Assembly: GCF_003019675.1 (NCBI RefSeq)
Contig: NZ_CP028105.1
Coordinates: 698,282-762,281 of the forward strand
Reading direction: 5' to 3'
Origin: Fusobacterium ulcerans
GTDB lineage: Bacteria > Fusobacteriota > Fusobacteriia > Fusobacteriales > Fusobacteriaceae
Length of the DNA stretch: 64,000 nucleotides
Below are positions 1 through 64,000 of the stretch, piece by piece. Below the pieces are notes generated by a model. It was not told the DNA's origin. It saw only the letters and a program-made list of their open reading frames with translations, and made no database searches. The position numbers and the translations under genes are program-made. Positions within the stretch are counted from its first letter, which is position 1. The number at the start of each line of letters is the position of its first letter.

Positions 1-41
1 TTGCTGCACAATTTGCCTTTGACTTCTTAGGTGGAAAATAA
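1..41 (+). CDS. 3' end of an unidentified gene (partial)
   Basis: The third frame reads AAQFAFDFLGGK and then a TAA stop at 39-41. Eighteen bases later comes a strong hairpin with a T tract, which is what a real gene end looks like. Only twelve residues are visible, so no family can be named. The other two forward frames also stop here, but only this one gives a natural-looking C-terminus placed just before the terminator. Confidence 0.5.
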   Translation, partial: AAQFAFDFLGGK

Positions 42-59
42 TAGAGAATAATTTAATAG

Positions 60-92
60 GGCAGCTGAAATTTTCAGCTGCCTTGTTTTTTT
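60..92 (+). terminator. Rho-independent terminator of the upstream plus-strand gene
   Basis: An 11-bp stem (GGCAGCTGAAA at 60-70, with its complement ending at 82) is followed by a run of T with one G. It ends the partial plus-strand gene. The same hairpin lies just past the stop of the converging methyltransferase gene and may slow transcription from that side too, though the T tract there is poorer. Confidence 0.85.
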
Positions 93-825
93 ACTTTTTC
101 TTTGCTGATACTAAAAGCATCATAGGACGACGAAGTTCATCTTTCATTTCAGGAATTATTTTCAGCATCTCTTCTGATGGCTGTGCTTCTACAATCCCTG
201 TTATTTCAAATCCTGTTTTTAAAAGTGTATTGAGATAAGTAGTCAATGTCTTATGATATTTTACTACCTTTTCTCCTAAAAAAATCGACTCTCTTTTTCC
301 CTCTAAATAATAGCTGTCTACAGGCCAATGAAGTATATTCCCACTTTCATCACAATACCAGTCTTCCCTACCTTGAGCAGTAAAAACTGGATGTTCAGCA
401 GAAAATATAAATTCCCCACCCTTTACTAGACAGTTATTTACTTTTTTACATATATTTTCAAAAGATTCTACATAATGAAAAGCTAAAGAACTTATCACGA
501 CATCAAAAGAATCAGCTTCAAAATTAATATCCTCTATTGGCATTTGTATGTATTCTACATTAGAAAATTTAGTTTTCTTTTTTGCTTCTTCCAACATTTT
601 TGAAGAGATATCTATTCCAACAGCTGAATCTGCCCCCTGCTCCATAGCATATATACAATGCCAGCCAAATCCACATCCTAAATCAAGTACTTTTTTCCCT
701 TTAAAATCAGGAAGCATTTTTTTCAATTCATGCCATTCTCCTGCTCCTGCCAATCCCTTTTTTGATCTATCCATCTGACTGTATTTTTCAAAAAATATTT
801 CATCATCATATTTATTTTCTTTCAT
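91..825 (-). CDS. Class I SAM-dependent methyltransferase
   Basis: A soluble 244-residue methyltransferase of the Methyltransf_11/25 fold. Motif I is the glycine-rich loop VLDLGCGFGWH, about residues 45-55, which binds S-adenosylmethionine. A conserved acidic position follows (VGIDIS), and SFDVVISSLAFHYV is the post-motif strand. The substrate cannot be told from sequence. The start is set at 825 because an ideal ribosome binding site (GGAGGAAAA) precedes this ATG. The longer open frame to 945 would begin inside the rubrerythrin terminator and run through a good promoter, so the extra 40 residues are not believed. It seems to be a single-gene unit. Confidence 0.85.
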   Translation of the reverse strand: MKENKYDDEIFFEKYSQMDRSKKGLAGAGEWHELKKMLPDFKGKKVLDLGCGFGWHCIYAMEQGADSAVGIDISSKMLEEAKKKTKFSNVEYIQMPIEDINFEADSFDVVISSLAFHYVESFENICKKVNNCLVKGGEFIFSAEHPVFTAQGREDWYCDESGNILHWPVDSYYLEGKRESIFLGEKVVKYHKTLTTYLNTLLKTGFEITGIVEAQPSEEMLKIIPEMKDELRRPMMLLVSAKKK

Positions 826-852
826 TTTTCCTCCAACCATATACTTTTTTCT

Positions 853-881
853 ATTATACTTTACTTCTTCACTGGTTACAA
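853..881 (-). promoter_or_regulatory. Predicted promoter of the methyltransferase gene
   Basis: On the minus strand, TTGTAA and TATAAT are separated by exactly 17 bases. This places the transcript start about 20 bases upstream of the GGAGG ribosome binding site of the methyltransferase and just downstream of the rubrerythrin terminator. Confidence 0.65.
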
Positions 882-921
882 GATAAAAGACTTTTCCATC
901 ATAATTTTTATACAGCAATAC

Positions 922-949
922 AAAAAGAGGATGATTATAAATCATCCTC
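922..949 (-). terminator. Rho-independent terminator of the rubrerythrin gene
   Basis: A perfect 10-bp stem (GAGGATGATT) with a 3-base loop is followed on the minus strand by five T. It lies 26 bases past the rubrerythrin stop codon. Confidence 0.9.
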
Positions 950-975
950 CAAATTTAACCTACTAAAGTTAAAAA

Positions 976-1527
976 TTATTTACCAAAGTATCTGTTTAAT
1001 AACCCAACAAATGCTTTTCCATGTCTAGCTTCATCTTTAGCCATTTCATGAACTGTATCGTGGATAGCATCAAATCCTAACATTTTAGCTCTTTTAGCAA
1101 GATCGAATTTTCCTGATGTAGCTCCATATTCAGCTTCAACTCTCTTAGTTAAGTTTTCTTCTGAAGATGCACTTACACATTCTCCTAATAACTCAGCGAA
1201 TTTAGCAGCATGCTCAGCTTCTTCGAAAGCTATTCTTTTGTAAGCTTCAGCAATTTCTGGATATCCTTCTCTGTCAGCAGCTCTAGACATAGCTAAGTAC
1301 ATTCCAACCTCTGTACATTCTCCTTCAAAGTTAGCTCTTAGACCCATTATGATTTCTTCATCTCCACAAGCTAATCCTTCTCCGATTATATGCTCAGTAG
1401 CCCAAACTTTTTCAGTTCCCTCTACTACTAATTCCCATTTGTCTTTTCCTGCTTTACATACTGGACATTTGTCAATACTCTCATCAGTTATAATTTCTCC
1501 ACATACTTTACATCTGTATTTTGCCAT
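976..1527 (-). CDS. rbr: Rubrerythrin, reverse type (rubredoxin domain first)
   Basis: A 183-residue non-haem iron protein that reduces hydrogen peroxide to water with electrons from NAD(P)H via reductases, protecting anaerobes from oxygen. The N-terminus carries a rubredoxin-like Fe-Cys4 site: CKVCG at residues 6-10 and CPVC about residues 21-24. A ferritin-like di-iron domain follows, with ligands in [16 protein letters not shown] and DEARHG. This order, rubredoxin before ferritin, is that of reverse rubrerythrin, whereas classical rubrerythrin has rubredoxin at the C-terminus. The start has a good GGGAGG site. The gene has its own promoter and terminator, so it is monocistronic. Confidence 0.93.
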
Positions 1528-1612
1528 TTTTCATTTCCTCCCTTGATATTACATTATTTAATTTCTACATTTCATTTCTTTTTTGTAACCATTACATTTT
1601 TATTACACTATT

Positions 1613-1641
1613 AATATACTATACTTTACATTTTATGTCAA
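1613..1641 (-). promoter_or_regulatory. Predicted strong promoter of rubrerythrin
   Basis: On the minus strand, TTGACA and TATATT are separated by 17 bases, near consensus for the housekeeping sigma factor. The leader before the start codon is about 80 bases. I did not find a convincing PerR-type palindrome over it. Confidence 0.75.
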
Positions 1642-1649
1642 TAGCTTTT

Positions 1650-2342
1650 TTATTTTTTTTTATTAATTAAATGCCTTTGCGGCTGAAGAGTTATATCTGT
1701 CACTACAGTTCCCTCTCTTTGAGATAAAACCATCTCTACAGCTCCTGCTACACATTCAGGAGTAATATAGCTATTTTCATCATCTCCCTGACAAAAATCT
1801 AAGTGATTATAGAATGAAGTTTTTGTAATATCTGGATGAATGGTTATAACTTTTACTCCAGTTTTTCTCACTTCATCAAAAAGCCCTTTTGAAAAATGAG
1901 ATAATCCCGCTTTTGTTGCTGAATAAGCACACCCATAAGTACTTGATTTTTTAGCTGTAATAGATGATATATTTATGATAGTTCCTCTTTTCTTCTTCAA
2001 TTCCCTCAAAAAAAGCTGTGTAAGAACAAGAGGAGCTTCAAGATTAAGAGTTATCATATTATGTATTTTATTTACATTTATCTCTTCATGAGGACCAAAA
2101 TACCCAACCCCTGCACAGTTTATAAGGAGTTCTATCTCCCCTTCTTTTTTTATCTCTTTTACAGTTTTTTCTATATCAAAAACTCTTGTGAGATCACACA
2201 CTATTTTTTTAAATTTCTCATTTGATACTGCCTTGTCAAAATTTCTTCCTATTCCATAGACAGTATACCCCATTTCTATTAATTTTTCTGTTACTGCTAA
2301 TCCTATTCCTGATGTAGCTCCTGTTACAACAGCATTTTTCAT
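1650..2342 (-). CDS. Short-chain dehydrogenase/reductase (SDR family)
   Basis: A soluble oxidoreductase of about 230 residues with a Rossmann fold for NAD(P). The cofactor loop is TGATSGIG near the N-terminus, NCAGVGY is the structural NAG motif, the catalytic serine lies in INISSITA, and YSATK holds the catalytic Tyr and Lys. The substrate is unknown. The start at 2342 is preferred over the in-frame ATG two codons earlier because the AGGAG site is one base from the first ATG but seven from the second. It follows the SPL-family gene with a 7-base gap to that frame's first ATG and is probably the last gene of that operon. Confidence 0.88.
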   Translation of the reverse strand: MKNAVVTGATSGIGLAVTEKLIEMGYTVYGIGRNFDKAVSNEKFKKIVCDLTRVFDIEKTVKEIKKEGEIELLINCAGVGYFGPHEEINVNKIHNMITLNLEAPLVLTQLFLRELKKKRGTIINISSITAKKSSTYGCAYSATKAGLSHFSKGLFDEVRKTGVKVITIHPDITKTSFYNHLDFCQGDDENSYITPECVAGAVEMVLSQREGTVVTDITLQPQRHLINKKK

Positions 2343-2355
2343 ATTCATTCTCCTA

Positions 2356-3366
2356 TCAGATAAATATTTTTCCGTCTTCTATATATTTTCCTGTTTCTTC
2401 TTTCATAAAATCTATCATTTTCTTTATATGTTGAGGATAATAGCTATATATCCCCTCTTCACAGAAAAATGGATAAGATAATATTTCAGAATTTTCTCTA
2501 TATTTTCTCATTCTTTTAAGATATTCCTTAGATATCCTGAATGTTCCTATGCTTACATCTAAAATATTTTCAGAAACAAGTTCATTAAAAGTTCTTTTTA
2601 CAAGTTCACCATACTCTTTTTCAAAATTTTCTATATATATTACAGGATCAAAACATATTCTTACTTTCCAACCTTTTTCCAGCATTTCCTTTGCGGCTTT
2701 CAATCTCTGCTCTAAAGAAACTGCTCCTTTTTCATGTTCTACAGCAAAATTTTCTGGAGAAAGTGTCCAAGCAAGTATAAAATTATCCAGCGGTTTTAGA
2801 TTTTTTAATGCCTTTATACTGCTGCTTTTGGTTCTCAGCTCTATTTTCAAATTGCGGTTTTTACTCACAAAATCATACCATTGCTCTACTAAGCCTGTAA
2901 TCCCTTCCAGTGCTAATAGATCTGTGTCATATGAAATGCATATATACATGGACTTTTCTTGAAGAATTTTTTCTATTTCATGAAAACAGTCCTCTATATT
3001 TACAAAAATTACTATATTAGCTGAGGTATACACTCCCTGTAAATAACAATACTCACAATTATAAATGCAATTTATTACAGAAGATGTATAATAGAAATTA
3101 TCATTCCCAAAACTCTCACAAACCTTTGCTCCCTCATAGAGATAATTTTCTTTTTTTACTGCGAGTATAAGTTTAGGCGATTTTTTTTGCATAATAAAAT
3201 TTTGATTTCCTTTAGAAAAAATTTCTTTGTATGTATCTAATTCTATAATTTTAGAATTAGGAAATTTTTCCAATATTTTTTTAGTGAGAGGATATCCAAA
3301 AGCTTCTTTTTCAACATATATATGTGAAAAACTAGAGTTTAATAATTTCTTTTCTAATTCTTTCAA
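2356..3366 (-). CDS. splB: Spore photoproduct lyase family radical SAM protein
   Basis: A 336-residue radical SAM enzyme. Cys100, Cys104 and Cys107 form the CxxxCxxC cluster motif (CIYNCEYCYLQ), and the trailing YLQ is typical of spore photoproduct lyase, which reverses the thymine dimer of UV-damaged spore DNA. A further cysteine, C143 in YICISYDTD, sits about where Bacillus subtilis SPL has its hydrogen-donor Cys141, judging by eye. The start codon is TTG with an AGGGGA site ten bases upstream, and the gene overlaps the nucleosidase-like gene by 35 bases, implying translational coupling. SPL homologues in organisms that do not form spores have no settled role, so DNA repair is an inference here. 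Confidence 0.85.
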   Translation of the reverse strand: MKELEKKLLNSSFSHIYVEKEAFGYPLTKKILEKFPNSKIIELDTYKEIFSKGNQNFIMQKKSPKLILAVKKENYLYEGAKVCESFGNDNFYYTSSVINCIYNCEYCYLQGVYTSANIVIFVNIEDCFHEIEKILQEKSMYICISYDTDLLALEGITGLVEQWYDFVSKNRNLKIELRTKSSSIKALKNLKPLDNFILAWTLSPENFAVEHEKGAVSLEQRLKAAKEMLEKGWKVRICFDPVIYIENFEKEYGELVKRTFNELVSENILDVSIGTFRISKEYLKRMRKYRENSEILSYPFFCEEGIYSYYPQHIKKMIDFMKEETGKYIEDGKIFI

Positions 3367-4165
3367 AGTTTATCTTCCCCTCTCTTTTATCTTTTATTTC
3401 AATATTGTAATATTTTAAAATTATATCTTCAATACTTTTATTTTTAAGTTTATGATATTTCATAAACTCTATAAATTCATAGTGCATACTTTCAGTGAGC
3501 CTTAAATTTTTTTCTACCTTATTTATAGCCTCTTTCTCTTTTAATGTAAAAATTTCTTTATCATTGATATTAATATTTTTTCTCTCATCCAGCCATTCTT
3601 TTATTTTAAAGATTGCATTTTCTACAAGCTGGCTGACCTTATTTGGTGTAATCCCTCTGCTGTCAAGATGATCAGATACAATCTTTATTATATTTATCTG
3701 ATGTTGGGAAAAGAAAAGAGAAGCAGCTTCATATATCCCTGCTCCCTCCATGTCTACCAGTTCTCCTTTTATTTCTGAATCCATACTCTTATCTACTGTG
3801 TGAAAGAAACTTTCCAAAGTTCCTTCTTTAAATTTATGTTTAAATAACATATCTGGATAAAAACTTTTTCCATTTCCATTATTAGTAATCTTACTGCACA
3901 GAACTATATCTCCTACCTGAAATATATCCCTCACAGCTCCACACACGCCTAAATTAACAAAAATATCCTGTTCCCCTATATTTAGTCTACTCAATACATA
4001 GGTTGTTCCTATAGCCCCCTGCATCATTCCTGTTCCAGTTATTATTAATGTAATTTCTTCATTTTTAAATATCTGGTATTTTTTTATCTTATTATCTCTT
4101 TTTAGTTTAAAATATGTTATCAATGGTCTGGCTTCTGCTGTTAAAGCTGCCGCTATATATATCAT
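3332..4165 (-). CDS. Nucleoside phosphorylase/MTA-SAH nucleosidase superfamily protein
   Basis: A 277-residue protein whose first 190 residues look like the PNP/UDP phosphorylase fold: GTGMMQGAIGTTYVL (phosphate- or ribose-loop region), NLGVCGAV, and VDMEGAGIYEAA, which matches the Met-Glu that binds ribose hydroxyls in MTA/SAH nucleosidases. SDHLD corresponds to the base-recognising Ser-Asp. The last 80 or so residues are a charged helical tail not found in classical MTA/SAH nucleosidase (about 230 residues). The next gene, an SPL-family radical SAM enzyme, overlaps it, which hints at a joint role in nucleoside or nucleic-acid repair. That link is inference; the substrate is unknown. Confidence 0.75.
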   Translation of the reverse strand: MIYIAAALTAEARPLITYFKLKRDNKIKKYQIFKNEEITLIITGTGMMQGAIGTTYVLSRLNIGEQDIFVNLGVCGAVRDIFQVGDIVLCSKITNNGNGKSFYPDMLFKHKFKEGTLESFFHTVDKSMDSEIKGELVDMEGAGIYEAASLFFSQHQINIIKIVSDHLDSRGITPNKVSQLVENAIFKIKEWLDERKNININDKEIFTLKEKEAINKVEKNLRLTESMHYEFIEFMKYHKLKNKSIEDIILKYYNIEIKDKREGKINFERIRKEIIKL

Positions 4166-4202
4166 ATTCTTTACCTCATTCCTGATTTACTGCCACACAC
4201 TT

Positions 4203-4697
4203 TTAAAGTTTTTTATCATAACAATAAAATTCTTTTTCCTTTCCTAAGAAATTCATATTTCCTCTATGAATATACCCAAGCTTCAATAAAAGAGCATTCA
4301 TTTTTTTATTTATTGAGTATGTATCAGTTTTTATATAGTTTACTCCATTTTCTTTAGCTATTTTTTCTGCAAATTCAATAAGTTTTGTAGCTGTTCCTTG
4401 GTTTCTATATTTAGGATTTATTGACATTCTATGAAGTATCAGACACTTTTCATCTAATGCCCATTGAATGTCTTTGTACTCATCAGGCTCTACAAAATTA
4501 GCACATATAAATCCATACAGTTCTCCATTTTCCTCATTTACATAAAGAGAAACACTTTCTATATCTCCTGTAAAGTCTTGTTTCTGAGGATAATTTTCAT
4601 CCCATTGTGTATTTCCATATGTTTTCATTTCAGCTATTGTAGCTTTTATTATCTCCATTATTCTATCTAAATCTTTTGCTTCTGCTTTTCTTATCAT
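4203..4697 (-). CDS. GNAT family N-acetyltransferase
   Basis: A 164-residue acetyltransferase. The acetyl-CoA pyrophosphate loop is YRNQGTATKLIEFA (about residues 96-109), in the usual R/Q-x-x-G-x-G/A position, after the beta strand LHRMSINP. A late YCYDKKL ends the fold. The start overlaps the MarR stop codon (ATGA), so the two are translationally coupled, and an AAGGAGGAAAAG site precedes it. The acceptor molecule cannot be told; GNATs beside MarR regulators often modify toxic compounds or amines. Confidence 0.85.
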   Translation of the reverse strand: MIRKAEAKDLDRIMEIIKATIAEMKTYGNTQWDENYPQKQDFTGDIESVSLYVNEENGELYGFICANFVEPDEYKDIQWALDEKCLILHRMSINPKYRNQGTATKLIEFAEKIAKENGVNYIKTDTYSINKKMNALLLKLGYIHRGNMNFLGKEKEFYCYDKKL

Positions 4698-5158
4698 TCT
4701 TTTCCTCCTTTTACTTTCAGCCAGTCTTTAGCTGCGTTTTCACTCATTTTTTCCAATAAATTCTCCACAATTTCTCTTTCTTTTTTAGTCAGTCCTTCCA
4801 TACATATATCTATATTCCTATTTTCTTCAGTGATTATTAGTTCATATACTTCTAAGGCTTTCTTAGTTGGATAAAGTTTATACTCCCTCTTATCCTTTTC
4901 ATCCTGCTCTTTGCTTATATACCCAGCTTCTATTAATTTTTTTACTGCTTTAGTTGTAGTACTTTTATCCACAGTAAGAATTTTAGATAGATCTATAAAA
5001 TTTATTCCTTGATTTTCACATATTCTTGTAAGAAATATAAACTGGCCTTTTTGTAGAGACAATTCTCTATATTTCATGTCACTTGTGGAATGTATGGCTC
5101 TTGAAAGAGTTCCTATTTTTCTCAGTATATGGCTGTTTAATTTTTTTATCTCTTTCAC
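4694..5158 (-). CDS. MarR family transcriptional regulator
   Basis: A 154-residue winged-helix regulator. INFIDLSKILTVDKSTTTKAVKKLIEAGYI is the helix-turn-helix region with its recognition helix, and KDKREYKLYPTKKA is the wing. It leads an apparent operon with the acetyltransferase, nucleosidase-like, SPL and SDR genes. Two copies of an inverted repeat lie over its own promoter, so it is probably autorepressed and released by a small ligand. The start is uncertain: the GTG used here directly abuts the AAGGAG site (no spacer), and the next in-frame Met is at residue 28. An unusual initiation codon a few codons on is possible. Confidence 0.85.
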   Translation of the reverse strand: MKEIKKLNSHILRKIGTLSRAIHSTSDMKYRELSLQKGQFIFLTRICENQGINFIDLSKILTVDKSTTTKAVKKLIEAGYISKEQDEKDKREYKLYPTKKALEVYELIITEENRNIDICMEGLTKKEREIVENLLEKMSENAAKDWLKVKGGKE

Positions 5159-5167
5159 CTCCTTATA

Positions 5168-5220
5168 TTAGTTGAACTTTCAATTATATATTATCTCAAT
5201 TTAGTTGAACTGTCAACTAA
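5168..5220 (-). promoter_or_regulatory. Promoter of the marR operon with two operator-like inverted repeats
   Basis: The minus strand has TTGACA, a 17-base spacer and TAATAT (-35 at 5211-5216, -10 at 5188-5193). A perfect 8-bp inverted repeat, TTAGTTGA-ACTG-TCAACTAA, covers the -35 at 5201-5220. A second, imperfect copy starting TTAGTTGAACT lies at 5168-5187 between the -10 and the ribosome binding site. The copies are 33 bases apart, about three helical turns, as expected for two MarR dimers on one DNA face. Confidence 0.75.
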
Positions 5221-5374
5221 AATTTTGCTCTTTATTTTTGAATAAATATAATTTTCCGGCATAGAGAAACCATTGGAAATAATAAAAAATATTTACTGGC
5301 TGAACTGATAAGAAATTATTTATGTATAGAAAAAAGAGTGAAGCATAATTTGATTTTTTTTGCCAAATTATAAT

Positions 5375-6832
5375 TTAAAAATAATTTCTATTTTTATATA
5401 TTTTAGGGGAAAAAAGTATTAAGACAGGAAATATTTCTAATCTTCCTAATAACATACTAATTGATAATACTATTTTACTTATATTTGAGAGAGAAGAGTA
5501 ATCAAATGTATCTCCAAGTGTTCCTACTCCTGTTCCTATATTATTAAATGTTGCTGAAACAACACTAAAGGCTGATGTAAAATCAGAAAATTCCATTGAT
5601 ATGAGCAACATAATTCCTAAAAATATAAATATGTATATAACAAGATATGTTGATATCTTAGAAAACATCTCCTCTGGTATCTTTTTTCCATCCATTTTAA
5701 CTGCAATAACTCTATTGGGAGTTCCTACTTTTTTAACTTCTCCCATTACCTTTTTAAATACAATAACAATTCTTGAAACTTTTATTCCTCCAGTTGTAGA
5801 ACCAGCACATCCTCCAACAAAAGTTAATATCATAAGAACAGTCTTTGAAAACATAGGCCATGTATTAAAATCTACTGTAGAATATCCTGTTGTTGTAATA
5901 ATTGAAGAAACTGTAAAAAATACATCTCTCACCATATAAATATTATTTTGATAGAACGGATAAATATTTATACAGATAATTATAATCGACATAAAGATAA
6001 TTAATAAATAGGCTCTTAACTCCTCATTCCTGTAAACTTGTTTATAATTTTTTAAAATCAAAGCATAAAAAAGATTAAAATTTACAGCACAGAGCAGCAT
6101 TCCAGTTCCCAGAATAAAATGTATATAAGTACTATTATAAAAACCTACACTACTATTTTTTATATTTGCTCCTCCTGTACTCACTGTACCAAAAGCATGT
6201 ATAACAGAGTCAAAAAGAGGCATACCTCCCACTCTCAACAAGATAATCATTATAATAGTTATACAAATGTACATTATATATAATATCTTAGAGTTATGAG
6301 AAATTTTAGCTACCATCTTTCCAACAGATGGCCCTGGCACTTCAGCTTTCATTATGTAAAGAGATTGATTGCTGCTCTTTGGCAGTATAGCTAGAGCCAG
6401 TACCAGTATTCCCATTCCACCTATAAAATGAGAAAATCCAACCCAAAACAGAAGTGATTTCTCTATTATTTCTATATCAGCTATAACACTAGCTCCTGTT
6501 GTTGTAAATCCTGCTACTGTTTCAAAAAAAGCATCTATAAAAGAAGGAATCCGTTCACTGAAAACAAAAGGAAGAGATCCAAAAAAAGACAGAGCTATCC
6601 ATGAAACAGAAACTATAACCATTCCTTCTTGAGTATATATTCTTTGATCTTCTGGTATTTTTCTTGATAAAAGAAAACTTGAAACAATGAGAAGTATGAT
6701 CGTCAACAAGTATGCTCCATTTAATTTAAATCCTTCTTTATAAAAGAAACTAAGAGCAAGTGGAACAAGCATAAATCCCGCTTCTAATTTAAGAATATAT
6801 CCTATTACATATTTTACCATTTTGCTATTCAT
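5375..6832 (-). CDS. trkH: TrkH/KtrB family potassium uptake membrane protein
   Basis: A 485-residue inner-membrane protein with four repeated M1-P-M2 units, forming the K+ channel-like subunit of Trk/Ktr uptake systems. Selectivity-filter-like turns are visible as TVAGFTTTGASV, TVSTGGANI, TTTGYSTVD with VGGCAGSTTGGIKV between, and NNIGTGVGTLG. The usual partner TrkA/KtrA, a cytoplasmic NAD-binding gate, is not in the window and must be encoded elsewhere if the system works. The start has a GAGGGATAG site and an upstream promoter. It appears to be a single-gene unit. Confidence 0.92.
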   Translation of the reverse strand: MNSKMVKYVIGYILKLEAGFMLVPLALSFFYKEGFKLNGAYLLTIILLIVSSFLLSRKIPEDQRIYTQEGMVIVSVSWIALSFFGSLPFVFSERIPSFIDAFFETVAGFTTTGASVIADIEIIEKSLLFWVGFSHFIGGMGILVLALAILPKSSNQSLYIMKAEVPGPSVGKMVAKISHNSKILYIMYICITIIMIILLRVGGMPLFDSVIHAFGTVSTGGANIKNSSVGFYNSTYIHFILGTGMLLCAVNFNLFYALILKNYKQVYRNEELRAYLLIIFMSIIIICINIYPFYQNNIYMVRDVFFTVSSIITTTGYSTVDFNTWPMFSKTVLMILTFVGGCAGSTTGGIKVSRIVIVFKKVMGEVKKVGTPNRVIAVKMDGKKIPEEMFSKISTYLVIYIFIFLGIMLLISMEFSDFTSAFSVVSATFNNIGTGVGTLGDTFDYSSLSNISKIVLSISMLLGRLEIFPVLILFSPKIYKNRNYF

Positions 6833-6874
6833 TCTATCCCTCGATGTACATTAATTTTTGTAGTTTATTAATAT

Positions 6875-6902
6875 ATCATAATATAAATAAAGGATAAGTC
6901 AA
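6875..6902 (-). promoter_or_regulatory. Predicted promoter of trkH
   Basis: On the minus strand, TTGACT and TATGAT are separated by 16 bases, about 45 bases upstream of the trkH start. The rest of the 269-base gap (6833-7101) holds only AT-rich sequence and the terminator of the next gene. Confidence 0.6.
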
Positions 6903-7043
6903 CAATATAATACTTTTGTATTTCCCACTATATTCTTTTATTTTAAAAAAAATTAAATATTTTTGATAATTACTCAATCTTTGAGGAAGCAATCATGTTT
7001 TAAAGGTTTTATTAAAATATTCTATTTATTTTTATGTTTCCAA

Positions 7044-7091
7044 TAAAAAAGTGACACATAAGAAAGAATCTCTTCCAACTTCTGAGTCACT
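7044..7091 (-). terminator. Rho-independent terminator of the nitroreductase gene
   Basis: On the minus strand AGTGAC at 7086-7091 pairs with GTCACT at 7050-7055, with partial pairing of the interior, followed by six T. It sits just past the nitroreductase stop codon. Confidence 0.75.
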
Positions 7092-7101
7092 ATCTTTTAT
7101 T

Positions 7102-7902
7102 TTATTTCCATGAAATTTCTGCTTGTTTTCTAGGTACAGTTCTTCTGAATTTTATATCAGGATATCCCATGAGCATACATGAAATTACCTCTTTTTTATC
7201 TATTCCAAGAATTTTTTTAGCTTCCTTACTATTTTTTATAGCTCTCTCAATAAATCCTGTAAATAAAACTCCCAAGCCCTCTGCATTTGCCATAAGTTCA
7301 ATATTAGATGATGCCAGCCCTCCATTTAATGGAGAAAGAGCTGTAACCACCAAGAGTACTGGTGCCTTAAAGAATAATGTATCTTTCTCTGGATCTTTTT
7401 TATAATCTTCATACATCTTTATCCATCTAGGTGCATATGCTCCAATAACACCCTTTTCATTTAAATTTTCCAATGCAAATTCATATAGACTTTCCCATAT
7501 AACTGGTTTTATTTTCTCTAATGTTTCTTGAATCACTATATAAGATACATCCTGCATATTTGATCCAGTAGCTGTATAACGTCCTGCTTCAATAACTTTT
7601 TCCAGCTTCTCTTTTTCTACTGGTTTATTTTTATAGTGACGCACACTTCTTCTGAATTTTATAAAATTCAAAAGTCTCTCAGGAGAAATATTAAATTCCT
7701 CTTTGTTATATTCTTCTATTCCTTCCTTTGGATAATTAGTAATAGAAACTGCATTTACTGGACATACTGCTATACAGTGCCCACACTGCATACATCTCCC
7801 TTTGATTTCTGCTTTTCCATTTTCTAAAAAGAGATTTTCTGGAAAACAGTCTTCAACACAGGCTCTACAACCTATACACTTTTCCTTGTCAATACTTACC
7901 AT
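7102..7902 (-). CDS. Nitroreductase family protein with N-terminal 2[4Fe-4S] ferredoxin domain
   Basis: A 266-residue flavin oxidoreductase fused to a ferredoxin domain. Two cluster motifs lie in the first 60 residues: CIGCRACVEDC (residues 9-19) and CMQCGHCIAVCP (about 37-48). The nitroreductase fold follows, with RRSVRHYKNKPVEKEKL as the FMN-binding start and TATGSNMQD after it. The ferredoxin domain probably feeds low-potential electrons to FMN; the natural substrate is unknown. Such fusions are common in clostridia and fusobacteria. The start has an AAGGAG site six bases upstream. Confidence 0.9.
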   Translation of the reverse strand: MVSIDKEKCIGCRACVEDCFPENLFLENGKAEIKGRCMQCGHCIAVCPVNAVSITNYPKEGIEEYNKEEFNISPERLLNFIKFRRSVRHYKNKPVEKEKLEKVIEAGRYTATGSNMQDVSYIVIQETLEKIKPVIWESLYEFALENLNEKGVIGAYAPRWIKMYEDYKKDPEKDTLFFKAPVLLVVTALSPLNGGLASSNIELMANAEGLGVLFTGFIERAIKNSKEAKKILGIDKKEVISCMLMGYPDIKFRRTVPRKQAEISWK

Positions 7903-7999
7903 ACCATTCTCCTTATGATAATTTAATTTCTACTATCCTAATTATATACTTTTATAAAAAAAATTTCTATTTTTTATAAAAAAACTTTTTTTTAGATTG

Positions 8000-8644
8000 C
8001 TAGTTGTGGTTTTTTATAAATTCATATCCATTTCTAATATGTTTTGACATAAGTTCAGATACTTTCTTTTCATCTTTTTTCTTTAAATATTTAAGTATAT
8101 CCAAATGCTCAGCTACTATTTCCTTTCTTCTCACTGAATATCTCCCTGAAATATCTCTATCATAAAGAATAACTACCATAAGCTCATTAAGAAGCTTGCT
8201 TAATCTCTCATTTCTTGCTATTCTCAACAGTTCATTATGAAATTCTGTATTTAATTCTATTAGAATTTCTGGTGTTTCTGCATCATTGCATCTCTCCAGT
8301 ATTCCTTCCAGTATTTCTATATCTTCTTCAGTTATATTTCTAACTGCCAGTTTACCTACCATACCTTCCAAAGCTTCTCTGCATTCATATATTTCCAGCA
8401 GATCTTTTTGTTCTATCCCTTTTACAATTACACCTTTCCATGAAGCTACTTCTATAAGCCCATCTGAAGCAAGCCTTCTAAAAGCTTCTCTTACTGGAGT
8501 AGGGCTTACATCAAACATTTTAGCTATAGAAGTCTCAGTTATTTTTGTTCCTCTCTCTAATTCTCCATCCATTATAAGCTCTTTTAATCTATCATAGACT
8601 TTCTCACTTAAAGTTCTTTTATCATCTAATTTGATAACCTTCAT
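8000..8644 (-). CDS. GntR family transcriptional regulator, FadR/FCD subfamily
   Basis: A 214-residue repressor-type protein. Residues 10-75 are the winged helix: LSEKVYDRLKELI, then MFDVSPTPVREAFRRLASDGLIE with the recognition helix. The rest is the all-helical FCD ligand domain, with metal or acid-binding positions in ELNTEFHNELLRIA and SKHIRNGYEFI. FCD regulators usually sense organic or amino acids. Its own upstream region contains a 27-base sequence repeated almost exactly in front of gltS at 15.1 kb, which strongly suggests that it autoregulates and controls gltS. The start has an AGGGGGAA site. Confidence 0.88.
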   Translation of the reverse strand: MKVIKLDDKRTLSEKVYDRLKELIMDGELERGTKITETSIAKMFDVSPTPVREAFRRLASDGLIEVASWKGVIVKGIEQKDLLEIYECREALEGMVGKLAVRNITEEDIEILEGILERCNDAETPEILIELNTEFHNELLRIARNERLSKLLNELMVVILYDRDISGRYSVRRKEIVAEHLDILKYLKKKDEKKVSELMSKHIRNGYEFIKNHN

Positions 8645-8708
8645 AATTCCCCCTAATAAAACTTTATCTTACAAAGATATTCTACTATATAAAATTAATA
8701 AATACAAT

Positions 8709-8735
8709 TTTAAAATAGAATATATTCTACAGAAT
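8709..8735. promoter_or_regulatory. Candidate GntR/FCD operator upstream of its own gene
   Basis: This 27-base stretch matches 25 of 27 bases with 15118-15144 read on the opposite strand. Its core TAGAATATATTCTA (8716-8729) is a perfect palindrome, and TTCTACAGAA overlaps it. It lies 65-90 bases upstream of the GntR/FCD start codon. The downstream elements TTGTAT and TAGAAT, 17 bases apart on the minus strand, could be the promoter. Confidence 0.6.
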
Positions 8736-8753
8736 AAAATTATATTTTAAAAT

Positions 8754-8786
8754 AAAAAAAGATATCCTGCTGTTAGAATATCCTTT
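8754..8786 (-). terminator. Rho-independent terminator of the nad operon
   Basis: On the minus strand, AAAGGATATTC pairs with GGATATCTTT (one bulged G, one wobble) around an 8-base loop and is followed by a T-rich tract. It lies about 40 bases past the niaR stop. Confidence 0.75.
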
Positions 8787-8825
8787 TCTCCTAATTCTTT
8801 ATTTTATTATTCATTCAGTTTTTAT

Positions 8826-9329
8826 TTATCTCAAATAACCCTTTGCTTTTAATTCTTTCTCTATCAGTTCTAAAACCTCTTCACTGTCTGAATAGACTGT
8901 ATGAAAATGTTTATCATATGTTAAATTTTTTAGTGGAGTTGATTCTCCATTTTCAATAGCTTTTATAAGCTCCTGAACTTTTCTTCTGGAATTAATTCCT
9001 AATTCAGCTTTTAAATTCCCATAAATTTCATGCTGAACAAAAACATCATCTACTATTCCACCTAAATCAACAATAGTATTAAGTTCATCTTCTATTTGAT
9101 TATCAGAATGACATACAGGAAATACCTTACTGAAAAATTTAGTTGCTTTATAAATATATCCTCTTGTTGTTGAAAAAATATCATAATTTTCTGCACGAAG
9201 AAGAGCTATATCCTGAACTATTACCTGACGACTCACATCAAATTTTTTAGCTAGTTCAGTTCCGGATATAGGTTCTTTCATTGATTTTATTAAATTTAAA
9301 ATTTCATAACGTCTTTCTTTTCCAATCAT
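8826..9329 (-). CDS. niaR: NiaR-type NAD biosynthesis repressor (HTH + 3H domain)
   Basis: A repressor of about 167 residues. The N-terminal HTH_11 winged helix (YEILNLIKSMKEPISGTELAKKFDVSRQVIVQDI) is followed by a 3H domain, named for conserved histidines, seen here in VCHSDNQ, VQHEIYG and DKHFHTVYS. NiaR (YrxA) proteins use niacin as co-repressor to shut NAD synthesis and salvage genes. It is the last gene of the nadA-nadB-nadC operon, consistent with self-control. The start is put at 9329, where a GAGGAAA site is correctly spaced; the GTG six codons earlier has no site. Confidence 0.92.
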   Translation of the reverse strand: MIGKERRYEILNLIKSMKEPISGTELAKKFDVSRQVIVQDIALLRAENYDIFSTTRGYIYKATKFFSKVFPVCHSDNQIEDELNTIVDLGGIVDDVFVQHEIYGNLKAELGINSRRKVQELIKAIENGESTPLKNLTYDKHFHTVYSDSEEVLELIEKELKAKGYLR

Positions 9330-9353
9330 AATATTTCCTCTTTTCACTAATTT

Positions 9354-10205
9354 TTATAGGACACAAAGATTTTTCAAGGATACATCAAGTATTGGGGCAG
9401 AATGAGTAAGAGCTCCACTGGAAATATAGTCAACTCCTGTTTCTATAACAGTTTTTATATTTTCTTTGGTGATATTTCCAGAGCATTCTGTTTCAGCTTT
9501 TCTAGCAGCCATAGCCACAGCTTTTTTCATCATTTCAGGAGTCATATTATCAAGCATAATTATATCTGCTCCTGCATCCAAAGCTTCCTTCATCATTTCC
9601 AGATTTTCAACCTCTACCTCTATTTTTCTCACAAAAGAAGTATATTCCTTTGCCATTTTTATAGCTTCTGCTACTCCTCCAGCTGCATTTATATGATTAT
9701 CCTTTAATAGTATTCCATCTGAAAGATTATAACGATGATTATATCCCCCACCCATTTTTACTGCATATTTTTCAAAGATACGCATATTGGGAGTAGTTTT
9801 TCTTGTATCCAGAAGTTTTACTGAACTTCCTTCCAGTAATTTTACCACATTATTTGTATAAGTTGCAATACCACTCATACGTTGAAGAAAATTAAGTGCT
9901 GTTCTTTCCCCAGAAAGAAGTACTCTTACATCCCCTTCAATTTCTGCAATAATATCTTTATTTTTTACACTGTCTCCATCTTTAAAATACATTTTAACAG
10001 AAATATTTTCATCTAAAAGTTCAAAAGTACGTTTGAATATATGAAGTCCAGCAACAATACCATCCTGTTTACATATAAGCTGGACTCTTCCATTTTTCTT
10101 TTCTCTCATAACAGAATTGGTAGTTATATCCTCACTTGATATATCTTCTCTAAGAGCCATCAAAATTAACTCATCAACATTTAATTTTGTTGTTATCATA
10201 TTCAT
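9354..10205 (-). CDS. nadC: Nicotinate-nucleotide pyrophosphorylase (quinolinate phosphoribosyltransferase)
   Basis: A 283-residue cytoplasmic enzyme that converts quinolinate and PRPP to nicotinate mononucleotide with loss of CO2. Recognised by AGLHIFKRTFELLD, LSGERTALNFLQRMSGIAT, LLDTRKTTPNMRIFEKYAVKMGGG (substrate-binding Arg/His/Lys region), IEVEVENLE, and IMLDNMTPE. Length is normal. It overlaps the end of nadB by four bases, with an AAGGAG site inside nadB, so translation is coupled. Confidence 0.97.
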   Translation of the reverse strand: MNMITTKLNVDELILMALREDISSEDITTNSVMREKKNGRVQLICKQDGIVAGLHIFKRTFELLDENISVKMYFKDGDSVKNKDIIAEIEGDVRVLLSGERTALNFLQRMSGIATYTNNVVKLLEGSSVKLLDTRKTTPNMRIFEKYAVKMGGGYNHRYNLSDGILLKDNHINAAGGVAEAIKMAKEYTSFVRKIEVEVENLEMMKEALDAGADIIMLDNMTPEMMKKAVAMAARKAETECSGNITKENIKTVIETGVDYISSGALTHSAPILDVSLKNLCVL

Positions 10206-11503
10206 AGATTTTTCTCCTTTTGAATTTTATCTTTTTCTATCTCTTCAAAAATTATCTCTTTATATTCCCTGATTAACTTATCTGTATCTTTATATTTTTT
10301 CTCATTAAACTCAAATTTCTCTAATACTGATTCATTTTTCTGAGAGCACACATCTTCTGCTGCTCTTTTTCCAAAGACAAGAGTCTCAAGAAGTGAATTA
10401 CTTGCAAGACGATTAGCTCCATGTACTCCATTACAGCTTGTTTCTCCTACTGCATACAGATTTTTCATAGATGTCCTGCTGTTTAGATCTACTTCTATTC
10501 CTCCCATGAAATAATGCTGGGCAGGGACTACAGGAATACATTCCTTTTCTACATCATAACCTTCTTCCAGACATTTTTTTACAATATTTGGAAATCTCTT
10601 TTTAATATCTATTCCTTTTTTTATAACAGGTCTCATATCAAGCCAGACATGATTAGTTCCATCTTTTTCCATTTGTTCCAGTATTTTCTTTGTAAGCTTG
10701 TCTCTTGGTATAAGTTCATCAGCAAAACGATTATATTCTTTGTCATATAGAAAAGCCCCTTCTCCTCTTACTGATTCTGAAATCAAAAATTTTCTCTCAT
10801 GTTTTTTAGAATAAAGAGTTGTTGGATGGATTTGTATATAACTTATATCTTTTAATTTTATATCATTTTTTATTGCTATTCCTAAAGCATCTCCAGTTAA
10901 ATGAGGAAAATTTGTAGAGTTTTCATATATTCCCCCTAAACCTCCTGTTGCAAGAACTGTATATTTTGAATAAACAGGGAATATTTTTCCCTGTTCATTC
11001 TTCAAAACAACTCCCCCGCATATATTATTTTCAGAAATGATATCAACCATCATGATTTTTGTTAAAATTGTAATATTTTTTCTTTCCCTTACTTTTTTCA
11101 GTAACTTTTCTGTTATCTCTTTTCCTGTTACATCTTTATGATAGAGTATGCGAGGCTTAGAATGAGCCCCTTCACGAGTATATAAAAGTTCTCCATCTTT
11201 ATTTGTAAAATCAACCCCAAAGTCTATTAATTCATTTATAATATTTCTAGATGAATTTATCATTAATTTTACAGCATCTTCACTGTTTTTATAGTGTCCT
11301 GCTTCCAATGTATCTTCCAGAAAACTTTCAAAATCATCTTTATCTTTTAAAACACATATTCCCCCTTGTGCCAGAAAAGAATCGCTCTCTTCAAGTTCTG
11401 ATTTTGTAACCATTAAAATATTTTTATCTTCAGGAAAATGAAGAGCTGTAAAACATCCTCCTGCTCCTGTTCCAACAATAACAACATCATAATTATTTTT
11501 CAT
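10202..11503 (-). CDS. nadB: L-aspartate oxidase (short form)
   Basis: A 433-residue FAD enzyme that oxidises L-aspartate to iminoaspartate, the first step of quinolinate synthesis. GTGAGGCFTALHF is the FAD dinucleotide loop, LAQGGICV is a family hallmark, and HVWLDMRP, VPAQHYFMGGIEVD and GANRLASNSLLETLVFG are conserved catalytic and FAD contacts. Escherichia coli NadB has about 540 residues; here the C-terminal three-helix domain is mostly missing, although the stop is followed naturally by nadC. The catalytic core is complete, so the protein is judged functional. Confidence 0.95.
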   Translation of the reverse strand: MKNNYDVVIVGTGAGGCFTALHFPEDKNILMVTKSELEESDSFLAQGGICVLKDKDDFESFLEDTLEAGHYKNSEDAVKLMINSSRNIINELIDFGVDFTNKDGELLYTREGAHSKPRILYHKDVTGKEITEKLLKKVRERKNITILTKIMMVDIISENNICGGVVLKNEQGKIFPVYSKYTVLATGGLGGIYENSTNFPHLTGDALGIAIKNDIKLKDISYIQIHPTTLYSKKHERKFLISESVRGEGAFLYDKEYNRFADELIPRDKLTKKILEQMEKDGTNHVWLDMRPVIKKGIDIKKRFPNIVKKCLEEGYDVEKECIPVVPAQHYFMGGIEVDLNSRTSMKNLYAVGETSCNGVHGANRLASNSLLETLVFGKRAAEDVCSQKNESVLEKFEFNEKKYKDTDKLIREYKEIIFEEIEKDKIQKEKNL

Positions 11504-11514
11504 TTCCTGCCTCT

Positions 11515-12423
11515 CTATTTTGCCAATTCAAGCATTTTTTCTAAACTTTTATTTGCACTTTCTATAAATTTTGAATCAAGATGTACTTGAGGTTCGTTAG
11601 TTTCCAATACTTTTATTATTTTATCCAAATCTATTTTTTTCATATTTGAACATATCATTTCTTTTGCTGGTGAATAGAATTTTTTATTAGGGTTATTTTT
11701 TTTAAGTTCATACATTATCCCAACTTCTGTACATATTATAAATTCTTCTTTCTGACTCTTCTCAGCATACTTCAATATTCCAGATGTACTTCCTACATAA
11801 TCTCCCATATCAGCAATTTCTTTTCTGCATTCTGGATGGACTAAAATCTCTGTATTAGGATGTTTTTCCTTTATTTTTTCTACATCTTCCTTTGTTACAG
11901 CAGCATGTACATAACAGCATCCATTATTAAAAATAAAATTCTTTTCTGGAATTTGTGAAGCTACATATCTTCCCAAATGTTCGTCTGGTATAAAATAAAT
12001 ATTTTTATTTGGAAGTTTTTTTACTATTTTAAGGGCATTGGCTGAAGTTACACATATATCTGAAGCTGCTTTTAATTCAGCAGTAGAATTTACATAACAT
12101 ACAACAGCTACATCTTCATATTTTTCTCTAACTTCTTTTACTTTATCTATATCTGCCATATGTGCCATGGGGCAGTCTGCATTCTCATCAGGTACAAGGA
12201 CTGTCTTTTCAGGATTTAAAATTTTTACACTTTCTCCCATGAAAAAAACTCCACACATTACAATTACTTTTTCATCTAATCTTTGGGCTATTTCACTTAA
12301 ATAATATGAATCCCCTACATAATCTGCAATCTCCTGTACTTCATCATTTACATAATAGTGAGCAAGTATTGCTGCTCCTTTCTCTTTTTTTAATTCAAGA
12401 ATTTTCTTGATTTTATCTTTCAT
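11515..12423 (-). CDS. nadA: Quinolinate synthase A
   Basis: A 302-residue [4Fe-4S] enzyme that condenses iminoaspartate with dihydroxyacetone phosphate to quinolinate. Three homologous domains are visible, with cluster cysteines in VIVMCGVFFMGES, in the central VHAAV/HPECR region and in EMICSNMKK near the C-terminus. AILAHYYVNDEVQEIADYVGDS is the N-terminal signature. The start is placed at 12423 behind an AGGAGGAG site; the open frame extends 27 codons further upstream but crosses the leader and promoter. It heads the nadA-nadB-nadC-niaR operon. Confidence 0.97.
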   Translation of the reverse strand: MKDKIKKILELKKEKGAAILAHYYVNDEVQEIADYVGDSYYLSEIAQRLDEKVIVMCGVFFMGESVKILNPEKTVLVPDENADCPMAHMADIDKVKEVREKYEDVAVVCYVNSTAELKAASDICVTSANALKIVKKLPNKNIYFIPDEHLGRYVASQIPEKNFIFNNGCCYVHAAVTKEDVEKIKEKHPNTEILVHPECRKEIADMGDYVGSTSGILKYAEKSQKEEFIICTEVGIMYELKKNNPNKKFYSPAKEMICSNMKKIDLDKIIKVLETNEPQVHLDSKFIESANKSLEKMLELAK

Positions 12424-12447
12424 TTCTCCTCCTGCATTTACATAAAC

Positions 12448-12504
12448 TTTTACAACTGTCTTGTCATTAAAAACAAGTATAACATAAGTAAATATATCTT
12501 TCAA
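12448..12504 (-). promoter_or_regulatory. nad operon promoter with candidate NiaR operator
   Basis: The minus strand has TTGAAA (12499-12504), a 17-base spacer and TATACT (12476-12481). Directly downstream, at about 12448-12467, is TGACAAGACAGTTGTAAA, with inverted ACAA/TTGT arms and a TGTC-type half-site. Its position just after the start point suits a repressor. Assignment to NiaR rests on niaR being in this operon, not on a verified motif. Confidence 0.6.
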
Positions 12505-12710
12505 GAAATTTTAAAAAAAGAATGTTCAAAAAAAATTAAGACAGCCAGCTTTTTAGTGAAGTAATTTTACTACATCCTTTTTTCTAAATACTGTGAAGTT
12601 TTGTCAGCCAAATTAGAACTCTTATTATCTCTCCTCAATATCCCAGTAAATAAGCTTCTAAATAAAGTAATGAAAAGTTTTCTCAAATATAAAAGTGGGA
12701 AGTTTTGTCA
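12505..12710. repeat. Intergenic stretch with short TGnGAAGTTTTGTCA repeats
   Basis: No gene is seen here. A 15-base sequence appears at 12592-12606 and 12696-12710 with one difference (TGTGAAGTTTTGTCA and TGGGAAGTTTTGTCA). A weaker third copy, TGAAAAGTTTTCTCA, is at 12671-12685. These may be remains of an inserted element or binding sites; nothing decides between them. Confidence 0.4.
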
Positions 12711-12783
12711 AAAAAATAGACCCAAAAGATAGATTGATTTTTAGTTAAAAATACTAAATACCATTTCTACTTTTGAGTCTATT
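12711..12783 (-). terminator. Large rho-independent terminator after the M29-like gene
   Basis: AATAGAC, CAAAAG and AGA segments at 12715-12733 pair with TCTACTTTTGAGTCTATT at 12766-12783 with few mismatches. The loop contains a further small hairpin, and the minus strand then runs into T. It ends the gltS/M29-like transcript. Confidence 0.85.
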
Positions 12784-12813
12784 TTTGTTTGAGGTTCATA
12801 TATAGGATGTCGG

Positions 12814-13788
12814 TTAAATCATTAATTCTCCATCTTTTAGTATAACTACACCATCAGCAGTAAGAGTTGGTTTTGTCATTATAAGATCATAGTGGCAAGC
12901 TGCTTTTATTACTCCTCCTAGAGTTATACTTGTTCCTACACCTATATGAAGTGATCCAAATACTCCTTCATCTTCCAGCATACTTCCTGTAAATTTACAT
13001 TCTGGGTTTAGCCCTACTCCAACCTCAGCTATATTATATACTTCTGGATCTTTTTTATCTATCCAGTCAGCTGCAAGTTTTTTAGCTTCTTCCCCACCAG
13101 AAATAGATTCAGGAATTATATATCCGTCTTTTACATCAACTTTTACAGGAGTTTTCAATAATCCTATTCCGATATATGGTATACTGGCATCTGCAACTAT
13201 TACCCCGTTTGCAGTCCCCTCCACTGGCGATACATTTGCTTCTACAGTAGGGATAGGTCCGAATTTACCTGGTTCTACCAGTCCAGTCATGGCATTTCCT
13301 CTTCTTCCTTTTCCAGAAAGTTTAAGGTTAGTTCCCATAGGAGTTGTTATTGTTATAACTTCTGCTCCTGCCATTGCTGCTGCTACTTTTTTGCAATTTT
13401 CTGCTGCTTCATAAAAGTTTGCATTTACTCCACCAGTTATCATTTGGTCTTCATTGAACTGTGTAAGCATTACTCCTCTTGAACCAGCTGCACAGGCATC
13501 TTTTACAGCATGAGTATGAGTTATTGATGTAAATACTGCTCCTATAAAGGCATCTGACTCTTTCATAGCTGCTGCTATTGTTTTAGGCGGTTCCTGTCCA
13601 TCTCTTTCTCTAGGTGTCATTATATGTATAGTTGGTTCTGCTCCTGTTGCTATTACTGCTGCTGCAAGAGCTTCTGCTATTCTCATTTGTTTAGGTTCTG
13701 TAACTATAACTACATTTTCTCCAGCTTTTACCCCTAAATTTATTTCTACTATTGATCTTGCTCCCTTAGCCATTAGTATTTTTTTCAT
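12814..13788 (-). CDS. M29-like metallo-aminopeptidase family protein (COG2309)
   Basis: A 324-residue soluble protein resembling the AmpS/aminopeptidase T family and the related dihydroxypyridine dioxygenase NicX. An N-terminal alpha/beta domain (LGVKAGENVVIVTEP, ALAAAVIATGAEPTIHIMTP) is followed by a metal-binding C-terminal part. Likely ligands are Glu in VEANVSPVEG, Glu in MLEDEG, His in SLHIGVG and the His/Asp pair in CHYDLI. It follows gltS by 43 bases and ends in a strong terminator, so the two form an operon. An amino-acid or dipeptide substrate is likely from context; the true reaction is unknown. Confidence 0.75.
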   Translation of the reverse strand: MKKILMAKGARSIVEINLGVKAGENVVIVTEPKQMRIAEALAAAVIATGAEPTIHIMTPRERDGQEPPKTIAAAMKESDAFIGAVFTSITHTHAVKDACAAGSRGVMLTQFNEDQMITGGVNANFYEAAENCKKVAAAMAGAEVITITTPMGTNLKLSGKGRRGNAMTGLVEPGKFGPIPTVEANVSPVEGTANGVIVADASIPYIGIGLLKTPVKVDVKDGYIIPESISGGEEAKKLAADWIDKKDPEVYNIAEVGVGLNPECKFTGSMLEDEGVFGSLHIGVGTSITLGGVIKAACHYDLIMTKPTLTADGVVILKDGELMI

Positions 13789-13831
13789 GTTTACCTCCTA
13801 ATATTTTATATGTTTCTATGTTATATTTATA

Positions 13832-15025
13832 TTATTTGTATATATTTATGAAAGCTACTATTATTGCTGAGTTGAAAAAGTTTATAAACAAACTTCCTAC
13901 TAATGGAAGTATAAAGAATGCTGTAGGTGCTGGTCCATATTTTTCTTCAACAGACTGCATATTTGCCATAGCTGTTGGTACTGCTCCAAGTCCAAATCCA
14001 CAATGTCCTACTGCCATCATTGCAGCTTCATAATTTTTTCCCATCACTTTATATGTTAAGAATACTGCACACAGTCCCATCAATATAGTTTGAGCTATCA
14101 GTAGTATTATCATTGGAATTGCAAGATCTGTAAGCTGCCATAATTTTAAACTCATCATAGAGAATGCTAAGAATAGTATCAACGAAATATCTCCTATTAT
14201 TCTTATTTCAGTTTCTTTTATTTTCAGCCAAGTTGAGTAGTCTGCAATATTTCTTACTATTGCTGCTGCTATCATTGCTCCAACTGATGCTGGGAATGTA
14301 AGCCCTGTTTTCTTCAAAAGCATTGATATTATACTTCCAAGAGCCATAGATACTAATAATTGATAAACAGCTGAATATATTCTTTTTTCATCAAGTTTTT
14401 CATTTCCCTTTTCAACTTTTTCTATTCCTTCTACTTTTTCTGTTTCCTTACCTGTTATAAGTTTATATTTTTCAATCAGAAACTTACCTGTAGGTCCACC
14501 TATTAAACTTCCTGCTACCAGCCCAAATGTAGCTGCTGCTAGAGTTATAGTCAAAGCATTTTGAAGTCCTGCCTCTTCCAATACTGGAGCAAATGCTGCT
14601 GATGTTCCATGTCCTCCTGTCATTGGTATAGATGCTGTTGCCAGCCCTACTAAAGGACTTAATCCTAATAGTTTTGCAAGGTATACTCCTAAGAAGTTCT
14701 GTAGAATAACTACTATTATAGAAACTATAAGGAATTTTATAACTTTAGGTCCACCTTTTTTCAATAATTTATAGCTTGCAGTAAATCCTATACTTGAATA
14801 AAACGCAAGCATAAATACATCACTGAGGGCAAAATTGAGCTTGAATGTAAATAATTGTGTACTGTAACCAATTGATACCAAAATTGTAAAAATAAGTCCT
14901 CCAATTACTGGTATAGGTATACAAAACTTTCTAAGTATTTCTACTCTTTTCTTAACAAAATCTCCCACTAATAAAACAATAACAGCCAACGCAGTTGTAA
15001 GAAACAAGTTTAAATCGATTACCAT
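13832..15025 (-). CDS. gltS: Sodium/glutamate symporter
   Basis: A 397-residue inner-membrane protein of the GltS/ESS family with about ten hydrophobic helices. Two inverted half-repeats each carry a family loop: SIPMTGGHGTSAAFAP in the first half and MAVGHCGFGLGAVPTAMANM in the second. A charged cytoplasmic linker (VEGIEKVEKGNEKLDEKR) joins them. GltS proteins move glutamate, including the D form, with Na+. The operator-like repeat over its promoter links it to the GntR/FCD regulator, and the M29-like gene is co-transcribed. The start has an AAAGGAGGAAATT site. Confidence 0.93.
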   Translation of the reverse strand: MVIDLNLFLTTALAVIVLLVGDFVKKRVEILRKFCIPIPVIGGLIFTILVSIGYSTQLFTFKLNFALSDVFMLAFYSSIGFTASYKLLKKGGPKVIKFLIVSIIVVILQNFLGVYLAKLLGLSPLVGLATASIPMTGGHGTSAAFAPVLEEAGLQNALTITLAAATFGLVAGSLIGGPTGKFLIEKYKLITGKETEKVEGIEKVEKGNEKLDEKRIYSAVYQLLVSMALGSIISMLLKKTGLTFPASVGAMIAAAIVRNIADYSTWLKIKETEIRIIGDISLILFLAFSMMSLKLWQLTDLAIPMIILLIAQTILMGLCAVFLTYKVMGKNYEAAMMAVGHCGFGLGAVPTAMANMQSVEEKYGPAPTAFFILPLVGSLFINFFNSAIIVAFINIYK

Positions 15026-15117
15026 AATTTCCTCCTTTATTCTCAGTGAGTTATCTATAGAACTGCCTCTGGCTTATTATAATGTCATAGTCATTTCCCT
15101 TTTTCTAAACATTATAC

Positions 15118-15171
15118 ATTCTATAGAATATATTATATTTTAAATTTACACTTTTTTATCCAAAAAGTCAA
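15118..15171 (-). promoter_or_regulatory. gltS promoter with GntR/FCD-type operator
   Basis: The minus strand has TTGACT at 15166-15171 and, 17 bases on, a weak TAAATT. The 27-base operator at 15118-15144 starts at that -10 and covers the likely start point. Its core ATTCTATAGAAT is a perfect palindrome. It matches the region in front of the GntR/FCD gene at 25 of 27 bases. The leader to gltS is about 90 bases. Confidence 0.65.
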
Positions 15172-15193
15172 TAGAAAATCTTATTTCCCTACA

Positions 15194-15238
15194 TAAAAAT
15201 AAATGAGCCCAAAAGTTGAATAGCTTTTGAGCTCATTT
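15194..15238 (-). terminator. Rho-independent terminator of the D-aminoacylase operon
   Basis: A 15-bp stem (AAATGAGCTCAAAAG on the minus strand, one wobble) with an 8-base loop is followed by a T-rich tract. It separates the deacylase transcript from the gltS transcript. Confidence 0.9.
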
Positions 15239-15268
15239 TGACAAAAATATTTTTTTGAGTTATTTGAG

Positions 15269-16849
15269 TTAAATACATCTTCCTGTTGTTTCTCCAGTAA
15301 ATACACCTTTATCTACTGCTATTTTTCCATTGACTATAACATATTCGATTCCTTCTGATTTTATAAAAGGATCTTCAAATCCTGCTCTATCTTCAACTTT
15401 TTCATAGTTAAATATAGTTATATCTGCAAAATATCCTTTCTCTATCTTTCCTCTTTCCTTAATAGAAAAGATGTTGGCGGTTTTAGATGTTATTTTATTT
15501 ACCATTTCCTCAATAGTGAACATATTTTTCTCTCTATTTATTTTTATAAATTTAGGAAAAGTTGCAAAATTCCTTGGATGCGGAATACCAAATTTTTGAT
15601 TTTTTTCTGCTGGTACAGAACTTCCATCACTTCCAATAACCCCTATGGAAGTCCTCATGAAATTATACATATCCTCTTCTCCAATAGAAAAATATATCGC
15701 CTTTGCTCTTCCACCACTTTCTTTTATCAAATAAAGAATTGTCTCTATATCTTCCAGTCCTTTTTCTTCTTTAATTTCTAATACAGTTTTTCCAGAAAAT
15801 TTATTATCTGGAAGGAAGCTGTTAGATATTAATATATTAGATATTCCCCCCCTTTTATAAACAATATCTATAATCTCTTCTTTTTCTTCCTTTGTAAGAG
15901 TGTCTATTCTCTCAATAAATTTTTTTACATCTCCATCAAATATTTTTTCTGGAAGAAGCACCATCAGTGTAGTAGATGTAGCTGTATATGGATATTGATC
16001 ATATGTTATATCCATCCCTTTTTCTCTTGCCTCTATAATCAAACTTAAAATCTCATCTGATTTTCCCCAGAGTCTTCTGTCCATTATTTTCAAATGAGAT
16101 ATATTTACTCTGCATCTGCTCTTTTCAGTACATTCCAATACTTCTTTTATAGATTCTATAACATATTCTCCCTCATTTCTTATGTGAAATGAAGCTACTT
16201 TGTCATATTTAGCTGTAACTTTTAATATTTCTGTTATTTCATCTTTATCCATAAAATTTCCTGGTTGATATACAAGTCCAAAAGATACTCCATATGCCCC
16301 CTCCTGAAGCTCTTTTTCTAAAGCTTCAAGCATATTTTTCATCTCTTCTTCATTTAACTTTTTAGTACTGAAACCTACACTATCAATTCTTATACACCCT
16401 GTTCCTACCAAGTATGCCTGATTTGTAATAAACCCTTTTTTATTGATTGACTCTTTTAAATCTTTCATACTTTTTATATTTTTCAGTTCAGAATTTTCCT
16501 CTGGCAATACAAAATGATCTCTTACATATTGAGCTAATTCTCTATTATACTTCTCTTTTATTGGAGATATTCCTATCCCACAGTTTCCGTTTACTTCTGT
16601 AGTTACCCCCTGAAGTATCTTGCTTGTCATCTCCTCAGAAAAAAATGCTGCCAAATCAGAATGGCAATGGGGATCTATAAAGCCTGGTGAAACAATTTTT
16701 CCAGAAGCATCTATCACCTTTTTTCCATCTAATTTCTCAAATGATATCTCTGCTATTCTATCTCCAGTTATTCCTATATTTACATTTTCAGCTGCTCTTT
16801 CTCCTCCAAAAACAACTTTTCCGTTTTCTATAACTAAATCAAACTCCAT
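15269..16849 (-). CDS. N-acyl-D-amino-acid deacylase (D-aminoacylase)
   Basis: A 526-residue metal-dependent amidohydrolase. The beta-sandwich starts the chain (DLVIENGKVVFGG), the metal motif PGFIDPHCHSD follows at about residues 55-65, and VNGNCGIGISP, ASFHIRNEGEYVIESIKE, VNISHLKIMD and VIGSDGSSVP are family positions with the second histidines and catalytic Asp. The C-terminal strand IEYVIVNGKIAVDKGVFTGETTGR is typical. It removes acyl groups from N-acyl-D-amino acids in the cytoplasm. It follows the beta-lactamase-like gene by 15 bases with a GGAGG site, in a permease-hydrolase-deacylase operon. Exact amino-acid preference is unknown. Confidence 0.9.
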   Translation of the reverse strand: MEFDLVIENGKVVFGGERAAENVNIGITGDRIAEISFEKLDGKKVIDASGKIVSPGFIDPHCHSDLAAFFSEEMTSKILQGVTTEVNGNCGIGISPIKEKYNRELAQYVRDHFVLPEENSELKNIKSMKDLKESINKKGFITNQAYLVGTGCIRIDSVGFSTKKLNEEEMKNMLEALEKELQEGAYGVSFGLVYQPGNFMDKDEITEILKVTAKYDKVASFHIRNEGEYVIESIKEVLECTEKSRCRVNISHLKIMDRRLWGKSDEILSLIIEAREKGMDITYDQYPYTATSTTLMVLLPEKIFDGDVKKFIERIDTLTKEEKEEIIDIVYKRGGISNILISNSFLPDNKFSGKTVLEIKEEKGLEDIETILYLIKESGGRAKAIYFSIGEEDMYNFMRTSIGVIGSDGSSVPAEKNQKFGIPHPRNFATFPKFIKINREKNMFTIEEMVNKITSKTANIFSIKERGKIEKGYFADITIFNYEKVEDRAGFEDPFIKSEGIEYVIVNGKIAVDKGVFTGETTGRCI

Positions 16850-16864
16850 TGCTCCTCCAATTCC

Positions 16865-17590
16865 CTATTTACAATAGTTATCAAAGATTACTTTCCCTAT
16901 TAAACTATTTATCTTGATTCCATCTTCATTTTTTTCTAAATCCTTTGTAAGAACTATGATATCTACCCATCCTCCATCATAGAACAATCTTCCTGTATCA
17001 TGTTCTATATACATAAGCTCTCCTGTCTTATGGGCAAAGTCTACTTCTCTTGCAAAATAAAGAGGTATCTTGTTATTGTATGCCTGATTTCTCAGCATAT
17101 CTAAATCATCTGAATTTTCACATAACATTTCCAATACTCCTAATACATCTTTTGGAGTAGTAAAATTATCCTTTCCAGCTTTTCTAGCTTCTGCATCCAT
17201 CATTTTTCTTCCAAGTACAGTCCCTGTAAAACCTTTTTCCTTTATACATTCATTTATTTTATCCATTCCAATATAATCTATAAGGATATTTGTTGCAGTA
17301 TTATCACTGAGGCATATCATGAGATATGCTGCATCTTTTACTGTAAGAGGAAGTCCATCTCCCATCACTTTCAGTATCCCACATCCTCCAACTTTATCTT
17401 CTTTTTTTAATTCTATCTTTTTATTATACTCATCTTTATTCAGTGCCATAAGAATAAAAAGCTTAATTATACTGGCTGAAGGAAAAACTACCTCCTCATT
17501 TATTGTTATCATTTTTCCAGATGAATCTCTTATTATTACTCCAGTTACACCACTATTTTCTTCTATTATTTTTTTTATTCTCTCTTCCAT
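16865..17590 (-). CDS. Cytoplasmic class A beta-lactamase-like serine hydrolase
   Basis: A 241-residue protein of the Beta-lactamase2 family. The acylation motif SxxK is S40-I-I-K43, the SDN loop is S95-D96-N97, and HKTGEL near residue 210 is the KTG triad. A conserved acidic stretch (MMDAEARKAGKDNFTT) replaces the classical omega loop. There is no signal peptide or membrane anchor, so it should act in the cytoplasm, which does not fit a resistance enzyme. Sitting between a permease and a D-aminoacylase, it more likely hydrolyses a D-amino-acid amide or peptide bond. That role is inference. Confidence 0.8.
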   Translation of the reverse strand: MEERIKKIIEENSGVTGVIIRDSSGKMITINEEVVFPSASIIKLFILMALNKDEYNKKIELKKEDKVGGCGILKVMGDGLPLTVKDAAYLMICLSDNTATNILIDYIGMDKINECIKEKGFTGTVLGRKMMDAEARKAGKDNFTTPKDVLGVLEMLCENSDDLDMLRNQAYNNKIPLYFAREVDFAHKTGELMYIEHDTGRLFYDGGWVDIIVLTKDLEKNEDGIKINSLIGKVIFDNYCK

Positions 17591-17614
17591 TATTCAACCC
17601 CTCCATATTTTATT

Positions 17615-18919
17615 TTAAATTGAATAAATAATTGCTCTAGCTATTACATATACTATCATTACTACTGTTATTGTCATTCCATTTCTTATCATACTTTTCA
17701 AGTCTTTTGAACGTGCCAGTCCCATCTGCCCTATCATATCCCCTGTTGGATAAGCAAAAGATGTTATCTGTGAACCAATCAAAAGTACAGTTCCCCATAT
17801 AGTCATAGGTAAATTTATATCCACGACTATATTTTTAAACAAGTCATTTAATACAACTGATTGTGCAACTGCTGCTCCTGATACTCCAAATATTCCTACC
17901 AGAGTACTTATTATTATAAATCCTATATCTCCACTTACTTCAATCAATGGTTTCAGCATATCTCCAAGTGTAGTAAATGCTCCTGTCATTGTAACAAATT
18001 TCAGGAATGGATCATACAATACAAACATGAAAAACAGCCAGAACATTCTTGTTGCACCTTTTGTAAGGCTTCCTATAATATCCATCATACTTCTTCCAGC
18101 TGCAAGTCCAGTAGTAAAAGCTACTGTCAGCATAACTACTATTGCATAAGCTGCTCCTGCTTTTGCATATATTCCATATGCCAGCATTCCTATCATTACC
18201 AAAGCAAATACCATTGTTGCTTTATTTATTTCAGGAGTAGATACAAATTCTACATCTTTATCCATATCCTCTGTTGAATACATTTCAATTCCTTCATACT
18301 GCTTTTGTACTTTTTTTCCAGTATAATAAGTAGATACAAGTACAAGAGCTGCTACAGGCATCCCTATATTTGCAAGATATGTTCCATATGTAAGACCTGT
18401 AAGTCCCATCAATGTAATTACTGGAGGAACAAATGGCCCTAGGAACAATCCACATGCTCCTGCTCCATGAAGAATAACTGCCAATGCATTAGGTGTTAAT
18501 CCAAAACTTGCAACTATTGGAATCAATATTGGTGCTATCATAGCGTTTGCTCCTGCCAGAGTTCCCAATAAAGAAACCAGCAGAGTTGAAGCTCCCATAG
18601 TCACTATTATAGCTTGATTCTGACTTTTTATTCCTACTTTCTTTATCAGTATTTCTACTAGATTTCTAGCAACCTTTGTTTCTGTAAGAACTTCCCCCAA
18701 TCCTGCTCCCATCATAATGATAAATCCAATAAGTCCTAAAAATGATTTCAGTCCATTTGCTATTTCATTTGACAAGCTTACAGGTGTTTGTCCTGTCAGT
18801 ACTGCCCCTACTAAAACGCAGATGATAACTGTTGATAGTAGATTTTTCCCTTTAAAAGCAAGGTACAAATAAATAACTAGTGGTAAAAAACCTATTAATG
18901 CTGGTAATCCGAATATCAT
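17615..18919 (-). CDS. Ion-transporter superfamily permease (GntP/NhaC-like)
   Basis: A 434-residue inner-membrane protein with about eleven or twelve hydrophobic helices. GAGLGEVLTETKVARNLVEIL and HGAGACGLFLGPFVPPVITLMG look like the hairpin loops of the first half, and VSGAAVAQSVVLNDLF and SFAYPTGDMIGQMGLARS those of the second. This resembles anion carriers of the ion-transporter superfamily. It is the first gene of the unit with the beta-lactamase-like hydrolase and the deacylase, so the substrate may be an acylated D-amino acid or peptide. The start has a GGAGGG site. Confidence 0.75.
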   Translation of the reverse strand: MIFGLPALIGFLPLVIYLYLAFKGKNLLSTVIICVLVGAVLTGQTPVSLSNEIANGLKSFLGLIGFIIMMGAGLGEVLTETKVARNLVEILIKKVGIKSQNQAIIVTMGASTLLVSLLGTLAGANAMIAPILIPIVASFGLTPNALAVILHGAGACGLFLGPFVPPVITLMGLTGLTYGTYLANIGMPVAALVLVSTYYTGKKVQKQYEGIEMYSTEDMDKDVEFVSTPEINKATMVFALVMIGMLAYGIYAKAGAAYAIVVMLTVAFTTGLAAGRSMMDIIGSLTKGATRMFWLFFMFVLYDPFLKFVTMTGAFTTLGDMLKPLIEVSGDIGFIIISTLVGIFGVSGAAVAQSVVLNDLFKNIVVDINLPMTIWGTVLLIGSQITSFAYPTGDMIGQMGLARSKDLKSMIRNGMTITVVMIVYVIARAIIYSI

Positions 18920-18944
18920 AAAATCCCTCCTCTGTGTTTTATAA

Positions 18945-19001
18945 ATAAAAAAGATCTAAAATTCACACATTCAAAAAAGAAATGGTAGAATTTTAGACCT
19001 T
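18945..19001 (-). terminator. Terminator or attenuator between the DUF3870 gene and the permease
   Basis: On the minus strand AAGGTCTAAAATTC (18988-19001) pairs with GAATTTTAGATCTT (18951-18964) and is followed by six T. It lies 33 bases past the DUF3870 stop but only about 15 bases before the permease ribosome binding site, leaving no room for a separate promoter after it. It may therefore act as a conditional attenuator. Confidence 0.8.
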
Positions 19002-19034
19002 ACTTACTTAAATGTATAACTGTAAACAAGTGTT

Positions 19035-19343
19035 TTAATTCTTAGATTTTATATATTTTTTTATCGCATCTTTATATGCTACTATTATCGACTTCTGTGA
19101 ACTTCCTAAATAAGTTCTTTCTACTTCAGCAATTATTTTATCCTGATCTTTTATAAAATTTTTTCCTACAAATATCTCTCTTACAAAAGAATTAGTTATT
19201 TTTAGGATCGATGACATTTCTGTTTCTAATATAATGTCGTCTTTATCTGACACTATAAAAGCTAAAAAAAATTTATTATAATTTTTAGTTATAGGATTGT
19301 CTAAGTTAGTTTTAGCATTTCCTACAATATATTTTTTATCCAT
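19035..19343 (-). CDS. DUF3870 domain protein
   Basis: A 102-residue soluble protein covering one DUF3870 domain: YIVGNAKTNLDNPITKNYNKFF at the start, then ITNSFVREIFVGKN and RTYLGSSQKSIIVAYKDAIKKYI. Its function is unknown; the family often stands in amino-acid catabolic operons, as here. The ATG at 19343 is chosen because GGAG lies nine bases upstream; the open frame could begin five codons earlier at a TTG that overlaps that site. It is followed by a terminator and then the permease gene. Confidence 0.8.
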   Translation of the reverse strand: MDKKYIVGNAKTNLDNPITKNYNKFFLAFIVSDKDDIILETEMSSILKITNSFVREIFVGKNFIKDQDKIIAEVERTYLGSSQKSIIVAYKDAIKKYIKSKN

Positions 19344-19397
19344 TTTGCTGTTCTCCAAATAGCTATATATTTTAATTAAGAAATCAATTTGTAATTT

Positions 19398-19426
19398 ATT
19401 CTAACACACTAAATTTTAAAAATCAA
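19398..19426 (-). promoter_or_regulatory. Predicted promoter of the DUF3870 gene and permease unit
   Basis: On the minus strand, TTGATT and TAGAAT are 17 bases apart, about 55 bases before the DUF3870 start. No copy of the GntR/FCD repeat was seen here. The rest of the 234-base gap to brxB is plain AT-rich sequence. Confidence 0.6.
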
Positions 19427-19577
19427 ACTTTTATCCCTATTCCATTATATATATTTTAAATATATCAATCATAAACAACAGATAATTTTTGTATATTATT
19501 TGAACTTCAAAAATTTTATTAGTCTTATAGAAAAAATTTGACTAAAAAATGGTCTTAGTTCTTTTTTTAATGTAATT

Positions 19578-20135
19578 TTATATTCTAAATGCTCTATAAT
19601 AATTATTATCTTTAAATCCAAATAGTCTTAAATCGATATTTGTATATTCACCTGGAAAAAATAAAAGAACTTTAGTATGATCAAAAATATTCTGTAAATT
19701 ATTCAAAATGGTGTGAGTTCGTACTATAGGAAATATTTTCCCTACTCCTGTTAAAATTATAAAATTTTTATTTTCACTTTTTTGTTCAATATATTTTACA
19801 ATAACCTCACTATTAAAACTTTTTTTTAATTTTTCATATAAAAATCTAGTTCCTTTTTTTTCTTCTATTTTAAAAGAAACATCTAAAATATCATCATTTT
19901 TCATACTTTCAAGCAGCAATTCAAATATATCTATTTCTACAGTTCTTAATCTTTCATTATTTTCTAAAGACGGTAAAAATTCATTTTTAATAAGATCTCT
20001 AACCTCTAACTCAGTTTCTGGAGAATAGTCAAATATATAAAAAGGAACTTCATTCGCTAACCCTTTATTATTATAAAATTCTTCACTTTTTACTTTTTTT
20101 ATTAATCTTTTAAATTTTTCATTTATATTTTCCAT
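19578..20135 (-). CDS. brxB: BREX protein BrxB (DUF1788)
   Basis: A 185-residue cytoplasmic protein of the DUF1788 family. Diagnostic stretches are EVPFYIFDYSPETELEVRDLI, TGVGKIFPIVRTHTILNNL and VLLFFPGEYT followed by LRLFGF. BrxB is needed for BREX methylation and phage exclusion, but its chemistry is unknown. The ATG at 20135 has a GGTGGA site; an ATG four codons earlier has none. Unusually, it is the last gene of the BREX cluster, whereas brxA-brxB normally open it. Confidence 0.9.
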   Translation of the reverse strand: MENINEKFKRLIKKVKSEEFYNNKGLANEVPFYIFDYSPETELEVRDLIKNEFLPSLENNERLRTVEIDIFELLLESMKNDDILDVSFKIEEKKGTRFLYEKLKKSFNSEVIVKYIEQKSENKNFIILTGVGKIFPIVRTHTILNNLQNIFDHTKVLLFFPGEYTNIDLRLFGFKDNNYYRAFRI

Positions 20136-20149
20136 AATTTCCACCATTT

Positions 20150-20737
20150 CTAATAAAGCATTATTTTTAGTATTGATTTACTCCCATTTTCTTTAATTTC
20201 ATCTATGACCTCAGAAATAATAAGAGGTTTTAATATTTTATATAATTTCTCCTTCTCCTTTTTAATAAAACCACTCTCTGTTAAAAAATTTTTTAATTTT
20301 AAAATTATTTTCTTTTTTGTAGGATCACTCCAATTTTCAATAATTTCTGATTGCTCAGCTTTATTCTCTAAAAATTTTATAAATTCACTATCTTTTAGAT
20401 AGTAATCATAATTATTATACTTTTCTCTTATTACTTCATCCATAAATTCTGCCACAATTCTTTCATTGCATAAAATGCTATAAAATATTATAAATTTAGT
20501 AGTATTAGTATCACTATTTACTAAATAATATTTTAAAATAGATGTCAAAGAATTTAATCTTTTATTAACAGTTTGAAACTTTCTATTAAAATTATTTTTA
20601 CTAATACAATCTAAGATGTCCCTTTCCTTAAATATTTCCTTTAAATTTTCTGTAATTTGGTTTTCTACTAAAAATTTACCAGCATTTTTCATTTCAGTAA
20701 AATAAAAATTTTCTCCAGTTATTGCTCTATATTCCAT
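20150..20737 (-). CDS. brxA: BREX protein BrxA (DUF1819)
   Basis: A 195-residue helical protein of the DUF1819 family. The N-terminal YRAITGENFYFTEMKNAGKFL and the late WSDPTKKKIILKLKNFLTESGFI match the family pattern. BrxA homologues bind DNA and are related in fold to NusB-like helical domains. It stands between brxL and brxB, after a 20-base gap, with a GAGG site. Length is normal. Confidence 0.9.
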   Translation of the reverse strand: MEYRAITGENFYFTEMKNAGKFLVENQITENLKEIFKERDILDCISKNNFNRKFQTVNKRLNSLTSILKYYLVNSDTNTTKFIIFYSILCNERIVAEFMDEVIREKYNNYDYYLKDSEFIKFLENKAEQSEIIENWSDPTKKKIILKLKNFLTESGFIKKEKEKLYKILKPLIISEVIDEIKENGSKSILKIMLY

Positions 20738-20757
20738 TTTTACCTCTTTTCAAAATA

Positions 20758-22776
20758 TTATAAAAATCCTAGAGCTTTTTGAACAGCATCAATAGGATCT
20801 TGATAAAAAATAAGCTGGACATCTCCTAAGATATCTGGAGGAAGACTCCCCATATCTTTCGCATTTAATATTGGTATTAATGCTTTTTTAGCTCCAGCTT
20901 CTCTAGCTATTTGAAGGGTATTTGCTAATTCTGAAACTACTAATACAGAGCCTGAAAGAGCCATTTCACCTAATATAACAGTTTGTCCTAATACTTGTCT
21001 ATTAAGTGAATTAGAACACATAGATATAAATCCACCTAATGTAAGATTATCAGACAATCCAACATTTTTTTCATCAGAAACAGACAAATAAAATTCTTTC
21101 TCTGAAATATTAATAGCTCCACTTATTCTTCTAGAATTTATTTTTAAATAACTAAAAGCATTTTCAAAAGTTTTTCTATATTTATTATCTGAAACTGTAA
21201 CTCTTCCTTTTCCAGAAGATACTTGACACTCTATTTTATAAAGTCCTTTTATACTACTATTACAAGATGCAATTGTATAGAGAGACCCTACTTTTAATTG
21301 ACCCTCTGGTATAAGTTTTCCTCCCCCTTGCTCTTTTAAATTAACATATTTTTCTTCACCTATTTCTTTATCAATATAAGAGAAATTAGTTGCAAAAAAT
21401 TCCATTCCAGCCATTTTTTTAAGTTGTTCTTTGACTCTTCTTCTATATTCTAAAGCTCTTACTAATATCTCCTCTACTTCTTCCTTGCCAAACTCTCCAT
21501 CTGGATAAATTAATTTAATAAAGGCTGATACCGTTTTTCTTACTGCAATTGTATCCCTTTGATTTAAATCTCTACCTAAAACAAAGTATTTATCTATTGC
21601 ATCACCATAAGATATCTTCCTAAGTTCCCTAAAAACTTCTGCCATATAATCTACTATCAATCCATATTCTTTTGTAAAACAATGTGGAGAAAGTTTTGGT
21701 ATTTCCCATCCAGGTATATAACTATGCATCCTATCAAAAAATGCAGAATCATTATTCATTTCTGGAGGAAAATCTACAAGAAGATGTGCTGTTTTTACTA
21801 AAACATCTATACTTTGATTTATATTTCCTATAAAAACCATTGATGCATTAGCATTTTTTTCTTCTTTTCCTCTTGCAAAAGAGCCACTTGCCATAAAATC
21901 TTTCATTATTTGAATACCATCTTTATCCTTAAATTTAATCCCTGCAATTTCATCAAAAGCTACTACATCCCAATATCCAACTAAGCCAATTTGTTTTTTT
22001 GACATGTTATAAAATAAATTGGCAACTGTGGTCTGTCCTCCTGAAAGAAGAATGGAATTTGGACTGATCTCTTTATAAATATAAGATTTTCCTGTTCCTC
22101 TTGGTCCTAACTCACAAAGGTTATAATTATTTTCTACTAAAGGGGCCATTCTTCCTAAAAGATGCCAAATTGCATCTTTATCAAAAATTTCTGGTTCCAT
22201 TCCTGTTGATCTTAACAAAAAATTGATCCATTGATTCTTGGTAAACTTTTTTCTTCCATCATAAACATCTAACATATTTAAATTTGCAATCTGAATAGGT
22301 CTTAATTTTTCCAATTTAAATGGTGAATCTCCTACACTTAATTCATCAAATTCATAACTTAGAGTAAGAATACACCATATTCCTCCGCTTAAAAGTTTTT
22401 CAAATTCTTTTATATAAGCACCTGGAATTTCTATATTCCCCACTCCTAGATTTGAAAGTTCCCCTTCATATCTATCTTTTTTTTCATTCAATTTTACATT
22501 TACTTTATCTATGACAGTATAACTTCCTATTTCTTTTATTTTTGATTTTACCTTTTCAGCTTCATCAGGACGAACATAGTTTTCCGCCAATATTTTTTTT
22601 ACTTTTTCCATACCTATTTCTATATTTTCTTTATCTATTTGGTTGCAATACATTCCTAATAAATATTCCAATACATATATAGGTACATTGGCCCCACCTT
22701 TTATTTTAGAAACTAAGTCTTTCTTTACTATTTTTCCTTCAAAAGCCTCATTTCCAATTTCGTTTATTATATCCAT
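20758..22776 (-). CDS. brxL: BREX Lon-like protein BrxL
   Basis: A 672-residue AAA+ protein with a Lon-like C-terminal domain (TIGR02688). Walker A is GPRGTGKS at about residue 222, Walker B is in VVAFDEIAG, and ARGKEEKNANASMVFIGN is the sensor region. The C-terminal part (TVILGEMALSGSVLVVSEL, AREAGAKKALIPILNAKDM) follows the Lon protease fold; a Lys is present in GAKKA, but the classic Lon Ser context is altered. BrxL forms DNA-translocating rings needed for phage exclusion. It follows pglZ by 12 bases. Confidence 0.95.
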   Translation of the reverse strand: MDIINEIGNEAFEGKIVKKDLVSKIKGGANVPIYVLEYLLGMYCNQIDKENIEIGMEKVKKILAENYVRPDEAEKVKSKIKEIGSYTVIDKVNVKLNEKKDRYEGELSNLGVGNIEIPGAYIKEFEKLLSGGIWCILTLSYEFDELSVGDSPFKLEKLRPIQIANLNMLDVYDGRKKFTKNQWINFLLRSTGMEPEIFDKDAIWHLLGRMAPLVENNYNLCELGPRGTGKSYIYKEISPNSILLSGGQTTVANLFYNMSKKQIGLVGYWDVVAFDEIAGIKFKDKDGIQIMKDFMASGSFARGKEEKNANASMVFIGNINQSIDVLVKTAHLLVDFPPEMNNDSAFFDRMHSYIPGWEIPKLSPHCFTKEYGLIVDYMAEVFRELRKISYGDAIDKYFVLGRDLNQRDTIAVRKTVSAFIKLIYPDGEFGKEEVEEILVRALEYRRRVKEQLKKMAGMEFFATNFSYIDKEIGEEKYVNLKEQGGGKLIPEGQLKVGSLYTIASCNSSIKGLYKIECQVSSGKGRVTVSDNKYRKTFENAFSYLKINSRRISGAINISEKEFYLSVSDEKNVGLSDNLTLGGFISMCSNSLNRQVLGQTVILGEMALSGSVLVVSELANTLQIAREAGAKKALIPILNAKDMGSLPPDILGDVQLIFYQDPIDAVQKALGFL

Positions 22777-22788
22777 AAACCTTCCTCT

Positions 22789-25305
22789 CTAAAAATCAAA
22801 ATCTGATGCAATACCTAAATTTACATTATATTCTTTTGAGTCTAAAATATCTCCACTTTCAATATCTGATATTTTTAAAAATACTTTTTTATGCTCTCCG
22901 CTCAAAGTTAATCTAAAATTATATTGAAAATTTTCTTCCGTTGCATTTAATCTAACTTTGAATTCATCACTTACCTTAATCCCAAGCTCTGTATATAAAG
23001 CAGCAACAATATCTCTTTCAATGATTTTTCCCTTTATACTTACAGGTTCTAATTGATATATAGTAAATTTTGTTAAATTAGAAGTTATTTTCCACACACT
23101 TTCTTTTATTCTAACCCCAACCTTTGAAGATTTTTTAGAATTTACTCCACTTTTATAGTGAATTAATGGAACTATCATTTCTTGTGGACTTATCCCACCA
23201 TGAACAAACTGTAATCCATTTCCAAGACTCTTTATTCTTTGATTTTTTATGGGAAATATTCCATATAAATCATTTACATTTAAAGTAATACACCCTTTTT
23301 CTTCTACATAATTGGAATATAATGCGTATCTCTTCCCTATACTAAAATATTCCTGATTACTTAATTCAATTTTATCATATTCTGCTATCTCTTTTCTCTC
23401 ATAAAGAAAACCATGGTCACTTGTTATATAAATATTTACAATTCCAAGACTAGAAAGTGTTTTAGACAATCCTGTTATGTCCTCTATGGTTATATGGCAT
23501 GCTTCAAATGCTCTATTTTCAGTTTTCCCCTTATCTCCAATAGCATCAATGTTATCATGATATATATATATTACTTTTTTACCTTTAATATATTCTTCTT
23601 GTTCTCCTCTGCTCTTATTTTTAAACCTATCAAATGTAATAGCAACTGATTCTCCACAACTAAGCTTTAATATTTTTTCTCTATTTTCAGTATTTAAAGT
23701 ATTTATATTTTTTATGAAAATTTTCTTTTCAATTAAATCAATTTTTTTCTGTGACCCAAATGGAAGAAGATTTGCCATTCCTATTGAAGTTATACTTGGA
23801 AGTTCTGTAATCATTGAATTTAAAATTATTTCTTTTGTATTAGCTTCTTTCATTAATTTTTTAGCTATTTCATTTCCCACTTCAAATCTTAGTGCATCAG
23901 AAATAATAACTGCAACTCTTGTATCAGCCTTTGTTATATGTTCCTTATAGAAGTTTTTTTGTTGTGGCAATTTTTCCCTTTCACTAATATGATTAGACCA
24001 AATTTCTAATAAAATTTCCAAATATTCTTTTTCATAAAAATATGCTATTCTATCTTCAAGTTCGTCTAAAATCCCATATAGTTCATTATTTTTCCCATTA
24101 TCATAAGAATAATAAAATTCTCTATAATATTTATCTATCATATAATATTCACTTGTATAGTCAATAAATACTTCATTTATATTACTTCTTTCTTTAACCG
24201 TTACTGTTTCTTTTAGTCTAAGAATATTTATTGCAGCAAATAATGCTTTATAAAAATAGAAATACTTTTCTCGCCATAAACTATTATCTAACCTTATTTC
24301 AATATACTTTTGATATATATCAAATTCTTTAAATCCAAGAGTTAATCTTTCTACAATGTCTTTAATAACAATTTGATCAAAATATTCAATTCCTATCCCT
24401 TGAACACTGCTTTCTAATTCTAACTCATCTATTCTATCTTTTATATTTATCTCTAGACTTAGATTATAAAACTCTTCTTTTATCATTTTATTAATTTGAT
24501 TATTTTGTAATAAAGATTCCACAAAAAGATAAATTTCATTTGTTTTACCTATATAATATTTTTCTAAATTTATATGAGGTTTTTGTTGTATCCCCCTATA
24601 GAAGTGTACTACTAAAAGTATTTTTAAAAATTGTTTAAAATTATTTACATCTATATCAAATTTTTTCTTTATTTGATTATATAGATATTTTAGTCCCATC
24701 CATTTTTCTACTATTTCTAATTTATTCTTATTTATAATCAAATTCTTCAATATCTCCAGTATCTCTATGCTTTTAGATCCAGAAATACTAGCTAATATAG
24801 ACATTTTTAATTTATTTTCGTTCATATTATCTATATCATTTATCACTTTTTTTAATTTTTCTTTTCTTTCTTTGCTAGCAAAAAATTCTAAATGGTCTTT
24901 AATAATTTTACTTAATTTATAATCTGTTCTATCTAATTTTAATTCCTCTATTATCATTGCAGATTTATCAGCTTCAAAAAATTCTGAATAAAATTCTATA
25001 TCCAAAAGATAATTTTCATTATCTTTTGGCTTTGGATACTCACTATATATTAAATAATTTGATTCAATATCTGCTATTTCTAATGTATACTTTGTTTTAA
25101 ATATATTAGTATCAATCATTTCCCCTTTTTTATTCATTTCTTTTGTCAAAATAATGATTTTTATATTTTCTAACCTTAATTCTTCCATTACATCTTTAAA
25201 TGCTCTATCATTATCATACCAAAAAATTATATGTCTTTTTTTAGGGTATACTGGAGTTAGACTAAATCTATATTCAAGCATCTCTTTTATCTTTTCAATT
25301 TCCAT
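22789..25305 (-). CDS. pglZ: BREX alkaline-phosphatase-fold protein PglZ
   Basis: An 838-residue protein whose PglZ domain (about residues 460-760) has the alkaline phosphatase fold. VAVIISDALRFEVG holds the metal-binding Asp and nucleophile region, SITSIGMANLLPFG follows, and YITSDHGFLYER holds the late Asp/His metal ligands. The N-terminal half is helical, with IIFWYDNDRAF at the start. PglZ is the shared core of all BREX types and pairs with PglX. It begins the second BREX transcription unit, directly after a consensus promoter. Confidence 0.95.
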   Translation of the reverse strand: MEIEKIKEMLEYRFSLTPVYPKKRHIIFWYDNDRAFKDVMEELRLENIKIIILTKEMNKKGEMIDTNIFKTKYTLEIADIESNYLIYSEYPKPKDNENYLLDIEFYSEFFEADKSAMIIEELKLDRTDYKLSKIIKDHLEFFASKERKEKLKKVINDIDNMNENKLKMSILASISGSKSIEILEILKNLIINKNKLEIVEKWMGLKYLYNQIKKKFDIDVNNFKQFLKILLVVHFYRGIQQKPHINLEKYYIGKTNEIYLFVESLLQNNQINKMIKEEFYNLSLEINIKDRIDELELESSVQGIGIEYFDQIVIKDIVERLTLGFKEFDIYQKYIEIRLDNSLWREKYFYFYKALFAAINILRLKETVTVKERSNINEVFIDYTSEYYMIDKYYREFYYSYDNGKNNELYGILDELEDRIAYFYEKEYLEILLEIWSNHISEREKLPQQKNFYKEHITKADTRVAVIISDALRFEVGNEIAKKLMKEANTKEIILNSMITELPSITSIGMANLLPFGSQKKIDLIEKKIFIKNINTLNTENREKILKLSCGESVAITFDRFKNKSRGEQEEYIKGKKVIYIYHDNIDAIGDKGKTENRAFEACHITIEDITGLSKTLSSLGIVNIYITSDHGFLYERKEIAEYDKIELSNQEYFSIGKRYALYSNYVEEKGCITLNVNDLYGIFPIKNQRIKSLGNGLQFVHGGISPQEMIVPLIHYKSGVNSKKSSKVGVRIKESVWKITSNLTKFTIYQLEPVSIKGKIIERDIVAALYTELGIKVSDEFKVRLNATEENFQYNFRLTLSGEHKKVFLKISDIESGDILDSKEYNVNLGIASDFDF

Positions 25306-25338
25306 GATAATATCCTTTCATCATTTTTTCTATAATTT

Positions 25339-25367
25339 AGTATATCTAAAACTACAAAAATAAGCAA
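25339..25367 (-). promoter_or_regulatory. Predicted promoter of the pglZ-brxL-brxA-brxB unit
   Basis: On the minus strand, TTGCTT and TATACT are separated by exactly 17 bases, about 35 bases before the pglZ start codon and just downstream of the large terminator. This supports a separate second BREX transcript. Confidence 0.75.
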
Positions 25368-25403
25368 GGAAAAGAAGCACTTCTAATCACACTTTTTAAA
25401 ATA

Positions 25404-25454
25404 AAATAAAACCTAATAGAATAAGAAATTTTCCCTTATTATTAGGTTTTATTT
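25404..25454 (-). terminator. Strong terminator inside the BREX cluster
   Basis: A perfect 15-bp arm (AAATAAAACCTAATA with its complement) continues through one bulge into a further 6 bp, around a 9-base loop. On the minus strand it runs into repeated TTTTA. It ends the brxC-pglX-DUF262 transcript. Confidence 0.85.
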
Positions 25455-25472
25455 AACAATATAGAATTATTT

Positions 25473-25767
25473 TTATTGTTTTCTATAATCATTCAAAAGT
25501 TTTCCTTCAAAAGTTTTCCATTCAGTCCATCCATTTGCTGATCTTCCTAAAATTAATGCTGCTGCTGCACTTGGTGATGTCATTTTATAATTTTCTTTAA
25601 AAATATATTTATTTTCTAAATCTTCTATTATATTTTCTTTTAATAAAGTTTCAATATTTTTTTATTTTGTTTTTCAACTGATTCATAAATTATTTTGCTA
25701 ATTGTACTTCCTTTTAAAGTTTCTATTAGACAACTATTTTCCTGTTCCTGAAAAATTTACTCCTTTT
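25473..25767 (-). pseudogene. Broken DUF4357-domain gene
   Basis: The minus strand reads FKGSTISKIIYESVEKQNKK in one frame and, after a run of seven A at 25657-25663, ETLLKENIIEDLENKY in another, on to SPSAAAALILGRSANGWTEW and a stop at 25473. That last stretch is the signature of DUF4357, a small domain found with nucleases and restriction systems. One extra A would restore the frame, but a TAG further upstream and the lack of a start codon after the AAAAGGAG site show more damage. The upstream piece is in the same frame as the DUF262 gene, so an old C-terminal fusion is also possible. Confidence 0.7.
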
Positions 25768-25778
25768 AATAAAATGAT

Positions 25779-27473
25779 TTATTCAACATCTCCTATTTTT
25801 CTCATTTCTGGTCTTCTCCAAATTTGAATTATATCTTTATAAAGATTTTCAAATCTCTCTGCCATTTTTAGAAGATCCCATTCATCTAACTTTCCTAAAT
25901 ATCCATTTAAATATAGTTTGCTATTTTTATATCCATAGATAATATCATCTCTTTTACAAGAAAAGGACTTACTTCTTAGATTAGAGTCACTTCTAATTAA
26001 AGTAAGATTTGAAATTGTATCTTTAACTCTTTTCATATATTCAAACTCAGTCTTTGAATATTTTTCTTTCCAATCTTTATTAGGTTTTTGAGGAAATATA
26101 TGTCCAATTATAATTTTTCCATTATGAAAATCTATTGGTTCATTATGATAATAATTTTCTAATCTTTGAAAAACATAATTTAATTTATCTTTGTCTTTAT
26201 AGAGTGGTTTTAATTTTAAAGACTGTTTTAACTCTTCATCTGTTGGAAAGCCTTGGTTTAATAAAATACTTTCTAAAACATTATAATACTTTCCATCTTT
26301 AGATGTTTTAGAATACATCCCTTGAAATAATTTACTTAAAGCATTTGATGGTTCTCCTGTTATATATCTTCTCCATATATAACTTTGAAGTAGTTTCAGA
26401 ATATTAATAGTTTCTTTTTTAGATATTTTCTCTTCTTTACAGTCTCTTAGTACCCCTATAAGAAAAGGGGTAATAACTGTTTGATCTAAAATTTTTAAGT
26501 ATTCTAATTCTTTTCTTAATTGTAAATCTTTTTCTAATTTAGGTTTTCTAATAATAGCATAAAAATATGAATATATTTTTATATCTTCAAGTATATCATC
26601 AGTTTTTCCTTGATAGAATTTTTTAAATTCCTCAAATACTTTTGATTTTGTAGGAATTTTACTATTTTTTAATGTCAAATAATCTCTTATAAAGTCAGAT
26701 ATATAACTTATTATTTTGCTTCCATCACTAACTTTACAGTTATTCTCAATAGGTAGCCATATGTCTTTATATATTTTATTTTGCTCAGTTTTTTCTAAAT
26801 CCATCAATATATAATTTTTAATCAAATCCCCCTGAGATAAATCTAATCCTGTTGAGTTCAAACTTTCAAATATCTTTTGTGGATCGTCCTTTCCCTTTTC
26901 CAAAGCTATATCAACATATATCAACTTTTCTATTCCCTTTAAAAAACATTCTATCTCTTCTCCCGATAAATTTTCTACTGAATTTTTAAAAAATATATAA
27001 TTTTTTAACATATTTCTATCTTGATACTCTTCCAATTCATTAAAAAAATTTTTAGATATTTTATTTAAGATAATTAAATTTTCTTCTGGAGGCAATAATT
27101 TTAAATTCATCTCTTTTTCTGAATACTTATTTATTATATATTGCTCATATATTTTATCAGCTGCTCTTTTATTTGTTTCTTTCAATTTATAATAAAGTGC
27201 TAAAAATAAAAGAGTTATAGTAGTCATTCTTTGTTGTCCATCAATTACATAAAATTCCTTTTCTCCAATACTATATACTCCATCATGAATGTACACTATA
27301 CTCCCAATAAAATGAGAACTCACATTCATATCTTTACCTACCTTTAATATATTATCAAAAAGTAGTTGGCAATGTTTTTCTTGCCAATTATAATCTCTTT
27401 GATAAACTGGTATAGAAAAAACTGTGTCTACCTCTGAAAATAAATCTATAATCTTTTTTTCACTAGCCTTCAT
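25779..27473 (-). CDS. DUF262-DUF1524 (GmrSD/BrxU-like) type IV restriction protein
   Basis: A 564-residue protein. The N-terminal DUF262 domain has PVYQRDYNWQEKHC (about residues 22-35) and VIDGQQRMTTITLLFLAL (about 77-94), the ParB-like NTPase-type motifs of GmrS. The C-terminal DUF1524 domain carries the HNH-like IIGHIFPQKPNKDW and RVKDTISNLTLIRSDSNLRSKSF with a final CKR, as in GmrD. Such proteins cut modified phage DNA; BrxU, carried by some BREX islands, is the known example. It lies between pglX and pglZ on the same strand, 29 bases after pglX, with a GGAG site, so it belongs to the BREX transcript. Confidence 0.88.
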   Translation of the reverse strand: MKASEKKIIDLFSEVDTVFSIPVYQRDYNWQEKHCQLLFDNILKVGKDMNVSSHFIGSIVYIHDGVYSIGEKEFYVIDGQQRMTTITLLFLALYYKLKETNKRAADKIYEQYIINKYSEKEMNLKLLPPEENLIILNKISKNFFNELEEYQDRNMLKNYIFFKNSVENLSGEEIECFLKGIEKLIYVDIALEKGKDDPQKIFESLNSTGLDLSQGDLIKNYILMDLEKTEQNKIYKDIWLPIENNCKVSDGSKIISYISDFIRDYLTLKNSKIPTKSKVFEEFKKFYQGKTDDILEDIKIYSYFYAIIRKPKLEKDLQLRKELEYLKILDQTVITPFLIGVLRDCKEEKISKKETINILKLLQSYIWRRYITGEPSNALSKLFQGMYSKTSKDGKYYNVLESILLNQGFPTDEELKQSLKLKPLYKDKDKLNYVFQRLENYYHNEPIDFHNGKIIIGHIFPQKPNKDWKEKYSKTEFEYMKRVKDTISNLTLIRSDSNLRSKSFSCKRDDIIYGYKNSKLYLNGYLGKLDEWDLLKMAERFENLYKDIIQIWRRPEMRKIGDVE

Positions 27474-27502
27474 TAAATTTAATCTCCTGTTTTATATTTA
27501 TT

Positions 27503-30500
27503 TTATATTTTTCTTAATATTTTTCCAAATTTTTCATAATTAACTTTTACTCCATCGTCTAAATCTAATACAATTTTTTGCTCAGCTATATGTTTTACCT
27601 CATTTGCATATTCTCTTAGTTCTTTCAGGTTATTTTCTAATTCTTTTAATTTTTTCTCAGCAATTTTTTTATCCTTTGGAATAGTTTTACCATCTATAAC
27701 TATTTTTTCATAATAAGATCTTTGATTTTCTATTATTTCTTGATAAGGTGTAAGATAATCAGTTCTCATTCTAGCAATAGTATTTTCTTCATATCTATGT
27801 AGATATACAAGACATGAAAAAGAATTTTTCTTACCACTGTTCAGCATCCAATAAATTGGCCTTTTTTTGTATCTTTGAAGATGATCATCATAAAAATCTT
27901 TTATAAAGTATTTTCTTAATACTTCTTCAGCTGTTTCATCTTTCTTCTTTCCTAGAGCTTCAGCTATAAATTCAAGATTTTTTTTCAAGTTCTTTTCTCC
28001 ATATAGAATTTTCACAAATTCTATTACCTTCTTCACAATATCATTTTCAAAAACTTCTTCTTCTGTTACAGGAATAATTCCATAGACATCAGCAAAAAAT
28101 CTTGATTCCTCTATTTCATGTCTAATTTCTCCATCTGTCCCTTTTATAACGACTTTATTTCCTTCAATAATCAAGTTATCATCGGAATTAGCAATTATAA
28201 GTCCAGGTTTATCTATTGAATATCTTCCCATAATACAACCTATAGTATATGATAAAAATTGTTTTACTAATTCTTCTTTATTAAATTCCAGTTCTACTCC
28301 TCTATTAAATAGATATCCTTCTGAAGTTTTTTCCATTTCTTCAAATCCTTCTTCTATTTGTATGGAATTAGTAACTATTTTTTTTATAGTTGCCTCTTTT
28401 TTTAATAATGTAATATCTTCAAATTCTACTTTCTCATCCATTTCATCTTGTAATTCATATATATTTATAAAAATCCTGTTTAGCTCTTCCTCATTTTTAT
28501 GCATTTGGACAAATTGATTTCTCCAATAATTACAGTAAGAATCGTATGCTGATTCTAAATTTTCCCCATCAATTAAAGAAAGCTTTTCAAAATCCCAAGA
28601 AGTTTCACGAAAGTCCCATTCTTGTTTAGATATATTTATACATTTTTCTGTTAGACAATTAATTTTTTTGAAAACTTCTAAATCTTCAGTAAAATAAATG
28701 GGTATTTCTTTAACAGTTCCAGATGTCAAATTTAAAGTAGGTGCTATAAACTCGAAAATTCTTTTCATAATTTTCATATTAAAAAAACTCATTGTATATA
28801 AAAAGTTTTTATCCTGTTTAAGAAAAACAGAATCAGCAGCTTGATCAAAAATAAAATCTGGTTTTAAAAGTCTAATTGTATTTACCCCAGAAGTAATCCT
28901 TTTCCAACTAAATCCTTTTTTGAAAAAAAATTTCTCGTTTCTTATAACAGCACTTTTTTCATTTTTTACTTCCTTACCGTTATCCTTCCAGTTAATAAGG
29001 CTATCCAAGTTACCATACCATTTTCTTGAATCTCCTCCCATTTGATATAAAGCCCATTTTTTATCTCTAAAATCATATCCACTAGGTTTAAAATTTATAT
29101 TATTTATAGAGACTTCACTCCAATCTCTTGTATAATAAGAATTATTCCCTGTTTGCATTCCTGTTGCGGGATATGATATAGTTTCCATTGTTTCCGAAGA
29201 TGAAATAATTTTCACTTCTTTTTTACTCAACCAATATCCTAAACGATTTCCTGGGATTTTTTCAAAATCTTTTTGATATGCTTTATATTTATTGAGGGGA
29301 TTAAAAAATTCATTTTCCTTCCATTCAGCACTATTATAATCTACTAATCTTATATAATTTCCTGATATTTCTGGCATTTTATTCTTACTTACCCAAGCAA
29401 CAGTTTGAAGTACTTCTCCTCCAATATCTGCAAATGCCCTTGTCCCCAAATGAGTTAAATTTTGTATCTCTGTATTTTCTATAATATTTTTTCTTAAATT
29501 TTCAAAGCTACTTAAAAACATCCAAGAGTGCATTGTTATCATTGAGGTATACATATTTTCCTTAGTAAATTCCTCACATTTCTCTATAAATAGAGAGAAC
29601 ATATCACTTTTACTATTCTTATAATTCTTTTCAACATACTTTTTTAATTTTTCATCCATTCCACTACTACTCATATATGGGGGGTTAGTTATAACTACCT
29701 CATACTTATCTGCCATTATTTTTTGCTGATGTATCATTCCTTTTATTTTTTTAAAATCTTCATCTATATTTCCATCTAAAATGTCATTTCCTCTGAACAT
29801 GGATGTTTGACCTTGATTTTTTAATATTTCATTTAAAGATTTAAATTCTTCTTCTAACTTTTTTGTATCTATATCTTCTATTTTTAAAATACTTCCATAT
29901 TCTTTAGCATCATAAAAATTATCAAGCATTATAGCTAAATTTTTTAATGAATTTTCAGCTATTAATTTTCTTGTTCTTGTAGATATATTATTACTTTCTT
30001 TTATCACTAATATGTTTAACTTAAATTTTTCTTCACCATCTAATTTTTCCAATACTTTGAATAGTCTAGGAAACTTTTCTTTTGCCTTCATCATTATTGC
30101 AAATGAAGCAAGTTGAGCAGCTCTCTCATCTATTTCTAATCCCAATATATTGTTTTTCATTATAGATAATACTGCATCTTTTTTACTCCAACCAAGATTC
30201 TCATATATTTCAAAAAGTATGTCAAAAGAATAAGTAAGCATATGGCCGCTCCCCATCGCTGGATCAAGTATTTTTATATCTTCTATTTTTATTTTTTCAA
30301 CATTTATATCTTTTTCAGTTTCTATATAGTATTTCCAATTTTTTTTAATTTCTGAGTCTACTCCTAATGATTCTATAGCTAACTTTCCCAATGAATTTTC
30401 TACCATATATTTAACTATCCATTTAGGTGTAAATAATTGTGTTGCTGCTGGTATATTCTCCTTTGTTATTTTTTTATTTTTTTTCAATCCCTCAAAAACT

Positions 30501-31174
30501 TCATTTTTCTTTTCAGAGTTATAATATTGGTACAACCAACCTATTAATTCTATTGGCACCAAACCATTTTCTTTAGATTCCTCTATTTCATATCTTAGTT
30601 TTACAAGAACAGAATTATCCATTAATAATCCTGAAGGAAAGAGTATATCAGAATATCCCCCCTTTTTTGAAAATATAAATGGCATAATAGATGAAAGTTC
30701 CTCACATTTTTCTTCTACCAATATAGAATACATCTTTTCTAGAGATTCTAGAGTATTTTTATCTTTCAATTCATGTATTTTTTTCTGTTCTTCTCTTTCT
30801 AATTTTTGAAAAAAATTAGCTTCAAGATATTCATCTATAATTGCTGGCTCTATTTTTGAGCCATTACTAAATACCATTTTTTCATCTATATATTTATTTG
30901 CTTCCATATATGCCAAGGCTATAAGCCTATTGAACCATATATATGCACTTTCCTCTATTAATTCATCATATCCAAGTTCCTTATATTTTTCAATCAACTT
31001 ATTATAACTTGATTTAGAGTATAGATTTCCTTTTACTTCTACTTGACTTCCTAATATTACTGGAATATCTAAATTATTTTTATTTATTCCAAGTATTTTC
31101 AATCTAACTTCCATTTTTCTCATAAGTTCTTTTCTAGCTTCTATAGCAAATATTTTTAGGCTATTCTTATTCAC
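27503..31174 (-). CDS. pglX: BREX adenine-specific DNA methyltransferase PglX
   Basis: A 1223-residue class I methyltransferase of full length. The SAM-binding motif I is DPAMGSGHMLTY at about residue 302, and catalytic motif IV is NPPYMSS at about residue 495. The C-terminal half contains target-recognition sequence, and a tail (RYKKRPIYWMLNSGKKNSF) is typical of BREX-1 PglX. It methylates adenine in a short non-palindromic site to mark self DNA. The start is GTG with a GGGAGG site. A perfect 13-bp hairpin lies between it and brxC. I saw no long simple repeat that would suggest phase variation. Confidence 0.96.
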   Translation of the reverse strand: MNKNSLKIFAIEARKELMRKMEVRLKILGINKNNLDIPVILGSQVEVKGNLYSKSSYNKLIEKYKELGYDELIEESAYIWFNRLIALAYMEANKYIDEKMVFSNGSKIEPAIIDEYLEANFFQKLEREEQKKIHELKDKNTLESLEKMYSILVEEKCEELSSIMPFIFSKKGGYSDILFPSGLLMDNSVLVKLRYEIEESKENGLVPIELIGWLYQYYNSEKKNEVFEGLKKNKKITKENIPAATQLFTPKWIVKYMVENSLGKLAIESLGVDSEIKKNWKYYIETEKDINVEKIKIEDIKILDPAMGSGHMLTYSFDILFEIYENLGWSKKDAVLSIMKNNILGLEIDERAAQLASFAIMMKAKEKFPRLFKVLEKLDGEEKFKLNILVIKESNNISTRTRKLIAENSLKNLAIMLDNFYDAKEYGSILKIEDIDTKKLEEEFKSLNEILKNQGQTSMFRGNDILDGNIDEDFKKIKGMIHQQKIMADKYEVVITNPPYMSSSGMDEKLKKYVEKNYKNSKSDMFSLFIEKCEEFTKENMYTSMITMHSWMFLSSFENLRKNIIENTEIQNLTHLGTRAFADIGGEVLQTVAWVSKNKMPEISGNYIRLVDYNSAEWKENEFFNPLNKYKAYQKDFEKIPGNRLGYWLSKKEVKIISSSETMETISYPATGMQTGNNSYYTRDWSEVSINNINFKPSGYDFRDKKWALYQMGGDSRKWYGNLDSLINWKDNGKEVKNEKSAVIRNEKFFFKKGFSWKRITSGVNTIRLLKPDFIFDQAADSVFLKQDKNFLYTMSFFNMKIMKRIFEFIAPTLNLTSGTVKEIPIYFTEDLEVFKKINCLTEKCINISKQEWDFRETSWDFEKLSLIDGENLESAYDSYCNYWRNQFVQMHKNEEELNRIFINIYELQDEMDEKVEFEDITLLKKEATIKKIVTNSIQIEEGFEEMEKTSEGYLFNRGVELEFNKEELVKQFLSYTIGCIMGRYSIDKPGLIIANSDDNLIIEGNKVVIKGTDGEIRHEIEESRFFADVYGIIPVTEEEVFENDIVKKVIEFVKILYGEKNLKKNLEFIAEALGKKKDETAEEVLRKYFIKDFYDDHLQRYKKRPIYWMLNSGKKNSFSCLVYLHRYEENTIARMRTDYLTPYQEIIENQRSYYEKIVIDGKTIPKDKKIAEKKLKELENNLKELREYANEVKHIAEQKIVLDLDDGVKVNYEKFGKILRKI

Positions 31175-31186
31175 TCTTTCCTCCCA

Positions 31187-31217
31187 AAAATTGTCATAGC
31201 TCTACTATGACAATTTT
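31187..31217 (-). terminator. Perfect hairpin between brxC and pglX (attenuator or processing site)
   Basis: AAAATTGTCATAG and its exact complement form a 13-bp stem with a 5-base loop; on the minus strand it ends in five T and then runs at once into the GGGAGG site of pglX. It lies 7 bases past the brxC stop. It could stop part of the transcripts, protect the upstream mRNA end, or affect pglX translation. Confidence 0.65.
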
Positions 31218-31223
31218 ATTTTA

Positions 31224-34200
31224 TCAATTTATATCTACTATCTTATTTTTTTTAATAGCTTCTAACATTTTAAATTTTAATTCTTCTATTTCTCTTTCTA
31301 ATTCAGTTATATAAAGTTGTACTTGCTCTTCTGTTTCTAAATTATATTTTGAAGTTACATTTATCCTTCTTAGTTTAATTCTTTCCTTTTTTTTAGCTTT
31401 TCCATTACTTTGTTGAATGAATCCATCTTTATCTTTTTTTGCCATTTCTATTATTTTCTCTAAATTTTCTAATTCTTTTTTTTCTACTTCTTCCTTAAAA
31501 CTATTATATGTTACTTTTATCTCTTTTACAAGTTCTTCTATATCTGTCTTATCTTCTAATATACTAATAAGCTCTTTTTCTATACTATTAATTTCTTCTT
31601 TAATACTATTTCTATATTCTGTTTCTATATTAAATATAATATTTTCTAACTTTCTTCCTCTCAAAAAAATATTTGTATCTTTTATTTTATTTATTTCTTC
31701 AATAAAATCTTGCAGATTATTGTTAACCCTATTTAAAATAGCATCTCTATCTTTTAATACTTCTGAGAAAAACTCATTTTTTTTCTCTACTTTTTTCTTT
31801 AAATTATTTTTTTCATTTTCAATCAATATATTTTCTTCTAAATTTATAGCAGATATCAAATCATCTATTTCTCTTATTCTTGAATACGGATTATTATCCC
31901 TAACTATTTCTAAAAGAATATTATAGGCAGAATTATCTTTCAAACTCCCAACAAAATCAATATATTCTTCAATTCTTTTTATTTTATCAAGAGCTTCATC
32001 ATATTTTCTTTTTTTAGAATTAGTAAAAAAATCTACTACAGTTGATTGCTTTTCATATAAATCATACAACTCTTCTTCCATATCTAAAAAATCTTGTAAT
32101 ACTTTTTCCGCTTTTCCTTTAGAAAAAAGTATCTCTTTTAATAACTCTTTCCATTCTTTCAATTCTTTTTTTCCTGGATAATTTTTTTCGTTATATTCAC
32201 TTTCATATTTGCTAACACAACCTATTTTTTCCTTAAGAATAACAAATAATTCTTCCTTGGGTGAATTATTGGTAATCTCAACTCCATTTCCAAAAAAACT
32301 TTTTAATATATTATTCACTTTTTTTATAAGTTCTATATCTATTTCTTCTTTTAAAGTTATTACCACTCTCTCTAAATTTCTATTTTGAGATTTTATCAAA
32401 AGTTCTTTTGCTTCTTTTGCTTCTGTAACTATTACTTTTGATTCTTCTAAATTAATATATTTATATGTCCATAGTTCTGCTATTATTCCATTGATTGAAA
32501 ATTGATCCCATCCATAAGGTATTTTTGTAAAATAATCAGATAAATCCTTTAATGTTATATTCATCCCTCTTTTTTCTTGTATTGTAATCTTATTTAAAAC
32601 TTCTTTAATTGCTTCACAATTTACATTAGTCTCTAAATCTTTTTCTATTTTAATAAGTTGATCATTTCCAGAAAAATCATATGTTAATACTTCTTTTATT
32701 TTATTTTCATCATATTTTTTTACAATTAATCTTGCATTTTTAAATCTATAATTAGCAGCAGCTTTAAGTGCTTCCTCTATTACTTTCCCAGCATCTTTTG
32801 CTTTTATACTGATTTTATGTCCATATATAAATACTTCTGCTTCTTGTAAAGCTATTTCTATATTATTTTGTATTCTTCTTTTTCTATTTTGATTTTCTCT
32901 TTGTTTGCTTTCTAGTATTCTAATTACAGCTTCTCTTACATTTTCTCTTTGTTTTCTCTTTATATATGACTCAATTTTTAAAGATTTTTTTATTTCTTCC
33001 ATATATCCTTCTTGATTTTCTGGAAGCTTAATAATAAGATCATACCCTTCTCTCAAACCAATAAATTCTATATTATTATAATTATCTGCACTAGGGGTAA
33101 AAATAACTATATCAATTTGCCCTCCTAGCTTACCAAAAGGATATTCATCTATTTTTCTACTAAAGCTGTATTTATTTCCTGTTTCCTCAATTGAAATATT
33201 ATTTTTATTAAAAATCTCCTTAAAAATATATGAATCAAGTTCCTTATATATATCATTAAAATCTATTTCTTCTTGATTTACTTCTCTGTTTATATCTTGC
33301 TCTTCATTTGTAAGAAAATAATAATTATCTCCATCTTTTTGGATTAATACTTGTTGTTCTAATTTTTCTAAAGCTTTTTTTATTTTTGCTTCAAGATTAA
33401 TTCTATCACATTCTATTGAATTAATCATAAAACTAGCTAAAGTATTTAAATTGGGTTCTATTCCATTGATTCCTTTTAATAAGAATAATAATTTTAAAAC
33501 TTCTAATCCGAATTCATCAATACCTCTTTCATTCTTAGCATGAATAATAGGTCTTCTAGCGTTATCTTCTAAAAATTGTTCTATTGATTCATAAAAATAA
33601 TTAAATGGAACTATTGTTCCCAATGACATATCTTTTACTCTAATTCCTGCTTCTTGAAATGAACTCAATAACGATCTTTCCCCTCTTGACATATGTTGCC
33701 CAGAATGTCCCATTTCTCTAACTTTTTCAAATACTTTTTGTAATAAATTAAATTGATACCCTACAAAAGGATAAGTCTCAGCAAAATCAAACTTATCTTT
33801 ATACAAAGAAAGAGTCATTCCTTTTTTATCAAAACTTATTAAATTTTCAATATCAATTCTCTTTTTTTCGTATAAATTTTCAATATCTTCTCTTTCAATT
33901 TCTCTTTTTTCTAATAATCTTTTCTTTATTACTTCATCTATGTTCCCACTTGATAATGGTAAAATAGTTTTAAACCTATCTTGAATTTTTGAAAAATCAT
34001 TTCTTCTACTATCGTTTGCAGTTAAAATTGTTCCTAAATCTTGTTGTGATGTTACTCCTATCCATACTCTTCCTTGAAATTTTACTCCCAAAGTTTCTAC
34101 TAAAGTTTGTAAGTTTAACATAAGTTGAGAATTTTCACCTATATATTGCCCTATTTCATCTACCAAAAATACTATTCTTTGCTTAGCTCCTTTTATTTTT

Positions 34201-34952
34201 AAATATCCTTCTATTAAATCTCTAAAACTTTCTGCACTAACAGATTTTATACTTTCTTTGTCAAGCCATCTCTCTGCACTTTCTCTAGTCATAATCTGCA
34301 TCTTTTCTATAACATCAAGAAATTCATCAGCATGAAAATCTAAATTTCTACTTCCATCTTTCCAAGTTTTCCCTGATTCTTCTTCAAAAAACTTTTTAAA
34401 TTCTTCAAATTTTCCTTCTTCCCAAAGCATTCTTTCAAATTCAGCTACTTTTATATCATCTCTTGAAAAGCCTAAATATTCATTAAATTTTTTTAAAAAT
34501 GCTACTGCAATACTATCTTTATTTTGATAAGTATCCTGATCACTAACATTATCTATATTAAAAAGAATTACATCAGTTGGAACTTCAGATGCTTTTTCTA
34601 TATTTCCTTGCAATATTGCATCTTTTAATTTACTTTCAAAAAATTCTGTTACTTTTTTCTCTCCATATTTCTTATTTTCTAATATACGACCAATCATTTT
34701 TAAAAGATGAGATTTTCCTGATCCAAAAAAACCTGAAATCCATACTCCTATATCTTCAGTTGAACTATTTAAAGAATCTACATATTTATCAAAAAATTTT
34801 GTTAAATGTTTTCTTATTTCTTCAGTTACCACATATTCACTTAACTCTGTTATTATAGTTTCTTCTTGATTACTTTCTGCTTTTACTACTCCATTTATTT
34901 TTCTTGTAATATCTTTTTGAAGTATATCTTTTATACTCAAATCACTTTTCAT
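31224..34952 (-). CDS. brxC: BREX P-loop ATPase BrxC
   Basis: A 1242-residue protein and first gene of the BREX cluster. Walker A is GFFGSGKSHLLKMIG at about residues 68-82; Walker B is in QRIVFLVDEIGQYIGE; a sensor-like GRVWIGVTSQQ follows. The C-terminal third is long charged coiled coil. BrxC (DUF499/P-loop BREX family) is needed for exclusion and interacts with PglX and PglZ. The second of two close ATGs is used because AGGAG stands three bases from the first and nine from the second. No convincing -35 was seen in the 300 bases upstream. Confidence 0.95.
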   Translation of the reverse strand: MKSDLSIKDILQKDITRKINGVVKAESNQEETIITELSEYVVTEEIRKHLTKFFDKYVDSLNSSTEDIGVWISGFFGSGKSHLLKMIGRILENKKYGEKKVTEFFESKLKDAILQGNIEKASEVPTDVILFNIDNVSDQDTYQNKDSIAVAFLKKFNEYLGFSRDDIKVAEFERMLWEEGKFEEFKKFFEEESGKTWKDGSRNLDFHADEFLDVIEKMQIMTRESAERWLDKESIKSVSAESFRDLIEGYLKIKGAKQRIVFLVDEIGQYIGENSQLMLNLQTLVETLGVKFQGRVWIGVTSQQDLGTILTANDSRRNDFSKIQDRFKTILPLSSGNIDEVIKKRLLEKREIEREDIENLYEKKRIDIENLISFDKKGMTLSLYKDKFDFAETYPFVGYQFNLLQKVFEKVREMGHSGQHMSRGERSLLSSFQEAGIRVKDMSLGTIVPFNYFYESIEQFLEDNARRPIIHAKNERGIDEFGLEVLKLLFLLKGINGIEPNLNTLASFMINSIECDRINLEAKIKKALEKLEQQVLIQKDGDNYYFLTNEEQDINREVNQEEIDFNDIYKELDSYIFKEIFNKNNISIEETGNKYSFSRKIDEYPFGKLGGQIDIVIFTPSADNYNNIEFIGLREGYDLIIKLPENQEGYMEEIKKSLKIESYIKRKQRENVREAVIRILESKQRENQNRKRRIQNNIEIALQEAEVFIYGHKISIKAKDAGKVIEEALKAAANYRFKNARLIVKKYDENKIKEVLTYDFSGNDQLIKIEKDLETNVNCEAIKEVLNKITIQEKRGMNITLKDLSDYFTKIPYGWDQFSINGIIAELWTYKYINLEESKVIVTEAKEAKELLIKSQNRNLERVVITLKEEIDIELIKKVNNILKSFFGNGVEITNNSPKEELFVILKEKIGCVSKYESEYNEKNYPGKKELKEWKELLKEILFSKGKAEKVLQDFLDMEEELYDLYEKQSTVVDFFTNSKKRKYDEALDKIKRIEEYIDFVGSLKDNSAYNILLEIVRDNNPYSRIREIDDLISAINLEENILIENEKNNLKKKVEKKNEFFSEVLKDRDAILNRVNNNLQDFIEEINKIKDTNIFLRGRKLENIIFNIETEYRNSIKEEINSIEKELISILEDKTDIEELVKEIKVTYNSFKEEVEKKELENLEKIIEMAKKDKDGFIQQSNGKAKKKERIKLRRINVTSKYNLETEEQVQLYITELEREIEELKFKMLEAIKKNKIVDIN

Positions 34953-34958
34953 AAACAT

Positions 34959-35200
34959 TCTCTCCTTACAAACTTAAGTTATTTTCTTTATATTTTATCA
35001 TAAACATTTAATTAATTTAATATTAAAATTCCTTTACTAATTTTACTTTTTATTGTTTTCTTTTTAGATATCAAAATCTTAATTTTTATTTTTCTAACTT
35101 CTTCACTACTTTTAATTGTATCATTTTTTAAAAAGGATTAATAGTTCTTCTTTACCTTAATTTTAGATATTGTCACAATTTTTATATATTATTTTAAAGC
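34959..35200. other. Gene-free AT-rich stretch upstream of brxC
   Basis: No open frame, repeat or RNA structure was recognised. An extended -10-like TGATACAAT occurs on the minus strand near 35117-35126, and a TATGAT lies near 35000, but neither has a good -35. One of them probably starts the brxC transcript. Confidence 0.4.
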
Positions 35201-35228
35201 AAAAAAATACTACAGATTTCTCTGTAGC
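35201..35228 (-). terminator. Rho-independent terminator of the AAA/PD-(D/E)XK gene
   Basis: On the minus strand GCTACAGA, a GAAA tetraloop and TCTGTAGT are followed by seven T after one A. It isolates the ATPase gene from brxC. Confidence 0.88.
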
Positions 35229-35259
35229 ATTCACAATAATATTTTTCACAATAAAAATT

Positions 35260-36903
35260 CTATTTATAATCTACTAACAAGTTTTTTTTGTAAAAAGCTA
35301 TACCTATTTTAACTATATCTTTTATTCCTCTTTCTTCTAATATAGCAGTATATTTTTTCTTTTCTATTTGATCCAAAGCTTCTTTTACATGATATTCTAA
35401 TTTTTCCTCTGATTCTACTTTAGACAACTTAAATTCAAATATATAACCAGTATGATTTTTATGTCTAGGTTCTAATATTATATCTGCTCTTCCATCTCCT
35501 GTTTCTGTATTAGAAAGAACTACATATTCTTTTTCCAGTATTACCATCAAACCTAATACAAATCCATGATAAAAAGCTTCTTTGTTATCATAAGAACTCA
35601 TTGCCACCTGTAGTATTCTTCTTAAATTAGATTCAAATGAATTTTCTCCTATAATTCTTTTTTTCTTTAAATTAGTAATCATATCTTCAAAATATCTTGT
35701 ATTCTTATTAGAAATTTTTTCTAAGAACACCTTTCTAAAAAATGAATATATTTCTCTATTAGGTATTTTCATAGAAATTTTTTCAGAAGTTATTATTTTA
35801 TCAAGAGAAAGATATCCAGTGTATAGGAGTAAAGACCATAAACTATTCTGTACAGTCAAATCATCAAACAGTAAATTTTCATCTATATATTGTTCTACAC
35901 TTTCTCCTGAAAATAATTTTTTTAAATCTTCAAAAATTTCATTGTCAGCTTCTTTTAAAACCTCGTTTATTAAAAAGTTATCTGAGCTATTTACCCAATA
36001 TGATTTTAATAATCTACTTTCTATATAGTACAAAATTGACCACGGATTATATATTTCTGTATTTCCAAACTTATACCCATTATACCAGTTTCTTACTTCT
36101 TCCAATTTATATTCAATTTGATAATATTTTAAAGCTGATTCAACTTCATCTTCTGTAAGCCCAAAATATTGTGAATAGTTATCATCTAATATACTGTAAA
36201 CCATTAGATTATTCAATCCAGAAAATATTCCTTCTTTGGCTACTCTTAATATTCCTGTCATTACACCAATATAGAGATACTTATTTCCTTTTAAAGTTGA
36301 ACTATACAATCCTCTAAAAAATTCCATAGCTTCTTTATAGTAACCATTTTCATATGCTGAAACAATAGCTGTATCATATTCATCAATTAAGACAACTACT
36401 TTTTTTCCATATTGATCATACAATAATTGTGACAAAAATTTCAAAGAATTAATTGCTTCAACTTCGTTTACCTCTTTTTTTAAATAATTAATAAACAGCT
36501 CTTTATCAATTGGATTCAAGTCATCTAAAATATCAATATTTTCTCTGTACACTTCACTTATCAATATTTTAACCTGTTCAAACAATTTTTCATAAGTATT
36601 AAATTTAACTTCTTTAAAAGAAATAAATATGACTGGATATTGACCTTGTTCAACCATTGTTGAAGTTTTTTCTATATTTAGACTTTTAAATAATTCTCTA
36701 TTTTTTTTATTTCCTTTTATATCATAAAAATATTTCAGCATAGACATATTTAAAGTTTTTCCAAATCTTCTTGGTCTTGTAAATAACAGTGTTTTCCCTA
36801 TATTTTTAGATATCTCTTCAATAAACAGACTCTTATCTGCATAAAAATAATCATTATCTATTATATTTTTAAAATCATCTATTCCTATTGGCAGCTCCTT
36901 CAT
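35260..36903 (-). CDS. AAA-ATPase-like protein with C-terminal PD-(D/E)XK nuclease domain
   Basis: A 547-residue protein. The N-terminal AAA-ATPase_like domain (PF09820 type) has LPIGIDDFKNII, YFYADKSLFIEEI and the P-loop-like RPRRFGKTLNMSML (about residues 37-50), and VVVLIDEYDTAI is Walker B. The C-terminal region (YEPR-like EPRHKNHTGYIFEFKLSK) carries the acidic and Lys residues of a PD-(D/E)XK nuclease fold. The family is widespread and often repeated in anaerobe genomes; its role is unsettled, with defence or mobile-element links suggested. The start at 36903 has an AGAGGTG site; an extended -10 (TGGTATAAT) lies upstream. Confidence 0.85.
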   Translation of the reverse strand: MKELPIGIDDFKNIIDNDYFYADKSLFIEEISKNIGKTLLFTRPRRFGKTLNMSMLKYFYDIKGNKKNRELFKSLNIEKTSTMVEQGQYPVIFISFKEVKFNTYEKLFEQVKILISEVYRENIDILDDLNPIDKELFINYLKKEVNEVEAINSLKFLSQLLYDQYGKKVVVLIDEYDTAIVSAYENGYYKEAMEFFRGLYSSTLKGNKYLYIGVMTGILRVAKEGIFSGLNNLMVYSILDDNYSQYFGLTEDEVESALKYYQIEYKLEEVRNWYNGYKFGNTEIYNPWSILYYIESRLLKSYWVNSSDNFLINEVLKEADNEIFEDLKKLFSGESVEQYIDENLLFDDLTVQNSLWSLLLYTGYLSLDKIITSEKISMKIPNREIYSFFRKVFLEKISNKNTRYFEDMITNLKKKRIIGENSFESNLRRILQVAMSSYDNKEAFYHGFVLGLMVILEKEYVVLSNTETGDGRADIILEPRHKNHTGYIFEFKLSKVESEEKLEYHVKEALDQIEKKKYTAILEERGIKDIVKIGIAFYKKNLLVDYK

Positions 36904-36937
36904 AAATCTACACCTCTCTTTCATCTCATTCTTTTAT

Positions 36938-36946
36938 ATTATACCA
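36938..36946 (-). promoter_or_regulatory. Extended -10 promoter of the AAA/PD-(D/E)XK gene
   Basis: On the minus strand TGGTATAAT fits the extended -10 pattern TGnTATAAT, about 35 bases before the start codon. The -35 is poor. It lies between jetD and the ATPase gene and suggests separate transcription from Wadjet. Confidence 0.5.
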
Positions 36947-37001
36947 TATCTCTTTCTGCTTTTATATTTAATCTCTAATCTCATTTTCACCTTTTTTTAA
37001 T

Positions 37002-38285
37002 TTACAAGTCCCAGTTTATTTTTTTAATATCTTCCTTCATTTTATCAAGAATTAATTCTTGATACCCTGCTCTTTTTTTATTTTTTACTTCTTCTATAAG
37101 CTCAATAAAGCAATCACTTTTTATCTTTTCTAATTTTTTCATACTTTCTTCTGAAATAATTTTTTCTGATATATTTAATTTATAATCTTCTATTGTAAAG
37201 CACCATGGAATTATTTTACTTCCTCTTCTTTGAATAAGCTTATCTGCTATCTCAATTCCTTCAGGATCAATATCTCCAGAATAATAAAGAGTACATCCTT
37301 TTCGACATAACATGTCTATTAAAATTAAAGAAGCTGTTTTTAGCTGACCTGAAGTGCATAATAAAGCTATTTCTTTATCTTTAAAATATTCACATAAGTA
37401 TGAAAATACCATCTGATTTTCCACAATAAAAACCTTTTTTCTTTTACAGTCAGCTTTTATTACTTTCTTCAAGTTAGACATAGTGATTATATATTCTTCT
37501 GATTGTTTTATAAATTCTTCATATGCTTGGTGAATTCCTTTTTCTGTATGAAGACTTATTCCAAAAGCAGTGGTGAAACTAGAGATAGTATCTACTTCTA
37601 TTCCTGAAATATAGTACAGCTCAAGAACTTTTTCCGCTTCTTTTGTATATTCCATATTATTAATATGAAACAGTAAATTTAAAAGGAGTTGTCCTGCTGG
37701 CATACCACGATCAAAATAGTGTGGATTAGAAGTTATTTCAGCTCCTAATATGGCTATTTTTATTCTTTCCTTTGATTTTTTTAAAAAATTTATAGCTTTT
37801 ATTGTAAAATATATCATATTTTCTGTTTCTGTATTATCAGCATCATGTTTATAAAATGATCCCTTATCCCTAATTATTTTTTCTAATAATTCAGCAGCAG
37901 TTTCATTATACTCTTCTGCTATTTTTAATCTCTCTTTTATATTTTGAAAAAAAATTTCCTTAGACATTTCTTTTTCTATCTTTTTTTCTTTTTTAGTAAT
38001 AATGCTCTCTGAAAAGTATCCCTCTAAAAGATCCATCAGTTCAATTTCTCTAAACCTTGATTCTTTTAAAACTTTTTCAAATTCAGATATTTTAAATTTT
38101 ATCTTATTTCCTTCCATTACTCTTCCCAGCAATCCTTTTATAGCTTCTACTTCAATTTTTTCTGGATTATCTATTACTATATTTCCAGAAAGTTTCCCAT
38201 AAGATATATATTTATCTTTTAGTTGCTGAAATATACGTTTATATCCTTTACTTTCTTTGAAATATCTAATACATTCATTCAACAT
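37002..38285 (-). CDS. jetD: Wadjet type II nuclease subunit JetD (TIGR02679)
   Basis: A 427-residue protein matching the TIGR02679/DUF2399 pattern. The N-terminal half is helical; the C-terminal half has a Toprim-like nuclease core: VFIVENQMVFSYL with a catalytic Glu, and YYSGDIDPEGIEIADKLI (about residue 335) with the DxD pair. JetD cleaves circular plasmid DNA that the JetABC motor has extruded. AGGAG is three bases from the first ATG and nine from the second, so 38285 is used. It follows jetC by about 15 bases and ends the operon. Confidence 0.92.
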   Translation of the reverse strand: MLNECIRYFKESKGYKRIFQQLKDKYISYGKLSGNIVIDNPEKIEVEAIKGLLGRVMEGNKIKFKISEFEKVLKESRFREIELMDLLEGYFSESIITKKEKKIEKEMSKEIFFQNIKERLKIAEEYNETAAELLEKIIRDKGSFYKHDADNTETENMIYFTIKAINFLKKSKERIKIAILGAEITSNPHYFDRGMPAGQLLLNLLFHINNMEYTKEAEKVLELYYISGIEVDTISSFTTAFGISLHTEKGIHQAYEEFIKQSEEYIITMSNLKKVIKADCKRKKVFIVENQMVFSYLCEYFKDKEIALLCTSGQLKTASLILIDMLCRKGCTLYYSGDIDPEGIEIADKLIQRRGSKIIPWCFTIEDYKLNISEKIISEESMKKLEKIKSDCFIELIEEVKNKKRAGYQELILDKMKEDIKKINWDL

Positions 38286-38300
38286 TAACATTTGCTCCTT

Positions 38301-41300
38301 TTACATCTCTAGAGTTTTTTTCTTTCCATCCCAATAGAAATGATTAACTTTTACCATTTTTAAATCTCTTCTATTTATTAATTCTGCTATTCTTAATTTT
38401 TTTACAGTTTCATAACATCCCCATAATATTTGTGAATTCATGATATAATCAAAATCAAGTTTGTCTATCAACTCAAACATACTGCTTATATTTTTATCAT
38501 CTATTCCTGCAAAAGCTTCGTCTAAAGCTATTATCCTTGGACAATCCTCTTTTGCTTTTTTATACTGAGCAGATGCTGCTGCTAATAAAGGAATATATAT
38601 TGACATCGCCTTTTCTCCACCACTAAATCTATTAAAAGCATTATTAGTCAGTTCTTTTTTATTCTCCCCTTCTCTATGATAATATATTCTAAATTCAAAC
38701 CATTCTCTATAGTCTAGAATCTCTCTTATAGAATCTATATAGTTTACTTCTTCGCCTTTAATTTCCATCTCTTCTCTAATTAAATTTAGTTTGCTTTTAA
38801 AATGTTCTGATATTTTCTGTAAGTCTTCAGCTGGCAATAACTTTCCATCTTTTCTTAATAATATTTCCAGCTCATTTATTTCTAATTCAGATTCATTAAG
38901 TTTTTCTTTAGGTTTCCATTCCATAGAAAATTTCATTTTCATAGATGTTTCCATTTCTGACATTATTTTAGACATTTCTTTTATCCATTTTCTACTCTCA
39001 TAAATCTGATCATTTAATTTATGTCCTATATTTCCTGATAAAATGTCTACTATAAGCTTTCTATCTTCTCTTTCAATAGCATATTCTCTCTGCTCAATTT
39101 CTTCACTAAGAATTTTTTCAAACTCATACAAAGATAATTTTTTACCATTATTAATCATTCTTATATATATTCTCTTCCTACAATACTCATAATCATCTTC
39201 AAAAATTTCTTCAGTAGCTGCCATGTATTCATACAATCTACTGCTGTTATCATTAAATTTTTTCATCAGAGATACAGTTATCCCCTCTGTTGTTTTTTCA
39301 CTATCTTTTACATTTTTGAGAATTTCTTCAAGAAGTTTTTCCTCTTCTCCTTTTTCATATTGCACTACATATCCTAAAGAAAGTTCTTCTTTGTAATATT
39401 CAAGTGTTTTTTCTACTGCTCTTTCTTTTGCTTCAACCTTTTTATTTTCAGAATTTAATATTTCTTCTCTTCCTTGAATAGTTGTATCAACTCTAATAAT
39501 ATTTCTATCTGCTTTATCATATTGTTCTTTTAGTTCTAACTTTTCTTCTTTAAGATTTTTTAATTTCTCTGCTGCTGCAACATTTTTAGGACTATTTAAA
39601 ACTTCTTGCAGTTTTTCTATAGCTTTTTGATATTTTTCTAATTCATTTTTCCCTTTTCTTATTTTATCTCTATAAAAATCTATTAATTCTTCCGATTTTC
39701 CTTCCATTTCTTCAGTTCTTATTATTTCATATTTAGAACTTTGATAGTTTCTTAATTGATTTTCAAGTTCATATATACTTTTCAGATATTCTTTTGAAGC
39801 TGTTTCTGCTTCTTTATACTCTGCTACCTTTTTCTCAAAAGGAAGTATTCTACATCTAGTTATTACCTTTTGATTCCATTCTCTATATTCGGTTTTAATT
39901 CTATTTAATTTATCTTCTCTTATTTCTAATTCATTTTTAATTTTTTGAAAAGCATATTCTATATCTTTTTTTAATTTTATACTTGTATCTAAATCATCAT
40001 ACAGAGGTACATTTTTATATTCTTCAATTAAAGCTGATATTTTATTAGATATATCTTCTATCATAAGATCAAAATTTTCTATTTCATGTAACAACTCTGC
40101 ACATTTTTCTTCTTTTTCTAAAATATATTTCTGTAATTTTTCTTTTCTTGTTTGAACCCCTATATATGAAGCTTCTTCTTTACTGCTACTGTACCCTTCT
40201 AAAACTCCATTTTTAAAATATCCATCTTTTTCTAAAATAATAATATCCTCATTTTTTTCTTGCTCTGATGGAGATATATTCTTAAAAAAGTCTTCTATAA
40301 CTTCTTTTACATTTTCCCTTATATTTTCAGCAACAAGTTTATTGTATTTAAAATTCTTGTCAGAATTTTTTTTACTAGTGATTATAATATCTGAATATTT
40401 ACTTATTATGTCCTTTGCTCTTTCTCTCTCTTCGTATGGAATAACTAAGGAATCAAGTATTCCACTATCTTTTAGTTGTGCTTCCAGTGTATTTCTTTCA
40501 ATCTCAGATAAATTTTCTGCAAAATCTACTGTTTCATAAAAAGCCATAAACTCTATGCCTGCCTTTTTCAAGTCTTTTCTGCATTGAATTACTTCATCTT
40601 TTCTCATTGGAACACTATCTTCCATATTCTTTAATTCCTCTAATTCTTTTAGTTCAATTTTATATTCTCTTGTTTTAACTGTTTTTATATGTCCTAACTC
40701 TATTTTTTCTTGCTGAAGTTCTTGGTTTTTCAAATTATAGTTTTTCTCTAATATTTTTTTTATTTCTCCAGCTTCTATCAATCCTTCATATTTTTTTATT
40801 AATTCAATAATTTTATCCAAATCACTTTTCGAAATTTTTAAAAACTCATTTTTCTCTTTTAAAATATAAAAATTTTCTACTAGATTATCTCTGGCTCTTT
40901 CTTCCATTCCTTGAGCCTTTAACATTTCATCTTCTATTCTATCTCTCTCGTTTCTATAACTATTTACTTCTTCCTCTTCTTTCTCTAAATCTTCTGACAA
41001 TTTTTTCATTTTCTCTAATGCTTCAAGACCTAGATTTATATTTTTTTGATAAACTTCCAAATTATTTTTTATGGACTCTAATTTTTCTGCTATTTCTTTC
41101 TGAAATATTTCATTTTCATCTTTTAAATGTCCTTCAAATAAAAGAGTTTCATTTATATCTTTCAATTCCTGATATATTTTTTTTATTTTATACTTTACAC
41201 TTTCTATTCTATTTTCTTCTTCTCTTTTTCTAATTCCTTGTCTCTTTAGCTCTGTATTGTGTTCTTCTAACTTGTCTTCCTCTTCTTTTATTTCTTTTTC

Positions 41301-42341
41301 TTTATTTTGAAATTCTCTTTTAGTAATCAACATTTCATTTACAGTTTTTTCTAAGTCAATAGATTCTAAAATTCTATTTTCCTGTTCTATATCTTCAATT
41401 CTTTTTTCTATTTTTACTTTAATTTCACTATTATCTTTAGATTCTTTTTCCAATTTTTCTATTTCTTTTATTAATTTATCTATGTTTTTTTTTAATATTT
41501 CATACTCTTTCTTTGCTTCAAAATATGTTATAGCTTTCTTCCCTAAAATAAATCTATTATATTTATCGTATTCTTTTTTTATAATATTTATACTTTTCTG
41601 AGCTTCTTTTTGCTCTTCATTTCTCTTCTGCATACTATCCATTTTTTCAAGGCTCTCTACAAGTACTCTCAAGTCTCTTTCTTCCAACACTTGTAATGAA
41701 TCATTCAGTATTTCGTAAACATTCATTGGCTTTATATCTGTAGATAGTTTAGATGTTCTTATTTTCAATAAAAATTTTATAAGCTTTTTATAATAGTTGA
41801 TATCACTAAAACCAAAAAGTTCTTTATTTATCATATCCATATAATCCCTTTGACCATATGCTATTTTATTCTTATCTCCCAATAATCTTTCTAATTCATT
41901 TTTAGATAGAGGGATTCTTTTATTTCCAATTTCTCTGTATAGTTTAAATTTTTCTCCTACTCTTCTTCCATCTGATAAAATAAATCCCCAAAAAGACATC
42001 TGCTTTCCTTTTTGTGCTCTCTGCCCTATTCCAATAGTAAGATATTGTTCCACATTTTCTTTTTTTAATTCAAGAAAAATATATCCTGTTTCGTCCTCTT
42101 TCTCTCCATCTCCTAAAAAATAGTATTCCATTTTTCTACTAGTAGAACCAAAAGTATCTAATCTTTCAGGGCTTCTATCCCCATCCAATATAAAACTTAC
42201 CACGCTTTGTGTTGTTATAGATTTTCCAGAACCATTAGTTCCTCTTATTAATATTTTCCCATTTTCCAAATTGAATATTTCTTCATCATATAACCAGAAA
42301 TTTATAAATCCTATTCTGTTCATTTTCCAACGATTATTCAT
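38301..42341 (-). CDS. jetC: Wadjet type II SMC-like ATPase JetC (TIGR02680)
   Basis: A 1346-residue SMC/MukB-like protein. Walker A is RGTNGSGKS (about residues 33-41). A very long charged coiled coil follows, broken near residue 600-680 by a hinge-like stretch (LKDSGILDSLVIPYEERERA, IGVQTRKEK). The C-terminal head has the ABC signature RFSGGEKAMSIYIPLLAAAS and Walker B PRIIALDEAFAGID at about residues 1240-1275. JetC dimers with JetA and JetB extrude DNA loops to detect small circular plasmids. The start overlaps the end of jetB by eight bases. Confidence 0.96.
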   Translation of the reverse strand: MNNRWKMNRIGFINFWLYDEEIFNLENGKILIRGTNGSGKSITTQSVVSFILDGDRSPERLDTFGSTSRKMEYYFLGDGEKEDETGYIFLELKKENVEQYLTIGIGQRAQKGKQMSFWGFILSDGRRVGEKFKLYREIGNKRIPLSKNELERLLGDKNKIAYGQRDYMDMINKELFGFSDINYYKKLIKFLLKIRTSKLSTDIKPMNVYEILNDSLQVLEERDLRVLVESLEKMDSMQKRNEEQKEAQKSINIIKKEYDKYNRFILGKKAITYFEAKKEYEILKKNIDKLIKEIEKLEKESKDNSEIKVKIEKRIEDIEQENRILESIDLEKTVNEMLITKREFQNKEKEIKEEEDKLEEHNTELKRQGIRKREEENRIESVKYKIKKIYQELKDINETLLFEGHLKDENEIFQKEIAEKLESIKNNLEVYQKNINLGLEALEKMKKLSEDLEKEEEEVNSYRNERDRIEDEMLKAQGMEERARDNLVENFYILKEKNEFLKISKSDLDKIIELIKKYEGLIEAGEIKKILEKNYNLKNQELQQEKIELGHIKTVKTREYKIELKELEELKNMEDSVPMRKDEVIQCRKDLKKAGIEFMAFYETVDFAENLSEIERNTLEAQLKDSGILDSLVIPYEERERAKDIISKYSDIIITSKKNSDKNFKYNKLVAENIRENVKEVIEDFFKNISPSEQEKNEDIIILEKDGYFKNGVLEGYSSSKEEASYIGVQTRKEKLQKYILEKEEKCAELLHEIENFDLMIEDISNKISALIEEYKNVPLYDDLDTSIKLKKDIEYAFQKIKNELEIREDKLNRIKTEYREWNQKVITRCRILPFEKKVAEYKEAETASKEYLKSIYELENQLRNYQSSKYEIIRTEEMEGKSEELIDFYRDKIRKGKNELEKYQKAIEKLQEVLNSPKNVAAAEKLKNLKEEKLELKEQYDKADRNIIRVDTTIQGREEILNSENKKVEAKERAVEKTLEYYKEELSLGYVVQYEKGEEEKLLEEILKNVKDSEKTTEGITVSLMKKFNDNSSRLYEYMAATEEIFEDDYEYCRKRIYIRMINNGKKLSLYEFEKILSEEIEQREYAIEREDRKLIVDILSGNIGHKLNDQIYESRKWIKEMSKIMSEMETSMKMKFSMEWKPKEKLNESELEINELEILLRKDGKLLPAEDLQKISEHFKSKLNLIREEMEIKGEEVNYIDSIREILDYREWFEFRIYYHREGENKKELTNNAFNRFSGGEKAMSIYIPLLAAASAQYKKAKEDCPRIIALDEAFAGIDDKNISSMFELIDKLDFDYIMNSQILWGCYETVKKLRIAELINRRDLKMVKVNHFYWDGKKKTLEM

Positions 42342-43479
42342 CTTTTTCCCCTTTTATTGGCTTTAATCTTTTAGAGTATGCTCCTGTTATCTTTCCAACT
42401 GCTGGATATATAGCTATCTTTTCTCCCTCTACTTCAGCCAGCATCCAGCTTTCCATATATTCTATAATATTATCAAATATTTTTTCAATTTTCATCTCTC
42501 TATATTCTTTGCTCCAATTTATTCCGTATCTATTTTTACATTCTTCCATCATATCTTCCATTTCTTTTTTAGAAATATATACAATATCATTTAATTCTTT
42601 TTTCACTTCTTTATTAATTACTTTTTTTCTTACTTCATTACATAGTAAAAGTACTAATTCTGCCAGCATAGTTCCTTTAGGGTGGATTTCTCCAATCTTA
42701 TCCTTATTATCAAATATCAGAAAAGCTCCATTTTTATGTATATGAAGTTTTCCATTAAAAAATTTACCCAATCCTTTTTCAATAACAGGTTTTTGATTTT
42801 TTATATAGATTCTATCCTGATCGTTTGTTTCATTCCAATAGATTGCAGGTGTAGTCAATAGTTTTCTATATACTCTATTAGTTCTAAAATCTCCTCTATT
42901 TATATCTATATTTTCATTTCTTTCTATTTCAAAATCTTCATATGAAGTGTATTTCATTATATCTTTTTCGAAATTAACTGAAAAATATCTTGAAAGACCT
43001 GTTTTTTCATATAGAACTTCTATTTCTTCATCCTCTCCATATTTTTTTATATTTCCCTCAGTCTTATCTATTACTCTTATTCTTTCAGCATATTCAAAAA
43101 CTCTTACTAAAGATTTTCTATGTGTAAATTTTGTCCAATCTATCTCTAGCAAATCTTTTAAATAAAATTCTATTCTGTCAGTCATCTCTTTTAAAAGAAA
43201 TTGTTCTCCATCTTCTCTGTCTTCAAGAAACATCAATAGTCCACATAATATACAATAGTCCATCTTATCTTGAAATTCATTTATTCCCATAAAAGATTCC
43301 GCTTTTGCAGGTATTTTTTCTACTTTTATTACCTTTTCAGTAAAAAGTGTTTTCCAACCAGTTCTTTCTATATAGAACTTTTCTATTTCCTTTCTTTCTT
43401 TTTTAATTTCAAAATATTCTTCTTTATTTTTATCTCTATCTATCCAAAAATTTTCCAGTAAAAGTCTTATTTCTTTCAC
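42334..43479 (-). CDS. jetB: Wadjet type II subunit JetB (TIGR02678)
   Basis: A 381-residue protein of the TIGR02678 family, the KITE-like (MukE/MksE-like) subunit of the motor. The N-terminal LLLENFWIDRDKNKEEYFEIKKE, RVFEYAERIRVID and YRKLLTTPAIYW are family landmarks. The start is a GTG at 43479, one base after the jetA stop, with GGAGG six bases upstream inside jetA. The frame stays open 19 codons further but that would lie within jetA. It overlaps jetC by eight bases, so jetA-B-C are translated in step. Confidence 0.92.
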   Translation of the reverse strand: MKEIRLLLENFWIDRDKNKEEYFEIKKERKEIEKFYIERTGWKTLFTEKVIKVEKIPAKAESFMGINEFQDKMDYCILCGLLMFLEDREDGEQFLLKEMTDRIEFYLKDLLEIDWTKFTHRKSLVRVFEYAERIRVIDKTEGNIKKYGEDEEIEVLYEKTGLSRYFSVNFEKDIMKYTSYEDFEIERNENIDINRGDFRTNRVYRKLLTTPAIYWNETNDQDRIYIKNQKPVIEKGLGKFFNGKLHIHKNGAFLIFDNKDKIGEIHPKGTMLAELVLLLCNEVRKKVINKEVKKELNDIVYISKKEMEDMMEECKNRYGINWSKEYREMKIEKIFDNIIEYMESWMLAEVEGEKIAIYPAVGKITGAYSKRLKPIKGEKDE

Positions 43480-43480
43480 T

Positions 43481-44974
43481 CTAATCCTCCAAAAATTCAA
43501 ATATATATTTAGACATTTCCAAGTTACCATCTTCACACTTCAATACAAATTTTTCTTTCATTTCTGACATTTTATATTTTTGACCATACTCTGTTCTTCC
43601 TGTTTTTTCTACAGATATATTTGCACTTGTTATAAGATTTAATATAAATATTCTGAATTCTGAAGATATATTTTCATCTATTTTTGAAATATCTAAAATT
43701 CCATTTTGTAAGTACTTCATTATCATTTCTCTATCTTCTTCTAATTTTTTCTTATAGAGTAATGACAATTCTTCTTTAAGCTTTTTTCTATCTTCAAAAC
43801 CTGTTTTCTCTATCTTTGGTTTATATGTTCTATTATGCGATTCTAAAATATATTCCATATACTCTTCATCGTAAGCACTATTTTCAGAACTATCTGTACT
43901 TCTAGGAATATCCATTCCATAATGTCTTATATTTTGTATTCCAAAAATATGTGCCGAAAGTTTATGAGCTTCATCCATGTCTTCACATTCTATAAACATT
44001 TTAATAAATTTTTTATATTCCTCTTTCTTGTTTACTCCCCAATTTTGCTTTTGAGTTATAAAAAAAGCATTTTGAATTATTTTTCCTATTATCTCCTCAG
44101 TTATATCCATTACCTGTCTGTATTCACTTTTTCTCATTCCGCTGGATCCAAACCAATTTTTTAACGACTCCCATTTCCCTCTAATATTCTCTCCAATTTC
44201 ATCTTCAAATTCTTTATCTTTTTTTAATTCTTTGCTCAAATTTAATTCTTGGTTTTTTACCTCATTTTTTATTATATAATCTAAAATTCCCTTTTCCATA
44301 TCATCTTTTATATTATCTATAGTAGTTTCCATTTTACTGCTGTTTATTTGTAATTCTCTTACAAAATTTCTTAAAATAGATATAAATTTTTCTTTATATA
44401 CAATAAACTCTATAGTTTTCATTAAATTTTCTGTTTTCTTAGTATAAAATTCTCTTAAATAATCTTGATAATTTTGATTTAATTTTCTAAAATCTTCTTG
44501 AAGATTCTCCCAATATTCATAAATTTCATCATAATTTTCTTTTTTATTAAAAAGTAATCTTATTTTTTCTAATGCTTCCTGCATTCTAGGAATATAATTA
44601 GTAGATAAATTTCCTGTTTCAAAATAAAGATTTTCTAGACTCACAGTCATTCTTTCTATGATTACTGATTTTTCACTCATAGAATATCTATATTCTCTAT
44701 TTTTAAATTCTGCTATAGTATAAACTTTTCTAGAATCCTGTATAGCGGTTAAATTTTTCCATTCTACCAATATATCCAAATCTGATTTCAACTCATCTAT
44801 TGTATAACCATCAAATTCTGAATACTTTTTTATTTCTTCAAAAATATCTTCTTTATATAATTGAAATTTCATTTTTTCGTATTCACGAAAAAATACTCTC
44901 ATTATTCTTCTGTAATAAATTGTTTTTTGAGTAGAAAGATATGAAGTTTCTTTTATCTGATCTAAAATATCCAT
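43481..44974 (-). CDS. jetA: Wadjet type II subunit JetA (TIGR02677)
   Basis: A 497-residue protein of the TIGR02677 family, the kleisin-like (MukF/MksF-like) subunit that bridges the JetC heads. ISSLxxxx-type N-terminal winged-helix sequence includes YRRIMRVFFREYEKMKF and LKSDLDILVEWKNL; the middle is helical; DIPRSTDSSEN and the C-terminal FILNLITSANIS with GNLEMSKYIFEF close the domain. It opens the operon behind a GAGGAG site and an extended -10 promoter. Confidence 0.92.
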   Translation of the reverse strand: MDILDQIKETSYLSTQKTIYYRRIMRVFFREYEKMKFQLYKEDIFEEIKKYSEFDGYTIDELKSDLDILVEWKNLTAIQDSRKVYTIAEFKNREYRYSMSEKSVIIERMTVSLENLYFETGNLSTNYIPRMQEALEKIRLLFNKKENYDEIYEYWENLQEDFRKLNQNYQDYLREFYTKKTENLMKTIEFIVYKEKFISILRNFVRELQINSSKMETTIDNIKDDMEKGILDYIIKNEVKNQELNLSKELKKDKEFEDEIGENIRGKWESLKNWFGSSGMRKSEYRQVMDITEEIIGKIIQNAFFITQKQNWGVNKKEEYKKFIKMFIECEDMDEAHKLSAHIFGIQNIRHYGMDIPRSTDSSENSAYDEEYMEYILESHNRTYKPKIEKTGFEDRKKLKEELSLLYKKKLEEDREMIMKYLQNGILDISKIDENISSEFRIFILNLITSANISVEKTGRTEYGQKYKMSEMKEKFVLKCEDGNLEMSKYIFEFLED

Positions 44975-45011
44975 TTATTTTCTCCTCTTTACTATAAGCT
45001 AATTATTAATC

Positions 45012-45020
45012 ATTATATCA
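45012..45020 (-). promoter_or_regulatory. Extended -10 promoter of the Wadjet operon
   Basis: On the minus strand TGATATAAT fits the extended -10 pattern, about 40 bases before the jetA start. The -35 is weak. It lies directly after the terminator of the sulfatase operon. Confidence 0.55.
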
Positions 45021-45047
45021 TAATTTTATAAATAATACTCTTAATAC

Positions 45048-45084
45048 AAAAAGGCCATAGACAAATTAAATTATCTACAGCCAT
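45048..45084 (-). terminator. Rho-independent terminator of the sulfatase operon
   Basis: On the minus strand GGCTGTAGA pairs with TCTATGGCC (two G-U pairs) around a 12-base loop and is followed by five T. It lies just past the sulfatase stop. Confidence 0.82.
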
Positions 45085-45099
45085 TAAAAATTTTACTTT

Positions 45100-46464
45100 T
45101 TAATTATATGAAACATAGTCATTTTTATTTTTACTTGAAGCAGTTTCACATTCTACCTTGTTAACTTTGTATCCCTTCTTTATTTCAAGAGCACCTTTCA
45201 AGATAGGATCATCAGTCTTTACCTGTTTTTCATACAATACTTTTCTTAACTTTTCCAAAACTTCTTGGTATTTAGAATCATCTGCTAGATTATTTCTTTC
45301 TGTTGGATCAAAATAAAGATCAAAAAGTCCTTCTTTGTATTTAATCTTCTCTTTTAATCCATTTTTCATCAAGAAATCTTTTGGTACAGATTCATCCATG
45401 TTTGAAAGATTTACTTTATTCCAAGTTTCATCATAGTATTTTATATATTTGTAACGTTTTGTTCTTACACATCTTATAGGCTCATATGATGTATGAAAAT
45501 TAACTTCAGCAAATATATATTCATCAAGAACAGCTTTGTTATCTGCAAAAGCTTCAGCAAAAGATTTCCCTTCTAAGTATTCAGGTTTATCCAGATTTAG
45601 AAGTTCACAAAGTGTAGGAAATACATCTATCTGTGAAACAAGACTATCTACAATCTTTCCATTAGAAGCAGCTTCAGGAACTTTCATTATCAATGATACT
45701 CCGATTCCAGTATCAGTAAGATTACATTTGTTAAATGGAACAGCCAGTCCATGATCTGTTGTAAAAATTATAATAGAATTTTCATAAAGATTATTTCTCT
45801 TTAAAGCATCTACTATCATTTTTATATTTTCATCTGCATAGTGAGCAGTTGTCATATACTGTGCATGATCATGCCTATTTTCCTCATTGTTAGTAATTGG
45901 ATAAGGAGGAACTACATATCTTTCATCTATGAAATCAGCTACCTCCATAGGATATGGCCTGTGAGTGCTGTGCATTCCAAAAGACAGAAGAAATGGTTTG
46001 TCATTCTCATAGTTATCCAGCCATTTAACTACTTCTACAGCATTATTTCTATCCCACAAATGAAGTTCTTCTTTCTTAAATGGTTTAGAATCAGTTGTAA
46101 TAATTTCATTATATCCTAAATTATGCAGTCCATTTTTTTCTAAATCAAGATACCATCCATATTCATGCTGTATTCCACATAAACATGTATTATATCCATT
46201 ATTTTTTAAAAAATTGGCTAAATGCTTCTCTGGATTATAAAGAGAAAATCCTCTTTGAGCCAATCCAAGCATTCCATTTTGATGGGGAAAAATTCCTGTC
46301 AAAAGAGCAGCTCTGCTTGGTGAACAAGTAGGTCCTGCACAGAAAGCATTTGTAAAGACTACAGAATCTTCTGCAAGTTTTTTTAAATTTTCAGTAGGAA
46401 TATCATATCCATAAGGGCTTAACATTCTTCCACTGTCATGTGTATTTATATATATAACATTCAT
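45100..46464 (-). CDS. Sulfatase, formylglycine type, without signal peptide
   Basis: A 454-residue arylsulfatase-family hydrolase. The active-site motif CSPSRAALLTG (about residues 46-56) gives the Cys that must be turned to formylglycine. Metal ligands are likely in INTHDSGR at the start and in IIFTTDHGLAV. There is no signal peptide, so it should work in the cytoplasm, unlike most glycan sulfatases. It is last in an operon with a PTS permease and NanE, pointing to a sulfated amino sugar already imported and phosphorylated. The maturase needed to make formylglycine is not in this window. Confidence 0.88.
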   Translation of the reverse strand: MNVIYINTHDSGRMLSPYGYDIPTENLKKLAEDSVVFTNAFCAGPTCSPSRAALLTGIFPHQNGMLGLAQRGFSLYNPEKHLANFLKNNGYNTCLCGIQHEYGWYLDLEKNGLHNLGYNEIITTDSKPFKKEELHLWDRNNAVEVVKWLDNYENDKPFLLSFGMHSTHRPYPMEVADFIDERYVVPPYPITNNEENRHDHAQYMTTAHYADENIKMIVDALKRNNLYENSIIIFTTDHGLAVPFNKCNLTDTGIGVSLIMKVPEAASNGKIVDSLVSQIDVFPTLCELLNLDKPEYLEGKSFAEAFADNKAVLDEYIFAEVNFHTSYEPIRCVRTKRYKYIKYYDETWNKVNLSNMDESVPKDFLMKNGLKEKIKYKEGLFDLYFDPTERNNLADDSKYQEVLEKLRKVLYEKQVKTDDPILKGALEIKKGYKVNKVECETASSKNKNDYVSYN

Positions 46465-46483
46465 CTGTTACTGATAGCCTCCT

Positions 46484-48016
46484 TTATTTTACAAATATAG
46501 GTGAACTCCATGCAGCTCCACCATCTTTCTGCCACACTCTCACTCTAATATTTGAAACATTAGTAGTATCTATAGTTTTTTCTATTTTTCTTGTGTATCC
46601 TGAAACAGGAACAGCTTTAGAAAGTTTTATCTTATATGCATTGTGCCACCAAGGATCAGTTCTGTAATACTCAGTGAAGTTAAAGCTGTCTTTCAAAAGA
46701 GCTTCTGCCTCTTCCAATAATGGTATCAGTCTAGAAGATTCAAACAGTTCCTTCACTTCGAGTTTATACTCTTTTCCATCAACTATTAAAGTAACAAAAC
46801 TATCAATAGGAGCTGATATTTCAAATATAAATCCTTCTGTAGTAACTGCACTAGGCCCCATCCATTTTCCTGTAGCTGTTGTTTTATATGAAGTCAAATC
46901 AAATTTACAGCTGTTTTCTGTCACATCATAAAGACGCTGACCGAAGTTGCTCCAACATTTCTCAATAGATAGAATTTTTCCTTCTGTTGAAAGAGAACCT
47001 CTCCAGTTTCTTGAATTTATATCAGGAAATATCCTTCTGTCTGGTCCCCATCCAAATTCTGCTTTAAATTTAAATCGAACATTTTTACCAAGAGATTCCT
47101 TTTCCCATGTTGAAGTATGAGGAATCATTTCAGTTGTGATGTTGTCTTCTATAATTTCTATTCTATCTATTGCATTTGAAGCTTCTACATTAAGTACAAG
47201 TTTAGAGTCTTTTTTTGGAGTTACACTCCCCCCCATAGTAGTATCATCTATTAAAAAATCTACTTTTATTCTATCTTTGCTTACTCCATAGACTCTTTTA
47301 TTTATAAAGGCATCCCAAATACTTTCTTTTGTATTATCCTCAGCAAGTACAGCAATGTAACCAAAACCATATACTCCAGGAACAGAATGGTTATCACCAG
47401 AAGCTATAACTCCAAATTGATGCCCTTTCTCCCATCCTTTTTCTACAGCTGTTACTCCTGTTCTAGGTCCCATATGAATATGTCTGTCCATTGTAAATTG
47501 ACTTTCATCATTTTCACTTGAACCATGTGATGAGTAAATTTCTACAAATGGCGAAAACTTATCATTATGTGTTTCCCAGTTTTTTCCTCTATGACCAAGT
47601 TCATAAGCTAGGTGATGCGGAATAGCTATAGAACTTATTTCTCTGAAGTTTTTTTCAAGCTCTGAATATCTAAGAGGAAAATATGGATTTTGATCATTTC
47701 CTAAAAAGAAAACATTATGATCTCCATCTTTTCCAGCTCCCTGCCATTCATACCCCATGAACATAGGAAACCCTTCTTTATTAACTTTTTCAGTAAACTC
47801 TCTTATATATTCCCAATCAGCCTGTACTTTATCCATAGGATAAATATCCTCTACTCCCAGTCCACACTCATCTTTTCTCATATAATATGGATAATATGCA
47901 AATGGCCAGAAATCAAAAATATCTTTTACCTGTTCAAACCATGCAGGTAATTTATCTATGCTTTCGTGATGCAGATTACTATGCATATCACTCCATAATA
48001 TTTTGTATTTGTTCAT
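46484..48016 (-). CDS. PHP/DUF3604-like metal-dependent hydrolase
   Basis: A 510-residue soluble protein. The N-terminal WSDMHSNLHHES gives a His-x-Asn-x-His metal motif, and later IAIPHHLAYELGH, EIYSSHGSSEN and VIASGDNHSVPG give further His/Asp ligands in the order of PHP-type phosphoesterases and DUF3604 proteins. The C-terminal 250 residues look like beta-rich domains (VNVEASNAIDRIEIIEDN). No signal peptide is seen. It stands between nanE and the sulfatase. The reaction is unknown; it may remove or rearrange a group on the same imported sugar. Confidence 0.65.
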   Translation of the reverse strand: MNKYKILWSDMHSNLHHESIDKLPAWFEQVKDIFDFWPFAYYPYYMRKDECGLGVEDIYPMDKVQADWEYIREFTEKVNKEGFPMFMGYEWQGAGKDGDHNVFFLGNDQNPYFPLRYSELEKNFREISSIAIPHHLAYELGHRGKNWETHNDKFSPFVEIYSSHGSSENDESQFTMDRHIHMGPRTGVTAVEKGWEKGHQFGVIASGDNHSVPGVYGFGYIAVLAEDNTKESIWDAFINKRVYGVSKDRIKVDFLIDDTTMGGSVTPKKDSKLVLNVEASNAIDRIEIIEDNITTEMIPHTSTWEKESLGKNVRFKFKAEFGWGPDRRIFPDINSRNWRGSLSTEGKILSIEKCWSNFGQRLYDVTENSCKFDLTSYKTTATGKWMGPSAVTTEGFIFEISAPIDSFVTLIVDGKEYKLEVKELFESSRLIPLLEEAEALLKDSFNFTEYYRTDPWWHNAYKIKLSKAVPVSGYTRKIEKTIDTTNVSNIRVRVWQKDGGAAWSSPIFVK

Positions 48017-48034
48017 AACTTTTCACCAACCTAT

Positions 48035-48763
48035 CTAGTATTTTAATGGAATTTTTCTTTTATATTTATTCATAATACTTGTAAATCTCAATGTTGTCAG
48101 ATGAGGTCTTGTGATTGCACTTCCAATTACAACAGCATGAGCTCCAAGATAAAGGCTCTGAATCGCTTCTTCTGGAGAAGAAATTTTTCCTTCCATAATT
48201 ACAAGTCCAAGTCCTTCACAAGCTTCTACAATTCTTGCTAATTCTTCAAAATCTGGAGAATCAGTAGATTTTGGATTATCATTAAATCTATACAGTGTAG
48301 GAGCAACCATATGAGCCCCCATCTTTAATGCCTCTCTTGCTTCTTCAGCATTTCTGATATCTGCAAGTATCAGTAGCTCTGGATATTTTTCTTTTATTTC
48401 AGAAATGATTTCATAGGTTTTTTTTCCATAGCTGTTCACCCTATTTGTAGCATCAACTGCTATGATATCAGCTCCAGCTTTTACTATTTCATCTACTTCT
48501 CTCATTGTTGGAGTGATAAATACATCTTCTGTTTCAATATTTATCTTCCACAAACCAATAATTGGTTTATTAGTAATTTTTCTTATTTTTGCTATATTTT
48601 CAGGTGTATCTATTCTATATCCACAGGCATCTCCCCATTCACCACACATTACCAGTTTTTCAATTATTTCTGGGAGATAAAGTGGGTCAGTCTTTTTTAC
48701 CTGACAAGATAAAATCAAACCATTTTTTATATCTTCTATTATTTTTTTATTTTTATCATTCAT
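48035..48763 (-). CDS. nanE: N-acetylmannosamine-6-phosphate 2-epimerase
   Basis: A 242-residue TIM-barrel enzyme that converts ManNAc-6-phosphate to GlcNAc-6-phosphate. ILSCQVKKTDPLY at the start, KPIIGLWKINIE, ITPTMREVDEIVKAGADIIAVDAT, LADIRNAEEAREALKMGAHMVAPTLY and MEGKISSPEEAIQSLYLGAHAVVIGSAITRP are NanE landmarks with the catalytic Lys. The ATG at 48763 is used; a GTG three codons earlier sits close to the GAGGA site and cannot be excluded. It follows the PTS gene and feeds amino sugar into central metabolism. Confidence 0.93.
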   Translation of the reverse strand: MNDKNKKIIEDIKNGLILSCQVKKTDPLYLPEIIEKLVMCGEWGDACGYRIDTPENIAKIRKITNKPIIGLWKINIETEDVFITPTMREVDEIVKAGADIIAVDATNRVNSYGKKTYEIISEIKEKYPELLILADIRNAEEAREALKMGAHMVAPTLYRFNDNPKSTDSPDFEELARIVEACEGLGLVIMEGKISSPEEAIQSLYLGAHAVVIGSAITRPHLTTLRFTSIMNKYKRKIPLKY

Positions 48764-48793
48764 AAGAATCACTATCCTCGTATGTATTATGGA

Positions 48794-50368
48794 TTATAAT
48801 GTAGCAACATATTCATCAATTTCTGTTCTTATTAAGTTTACTGTCGGTCCATAAATTATTTGAAGATTTTTTCCTCTAGTAACAACATTGTGTGCCCCTG
48901 TTTGTTTTAATAGATCAATATTTACTTTATCAAGTTTCTTAACTGATACTCTCAATCTAGTAGCACAGTTATCAAGGTCAGCAATATTTTCCATTCCTCC
49001 AAGAGCTTCAATTATAGTTTTTGCTTCTCCAGAAGTATATTTTCCTTTTAGGCTTTTCTCTTGTTCTTCATCATCTTCTCTTCCTGGAGTTTTAGCATTT
49101 AATTTTTCTATCAGAAATTTGAATAAGAAATAGTTTACTACAAATATAGGAATTCCTAAGATAAGTATCCATATATAATTAGTTTTCGAATTTCCTTGGA
49201 AAACTCCAAATAGTAAGAACTCAACTAATCCAGCTGAGAAAGTAGAACCTATTGTAATCTTAGCTATTGCTGCAATAACGAAAGATATTGCGAAAGATAC
49301 TGCTTCTGCTACGAAAAGTAAAGGTGACGCAAATAACAGAGCAAATGATATAGGTTCAGTAACTCCAGTTAGGAAACTTGTAAGTCCAATAGAAAGCAGG
49401 AATCCAAATGTAGCTTTTCTTTTTGATCCTTTTGGAATTGCTGTATACATAGCTAAACAAATAGCTGGCATTGTGAATATCATATGGAAATATCTTCCAC
49501 TATTATAAAGAGCAATATTTGAGAAATAACGAACTGTATTGTGGTCTGCTAATTGAGCAAGGAAAATACTCTGCCATCCTTCAATAACTTTTCCACCTAC
49601 TTCTAAAGTTCCTCCAGCTGCTGTAGTCCAGAATGGAAGATAGAATACATGATGAAGTCCCAGAACATAGAATCCTCTAAGAACCAGTCCATACATAAAT
49701 GCTCCAAATATTCCTAAACCTTGAGTCATAACTCCAAAATAAGCTATCATGGCAGCTATTGCTGGCCAAACAAAAACCATAATTAAAGATACAAACATAA
49801 ACACAACAGTATTAACTATAGGAACAAATCTAGCTCCACCAAAGAAAGCTAATACATCAGGAAGTTTAGTCTTGTAGTATTTATTATGAACTACACCAGT
49901 TACAATACCAGCAAGAACTCCTCCAAAAACATTCATATTAAGGGTTTTTATTCCAAATTGTACAGCTTGTCCATAAAGACGGATATCTGCCCCAGCAGGA
50001 GCTTCCTTTCCAAATATACTGATGAATGCTCCTGTTCCTGTTAAAAGAACAAAATAACCAACAACTGCTGAAAGTCCAGCAGAACCTTTTTCATTTTTTG
50101 CTAACCCAGCAGCAATACCCACAGCAAAAATTAATGGCAATGCAGCAAAAACCCCATTTCCTACAGCATTCATCAACTTAAGCAAACCTTGCAGCACTGA
50201 ATTATCCAAAACAGAATAAGCTTTTATAACCGCTCCAGATGATAGTGCAGCAGAAATTCCAAGTAAAAGCCCTGCTACTGGTAAAATTGAAATAGGCATC
50301 ATTATTGCCTTACCCAGTTGTTGTCCCAAGTTAAAAAGATTGTCTTTTAAACTAACTTTCCCTTCCAT
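48794..50368 (-). CDS. PTS permease EIICB, glucose/N-acetylglucosamine/maltose family
   Basis: A 524-residue membrane protein. The EIIC domain (about residues 10-410) has roughly ten hydrophobic helices with PISILPVAGLLLGISAAL, LHHVFYLPFWTTAAGG and SFLTGVTEPISFALLFASPLLF, the sugar-binding glutamate loop. After a charged linker the EIIB domain carries NCATRLRVSVKK with the phosphorylated Cys. No EIIA domain is fused, so a general EIIA must serve it. The true start is the ATG at 50368 behind GGAGG; the frame is open 11 codons more. With NanE downstream, an N-acetylated amino sugar is the likely cargo. Confidence 0.9.
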   Translation of the reverse strand: MEGKVSLKDNLFNLGQQLGKAIMMPISILPVAGLLLGISAALSSGAVIKAYSVLDNSVLQGLLKLMNAVGNGVFAALPLIFAVGIAAGLAKNEKGSAGLSAVVGYFVLLTGTGAFISIFGKEAPAGADIRLYGQAVQFGIKTLNMNVFGGVLAGIVTGVVHNKYYKTKLPDVLAFFGGARFVPIVNTVVFMFVSLIMVFVWPAIAAMIAYFGVMTQGLGIFGAFMYGLVLRGFYVLGLHHVFYLPFWTTAAGGTLEVGGKVIEGWQSIFLAQLADHNTVRYFSNIALYNSGRYFHMIFTMPAICLAMYTAIPKGSKRKATFGFLLSIGLTSFLTGVTEPISFALLFASPLLFVAEAVSFAISFVIAAIAKITIGSTFSAGLVEFLLFGVFQGNSKTNYIWILILGIPIFVVNYFLFKFLIEKLNAKTPGREDDEEQEKSLKGKYTSGEAKTIIEALGGMENIADLDNCATRLRVSVKKLDKVNIDLLKQTGAHNVVTRGKNLQIIYGPTVNLIRTEIDEYVATL

Positions 50369-50427
50369 AATCAACCTCCACATTTTATTTATGTACTTCA
50401 TTTCATTTGTGTACTCTAATTTATTTG

Positions 50428-50478
50428 ATTATAATTCATAAAAAATAACTTGTCAATACAAATTATATGTTGTATTAT
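50428..50478. promoter_or_regulatory. Overlapping divergent promoters with an operator-like inverted repeat
   Basis: Minus strand: TTGACA (50451-50456), 17 bases, TATAAT (50428-50433), a perfect consensus promoter for the PTS operon. Plus strand: TTGTCA (50450-50455), 17 bases, TATTAT (50473-50478), for the GntR/UTRA gene. The two -35 boxes overlap. The inverted repeat AATACAA-8-TTGTATT (50455-50476) lies in the plus-strand spacer and touches both -35 boxes, so one bound repressor could close both promoters. Confidence 0.8.
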
Positions 50479-50540
50479 ACATTATATAAAACTTGTATCA
50501 TTTTTCTAAAAGTTGTAAATAAAAACAAGGAGATAATATT

Positions 50541-51260
50541 ATGGAAGATAAAAAAGTTTCAAAATATCAAATGGTAGAAAGTTACATAGTGGAAGGAATT
50601 CAAAGCAATCATTACAAAGTTAATGATATTCTTCCAACAGAGGCAGAATTAGCTGAAAAATTTAATTGTTCCAGAGTTACAGTTCGTCAAGCCCTAAGTA
50701 ATCTGGCATATAAAGGAATTATATACAGAATACAGGGAAAAGGTTCTTTTGTATCTAAAGAAAATACTCTAAAGCGTTCCCCTCTTTTGAAAAGTTTTAC
50801 AGAAGATATTCTTGATATGGGAAAAAAACCATGGTCTGTAGTGGAAACTTTTTATATAACAAAAGTTGGAGAGCATATAGGAAGAATAATGGGATTGAAA
50901 CCTACAGATAAGATTTATTATATTGAAAGAGTCAGATTTGCAGATAATGACCCTATCCTATTTGAAAAAACATATATGGAAATATCTAAACATCCCGAGA
51001 TTTCTGTTAAAATATTGGAAGGCTCTAAGTATGAATATGCAAAAGAACATGGAATGGAAATAGCTATTTCATATCAAAATATAACTCCTGTATTTCCTCC
51101 AGAAAGTATAGCTGAAAAATTAAAAATTTCTGCTAAAACACCTATTTTAAAGCTATCAAATGTTACTTATTTATCTAATGGAGAACTTTTTGATTACAAT
51201 GAATTATATATGAATACAGAGTTATATCAACTCAATATAGTAAAAAAAGTAGAAAAATAA
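50541..51260 (+). CDS. GntR family regulator with UTRA ligand domain (HutC subfamily)
   Basis: A 239-residue regulator. Residues 8-75 are the winged helix (PTEAELAEKFNCSRVTVRQALSNLAYKGIIYRIQGKGSFV); the rest is a UTRA domain (LLKSFTEDILDMGKKPWSVVE, IYYIERVRFADNDPILFEKTYM, LKLSNVTYLSNGELFDYNELY) that usually binds a sugar phosphate. It is transcribed away from the PTS-nanE-sulfatase operon with shared control DNA, so it very likely represses that operon and itself. The start has an AAGGAGATAATATT site. Confidence 0.9.
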   Translation: MEDKKVSKYQMVESYIVEGIQSNHYKVNDILPTEAELAEKFNCSRVTVRQALSNLAYKGIIYRIQGKGSFVSKENTLKRSPLLKSFTEDILDMGKKPWSVVETFYITKVGEHIGRIMGLKPTDKIYYIERVRFADNDPILFEKTYMEISKHPEISVKILEGSKYEYAKEHGMEIAISYQNITPVFPPESIAEKLKISAKTPILKLSNVTYLSNGELFDYNELYMNTELYQLNIVKKVEK

Positions 51261-51301
51261 TACCTCTTTTCTATAAAAATAAATTAAATAATAAAAACTC
51301 T

Positions 51302-51331
51302 AAAACCATTTGCCCAGCAAGTGGTTTTTTT
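51302..51331 (+). terminator. Rho-independent terminator of the GntR/UTRA gene
   Basis: AAAACCATTTGC and GCAAGTGGTTTT form a 12-bp stem with one wobble pair and a 3-base loop, followed by T. It lies 40 bases past the stop codon. Confidence 0.92.
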
Positions 51332-51460
51332 ATATAGAAATATTTCCTCTGCTCATCTTCTATTTATTTCTTATTTTTTACATACCAATATTCTTAAAAA
51401 TTATGCTTTATTCAAATTAATTTTATTTATTTTTTTACATACATTTTTTATCTTGCTTTT

Positions 51461-51516
51461 CAAATATTATTATATTCAAAATATTTGTTGACAAAATAAA
51501 ATAAAAATATTATTAT
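51461..51516 (+). promoter_or_regulatory. Promoter of the TonB-dependent receptor gene with upstream inverted repeat
   Basis: TTGACA (51488-51493), 17 bases and TATTAT (51511-51516) form a near-consensus promoter. A perfect 8-bp inverted repeat, CAAATATT-11-AATATTTG (51461-51487), ends one base before the -35, in a place suited to a repressor such as Fur. It does not clearly match the classical Fur box. Confidence 0.7.
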
Positions 51517-51665
51517 AAAAAAGATGAAATCAATTTATTCGTTAACATACATATTTAATTCAATTTACAAAATTATAGTCACAAATATGACTAAGGGGAA
51601 ATTCAGTCTTACTTTATTAAAGTAAGTGTACACACAATTACATAATTTTATAGAAGGAGAAATAA
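51517..51665 (+). promoter_or_regulatory. Long structured 5' leader of the receptor gene
   Basis: About 140 untranslated bases separate the promoter from the start codon. Two hairpins are visible: AGTCA-6-TGACT at 51577-51592, and a perfect 8-bp stem CTTACTTT-ATT-AAAGTAAG at 51608-51626. No known riboswitch class was recognised by eye. The GAAGGAGA ribosome binding site follows. Confidence 0.45.
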
Positions 51666-53735
51666 ATGAATTTTAAAAGACTAGCTCTACATTCTTTGTT
51701 AATTTCAACTACAGTTTTTGCTAATTCAAATTCTGATAATTCTAGTGGAATAAATCTAGGAAATACTGTTATTTATTCCAGTACTGGTTTCGAGACTACT
51801 GTAAGGGATGTAGCAAGTAATCCAACTATTGTAGTAAGCGAAACAATTGAAGAAAAACATTATCCATCAATTGAAGATGTTTTGAAAGATGTTCCTACAG
51901 TTAATGTTCAGTACCAAATGGGAATGCCTGTAATAGATATGAGAGGACAGGGAATGGCAAAAGCTATGACTAATGTACAGCTTTTAGTTGATGGTATCCG
52001 TGCAAATGCTTCAGATACTTCCCATGTAGGGACTCCTGTAAATACTGTTTCTGTCAGCCAGATAGAAAGAATTGAAGTAATTCCTGGTGGTGGAGCAGTT
52101 CTCTATGGAAGCGGAACTTCTGGAGGAGTAATAAATGTCATAACTAAAAAACAGACTGGACCAAGAGCAACTGCTGGATATAGTTATGGGAACTATAGAG
52201 GAAATACTTATGAAGTTTCTGCTGGACATACAATTGGAAAACTTGATATAGATTTAGGCTATACAAGAAAAGAAGTTAAGGGATACAGAAAGTATAATGA
52301 AGAAGATTCAGATTATTTCAGTGGTAAACTTAGATATGATATATCAGATGATCATTCTCTTACTTTTAGATATTCAAAATACAACAGTGATTCTGAAATT
52401 CCTAACTCTTTAACTAAAGCTCAGTTAGAAGATAGCAGAAAACAACATGGAAAAAAACCTGGAGATATTGATGAGTGGGATAGAGATAAAGATGAGTTTT
52501 CACTAGAATATGCAGGAAAAATAAATGATAATATTGAATTGAACTTAGTAGGATATTTCCAAGATACTGATATGCACTATAAAATGCTCACTGCTGCAAC
52601 TAACATGAATATGAAAGCTGCCTTTGATGATGAAAAAAAAGGTGCAATAGCAAAGTTAAAATATAAATATGGAAATGACAGCAGTGTTATCTTTGGACTG
52701 GAATATATCGATAATGAACTTCACAGAAAACAAAATATGTATATGGAAAGAATGGGTACTACAATCCCTATGGCTAATATCGATCTAAAAGCTACTAAAG
52801 AATCTATTAGCGGCTTTGTGTTAAATACATATAAATATCAGGATTTTGAATTTATTCAAGGATTCAGATATGAAAAAGCTGACTATGATATGAAGAGAAA
52901 AAGTTTTGGGAATAAATTGGATCTTGATGGTAATACAAAAGATGCAGATAATTTTGCAGTTGAGTTAGCAGTAAATTATCTATACTCTGACACTGGTAAT
53001 GTATATTTAAAATATGAGAGAGGGTTTACTTCCCCTGCTCCTGCTTTAATCACAAATAGATATGCTACTACTCATCCAGATCCTACAAAAGCTGGTGTAT
53101 ACTACTTTAATGACCTTGATTCTGAAACTTACAATACTTTTGAGTTAGGATTCAGAGATACATTTGGAATTTCAGAATTAAATGGAGCTGTTTTCTATAC
53201 TCTGACAAATGATGAAATCAGAAGTTCAGGACATGCTTCTAATACTCAGCATTCAATAGAAAATATAAATCTGGATAAAACAGAAAGATATGGTTTTGAA
53301 CTTTCAGCTAAACAGGAAGTAGGGAAATTTACTTTTAATGAAAGTTATAATTATGTCCATGCAAAAGTAAAAAAAGCTGATGATAATGGAGAAAAATTAG
53401 ATGGAAAGAGAATTGCTTATGTCCCTAATCATAAACTTTCTTTAGGTGTATTATATTCTTTCAATGAGAGATTCAATATTGGTGGAGATGTTGTTTATAA
53501 GAGTGCAACTTATCTAACAAACAATAATGAAGGCGGAAAGAAAAATGCTCATGTTGTAGCTAATATCAGAGCTAACTTTAAAGCAACTGAAAGCCTTAAT
53601 CTATATGCTGGTGTAAACAATGTATTTGATAAAAAATACTATGATTATGTTTCATATAGTTCTTCTACTAATGAATTTTTATATGACCCTGCATATGAAA
53701 GAAATTATTATGTAGGATTTAAATTCCAGTTTTAA
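51666..53735 (+). CDS. TonB-dependent outer-membrane receptor
   Basis: A 689-residue outer-membrane protein. A signal peptide (MNFKRLALHSLLISTTVFA) is followed by the plug domain: EDVLKDVPTVNVQYQMG, IDMRGQGMAKAMTNVQLLVDGI, IERIEVIPGGGAVLYGSGTSGGVINVITKK (about residues 80-170). Alternating beta strands form the barrel to the end, with late landmarks LYAGVNNVFDKKYYDY and a C-terminal Phe after NYYVGFKF for outer-membrane assembly. Such receptors import iron chelates, haem or cobalamin with TonB energy. The ligand is not evident, and no ABC transporter or TonB gene is adjacent. Confidence 0.93.
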   Translation: MNFKRLALHSLLISTTVFANSNSDNSSGINLGNTVIYSSTGFETTVRDVASNPTIVVSETIEEKHYPSIEDVLKDVPTVNVQYQMGMPVIDMRGQGMAKAMTNVQLLVDGIRANASDTSHVGTPVNTVSVSQIERIEVIPGGGAVLYGSGTSGGVINVITKKQTGPRATAGYSYGNYRGNTYEVSAGHTIGKLDIDLGYTRKEVKGYRKYNEEDSDYFSGKLRYDISDDHSLTFRYSKYNSDSEIPNSLTKAQLEDSRKQHGKKPGDIDEWDRDKDEFSLEYAGKINDNIELNLVGYFQDTDMHYKMLTAATNMNMKAAFDDEKKGAIAKLKYKYGNDSSVIFGLEYIDNELHRKQNMYMERMGTTIPMANIDLKATKESISGFVLNTYKYQDFEFIQGFRYEKADYDMKRKSFGNKLDLDGNTKDADNFAVELAVNYLYSDTGNVYLKYERGFTSPAPALITNRYATTHPDPTKAGVYYFNDLDSETYNTFELGFRDTFGISELNGAVFYTLTNDEIRSSGHASNTQHSIENINLDKTERYGFELSAKQEVGKFTFNESYNYVHAKVKKADDNGEKLDGKRIAYVPNHKLSLGVLYSFNERFNIGGDVVYKSATYLTNNNEGGKKNAHVVANIRANFKATESLNLYAGVNNVFDKKYYDYVSYSSSTNEFLYDPAYERNYYVGFKFQF

Positions 53736-53794
53736 TAAGATTTTACCCCTTTAATTATAAAATTAATTGTTTATAAAAATAGAATTTATAGAAG

Positions 53795-53834
53795 AAAAAA
53801 ATACCTTGTATTGTAAAATACAGGGTATTTTTTT
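53795..53834. terminator. Bidirectional terminator between the receptor gene and gatC
   Basis: AATACCTTGTATT and AATACAGGGTATT form a 13-bp stem with one wobble and a 4-base loop, flanked by A on one side and T on the other. It serves the receptor gene on the plus strand and the converging galactitol operon on the minus strand. Confidence 0.9.
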
Positions 53835-53884
53835 AAATTTATATTTTTTAATTTATATAACTATCTTCCTCATTCATATTAATT

Positions 53885-55228
53885 TTAACTATTTGCATTT
53901 TTTAATTTTATATATCTATTTCTTGTTGCTGCAAGTCCTATGATATATATAACTAAAATCACTCCAAAACCTATTGCACCTTCTGAAATCATTTTATTAT
54001 TAAATGCAGCAGTTACTAAATATGTTATTGGTGATCCTCCCTGATCCAGTGAAGCTACTTCTATAGTATCTTTTATTCCTGCATTTTCAGCAAGTATAGT
54101 ATGATACTGAATAGTCTTATTAGATATCCAGATAGTTATGTACATAATAATACTTCCAGAAATTATTGTTCTAAATAGATTTCCTTTATGAACTCCTACT
54201 GCCATCGCTACAAAGAATCCTATTGTTGCCAAATCTCCAAATGGAAGTATTCTATTTCCAGGAACAATTAAAGCAATTATCAATGATAAAGGAATAAATA
54301 AAAGTCCTGCTGATACAACTGATGGATCTCCCAGTAATAAAGCTGGATCCAATCCGATTAAAAATTCTTCTCCCTTAAATTTAGAAGATAACTTTTTTCT
54401 AGCTATTTCAGATACTGGTGCTAAACCTTCCATAATAGGTTTCACTACTTTAGGCATCAAATACATTACAGCTGCTACTTCTACTCCTAACTGAAGTATT
54501 CTTTTTACATCATATTTTGCTAAAGCTCCTATTATCATTCCTAATAAAAGTCCTATCATAACTGGCTGTCCAAGTACACCAAATTTTCTTTCTATATCAT
54601 CTGAATTAAAGTTTATCTTATTAAGTCCTGGTACTTTATCTATAATCATATCTACTAATACAGCAAATGGTCCACAGTAAGCTGATGTTCCATGAGGAAC
54701 TGCTATTCCTTCCAATTCAAAATATTCTGCTGAATCATAAGAGAACCAATCTCCAAGTTTATATGCTAAAGCCGCATGAATAGCAACTCCTAAAAGCCCA
54801 ATCCAATAATTACCAGTAGCAATATATGCTATTGCCCCTGTAAATGTCATATGCCAGATATTCCAGATGTCCACATTTACTACTCTTGTCATCTTTGTTA
54901 CCAACATTACCACATTCACACCTATAGCCAATGGTATAGCAGTCAAAGCAATACTAGATGCCCATGTCATTGGGGAAGCTCCCGGCCACCCTACATCTAC
55001 AATATCCAATGATAAATTAAAATTATTTGTCATTGCCGCCGCTGCTGGACCTAAGCTTCTCTGCATAAGTCCTACAACAAGTGAAATTCCTACAAATCCT
55101 ATTCCTATATTTATAGATGTAGAAAAAGATTTTCCAGGCTTAAGTCCTAAAGCAATTCCAAAAAGGAATATTACAAGAGGTAGCATTACTGTTGGCCCTA
55201 AATCCAATATATACTTAATAAAATTCAT
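53885..55228 (-). CDS. gatC: PTS galactitol transporter subunit IIC
   Basis: A 447-residue inner-membrane permease of the GatC family with about eleven hydrophobic helices. MLPLVIFLFGIALGLKPGKSF, VDVGWPGASPMTWASSIALTAIPLAIGVN, WNIWHMTFTGAIAYIATGNYW and GIAVPHGTSAYCGPFAVLVDMI are strong landmarks. It moves galactitol inward while GatB phosphorylates it. It follows gatA by 28 bases with a GGAGG site and is last in the minus-strand operon. Confidence 0.94.
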   Translation of the reverse strand: MNFIKYILDLGPTVMLPLVIFLFGIALGLKPGKSFSTSINIGIGFVGISLVVGLMQRSLGPAAAAMTNNFNLSLDIVDVGWPGASPMTWASSIALTAIPLAIGVNVVMLVTKMTRVVNVDIWNIWHMTFTGAIAYIATGNYWIGLLGVAIHAALAYKLGDWFSYDSAEYFELEGIAVPHGTSAYCGPFAVLVDMIIDKVPGLNKINFNSDDIERKFGVLGQPVMIGLLLGMIIGALAKYDVKRILQLGVEVAAVMYLMPKVVKPIMEGLAPVSEIARKKLSSKFKGEEFLIGLDPALLLGDPSVVSAGLLFIPLSLIIALIVPGNRILPFGDLATIGFFVAMAVGVHKGNLFRTIISGSIIMYITIWISNKTIQYHTILAENAGIKDTIEVASLDQGGSPITYLVTAAFNNKMISEGAIGFGVILVIYIIGLAATRNRYIKLKNANS

Positions 55229-55256
55229 ATTTTTCCTCCCTAATTATACTTTATAA

Positions 55257-55721
55257 TTAATTTTTCAAATAATCTTCCAATATACACTTCATCTCTTTTG
55301 CATCTTTTGCTGTATAAATCTGTTCCAACAAGTTTTCATCTTGAATTAATCTAGAAATTTGAACTAGAAAATCTATATGTGAATCGTGACTTTTTATGAT
55401 TATTCCAAAAATTATCTTAGCATTTATATTTCTGTCCTCTTCTGAGTCTTCAAATTCAATTCCATCTTTTGAAGTAATCACATACATTGTATTAGTCTTT
55501 GCATATTTTGCATCTACATGTGGAATAGCAACAGCATAAGAAGAAGTAGATATTCCAGTAGGATACAGTTTTTCTCTGTCTTTTATTGCCTCTATATAAT
55601 CAGAGCTGACATATTTTTTACTTATCAAAACTTTTCCAAATTCTTCAAATAGAGAATTCTGATTTTTAAAATTTGAATTTTTTATAAATAGATCTTGGTC
55701 TAAAAAGAAGTTATCTATCAT
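55257..55721 (-). CDS. gatA: PTS galactitol-type subunit IIA
   Basis: A 154-residue cytoplasmic EIIA of the fructose/mannitol superfamily (PTS_EIIA_2). The phospho-accepting His is in SYAVAIPHVDAKYAKT at about residue 68. KIIFGIIIKSHDSHIDFLVQISRLIQDENLL is the conserved C-terminal core. It takes phosphate from HPr and passes it to GatB. It starts one base after the gatB stop, with an AAAAGGAG site. Confidence 0.93.
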   Translation of the reverse strand: MIDNFFLDQDLFIKNSNFKNQNSLFEEFGKVLISKKYVSSDYIEAIKDREKLYPTGISTSSYAVAIPHVDAKYAKTNTMYVITSKDGIEFEDSEEDRNINAKIIFGIIIKSHDSHIDFLVQISRLIQDENLLEQIYTAKDAKEMKCILEDYLKN

Positions 55722-55722
55722 C

Positions 55723-56007
55723 TTAGTTTTCTCCTTTTAAAACTTTAGTGATTTTTTCTTCTAATGCTTCTACTCCTATTCCAGAAACAAACGGCATTCC
55801 ATGTAAAAGAGGAATTCCATATTCTTTTCTTACTTTTGAAGTTGTGATTATAAGATCTATGCCATTTAAAAATGCATCTATTTCACTGATTCTGCATTGT
55901 ACTATTTCTACTGGAATATTTATTTTAGCTGATAATTCTTTTACTTTTTGTCCTGCTATTGTTGATGTTGCTATTGCTCCCCCACATGCTACTATTACTT
56001 TTTTCAT
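55723..56007 (-). CDS. gatB: PTS galactitol-type subunit IIB
   Basis: A 94-residue cytoplasmic EIIB. The phosphorylated cysteine is Cys8 in VIVACGGAIATSTIA, the GatB-type P-loop, and IDLIITTSKVRKEYGIPLLHGMPFVSGIG ends the fold. It overlaps the regulator gene by four bases and precedes gatA. Confidence 0.94.
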   Translation of the reverse strand: MKKVIVACGGAIATSTIAGQKVKELSAKINIPVEIVQCRISEIDAFLNGIDLIITTSKVRKEYGIPLLHGMPFVSGIGVEALEEKITKVLKGEN

Positions 56008-58100
56008 AATTGACCTCCATTTTTCTTACTATTCACATCAGTTAATTTCTTTAACAATTCTTTTTCTGTTTTACAATTATGGATACTTTTTTCTAGTTTA
56101 TATTTATCTATCATATTTTTTAAATCAAGAAGTGAGTTACGATGATTCTTTCCATCTGAACTTGCTAACAATATAATATTTTCAATATTCAAAAGATTTT
56201 CATCATCTTGTTCCACTATTATTGGTTTTTTAAGTTTTAGAAAACTATATCCTGTCTTTATTACACTTTTAAAATTATCTGAATGAGGCAGTACTGTATT
56301 TCCTCCAATAATCATATATGCCCCTTGATCATTAAAAGCTTTTATACAGCTTTTAATATAATCTTCAGTTATATATCCTGATTCTATCAACATTTCTCCA
56401 GCAATTTTAATCCCTTCTTCAAAACTGCTGATTTCTTCCATTACTTTAATATTTTTCATATTTATAAAATCTATAAATTCTTTATTTTCTTCACCCATGT
56501 TCAGCTTATTTCCCATATTTAACCCTAGTAAGATTGATATTTCCCTCTTCAACTCCTCTTCATTTCTAATATCACAGTTCTTATTTATTATATTCATCAG
56601 AGAAGAGTAGTATTCACTTACTTTTAAATCTTTCAGTCCATATTTTTTCAAAAGCTCTATATCCTCTGCTCCCAATAGAGGGCTTACTTTTAAAACAGGA
56701 ACACTCAGATTTGCATTTTCTAAAGATGTAGTAGTTATTATTAAATCAATTTCATCTTCTATTATTTTTTCTTCTGTCAGTTTATTTTGAGGAAGTGTTT
56801 CTATAATTGAAATATTGAATTTATCCTTTAGTCTTGCTTCAAGTACTCTTGATATTCCATAACCAAAGCTGCATACTATTATTGCTCTAGGTATTGAATT
56901 AGGATAATGTTTTTTCAATGCCAGTTTAAAGAAAACACATAGATAGCTCAATTCATCATCGTCTACTTTACATTTTATAAAGTTTTCTAAAATTCCAATA
57001 TTCTTTTTAAGTGATAAAAATATTTTAGGTGACTCTTCTATAATTTCCCTTGTAATAGTATTTTCTAATTTTATCCCTTTTCTTATTCTATAAATCATTG
57101 GCTTTATATGATTTAAAACTCCTTCAAATAATTCAGAATCCTTTTGAAAATTTACTTCTAAGTCTTCTCCTATACTTTTTATCAACTTATCTATGATAGA
57201 TTCTATATGTATCCAGTTTTCATAGAAAGAATACTTAAAATTATATGAGTGGCTTCCTAGCAAATATTCAGTCATATTCAATATTTCTGAAAGATTACTT
57301 TTTTTCCTGAATGAGCTGTTAAAATCTTCTAAAACTCTGCTTACTAACTTATATTCCTCAGTACTTTTTAAAAATTCAATATTCTTTATATTTTTTATAT
57401 CTAGTGGTGACTGTTCTATCCTCTTTAAAGCTATTGCAAGATTAAATTTTATTATATTATATGCATCATCTGACATAGTTATATTTAATTTTCTTGATAT
57501 TTCTTCCAACAGATTTTCTAAATCATTAAAATTGATTTCTTTAAAATAATTATCAATAAACATATTAATTATTTTATTGGTTAAAATAAGATTATTTGAA
57601 TTTATTTTATATTTAACAATATTTTTAAGAAGGTTATTTCTTATATTTTCCTCATCTGCTTCCAAGGCTGTATAATATTTACGATTGATTATTTTTATAT
57701 CTAAATCATCAAATTTCTCTCTCAATAGTTTCCAGTCTTTTTTAAAAGTAGACTCACTTATTCCTACCAAATCTTGATATTCTTCTATCTGGAATTTTTT
57801 TTCACTAAAGAACAGCATATTTGTGAGTACTTCTAATCTTTCATCTTGAGAAAAAATATATGAATTAAACTTTGAAAATGTAATTTTATCTAAAAGATTC
57901 AAATCTCCAATCATTTCTACTATATTCTTTTTTAGAATAACTTCTATTTCAATTTTTTCATCTTTAAGAAAATCATTCAAATCTTTGATTTTATATCTTA
58001 TTGATCTTTCAGATAAATTCATAAGTTTTGATAATTCCTCCAAAGTCCTTGGTTTAATAGAAATTTCTTTTAATAAATTTTCTTCTTTTATCCCTATCAT
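56004..58100 (-). CDS. BglG/MtlR-type PRD regulator with EIIB- and EIIA-like domains
   Basis: A regulator of about 698 residues. Two N-terminal helix-turn-helix regions (TLEELSKLMNLSERSIRYKIKDL and YQDLVGISESTFKKDWKLL) are followed by two PRD domains with conserved His (ILNMTEYLLGSHSY; RIRKGIKLEN). A GatB-like IIB domain (AIIVCSFGYGISRVLEARLKDKF) and a C-terminal EIIA domain (TVLPHSDNFKSV) follow. PTS phosphorylation sets its activity, so it should activate this galactitol operon when galactitol is being imported. The start could also be TTG or GTG within the AGGAGGTGAT site; ATG at 58100 is preferred. It overlaps gatB. Confidence 0.9.
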   Translation of the reverse strand: MIGIKEENLLKEISIKPRTLEELSKLMNLSERSIRYKIKDLNDFLKDEKIEIEVILKKNIVEMIGDLNLLDKITFSKFNSYIFSQDERLEVLTNMLFFSEKKFQIEEYQDLVGISESTFKKDWKLLREKFDDLDIKIINRKYYTALEADEENIRNNLLKNIVKYKINSNNLILTNKIINMFIDNYFKEINFNDLENLLEEISRKLNITMSDDAYNIIKFNLAIALKRIEQSPLDIKNIKNIEFLKSTEEYKLVSRVLEDFNSSFRKKSNLSEILNMTEYLLGSHSYNFKYSFYENWIHIESIIDKLIKSIGEDLEVNFQKDSELFEGVLNHIKPMIYRIRKGIKLENTITREIIEESPKIFLSLKKNIGILENFIKCKVDDDELSYLCVFFKLALKKHYPNSIPRAIIVCSFGYGISRVLEARLKDKFNISIIETLPQNKLTEEKIIEDEIDLIITTTSLENANLSVPVLKVSPLLGAEDIELLKKYGLKDLKVSEYYSSLMNIINKNCDIRNEEELKREISILLGLNMGNKLNMGEENKEFIDFINMKNIKVMEEISSFEEGIKIAGEMLIESGYITEDYIKSCIKAFNDQGAYMIIGGNTVLPHSDNFKSVIKTGYSFLKLKKPIIVEQDDENLLNIENIILLASSDGKNHRNSLLDLKNMIDKYKLEKSIHNCKTEKELLKKLTDVNSKKNGGQL

Positions 58101-58162
58101 TTTCAAAATCACCTCCTAGAAGAATATTATAACATTTTAATTTTCATTTAAATAATCTTAAC

Positions 58163-59176
58163 TTAAAACTCTATAACTACTTTTCCTTGAATTTCTTTAT
58201 TTTCAAGTTTATTTACTACTTCTGGAAATTCATCCAATGTACATAATTTCGCAATTAATTTATCTATTTTTACTTTATTTTCTTTAAACAATGAATTTGC
58301 CATTTCCCATTCTTCCCCTGGAAAAATATTAGAATAATTCATCCATGAACCAGTTAATGTCAATTCTTTTCTATTTATATTTTCAAATTCTACTGGAGTA
58401 TATTCAACATTTCCATGAGGTGTTCCTATAAACAATACATTTCCCTTATTTCCTGCTATTTCCAATGCCTTTTTAAAATTTTCTGGCACTCCTGAAGTTT
58501 CAATAACCAAGTCATAGTCATTTAATTTTCCTGTAGCTTTAAGCGGGTTGTATGTGTTATCAGCTCCTAGTTCTATAGAAAACTCTAACTTCTCATCATT
58601 TATGTCCACTGCTGTAATTTCTTTTTGAATAGAAGATTTCACACATTGAAGTACAAGCTGTCCTATTGTTCCCATTCCTAAAATAGCTATTTTCTTATTA
58701 ACTGGATAATCTAAAAGACTCAATCCATGAAGTGCTACTGTCAATGGTTCAAAGAAGGCTCCTTCCTTTAAGCTTACTCCCTCTGGAAGTTTTACTGCAT
58801 TTTTAGCTGGAACTGTAACATATTCAGCCCATGCTCCCTGTTTTCTCGACCCTATAAATGAGTAATGCTTACATTGAGAAAAATGCCCTTTTATACAATC
58901 GCTGCATTTCATACATGGTTCTAAAGGAGCCACTGCTACTTTATCTCCTACTACAATATTTTCAACTTTACTTCCTACCTTTGTAACAATTCCTGAAAAT
59001 TCATGTCCAAGTATTATTGGATAAAATCTAGCACCATTATTAAATAGTCTTGGTATGTCTGAACCACATACTCCAGAATATTTTACCTGTACTAAAACAT
59101 CTTCATCTTTTATTTCTGGCATTTCAATTTCTTGAATCTTTACAACATTATTTTCTTCCAAAATTGCTGCTCTCAA
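58163..59176 (-). CDS. gatD: Galactitol-1-phosphate 5-dehydrogenase
   Basis: A 337-residue zinc alcohol dehydrogenase. The catalytic zinc site is GVCGSDIPRLF with HEFSGIVTKVG; the structural zinc cysteines are CMKCSDCIKGHFSQC (about residues 91-105); the NAD loop is LGMGTIGQLVLQC. It oxidises galactitol-1-phosphate to tagatose-6-phosphate. The start is a TTG at 59176 with GGAGGG seven bases upstream; the frame is open 28 more codons, but that stretch is a low-complexity Lys/Phe-rich leader. It is the first gene of the minus-strand gat operon. Confidence 0.92.
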   Translation of the reverse strand: MRAAILEENNVVKIQEIEMPEIKDEDVLVQVKYSGVCGSDIPRLFNNGARFYPIILGHEFSGIVTKVGSKVENIVVGDKVAVAPLEPCMKCSDCIKGHFSQCKHYSFIGSRKQGAWAEYVTVPAKNAVKLPEGVSLKEGAFFEPLTVALHGLSLLDYPVNKKIAILGMGTIGQLVLQCVKSSIQKEITAVDINDEKLEFSIELGADNTYNPLKATGKLNDYDLVIETSGVPENFKKALEIAGNKGNVLFIGTPHGNVEYTPVEFENINRKELTLTGSWMNYSNIFPGEEWEMANSLFKENKVKIDKLIAKLCTLDEFPEVVNKLENKEIQGKVVIEF

Positions 59177-59349
59177 TTTTAACCCTCCTTTTTTTATTTT
59201 AATTTTCTTAATCTGATTATAATCAAAATAAAAAAAATAAAAAAGTTCTATCTTTTTCATTTTTTTTGAAACATTTCATCCTAAAAAAATACTTTTTTCT
59301 GTGATAATATTTCCTTAAAAATAAAATATCCACTATATAGGAGGTAAAG

Positions 59350-60222
59350 ATGGAAGTTTTAATAAGTAATAAAAATCTTGAAGTAAAAATAAACAGCTTT
59401 GGTGCTGAACTAATCAGCTTGAAAAATCTAGATAAGAATATTGAGTATATGTGGCAGAAAAACCCTCAATACTGGAATAAATGTTCTCCTATCCTATTCC
59501 CTTTTGTAGGAGCAATAAAAAACAATCAATATTTTTATAATGGAGATAAATATTTCTTTTTTCCTAAGCATGGTTTTGCTAGAGATAACGAATTTGAACT
59601 TTTAGCTCAACAAAAAGACTGTGCTGAATTTATTTTTAGAGCAAATGAAAATACTAAAAAAATCTATCCCTTTAATTTTAATTTTTACATAAAGTATATT
59701 TTAAAAGAGAATTCTCTTCAAATAGAATACAAAATTGAAAATTTAGAAAATAAAAAGATGTATTTTTCTCTTGGAGTACACCCAGCATTCAATACTCCTC
59801 TTGATAGTAATACTAAATATTCTGACTATTTTATTGAATTTGAAAATCAGGAAAATGATGATGTATATTTTCTTGAAGATTCTTTGTTCAATACAGATAA
59901 AAAGAAAAGTCTTCTTACTAAAAATATTCTTCAGCTTACTGAAAATATCTTTGAAGATGATGTTCTGATTTTAAAAAATACTAACTCTAAAAAAGTATAT
60001 TTAAAAAACAAAAATGGTAGTTTTGCTTTAGGTTTTAAATTTGAAGGTTTTAAACATTTAGCATTCTGGAACAAACCAAATGCTCCATATATTTGTCTTG
60101 AGCCTTGGAATGGCCTTCCAGATTACAAAGAGTGTACAGGAAATCTTGAAGAAAAAGCAGATATTGAAAGTATTGAAGCTAAAGAAACGTACACAAGAAA
60201 TATAGAAATTGAAGTTTTTTAA
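59350..60222 (+). CDS. Aldose 1-epimerase family protein (LacX-like)
   Basis: A 290-residue galactose-mutarotase-fold protein. WQKNPQYWNKCSPILFPFVG at the start, KHGFARDNEFEL with the catalytic His, SLGVHPAFNTPL with the second His, and LAFWNKPNAPYICLEPWNGLPD with the catalytic Glu match the LacX/YihR-like branch. It interconverts anomers of a hexose or hexose phosphate. It opens the plus-strand operon with a tagatose-6-phosphate kinase-like gene and a class II aldolase. The start has an AGGAGG site. Confidence 0.88.
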   Translation: MEVLISNKNLEVKINSFGAELISLKNLDKNIEYMWQKNPQYWNKCSPILFPFVGAIKNNQYFYNGDKYFFFPKHGFARDNEFELLAQQKDCAEFIFRANENTKKIYPFNFNFYIKYILKENSLQIEYKIENLENKKMYFSLGVHPAFNTPLDSNTKYSDYFIEFENQENDDVYFLEDSLFNTDKKKSLLTKNILQLTENIFEDDVLILKNTNSKKVYLKNKNGSFALGFKFEGFKHLAFWNKPNAPYICLEPWNGLPDYKECTGNLEEKADIESIEAKETYTRNIEIEVF

Positions 60223-60246
60223 TAATAATGTGAGGAGGAAATTAAT

Positions 60247-61173
60247 ATGATACTGACTATTACTCTAAATCCATCTATTGACATTAGATATAATCTTGCA
60301 CATTTTAATCTTGGGGAAGTTCATAGAGCTTTAGAATGTGAAAAAACAGCTGGAGGAAAGGGACTTAATGTTGCTAGAGTAATTAATAAATTAGGTACTG
60401 ATGTTCTGACTACTGGCTTTTTAGGTGGAAAGCTTGGAGAAGATCTAGCTGGGAAACTTAATAATCAAGGAATTAAAAATGATTTTGAAAAAATACAGGG
60501 GGAAACTAGAAATTGTATAAATATTCTTCATGAACAAATGAGTACTGAAGTTCTTGAAAGCGGCCCAGTAATTCTTGAAGAAGAATGGGAAAATTTTAAA
60601 AAGAAATTCAAAGATTTGACAAAACAATATAAATTTATCAGTGCATCTGGCAGTCTCCCTTCAGGACTAAAAAGTTCAAGTTATTGCGAGTTGATAAAAA
60701 TAGCTAAAGAAAATGGATGTAAATTTTTTCTTGATACCAGTGGACAGCCTCTAAAGGAAAGTTTAGATTATCCTCCATATTTCATAAAACCTAATCTGGA
60801 AGAATTAGAAAAACTTACTGGAAAATCTCTTAAAAATATGGATGAAATTGTTGCAGAAGCTAAAAAATTAAATTCCTCTGGAGTAAATATAGTTGCTGTT
60901 ACTCTTGGAGCAAAGGGCTCTCTTATTGCCACTGAAAACAAAGTATTTATAGCTAAAATTCCTAAGGTAGAAATCTTGAATACTGTCGGCTGTGGAGATT
61001 CTTTTGTTGCTGGATTTATTACAGGTATCTCTAAAGACATGTCCTTAACAGAGGCGTTTAAATTAGCAATTGGATGTAGCATTTCAAATGCTTTGCTCCC
61101 TGGAACTGGAAGTATAAATATAGATATAGTTAATGAGTTAATGAAAAAAATAGAAATTACTATAAAAGAATAA
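60247..61173 (+). CDS. PfkB-type kinase, probable tagatose-6-phosphate kinase
   Basis: A 308-residue kinase of the LacC/FruK family. ITLNPSIDIRYNL and GGKGLNVARVINKLG form the PfkB signature 1 region, GFLGGKLG follows, and TVGCGDSFVAGFITG (about residues 247-261) holds the anion hole and catalytic Asp of signature 2. By sequence alone, 1-phosphofructokinase is possible. Between gatD and a tagatose-bisphosphate aldolase the expected substrate is tagatose-6-phosphate. It begins 24 bases after the epimerase gene with a GAGGAGG site. Confidence 0.88.
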   Translation: MILTITLNPSIDIRYNLAHFNLGEVHRALECEKTAGGKGLNVARVINKLGTDVLTTGFLGGKLGEDLAGKLNNQGIKNDFEKIQGETRNCINILHEQMSTEVLESGPVILEEEWENFKKKFKDLTKQYKFISASGSLPSGLKSSSYCELIKIAKENGCKFFLDTSGQPLKESLDYPPYFIKPNLEELEKLTGKSLKNMDEIVAEAKKLNSSGVNIVAVTLGAKGSLIATENKVFIAKIPKVEILNTVGCGDSFVAGFITGISKDMSLTEAFKLAIGCSISNALLPGTGSINIDIVNELMKKIEITIKE

Positions 61174-61214
61174 ATTAATTTTTAAAATATATTAAATATA
61201 AAAGGAGAAGATAA

Positions 61215-62066
<852 letters not shown>

Positions 62067-62137
62067 TATAATTTTCTATCAAATCCACATAACTATAAAA
62101 GGGACTGTTACAAATTTAAAATAGCCCAATTATAAAA

Positions 62138-62178
62138 AAAGTTGACTTGAAGTTTTCTTCTTGTCAGCTTTTTCTTTT
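62138..62178 (+). terminator. Rho-independent terminator of the plus-strand galactitol operon
   Basis: AAAGTTGAC and GTCAGCTTT pair (one wobble), and an inner GAAG/CTTC closes a TTTT loop; a T-rich tract follows. It is about 70 bases past the aldolase stop. The remainder of the gap to 62313 shows nothing further. Confidence 0.8.
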
Positions 62179-62313
62179 AAAATAAAAAACATTATCTTTT
62201 CACATTCTTAATCTCATTTATTTTGAAAAACGATCTTTATACATAATTTTAAGTTCTCCATAAATTCTTTCCTTATTTTTGAATGTTGAAGCCTTTTTTA
62301 ACTTCTTTTTTCT

Positions 62314-63141
62314 TTAATAATCTTCTTGCTGTAATAAATACTCATTCCAATAATCTTCATCTCCCTCATAACTATGTAACCAAATATACATCATTAATAT
62401 TTCCAGCTGTTTTTTTCGCCCTTTAATAAAAGGTTTATGTGCCAATCTAGCATATAAAATATCTACATTAAATAAATTAGTCTTTCTTTGATAATTATAT
62501 CTATACTTTTTATCTATGATAGGATATTCTAATTTAATTCTTGTTTTTGCAGGCCATGCCTCTTGATTATCATCAAAAATTTTCAAATAATATTCCAATC
62601 CCATAAAAATATTTACATTATATAAATGTAATACATCTTGAAGCCATTTTGAAATTTTTGGTGAAATATCTGGAATAAATGGTGCATGAGTATTTGTTTC
62701 TTTTATATGATGTTCTTTGATAAATTTATAAAGCATTTCAGTTTGATTCTTTAAAAATGGATATTGTTTTATCAAGTTGGCATAACAATCATATGACAAA
62801 GATCTAAACTCAGATTCTTCATACATAAAAGAAAAATCATCTACTTTTTTTAGAAAATTATCAATAATTCTATTAGTCTGTTTCCCATAAGTATCATAAA
62901 TTGCTATAATCCATTCACGAATATCAGATGTATAATCTCTCAAAGTTTTTTCATATTTCATTATTTTTTCATTTTCTGCTGTAGTTCTTTTCTCTGCCCC
63001 TTGAATAGGTAAATATTGATCAAAATATTCAAAAATATAATTAATACAGCTTCTAATATTGTTCATTTTTTGTGAGTTATCAAACTCATTTATTCCATCT
63101 TCCAATTTCCTTTTTTCTATATATTCTTCTAATTTCAGCAT
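62314..63141 (-). CDS. Unrecognised cytoplasmic protein
   Basis: A 275-residue protein that I do not recognise. It has no signal peptide or membrane segment and is rich in charged helices with aromatic clusters (IFEYFDQYL, WIIAIYDTYGKQT, MYIWLHSYEGDEDYWNEYL). A conserved-looking HAPFIPDISPKISKWLQDVLH lies near the middle. The start is the ATG at 63141 behind AGGAG with a 5-base spacer; an ATG six codons earlier has no site. It lies 33 bases after the DUF4143 ATPase gene on the same strand and may share its transcript. No function is proposed. Confidence 0.75.
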   Translation of the reverse strand: MLKLEEYIEKRKLEDGINEFDNSQKMNNIRSCINYIFEYFDQYLPIQGAEKRTTAENEKIMKYEKTLRDYTSDIREWIIAIYDTYGKQTNRIIDNFLKKVDDFSFMYEESEFRSLSYDCYANLIKQYPFLKNQTEMLYKFIKEHHIKETNTHAPFIPDISPKISKWLQDVLHLYNVNIFMGLEYYLKIFDDNQEAWPAKTRIKLEYPIIDKKYRYNYQRKTNLFNVDILYARLAHKPFIKGRKKQLEILMMYIWLHSYEGDEDYWNEYLLQQEDY

Positions 63142-63174
63142 ATTTACTCCTACTCTCATATTTTTTTATTAAAA

Positions 63175-64000
63175 TCATAGACAAAATACTGCATACAAAG
63201 GAATACTTTTTATATTATTTTCAAATCCAAAATTCTTACTTGAAATCTTTACAGCATATTCAGGCTGGTATTTTTTCATATATACATCCAAACTCTTAGC
63301 CCTTGTATTATCTGCTGACTTCACTTCTACTGGAATTATCTTGCCCTCTCTCATTATTATAAAATCAACTTCAGCAGTTCCTCTAGGTGCTTTCCAATAA
63401 TATTGAGTATATTCATTAATATTCAAATGTATATTCACGTAATTTTCTGTCATGCCCCCTTTAAAATCATTCAACTCCATAGATAAATAAAGAATATCCT
63501 CTGGTACTATCTCTTTCTTGGCACATAAAAGCCCTATATCAGAAATATATATTTTAAAAGAATCTATATTCTTATAGTTTTCCAATGGTTTTTGTATGTC
63601 TTCAAGTCCATAAATTTTTGAAGTAATTCCTGATAATGTCAACCATTCTATTGCATTTTCAAATTCAGCAGCTCTTCCCCCAGATTTTACCAACTTATAC
63701 TGAAATCTAGTATTCTCTTTAGAAAGTTGTACTGTTATGTTATCATAAACAAGCCTTGTTTTTTTTATCTCATTAGTTATATTATATTTACTCATATCAT
63801 TTAGGTAGCTCAATAAAATCATATCTTGTGTATGACGGATTAATGTATAGTTCTGTGTTTCTTTAAATTTACTTACACATTCAGGCATTCCACCTACTAC
63901 CAAATATTTTCTGTAATACTCCATAGCTATATTATGTAAAGCTGATGGCATTGGTAAATTGTCATTAAAAGAATTCTTTATAGCTGTTACCAACTCCTTT
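63175..64000 (-). CDS. DUF4143-domain ATPase (C-terminal part; cut by window edge)
   Basis: The visible 275 residues are the C-terminal half of an ATPase of the AAA_14/DUF4143 family. YYRKYLVVGGMPECVSKF is the hallmark start of the C-terminal region; TRFQYKLVKSGGRAAEFENAIEWLTLSGI is the winged-helix part; YISDIGLLCAK and PVEVKSADNTRAKSLDVYMKKY belong to the PD-(D/E)XK-like DUF4143 domain. The N-terminal Walker A and B part should lie beyond position 64000, since the frame stays open to the edge. The role of the family is uncertain. Confidence 0.85.
   Translation of the reverse strand, partial: KELVTAIKNSFNDNLPMPSALHNIAMEYYRKYLVVGGMPECVSKFKETQNYTLIRHTQDMILLSYLNDMSKYNITNEIKKTRLVYDNITVQLSKENTRFQYKLVKSGGRAAEFENAIEWLTLSGITSKIYGLEDIQKPLENYKNIDSFKIYISDIGLLCAKKEIVPEDILYLSMELNDFKGGMTENYVNIHLNINEYTQYYWKAPRGTAEVDFIIMREGKIIPVEVKSADNTRAKSLDVYMKKYQPEYAVKISSKNFGFENNIKSIPLYAVFCL

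Follow-up and report, generated by a model that had tools for sequence, protein, structure and literature searches.

A type I BREX locus of Fusobacterium ulcerans with brxA-brxB at its tail, a gene order found, among the loci examined, only in Fusobacteriaceae

The window analyzed here, a stretch of 64,000 nucleotides of Fusobacterium ulcerans (NZ_CP028105.1), carries on its minus strand the genes brxC-pglX-gmrSD-pglZ-brxL-brxA-brxB, each at or near full profile length. The first core gene is brxC (31224..34958; 1244 aa), with a Walker A motif (GFFGSGKS) at residue 76; the sequence-only reading of this DNA had set the right edge of the system at 34952, which leaves out the first 6 bases of brxC (start at 34958). 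Next come pglX (27503..31174; 1223 aa, GTG start), a BREX-1 adenine methyltransferase gene with NPPY at residue 497 of its product, and gmrSD (DUF262+DUF1524; 25779..27473), a putative type IV restriction gene and BrxU-like accessory with a DGQQR motif at residue 78, whose product holds both domains in one polypeptide (GmrSD_N 3.9e-37 and GmrSD_C 1.7e-17, Pfam). The remaining core genes are pglZ (22789..25305; 838 aa, BREX-1 PglZ type A), brxL (20758..22776; 672 aa, Walker A GPRGTGKS at residue 224) and, displaced to the tail, brxA (20150..20737; 195 aa) and brxB (19578..20147; 189 aa).

Each core gene had its own family as best match, across nearly the whole profile, in PADLOC (E-values of 6.6e-59 for BrxB, 5.1e-41 for BrxA, 2.1e-303 for BrxL, 4.7e-183 for PglZ, and 0 for both PglX and BrxC). 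NCBIfam cut-offs were exceeded for BREX-1 PglX, PglZ type A, BrxL, and BrxC, with 1314.7 bits for the BREX-1 class PglX model (NF033452, cut-off 500) and 425.9 bits for the PglZ type A model (TIGR02687, cut-off 270.35), and Pfam cut-offs were exceeded by BrxA and BrxB. Additionally, the pglX product matches solved BrxX/PglX chains (8zek, 9ewz, and 8c45) over its full length, the pglZ and brxB products match the PglZ and BrxB chains, respectively, of the solved complexes 9zn5, 9nv3, and 9zll, and the brxA product matches solved BrxA (7zge). As the sequence-only reading had proposed, all six genes of a type I BREX system (brxA, brxB, brxC, pglX, pglZ, and brxL) are thus present at or near full length, and coordinates and family matches agree on the order brxC-pglX-(DUF262)-pglZ-brxL-brxA-brxB, which is not the usual type I order, brxA-brxB-brxC-pglX-pglZ-brxL. 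The usual order is treated here as typical of type I BREX, not as defining it; according to PMC12839542, BREX types are set by protein content. Whole-genome searches recovered exactly one BrxA and exactly one BrxB, which rules out the second brxA/brxB pair elsewhere that the earlier reading had named as evidence against itself.

Between brxC and the next gene upstream lies a terminator-like hairpin (35190..35259, minus strand; -18.1 kcal/mol, z -4.7), and because this hairpin precedes brxC, BREX probably has its own transcript start. The upstream neighbors on the same strand are a gene for an AAA-ATPase_like and PDDEXK_9 protein (35260..36924; Pfam-type domain match) and a complete Wadjet type II system, jetA2-jetB2-jetC2-jetD2 (37002..44974; family matches), whose jetA, jetB, jetC, and jetD are all of type II; inspection of the genes around the window BREX revealed no brxR. 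Within the locus, also on the minus strand, an intrinsic-terminator-like hairpin occupies part of the gmrSD-pglZ interval (25390..25462; -18.1 kcal/mol, z -4.45), and alignment with Fusobacterium vincentii SB055 placed a promoter-like TTGCTT-N17-TATACT directly upstream of pglZ (25306..25389); F. vincentii has TTGCAG-N17-TATACT at the equivalent aligned position and a terminator-like hairpin before pglZ. The same interval holds a DUF4357 remnant (25476..25658, minus strand; PF14267 E 8.7e-20), frameshifted as judged from its reading frames, and this decayed tail implies that constraint across the locus is not uniform. Another hairpin, followed by five U, lies in the brxC-pglX gap (31175..31223, minus strand; -14.6 kcal/mol, z -7.2) and may be an attenuator; as a conserved element it was rejected, since the corresponding gap in a genome of the same genus, G029, is 19 bases and too short.

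The window gaps measure 12 bases between pglZ and brxL, 20 between brxL and brxA, and 2 between brxA and brxB. From these short gaps, the predicted terminator hairpin, and the conserved promoter-like motif, the expression of brxA-brxB is probably tied to that of pglZ-brxL, as had been suggested, and the locus would most likely yield two transcripts, brxC-pglX-gmrSD, which the hairpin near 25.4 kb would end, and pglZ-brxL-brxA-brxB. The regulatory anomaly that the suggestion implied is weak. PglZ is required for methylation, and BrxB and PglZ form a tight complex (PMC13326643 and PMC12205998), so the tail order places the genes of two partners together, and mis-coupled expression is a minor worry given that methylation needs PglZ anyway. 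Not every tail-order locus can be split into two transcripts in this way, because the five genes of G029 are 19-24 bases apart, resembling one operon, and the 19-base interval before its pglZ leaves no space for a terminator.

The tail order is no isolated accident, yet it is uncommon, and among the loci examined it is found only in Fusobacteriaceae; the other objection that the sequence-only reading had named against itself, that this is a common variant, is not borne out by the loci sampled. Six Fusobacteriaceae genomes carry it, at 7 loci in total, comprising all 6 BrxA loci among the 61 genomes of this family searched and a seventh, in F. vincentii SB055, from beyond those 61. Two of the 7 (G029 and G046:C97) are BrxL-less, with pglZ-brxA-brxB and no brxL between. 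Three loci (window, F. vincentii, and G029) are contiguous from brxC to brxB, and in the other four (G009, G049, and the two of G046) a contig end truncates the locus; the pglZ-(brxL)-brxA-brxB block is never interrupted, its intergenic distances ranging from -4 to 24 bases across the seven. All 4 BrxA loci of a second fusobacterial family (f4) had the usual head order. In other phyla, among the best matches listed, 92 of 102 BrxA loci had the head order and the order was not callable in 10, so that the tail order occurred in 0 of 92 callable loci; per phylum, the best 30 or fewer BrxA loci of each sample were classified (the best 31 of 41 genomes with a match for Bacillota, 15 of 15 for Pseudomonadota, and the best 30 of 39 for Bacteroidota), Bacillota having been sampled twice, with the second sample consisting of the same genomes plus only G105. 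The sequence-only reading had called for a search for brxA-brxB downstream of brxL; this arrangement was found in other Fusobacteriaceae and was absent from the callable loci among those classified in Bacillota (best 31 of 41). Genomes neighboring in BrxL gave the head order in 38 of 45, with 7 not callable and none of the 38 in tail order, and brxA followed brxL in none of the 65 loci, among the 80 nearest BrxL loci, with at least 1300 bases there. A tblastn search of phage and plasmid records with BrxA returned 1 phage and 13 plasmid records, with more than 80% query coverage only in F. vincentii, where alone the order was classified; that match is a 2.1-Mb record labeled as a plasmid. No brxA was detected on 17 viral contigs with BrxL relatives.

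Tail-order loci form one clade in the BrxA tree (support 100/95), which was built after removal of duplicates, of proteins shorter than 170 aa or longer than 270 aa, and of all head-order rows save 52 randomly chosen of 98, and in which the sister group of this clade is not clearly resolved. They likewise form one clade each in quick PglZ and BrxC trees containing random subsets of head loci (SH-aLRT 98-100); tail loci contribute only 3 rows to the BrxC tree, from which G046 and F. vincentii BrxC are absent, and a check of that tree warned of long branches meeting. All three trees join the window with G009 and then G029. Since each gives one tail clade, the pattern is most simply read as one permutation in a common ancestor. 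The core proteins of the window and F. vincentii are 51-84% identical, suggesting that the tail order has outlasted much divergence, and BrxA in the tail-order genomes is 36-57% identical to that of the window. A precise empty site was rejected, as the site is filled by other genes in G026 and G028, and a 63-base match in G027 was rejected as an empty site as it adjoins such other genes.

Four other explanations were considered. The order might be a common, catalogued BREX arrangement, with nothing special about this lineage, and published maps do draw representative neighborhoods only, so that other orders may have been drawn; the absence of the tail order from the callable loci of other phyla (among the best listed) and from the callable BrxL neighbors largely refutes this, and no description of it was found in the literature searched, including by term searches within PMC12839542. 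We consider this explanation very improbable. An assembly artefact is refuted in practice: a collapsed repeat could give a permuted order, and in G009 a contig end does fold back on itself, but the 7 loci are concordant across 6 separate assemblies and the window genome is a single contig.

It is likewise improbable, if slightly less so than a catalogued arrangement, that the locus is a chimera in which the head brxA-brxB was lost and an unrelated second pair captured at the tail. Such a deletion and capture would yield a map identical to a move, and the position of the tail clade in the BrxA tree, with no clear sister group, leaves room for it; however, tail BrxA is one clade that branches as PglZ and BrxC do, so that any capture must be as old as the clade, and neither brxA/brxB nor any head remnant was found among the genes upstream of brxC in F. 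vincentii. A decaying, non-functional locus whose order no longer matters could be read from the frameshifted DUF4357 remnant, but is similarly hard to credit, with all six core genes open and near full length, Walker A kept in BrxC and BrxL, NPPY kept in PglX, and the order retained despite the divergence of BrxA.

Taken together, the gene identities and order, the single copies, the phylogenetic pattern, the predicted hairpin, and the conserved motif point to a complete, probably working type I BREX in which the usual A-B-C-X-Z-L has been cyclically permuted, once in the Fusobacteriaceae lineage, to C-X-(cargo)-Z-L-A-B, an order kept since, likely with two transcripts; we assign this reading a probability of roughly 0.8. 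We infer that the locus is active and transcribed and that the permutation leaves core function unchanged. Type I BREX is characterized by PglX-dependent m6A at an asymmetric 6-bp site and by phage restriction, and GmrSD/BrxU type IV enzymes cleave modified-cytosine DNA. Transcript 1 would run from brxC through gmrSD to the hairpin, and transcript 2 would start from the promoter just upstream of pglZ. PglX with BrxB, BrxC, and PglZ (and BrxA in some systems) would then methylate one adenine of an asymmetric site, BrxL with other BREX proteins would block unmethylated phage DNA, and the GmrSD protein would independently target phage DNA that carries modified cytosines.

Among the best BrxA matches listed, the gap exceeds 300 bases at the pglX-pglZ junction in 31 of 63 head-order loci, as against 5 of 48 for brxC-pglX and 3 of 79 for pglZ-brxL; by these counts it is between pglX and pglZ that BREX systems in general mostly take up cargo. 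Cargo there parts brxB from pglZ in the usual order, which is impossible in the tail order, and terminator-bearing cargo (window and F. vincentii) would split brxC and pglX from pglZ, brxL, brxA, and brxB. This is exactly the division between the toxic pair and the relieving four in PMC12205998, where co-expression of brxC and pglX was toxic in E. coli and was relieved pairwise by the other four genes. It is conceivable, if rather unlikely, that the permutation created a co-expressed, insertion-proof Z-(L)-A-B block, with the second transcript as a safety module needed to tolerate the brxC-pglX transcript. A natural lineage in which brxA-brxB travel with pglZ, and one complete member cleanly lacks brxL, supplies ready-made constructs with which to ask which genes need co-expression, why BrxC and PglX alone are toxic, and how BREX tolerates cargo.

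Like canonical type I BREX (E. coli HS, Salmonella StyLTII, and B. cereus), the window locus has the six core genes, including a BREX-1 class PglX, a type A PglZ, and BrxL. Unlike the canonical systems, it carries brxA-brxB at the tail, and both its PglZ and its BrxC belong to a separate Fusobacteriaceae clade; in the published layouts available for Salmonella, E. fergusonii, and Acinetobacter type I loci, brxA-brxB come first. The E. fergusonii pEFER system is likewise of type I and encloses a gene for a type IV enzyme of the GmrSD family, but this gene, brxU, lies between brxC and pglX (PMC8565348), whereas gmrSD of the window lies between pglX and pglZ. PMC12707154 describes a pEFER transcription start before pglZ, as predicted from sequence for the window, with transcripts ABCUX and ZL, whereas A and B follow L in the window. 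Within the tail clade, G029 is nested with brxC-pglX-pglZ-brxA-brxB, has no cargo between core genes, unlike the window, and lacks BrxL throughout its genome at E<=0.001. The F. vincentii SB055 system (NZ_CP084075) resembles that of the window in its tail order, hairpin before pglZ, and core proteins, and differs in cargo, with an AAA_21 gene, an unassigned gene of 259 aa, and a Schlafen-type gene between brxC and pglX, while HATPase, DUF4209, and AAA/PDDEXK genes separate pglX from pglZ.

The genes of the BREX locus all lie on the minus strand and are read in the order brxC (31224-34958), pglX (27503-31174), a GmrSD-type gene (25779-27473), pglZ (22789-25305), brxL (20758-22776), brxA (20150-20737) and brxB (19578-20147). 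The core BREX genes were supported by PADLOC, Pfam and NCBIfam, with PglX and PglZ assigned to BREX-1. Among solved structures, PglX matched BrxX/PglX chains along its entire length, PglZ and BrxB both matched chains within entries 9zn5, 9nv3 and 9zll, and BrxA matched the solved BrxA 7zge. Whole-genome searches of Fusobacterium ulcerans (one contig, 3.54 Mb) recovered a single BrxA and a single BrxB. Taken together, the gene map, profile matches and single copies bear out the sequence-only reading of a complete type I BREX system whose brxA-brxB pair had moved from head to tail; this tail-order locus is real and most likely functions as an ordinary type I BREX.

The usual BREX order is brxA-brxB-brxC-pglX-pglZ-brxL, here called head order. 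This definition follows the head-order loci found in this work and excerpts of PMC12707154. Full-text literature searches yielded no description of the tail order, in which brxA-brxB follow pglZ-(brxL), though some figure may draw it uncommented, and no paper joining BREX, Fusobacterium and brxC; the arrangement is apparently undescribed in the literature searched.

The wider search that the sequence-only reading had proposed showed the tail order to be lineage-specific, with seven loci in Fusobacteriaceae and none among 102 BrxA loci outside the phylum (phylum samples limited to at most their 30 best loci; 92 head, 10 unresolved). Within the phylum, BrxA occurs in 9 of 98 genomes at 10 loci; all six loci in Fusobacteriaceae (61 genomes) show tail order, and all four in a second family, possibly Leptotrichiaceae, show head order. 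The seventh tail locus is in a 2.1 Mb record of Fusobacterium vincentii SB055; from its size, this nearly unannotated record (NZ_CP084075.1, L258/L262), labelled as a plasmid, would seem to be a chromosome. The nearest 80 BrxL loci included one tail locus, on a Fusobacteriaceae contig (L034) with the gene content of G046:C107, and brxA lay 3' of brxL in none of the 65 with at least 1300 bases past brxL. Genome-wide BrxA searches in 45 of these BrxL-neighbour genomes gave 38 head, no tail and 7 unresolved, counts that overlap with those above in that 30 of the 102 loci belong to these 45 genomes.

In the BrxA tree six tail rows form one clade (100/95) and the order changes once; quick PglZ and BrxC trees also place the tail rows together (5 and 3 rows, respectively), and the window and two relatives' genomes, G009 and G029, branch alike in all three. 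Most simply, the order was permuted once in an ancestor of the tail loci and then inherited or exchanged inside the family. A cyclic rotation converts ABCXZL into CXZLAB; tandem duplication with complementary losses or a circular intermediate would yield such a rotation, and either may have produced it here. G029 lacks BrxL genome-wide, and 24 bases separate its pglZ from brxA; because G029 sits within the tail clade, BrxL was likely lost there. Another relative's contig, G046:C97, also lacks brxL; this second BREX-like locus of its genome (L121) carries a Fic gene, pglZ, brxA, a 313-aa brxB, an unknown gene and a 708-aa gene.

BrxB binds PglZ tightly, the solubility of Acinetobacter BrxB depends on PglZ (excerpts of PMC12205998 and PMC13326643), and methylation requires B, C, X and Z (excerpts of PMC13326643), so that brxB-pglZ coupling would be no handicap. 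The Z-(L)-A-B block is uninterrupted in all seven tail loci; cargo, when present, lies between brxC and pglX and between pglX and pglZ. The latter is also the main cargo site of head-order neighbours (gaps >300 bases in 31/63, compared with 5/48 for brxC-pglX and 3/79 for pglZ-brxL). Neutral retention of an old permutation fits these data as well as co-expression does, and we consider it the more likely. In G009 (L155/L156), Zorya-like genes, recognized by eye, lie 5' of brxC; the space from brxC to pglX holds AAA_21 and a gene weakly matching RloB, and AAA_5 and LlaJI-type genes lie 3' of pglX. At its end this contig repeats the genes just before in inverted orientation, which probably reflects a fold-back in the assembly.

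Located 5' of the BREX genes are an AAA/PDDEXK gene and all four genes of a Wadjet II system (jetA2-jetB2-jetC2-jetD2). The flanks of the window (to ~19.5 kb and from ~45.04 kb) share 89-92% identity with relatives G026 and G028, in which they enclose 9.5 and 7.5 kb of different genes, and 19500-45040 therefore seems to be a site exchanging defence cargo, a hotspot holding BREX, the AAA/PDDEXK gene and Wadjet II. The G026 insert, the one whose proteins were scanned with Pfam, carries hsdR, hsdM, hsdS and another GmrSD-type gene; look-alike reading frames adjoin the left flank in G028 and G027. No tRNA was found within the 64-kb window.

Terminator-like hairpins are predicted between the AAA/PDDEXK gene and brxC and between gmrSD and pglZ, the second followed 3' by a promoter-like TTGCTT-N17-TATACT. 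At the same position F. vincentii has TTGCAG-N17-TATACT, by or just past a terminator-like hairpin. This region is AT-rich and promoter-like matches abound in it (142 observed vs 129.9 expected), so the motif before pglZ would carry no weight were it not conserved in F. vincentii. Unlike the window layout, the complete BrxL-less BREX of G029 (L120, 5895-16993; brxC-pglX-pglZ-brxA-brxB) has genes 19-24 bases apart. Directly 3' of gmrSD, ahead of the hairpin, is a frameshifted DUF4357 remnant (25476-25658), perhaps a C-terminal domain that the GmrSD gene, or some other cargo gene, has lost; remnant and hairpin may have arrived with the cargo. The brxC-pglX gap (31175-31223) holds a strong hairpin followed by five U, resembling the internal terminator brxCt of Salmonella (excerpts of PMC12707154). 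According to the same excerpts, Escherichia fergusonii transcripts are ABCUX and ZL, and the principal starts in Salmonella lie 5' of brxA and 5' of pglZ; by comparison, the fusobacterial layout would keep the start before pglZ but places A and B behind pglZ.

What the first reader, a model, noticed from the sequence alone, without database searches (positions are those of the whole stretch)
45100..50368. PTS-NanE operon with a cytoplasmic sulfatase and PHP/DUF3604-like enzyme
The sulfatase has the CSPSR formylglycine motif but no export signal, and its neighbours import and process an amino sugar inside the cell. Most glycan sulfatases act outside. A route is suggested in which a sulfated amino sugar is taken in by PTS, desulfated as the phosphate ester, handled by the PHP-like enzyme and epimerised by NanE. 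I know of no named pathway with this exact set.
Basis: inference. Interest (0 to 1): 0.6.

Follow-up and report, generated by a model that had tools for sequence, protein, structure and literature searches.

The report
PTS operon with a cytoplasmic sulfatase
A gut-type anaerobe carries a compact, widely shared but uncharacterised operon that probably imports a small sulfated amino-sugar-like compound and removes its sulfate inside the cell with an unsecreted sulfatase, next to a conserved metallohydrolase of unknown reaction and a variant sugar epimerase.

Summary
One minus-strand transcription unit (consensus promoter, four tightly spaced genes, terminator) encodes a Glc-family PTS EIIBC, a NanE-family epimerase, a DUF3604/PHP-like metallohydrolase and a leaderless CSPSR sulfatase, with a divergent GntR/UTRA regulator. 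The maturase, a free EIIA-Glc, NagA and a NagB-family gene lie elsewhere in the genome. The set is not a one-off: of 40 loci fetched from other genomes through the metallohydrolase, 29 carry the same sulfatase family; in Fusobacteriota all 8 genomes with that sulfatase have the metallohydrolase. Related operons add maturases, a TauE/SafE anion exporter, a second leaderless sulfatase, NagB or sugar isomerases. Cytoplasmic desulfation after uptake is therefore well supported. Every operon NanE keeps the catalytic residues but has an altered N-acetyl pocket (GY to RF), so its substrate may not be plain ManNAc-6-P. A pneumococcal island with PTS, NanE-like protein, sulfatase, maturase and TauE is a published precedent of unknown substrate. 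A paralogous sulfatase lies in an ascorbate PTS operon.

The parts
45053..45082 (-). intrinsic terminator-like hairpin (12 pairs) and T tail after the sulfatase gene
   Evidence: sequence
45100..46464 (-). leaderless formylglycine-type sulfatase (GPTCSPSR), closest end-to-end to S1_8 sulfatases and SGSH
46484..48016 (-). DUF3604 / PHP-like metallohydrolase, distant relative of CehA/McbA; conserved D10,H12,H16,E90,H100,H134,H135,E159,D208,H210
48035..48763 (-). NanE-family 2-epimerase paralogue; catalytic Gln/Arg/Lys/Asp/Glu/Arg kept, N-acetyl contact GY changed to RF (ORF opens at 48772 with GTG; ATG at 48763)
48794..50368 (-). PTS EIIC-EIIB of the glucose superfamily (GlcB/MalX/NagE-like, below every equivalog cut-off)
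50428..50456 (-). operon promoter TTGACA-17-TATAAT, 12 of 12
50455..50476 (.). inverted repeat AATACAA-N8-TTGTATT overlapping the -35 of the operon promoter and the divergent gntR promoter, conserved in the four sequences compared; probable GntR operator
50450..50478 (+). divergent gntR promoter TTGTCA-17-TATTAT
50541..51260 (+). GntR/UTRA (HutC-type) regulator, divergent

Best explanation
This is a GntR-controlled catabolic operon for a small sulfated 2-amino-sugar-like compound. EIIBC (with EIIA from elsewhere in the genome) imports it and probably phosphorylates C6; the leaderless sulfatase, matured by the unlinked radical-SAM enzyme, removes a sulfate that is not on C6 (2-N, 3-O or 4-O) in the cytoplasm; the DUF3604/PHP-like enzyme makes one further hydrolytic cut, my best guess being an acyl, amide or glycosidic-type bond on the same molecule; the NanE variant inverts C2 so that the product reaches GlcNAc-6-P/GlcN-6-P and the NagA/NagB route; released sulfate is exported, by TauE/SafE where it is linked. 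Shown by sequence: gene set, unit boundaries, leaderless sulfatase, maturase, recurrence. Inferred: substrate, order of steps, sulfate position, metallohydrolase reaction.
For: Operon anatomy. No leader on the sulfatase in the 20 aligned relatives (some ORF starts there are over-extended by the mechanical ORF rule). Maturase at C1:1265720, 407.8 bits against a cut-off of 349; 7 of 8 fusobacterial genomes with this sulfatase have the maturase against 32 of 98 overall, P about 0.0015 by counting genomes (related genomes are not independent). Sulfatase in 8 of 98 genomes, all inside the 12 with a close relative of the metallohydrolase. 29 of 40 genome-contig loci carry the same sulfatase family. 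TauE/SafE near the sulfatase in L024, L054/L055, L081/L082 and L083; FGE and radical-SAM maturases in L054, a radical-SAM maturase in L024. Amino-sugar partners: NanE (L025, L030, L042 and 5 fusobacteria), NagB (L054, L055), SIS-type isomerases (L024, L057, L058). The PTS co-varies with the sulfatase in Fusobacteriota: EIIBC is 54-98% identical where the sulfatase is present and 33-36% where it is absent. NagA, a NagB-family gene and two EIIA-Glc domains in the genome. The same sulfatase family in an ascorbate PTS operon with TauE shows PTS coupling in a second setting.
Against: No biochemistry. The metallohydrolase occurs without the sulfatase in 11 of 40 loci (some of them cut by contig ends) and 4 of 12 fusobacterial genomes, so sulfate removal is not its constant partner. 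TctABC replaces the PTS in 9 loci, four of them with the sulfatase. No TauE gene was found beside the window operon itself. NanE, NagB and SIS genes are each present in only some loci. The maturase search found none in G027, whose metallohydrolase gene is also split. One S1-type lysine (Lys123 of SGSH) is Ile98 here.
Confidence: 0.55

Rival explanations
1. The sulfatase is a sulfamidase: the PTS brings in N-sulfoglucosamine (a heparan/heparin monosaccharide) and the enzyme makes GlcN-6-P directly.
For: Full-length similarity to SGSH and an SGSH_C domain hit; NagB without an adjacent NagA in L054; operon NanE has a new Arg beside the N-acetyl contact, which would suit an anionic N-group.
Against: The Arg282 that marks SGSH is Lys246, invariant in 20 relatives, as in O-sulfatases. 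Direct GlcN-6-P formation would not need NanE.
Confidence: 0.2
2. The substrate is not an amino sugar but a sulfated sugar acid, lactone or similar anion, and NanE is re-used for another C2 epimerisation.
For: TctABC carriers in 9 loci; lactonase-like, creatininase-like and KDPG-aldolase genes beside L058; near-identical sulfatase active-site motifs in an ascorbate (ula) operon.
Against: NanE, NagB and SIS-type sugar isomerases are the recurrent downstream enzymes; all NanE catalytic residues are kept.
Confidence: 0.2
3. The protein is a phosphodiesterase or phosphonate monoester hydrolase of the alkaline phosphatase superfamily rather than a sulfatase.
For: Metal ligand His238 in place of Asn and loss of Lys123, as in phosphonate monoester hydrolase BcPMH.
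Against: TauE/SafE, FGE and anSME partners in relatives; best full-length matches are S1_8 sulfatases.
Confidence: 0.08
4. The operon scavenges sulfur from sulfate esters rather than carbon.
For: Sulfatases can serve sulfur supply (general knowledge, not tested here).
Against: Dedicated PTS, amino-sugar enzymes, and an anion exporter beside relatives.
Confidence: 0.05

Closest known systems
S. pneumoniae accessory PTS-sulfatase island (ROK, cellobiose-family PTS, NanE-like protein, sulfatase, sulfatase modifying factor, TauE; PMC3283741)
   Same: PTS, a NanE-like protein, a sulfatase, a maturase and TauE in one locus; substrate unknown there too
   Different: Lac-family PTS and ROK regulator; no DUF3604-type protein reported; its sulfatase sequence was not compared here
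Bifidobacterium breve GlcNAc-6-sulfate use (from memory, not read here)
   Same: intracellular sulfatase acting after uptake of a sulfated amino sugar
   Different: not a PTS operon and no DUF3604/NanE pair as I recall it; not tested
SGSH / S1_8 sulfatases
   Same: end-to-end alignment; FGly Cys, Arg, two His and two Asp conserved
   Different: Arg282 is Lys, Lys123 is Ile, first metal Asp is His, Asn274 is His; no leader
NanE (F. nucleatum, C. perfringens, S. aureus)
   Same: Gln11, Arg40, Lys63, Asp124, Glu180, Arg208 kept
   Different: N-acetyl contact Tyr149 is Phe with Gly to Arg beside it; a separate canonical NanE with an NanA-like gene exists in the same genome
Streptococcal hyaluronan PTS route (PMC9067506)
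   Same: host-glycan piece imported and phosphorylated by PTS, processed in the cytoplasm
   Different: needs an unsaturated glucuronyl hydrolase; no GH88 in this genome

Membership tests
Type I formylglycine sulfatase (S1) | C-x-P-S-R motif | tested here: met
   GPTCSPSR in the window protein; CSPSR invariant in 20 relatives
Type I formylglycine sulfatase (S1) | maturase in the genome | tested here: met
   TIGR03942, 407.8 bits over a cut-off of 349
Type I formylglycine sulfatase (S1) | full S1 active-site set (Asp, Asp, Arg, Lys, His, His, Asp, Asn, Lys/Arg) | tested here: inconclusive
   kept: Asp10, Arg51, His100, His168, Asp237, Lys246; changed: His9, Ile98, His238 (alignment reading)
Sulfamidase (SGSH) | Arg at the position of Arg282 | tested here: not met
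   Lys246, invariant in 20 relatives
NanE (ManNAc-6-P 2-epimerase) | catalytic Gln, Arg, Lys, Asp, Glu, Arg | tested here: met
   alignments against PMC8482478
NanE (ManNAc-6-P 2-epimerase) | Tyr contact for the acetamide methyl | tested here: not met
   Phe, with Arg in place of the preceding Gly, in 8 of 8 operon NanEs; GY in all 24 other NanEs aligned
NanE (ManNAc-6-P 2-epimerase) | activity on ManNAc-6-P | not testable with these tools
   needs assay
PHP / DUF3604 / CehA-McbA metallohydrolase | family profile match and metal-ligand pattern | tested here: met
   DUF3604 in 28 of 31; CehA_McbA 41 bits (below its cut-off of 80) in L057; conserved His/Asp/Glu set
PHP / DUF3604 / CehA-McbA metallohydrolase | fold | not tested
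Glc-family PTS transporter | EIIC and EIIB domains, plus an EIIA in the genome | tested here: met

The most novel reading that the evidence does not exclude
A widespread, unnamed pathway in gut Firmicutes and Fusobacteriota in which small sulfated amino-sugar derivatives are taken up by PTS or TctABC and desulfated in the cytoplasm, with a new metallohydrolase activity (DUF3604 clade) as the constant core and a NanE re-tooled for a non-acetyl C2 substituent; the same sulfatase family also serves an ascorbate-sulfate PTS pathway.
Probability: 0.3. Interest if true: 0.72.

Novelty: new variant of a known kind. Interest (0 to 1): 0.5.

Why it matters
Sulfated host glycans are usually thought of as desulfated outside the cytoplasm. 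A recurrent PTS-plus-leaderless-sulfatase module would be a selfish way for non-Bacteroides gut anaerobes to use sulfated sugars freed by others. It would give a function to a DUF3604/PHP clade and to the pneumococcal colonisation island whose substrate is unknown.

Tried and rejected
GAG disaccharide route with unsaturated glucuronyl hydrolase: no GH88 in the genome. Sulfamidase as first choice: Arg282 is Lys. NanE as the ordinary sialic-acid gene: a separate canonical NanE with an NanA-like gene exists, and the operon copy has its own pocket pattern. Papers on DUF3604: one unrelated hit; no paper names this set. In the table the column headed D124 is another conserved Asp; the true Asp124 equivalent is the Asp of ADIR, conserved.

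Full report
Observation. Pfam and NCBIfam give PTS EIIC+EIIB of the glucose superfamily, a NanE-family epimerase, a DUF3604-like protein and a formylglycine sulfatase. Gaps are 30, 18 and 19 bp. The EIIBC start at 50368 has a GGAGG site. A consensus promoter (TTGACA-17-TATAAT, 12/12) lies at 50456-50428, a divergent promoter serves the GntR/UTRA gene, and an inverted repeat AATACAA-N8-TTGTATT at 50455-50476, conserved in the four sequences compared, overlaps both. A terminator-like hairpin follows the sulfatase at 45082-45053. The unit is therefore regulator | operator | EIIBC-nanE-DUF-sulfatase | terminator.

Organism and genome. The window lies in a 3.54 Mb single-contig genome. A Cetobacterium contig (L046) has the same 7046-base length and gene order as the G014 locus of the same family, so the family is Fusobacteriaceae; genus Fusobacterium is my inference. 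Elsewhere in the genome: anaerobic sulfatase maturase (C1:1265720), three other sulfatases, NagA, a NagB-family gene, two EIIA-Glc domains (one in a 171-codon frame), and a canonical NanE downstream of an NanA-like gene. There is no GH88 unsaturated glucuronyl hydrolase.

Sulfatase. It starts MNVIYINTHD and relatives start the same way, so there is no leader. It aligns end to end with S1_8 sulfatases and, more weakly, with human sulfamidase SGSH. Compared with the SGSH paper PMC4014121: FGly Cys, Arg74, His125, His181, Asp32, Asp273 are kept; Asp31 is His9, Lys123 is Ile98, Asn274 is His238, and Arg282 is Lys246. The last is the residue that paper uses to set the N-sulfatase apart, so an O-sulfatase is more likely, though not certain.

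NanE. Positions in PMC8482478 were mapped through the C. perfringens sequence: residue counts there reproduce Arg43, Lys66, Tyr75, Asp126 and Glu180, and put the acetamide-methyl contact Tyr149 (S. aureus) at the Tyr of the LxGYT motif. In the 8 NanEs that sit beside the metallohydrolase (5 Fusobacterium-group, 3 Firmicutes) this is YRF, while all 24 other fusobacterial NanEs aligned have xGY; the catalytic residues are kept in all. This is a clean operon-specific change in the pocket for the C2 substituent; that it reflects an anionic or otherwise different N-group is inference.

Metallohydrolase. 31 relatives align over their length with an invariant set D10, H12, H16, E90, H100, H134, H135, E159, D208, H210 and a conserved C-terminal domain. 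28 of 31 match DUF3604; one matches CehA/McbA at 41 bits. An AlphaFold model has pLDDT 91, but fold comparison was closed. Its reaction is unknown. It is the constant part of the module: partners include Man-family EIIABCD, Glc-family EIIBC, a sucrose-type EIIBC with GH4 and NagB, TctABC, and an AEC carrier.

Recurrence. In 40 loci fetched with the metallohydrolase, 29 carry the same sulfatase family and 15 a second leaderless sulfatase nearest to choline sulfatases. In 98 Fusobacteriota genomes the sulfatase (50% identity or more) occurs in 8, all among the 12 with a close relative of the metallohydrolase; the hypergeometric figure is 3e-9, but related genomes are not independent. In Fusobacteriota EIIBC is 54-98% identical where the sulfatase is present and 33-36% where it is absent, which suggests that the transporter follows the sulfated substrate. 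TauE/SafE genes, an FGE and radical-SAM maturases lie beside several related operons.

A second setting. In G090 and G088 a paralogous sulfatase (51% identity) follows an ascorbate-type EIIC and EIIB and precedes TauE; in G090 the same run holds UlaG, UlaD, 3- and 4-epimerases and a second sulfatase with its own PTS parts. Its active-site motifs match the window enzyme. Ascorbate-2-sulfate is the obvious candidate, by inference only. It shows that this sulfatase family is coupled to PTS uptake in more than one pathway.

Mechanism. Best reading: PTS uptake of a small sulfated 2-amino-sugar-like compound, cytoplasmic desulfation, a hydrolytic step by the metallohydrolase, C2 inversion by NanE, then NagA/NagB. 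A Glc-family PTS would phosphorylate C6 (family knowledge), so the sulfate should be elsewhere. Because TctABC replaces the PTS in four loci that keep the sulfatase (L044, L045, L052, L053), desulfation of a phosphate ester is not a fixed feature.

Known context. A pneumococcal island with PTS, NanE-like protein, sulfatase, modifying factor and TauE was described in 2012; mutants were attenuated in colonisation, and no substrate or sulfatase activity on 4-methylumbelliferyl sulfate was found (PMC3283741). So the idea of a PTS-sulfatase locus is not new; the DUF3604 core, the NanE pocket change and the wide spread are what I add.

Noticed in passing
L134:7401-14170 with L138:1-6104 (G090); L133:7051-10941 (G088): Ascorbate-type PTS operon carrying two leaderless sulfatases (one paralogous to the window's) and TauE in G090; a candidate ascorbate-2-sulfate pathway. 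G088 shows the EIIC-EIIB-sulfatase-TauE part.
   Followed up: partly
window 37002-44974: Type II Wadjet defence genes (JetA2, JetB2, JetC2; the JetD position at 37002-38291 was not tested) directly downstream of the sulfatase. Close relatives L084 and L085 have what looks by eye like a type I restriction-modification set in the same place.
   Followed up: partly
window 31224-34958: 1244-aa protein that looks like a BREX BrxC ATPase (by eye), next to the Wadjet genes.
   Followed up: no
L135:3102-8655: NanE-like protein (45% identity, APTLYGY pocket) in an operon with a glycyl radical enzyme and Man-family EIIABCD.
   Followed up: partly
L012 and L023 (G027): Metallohydrolase gene split in two frames in this relative, and no maturase found there; decay or assembly error.
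   Followed up: no
window 51666-53735: TonB-dependent receptor nearest to heme/siderophore receptor families, downstream of gntR.
   Followed up: no
L058:396-3523: Lactonase-like (PTE), creatininase-like, KDPG-aldolase and SIS genes upstream of the metallohydrolase-sulfatase pair.
   Followed up: partly
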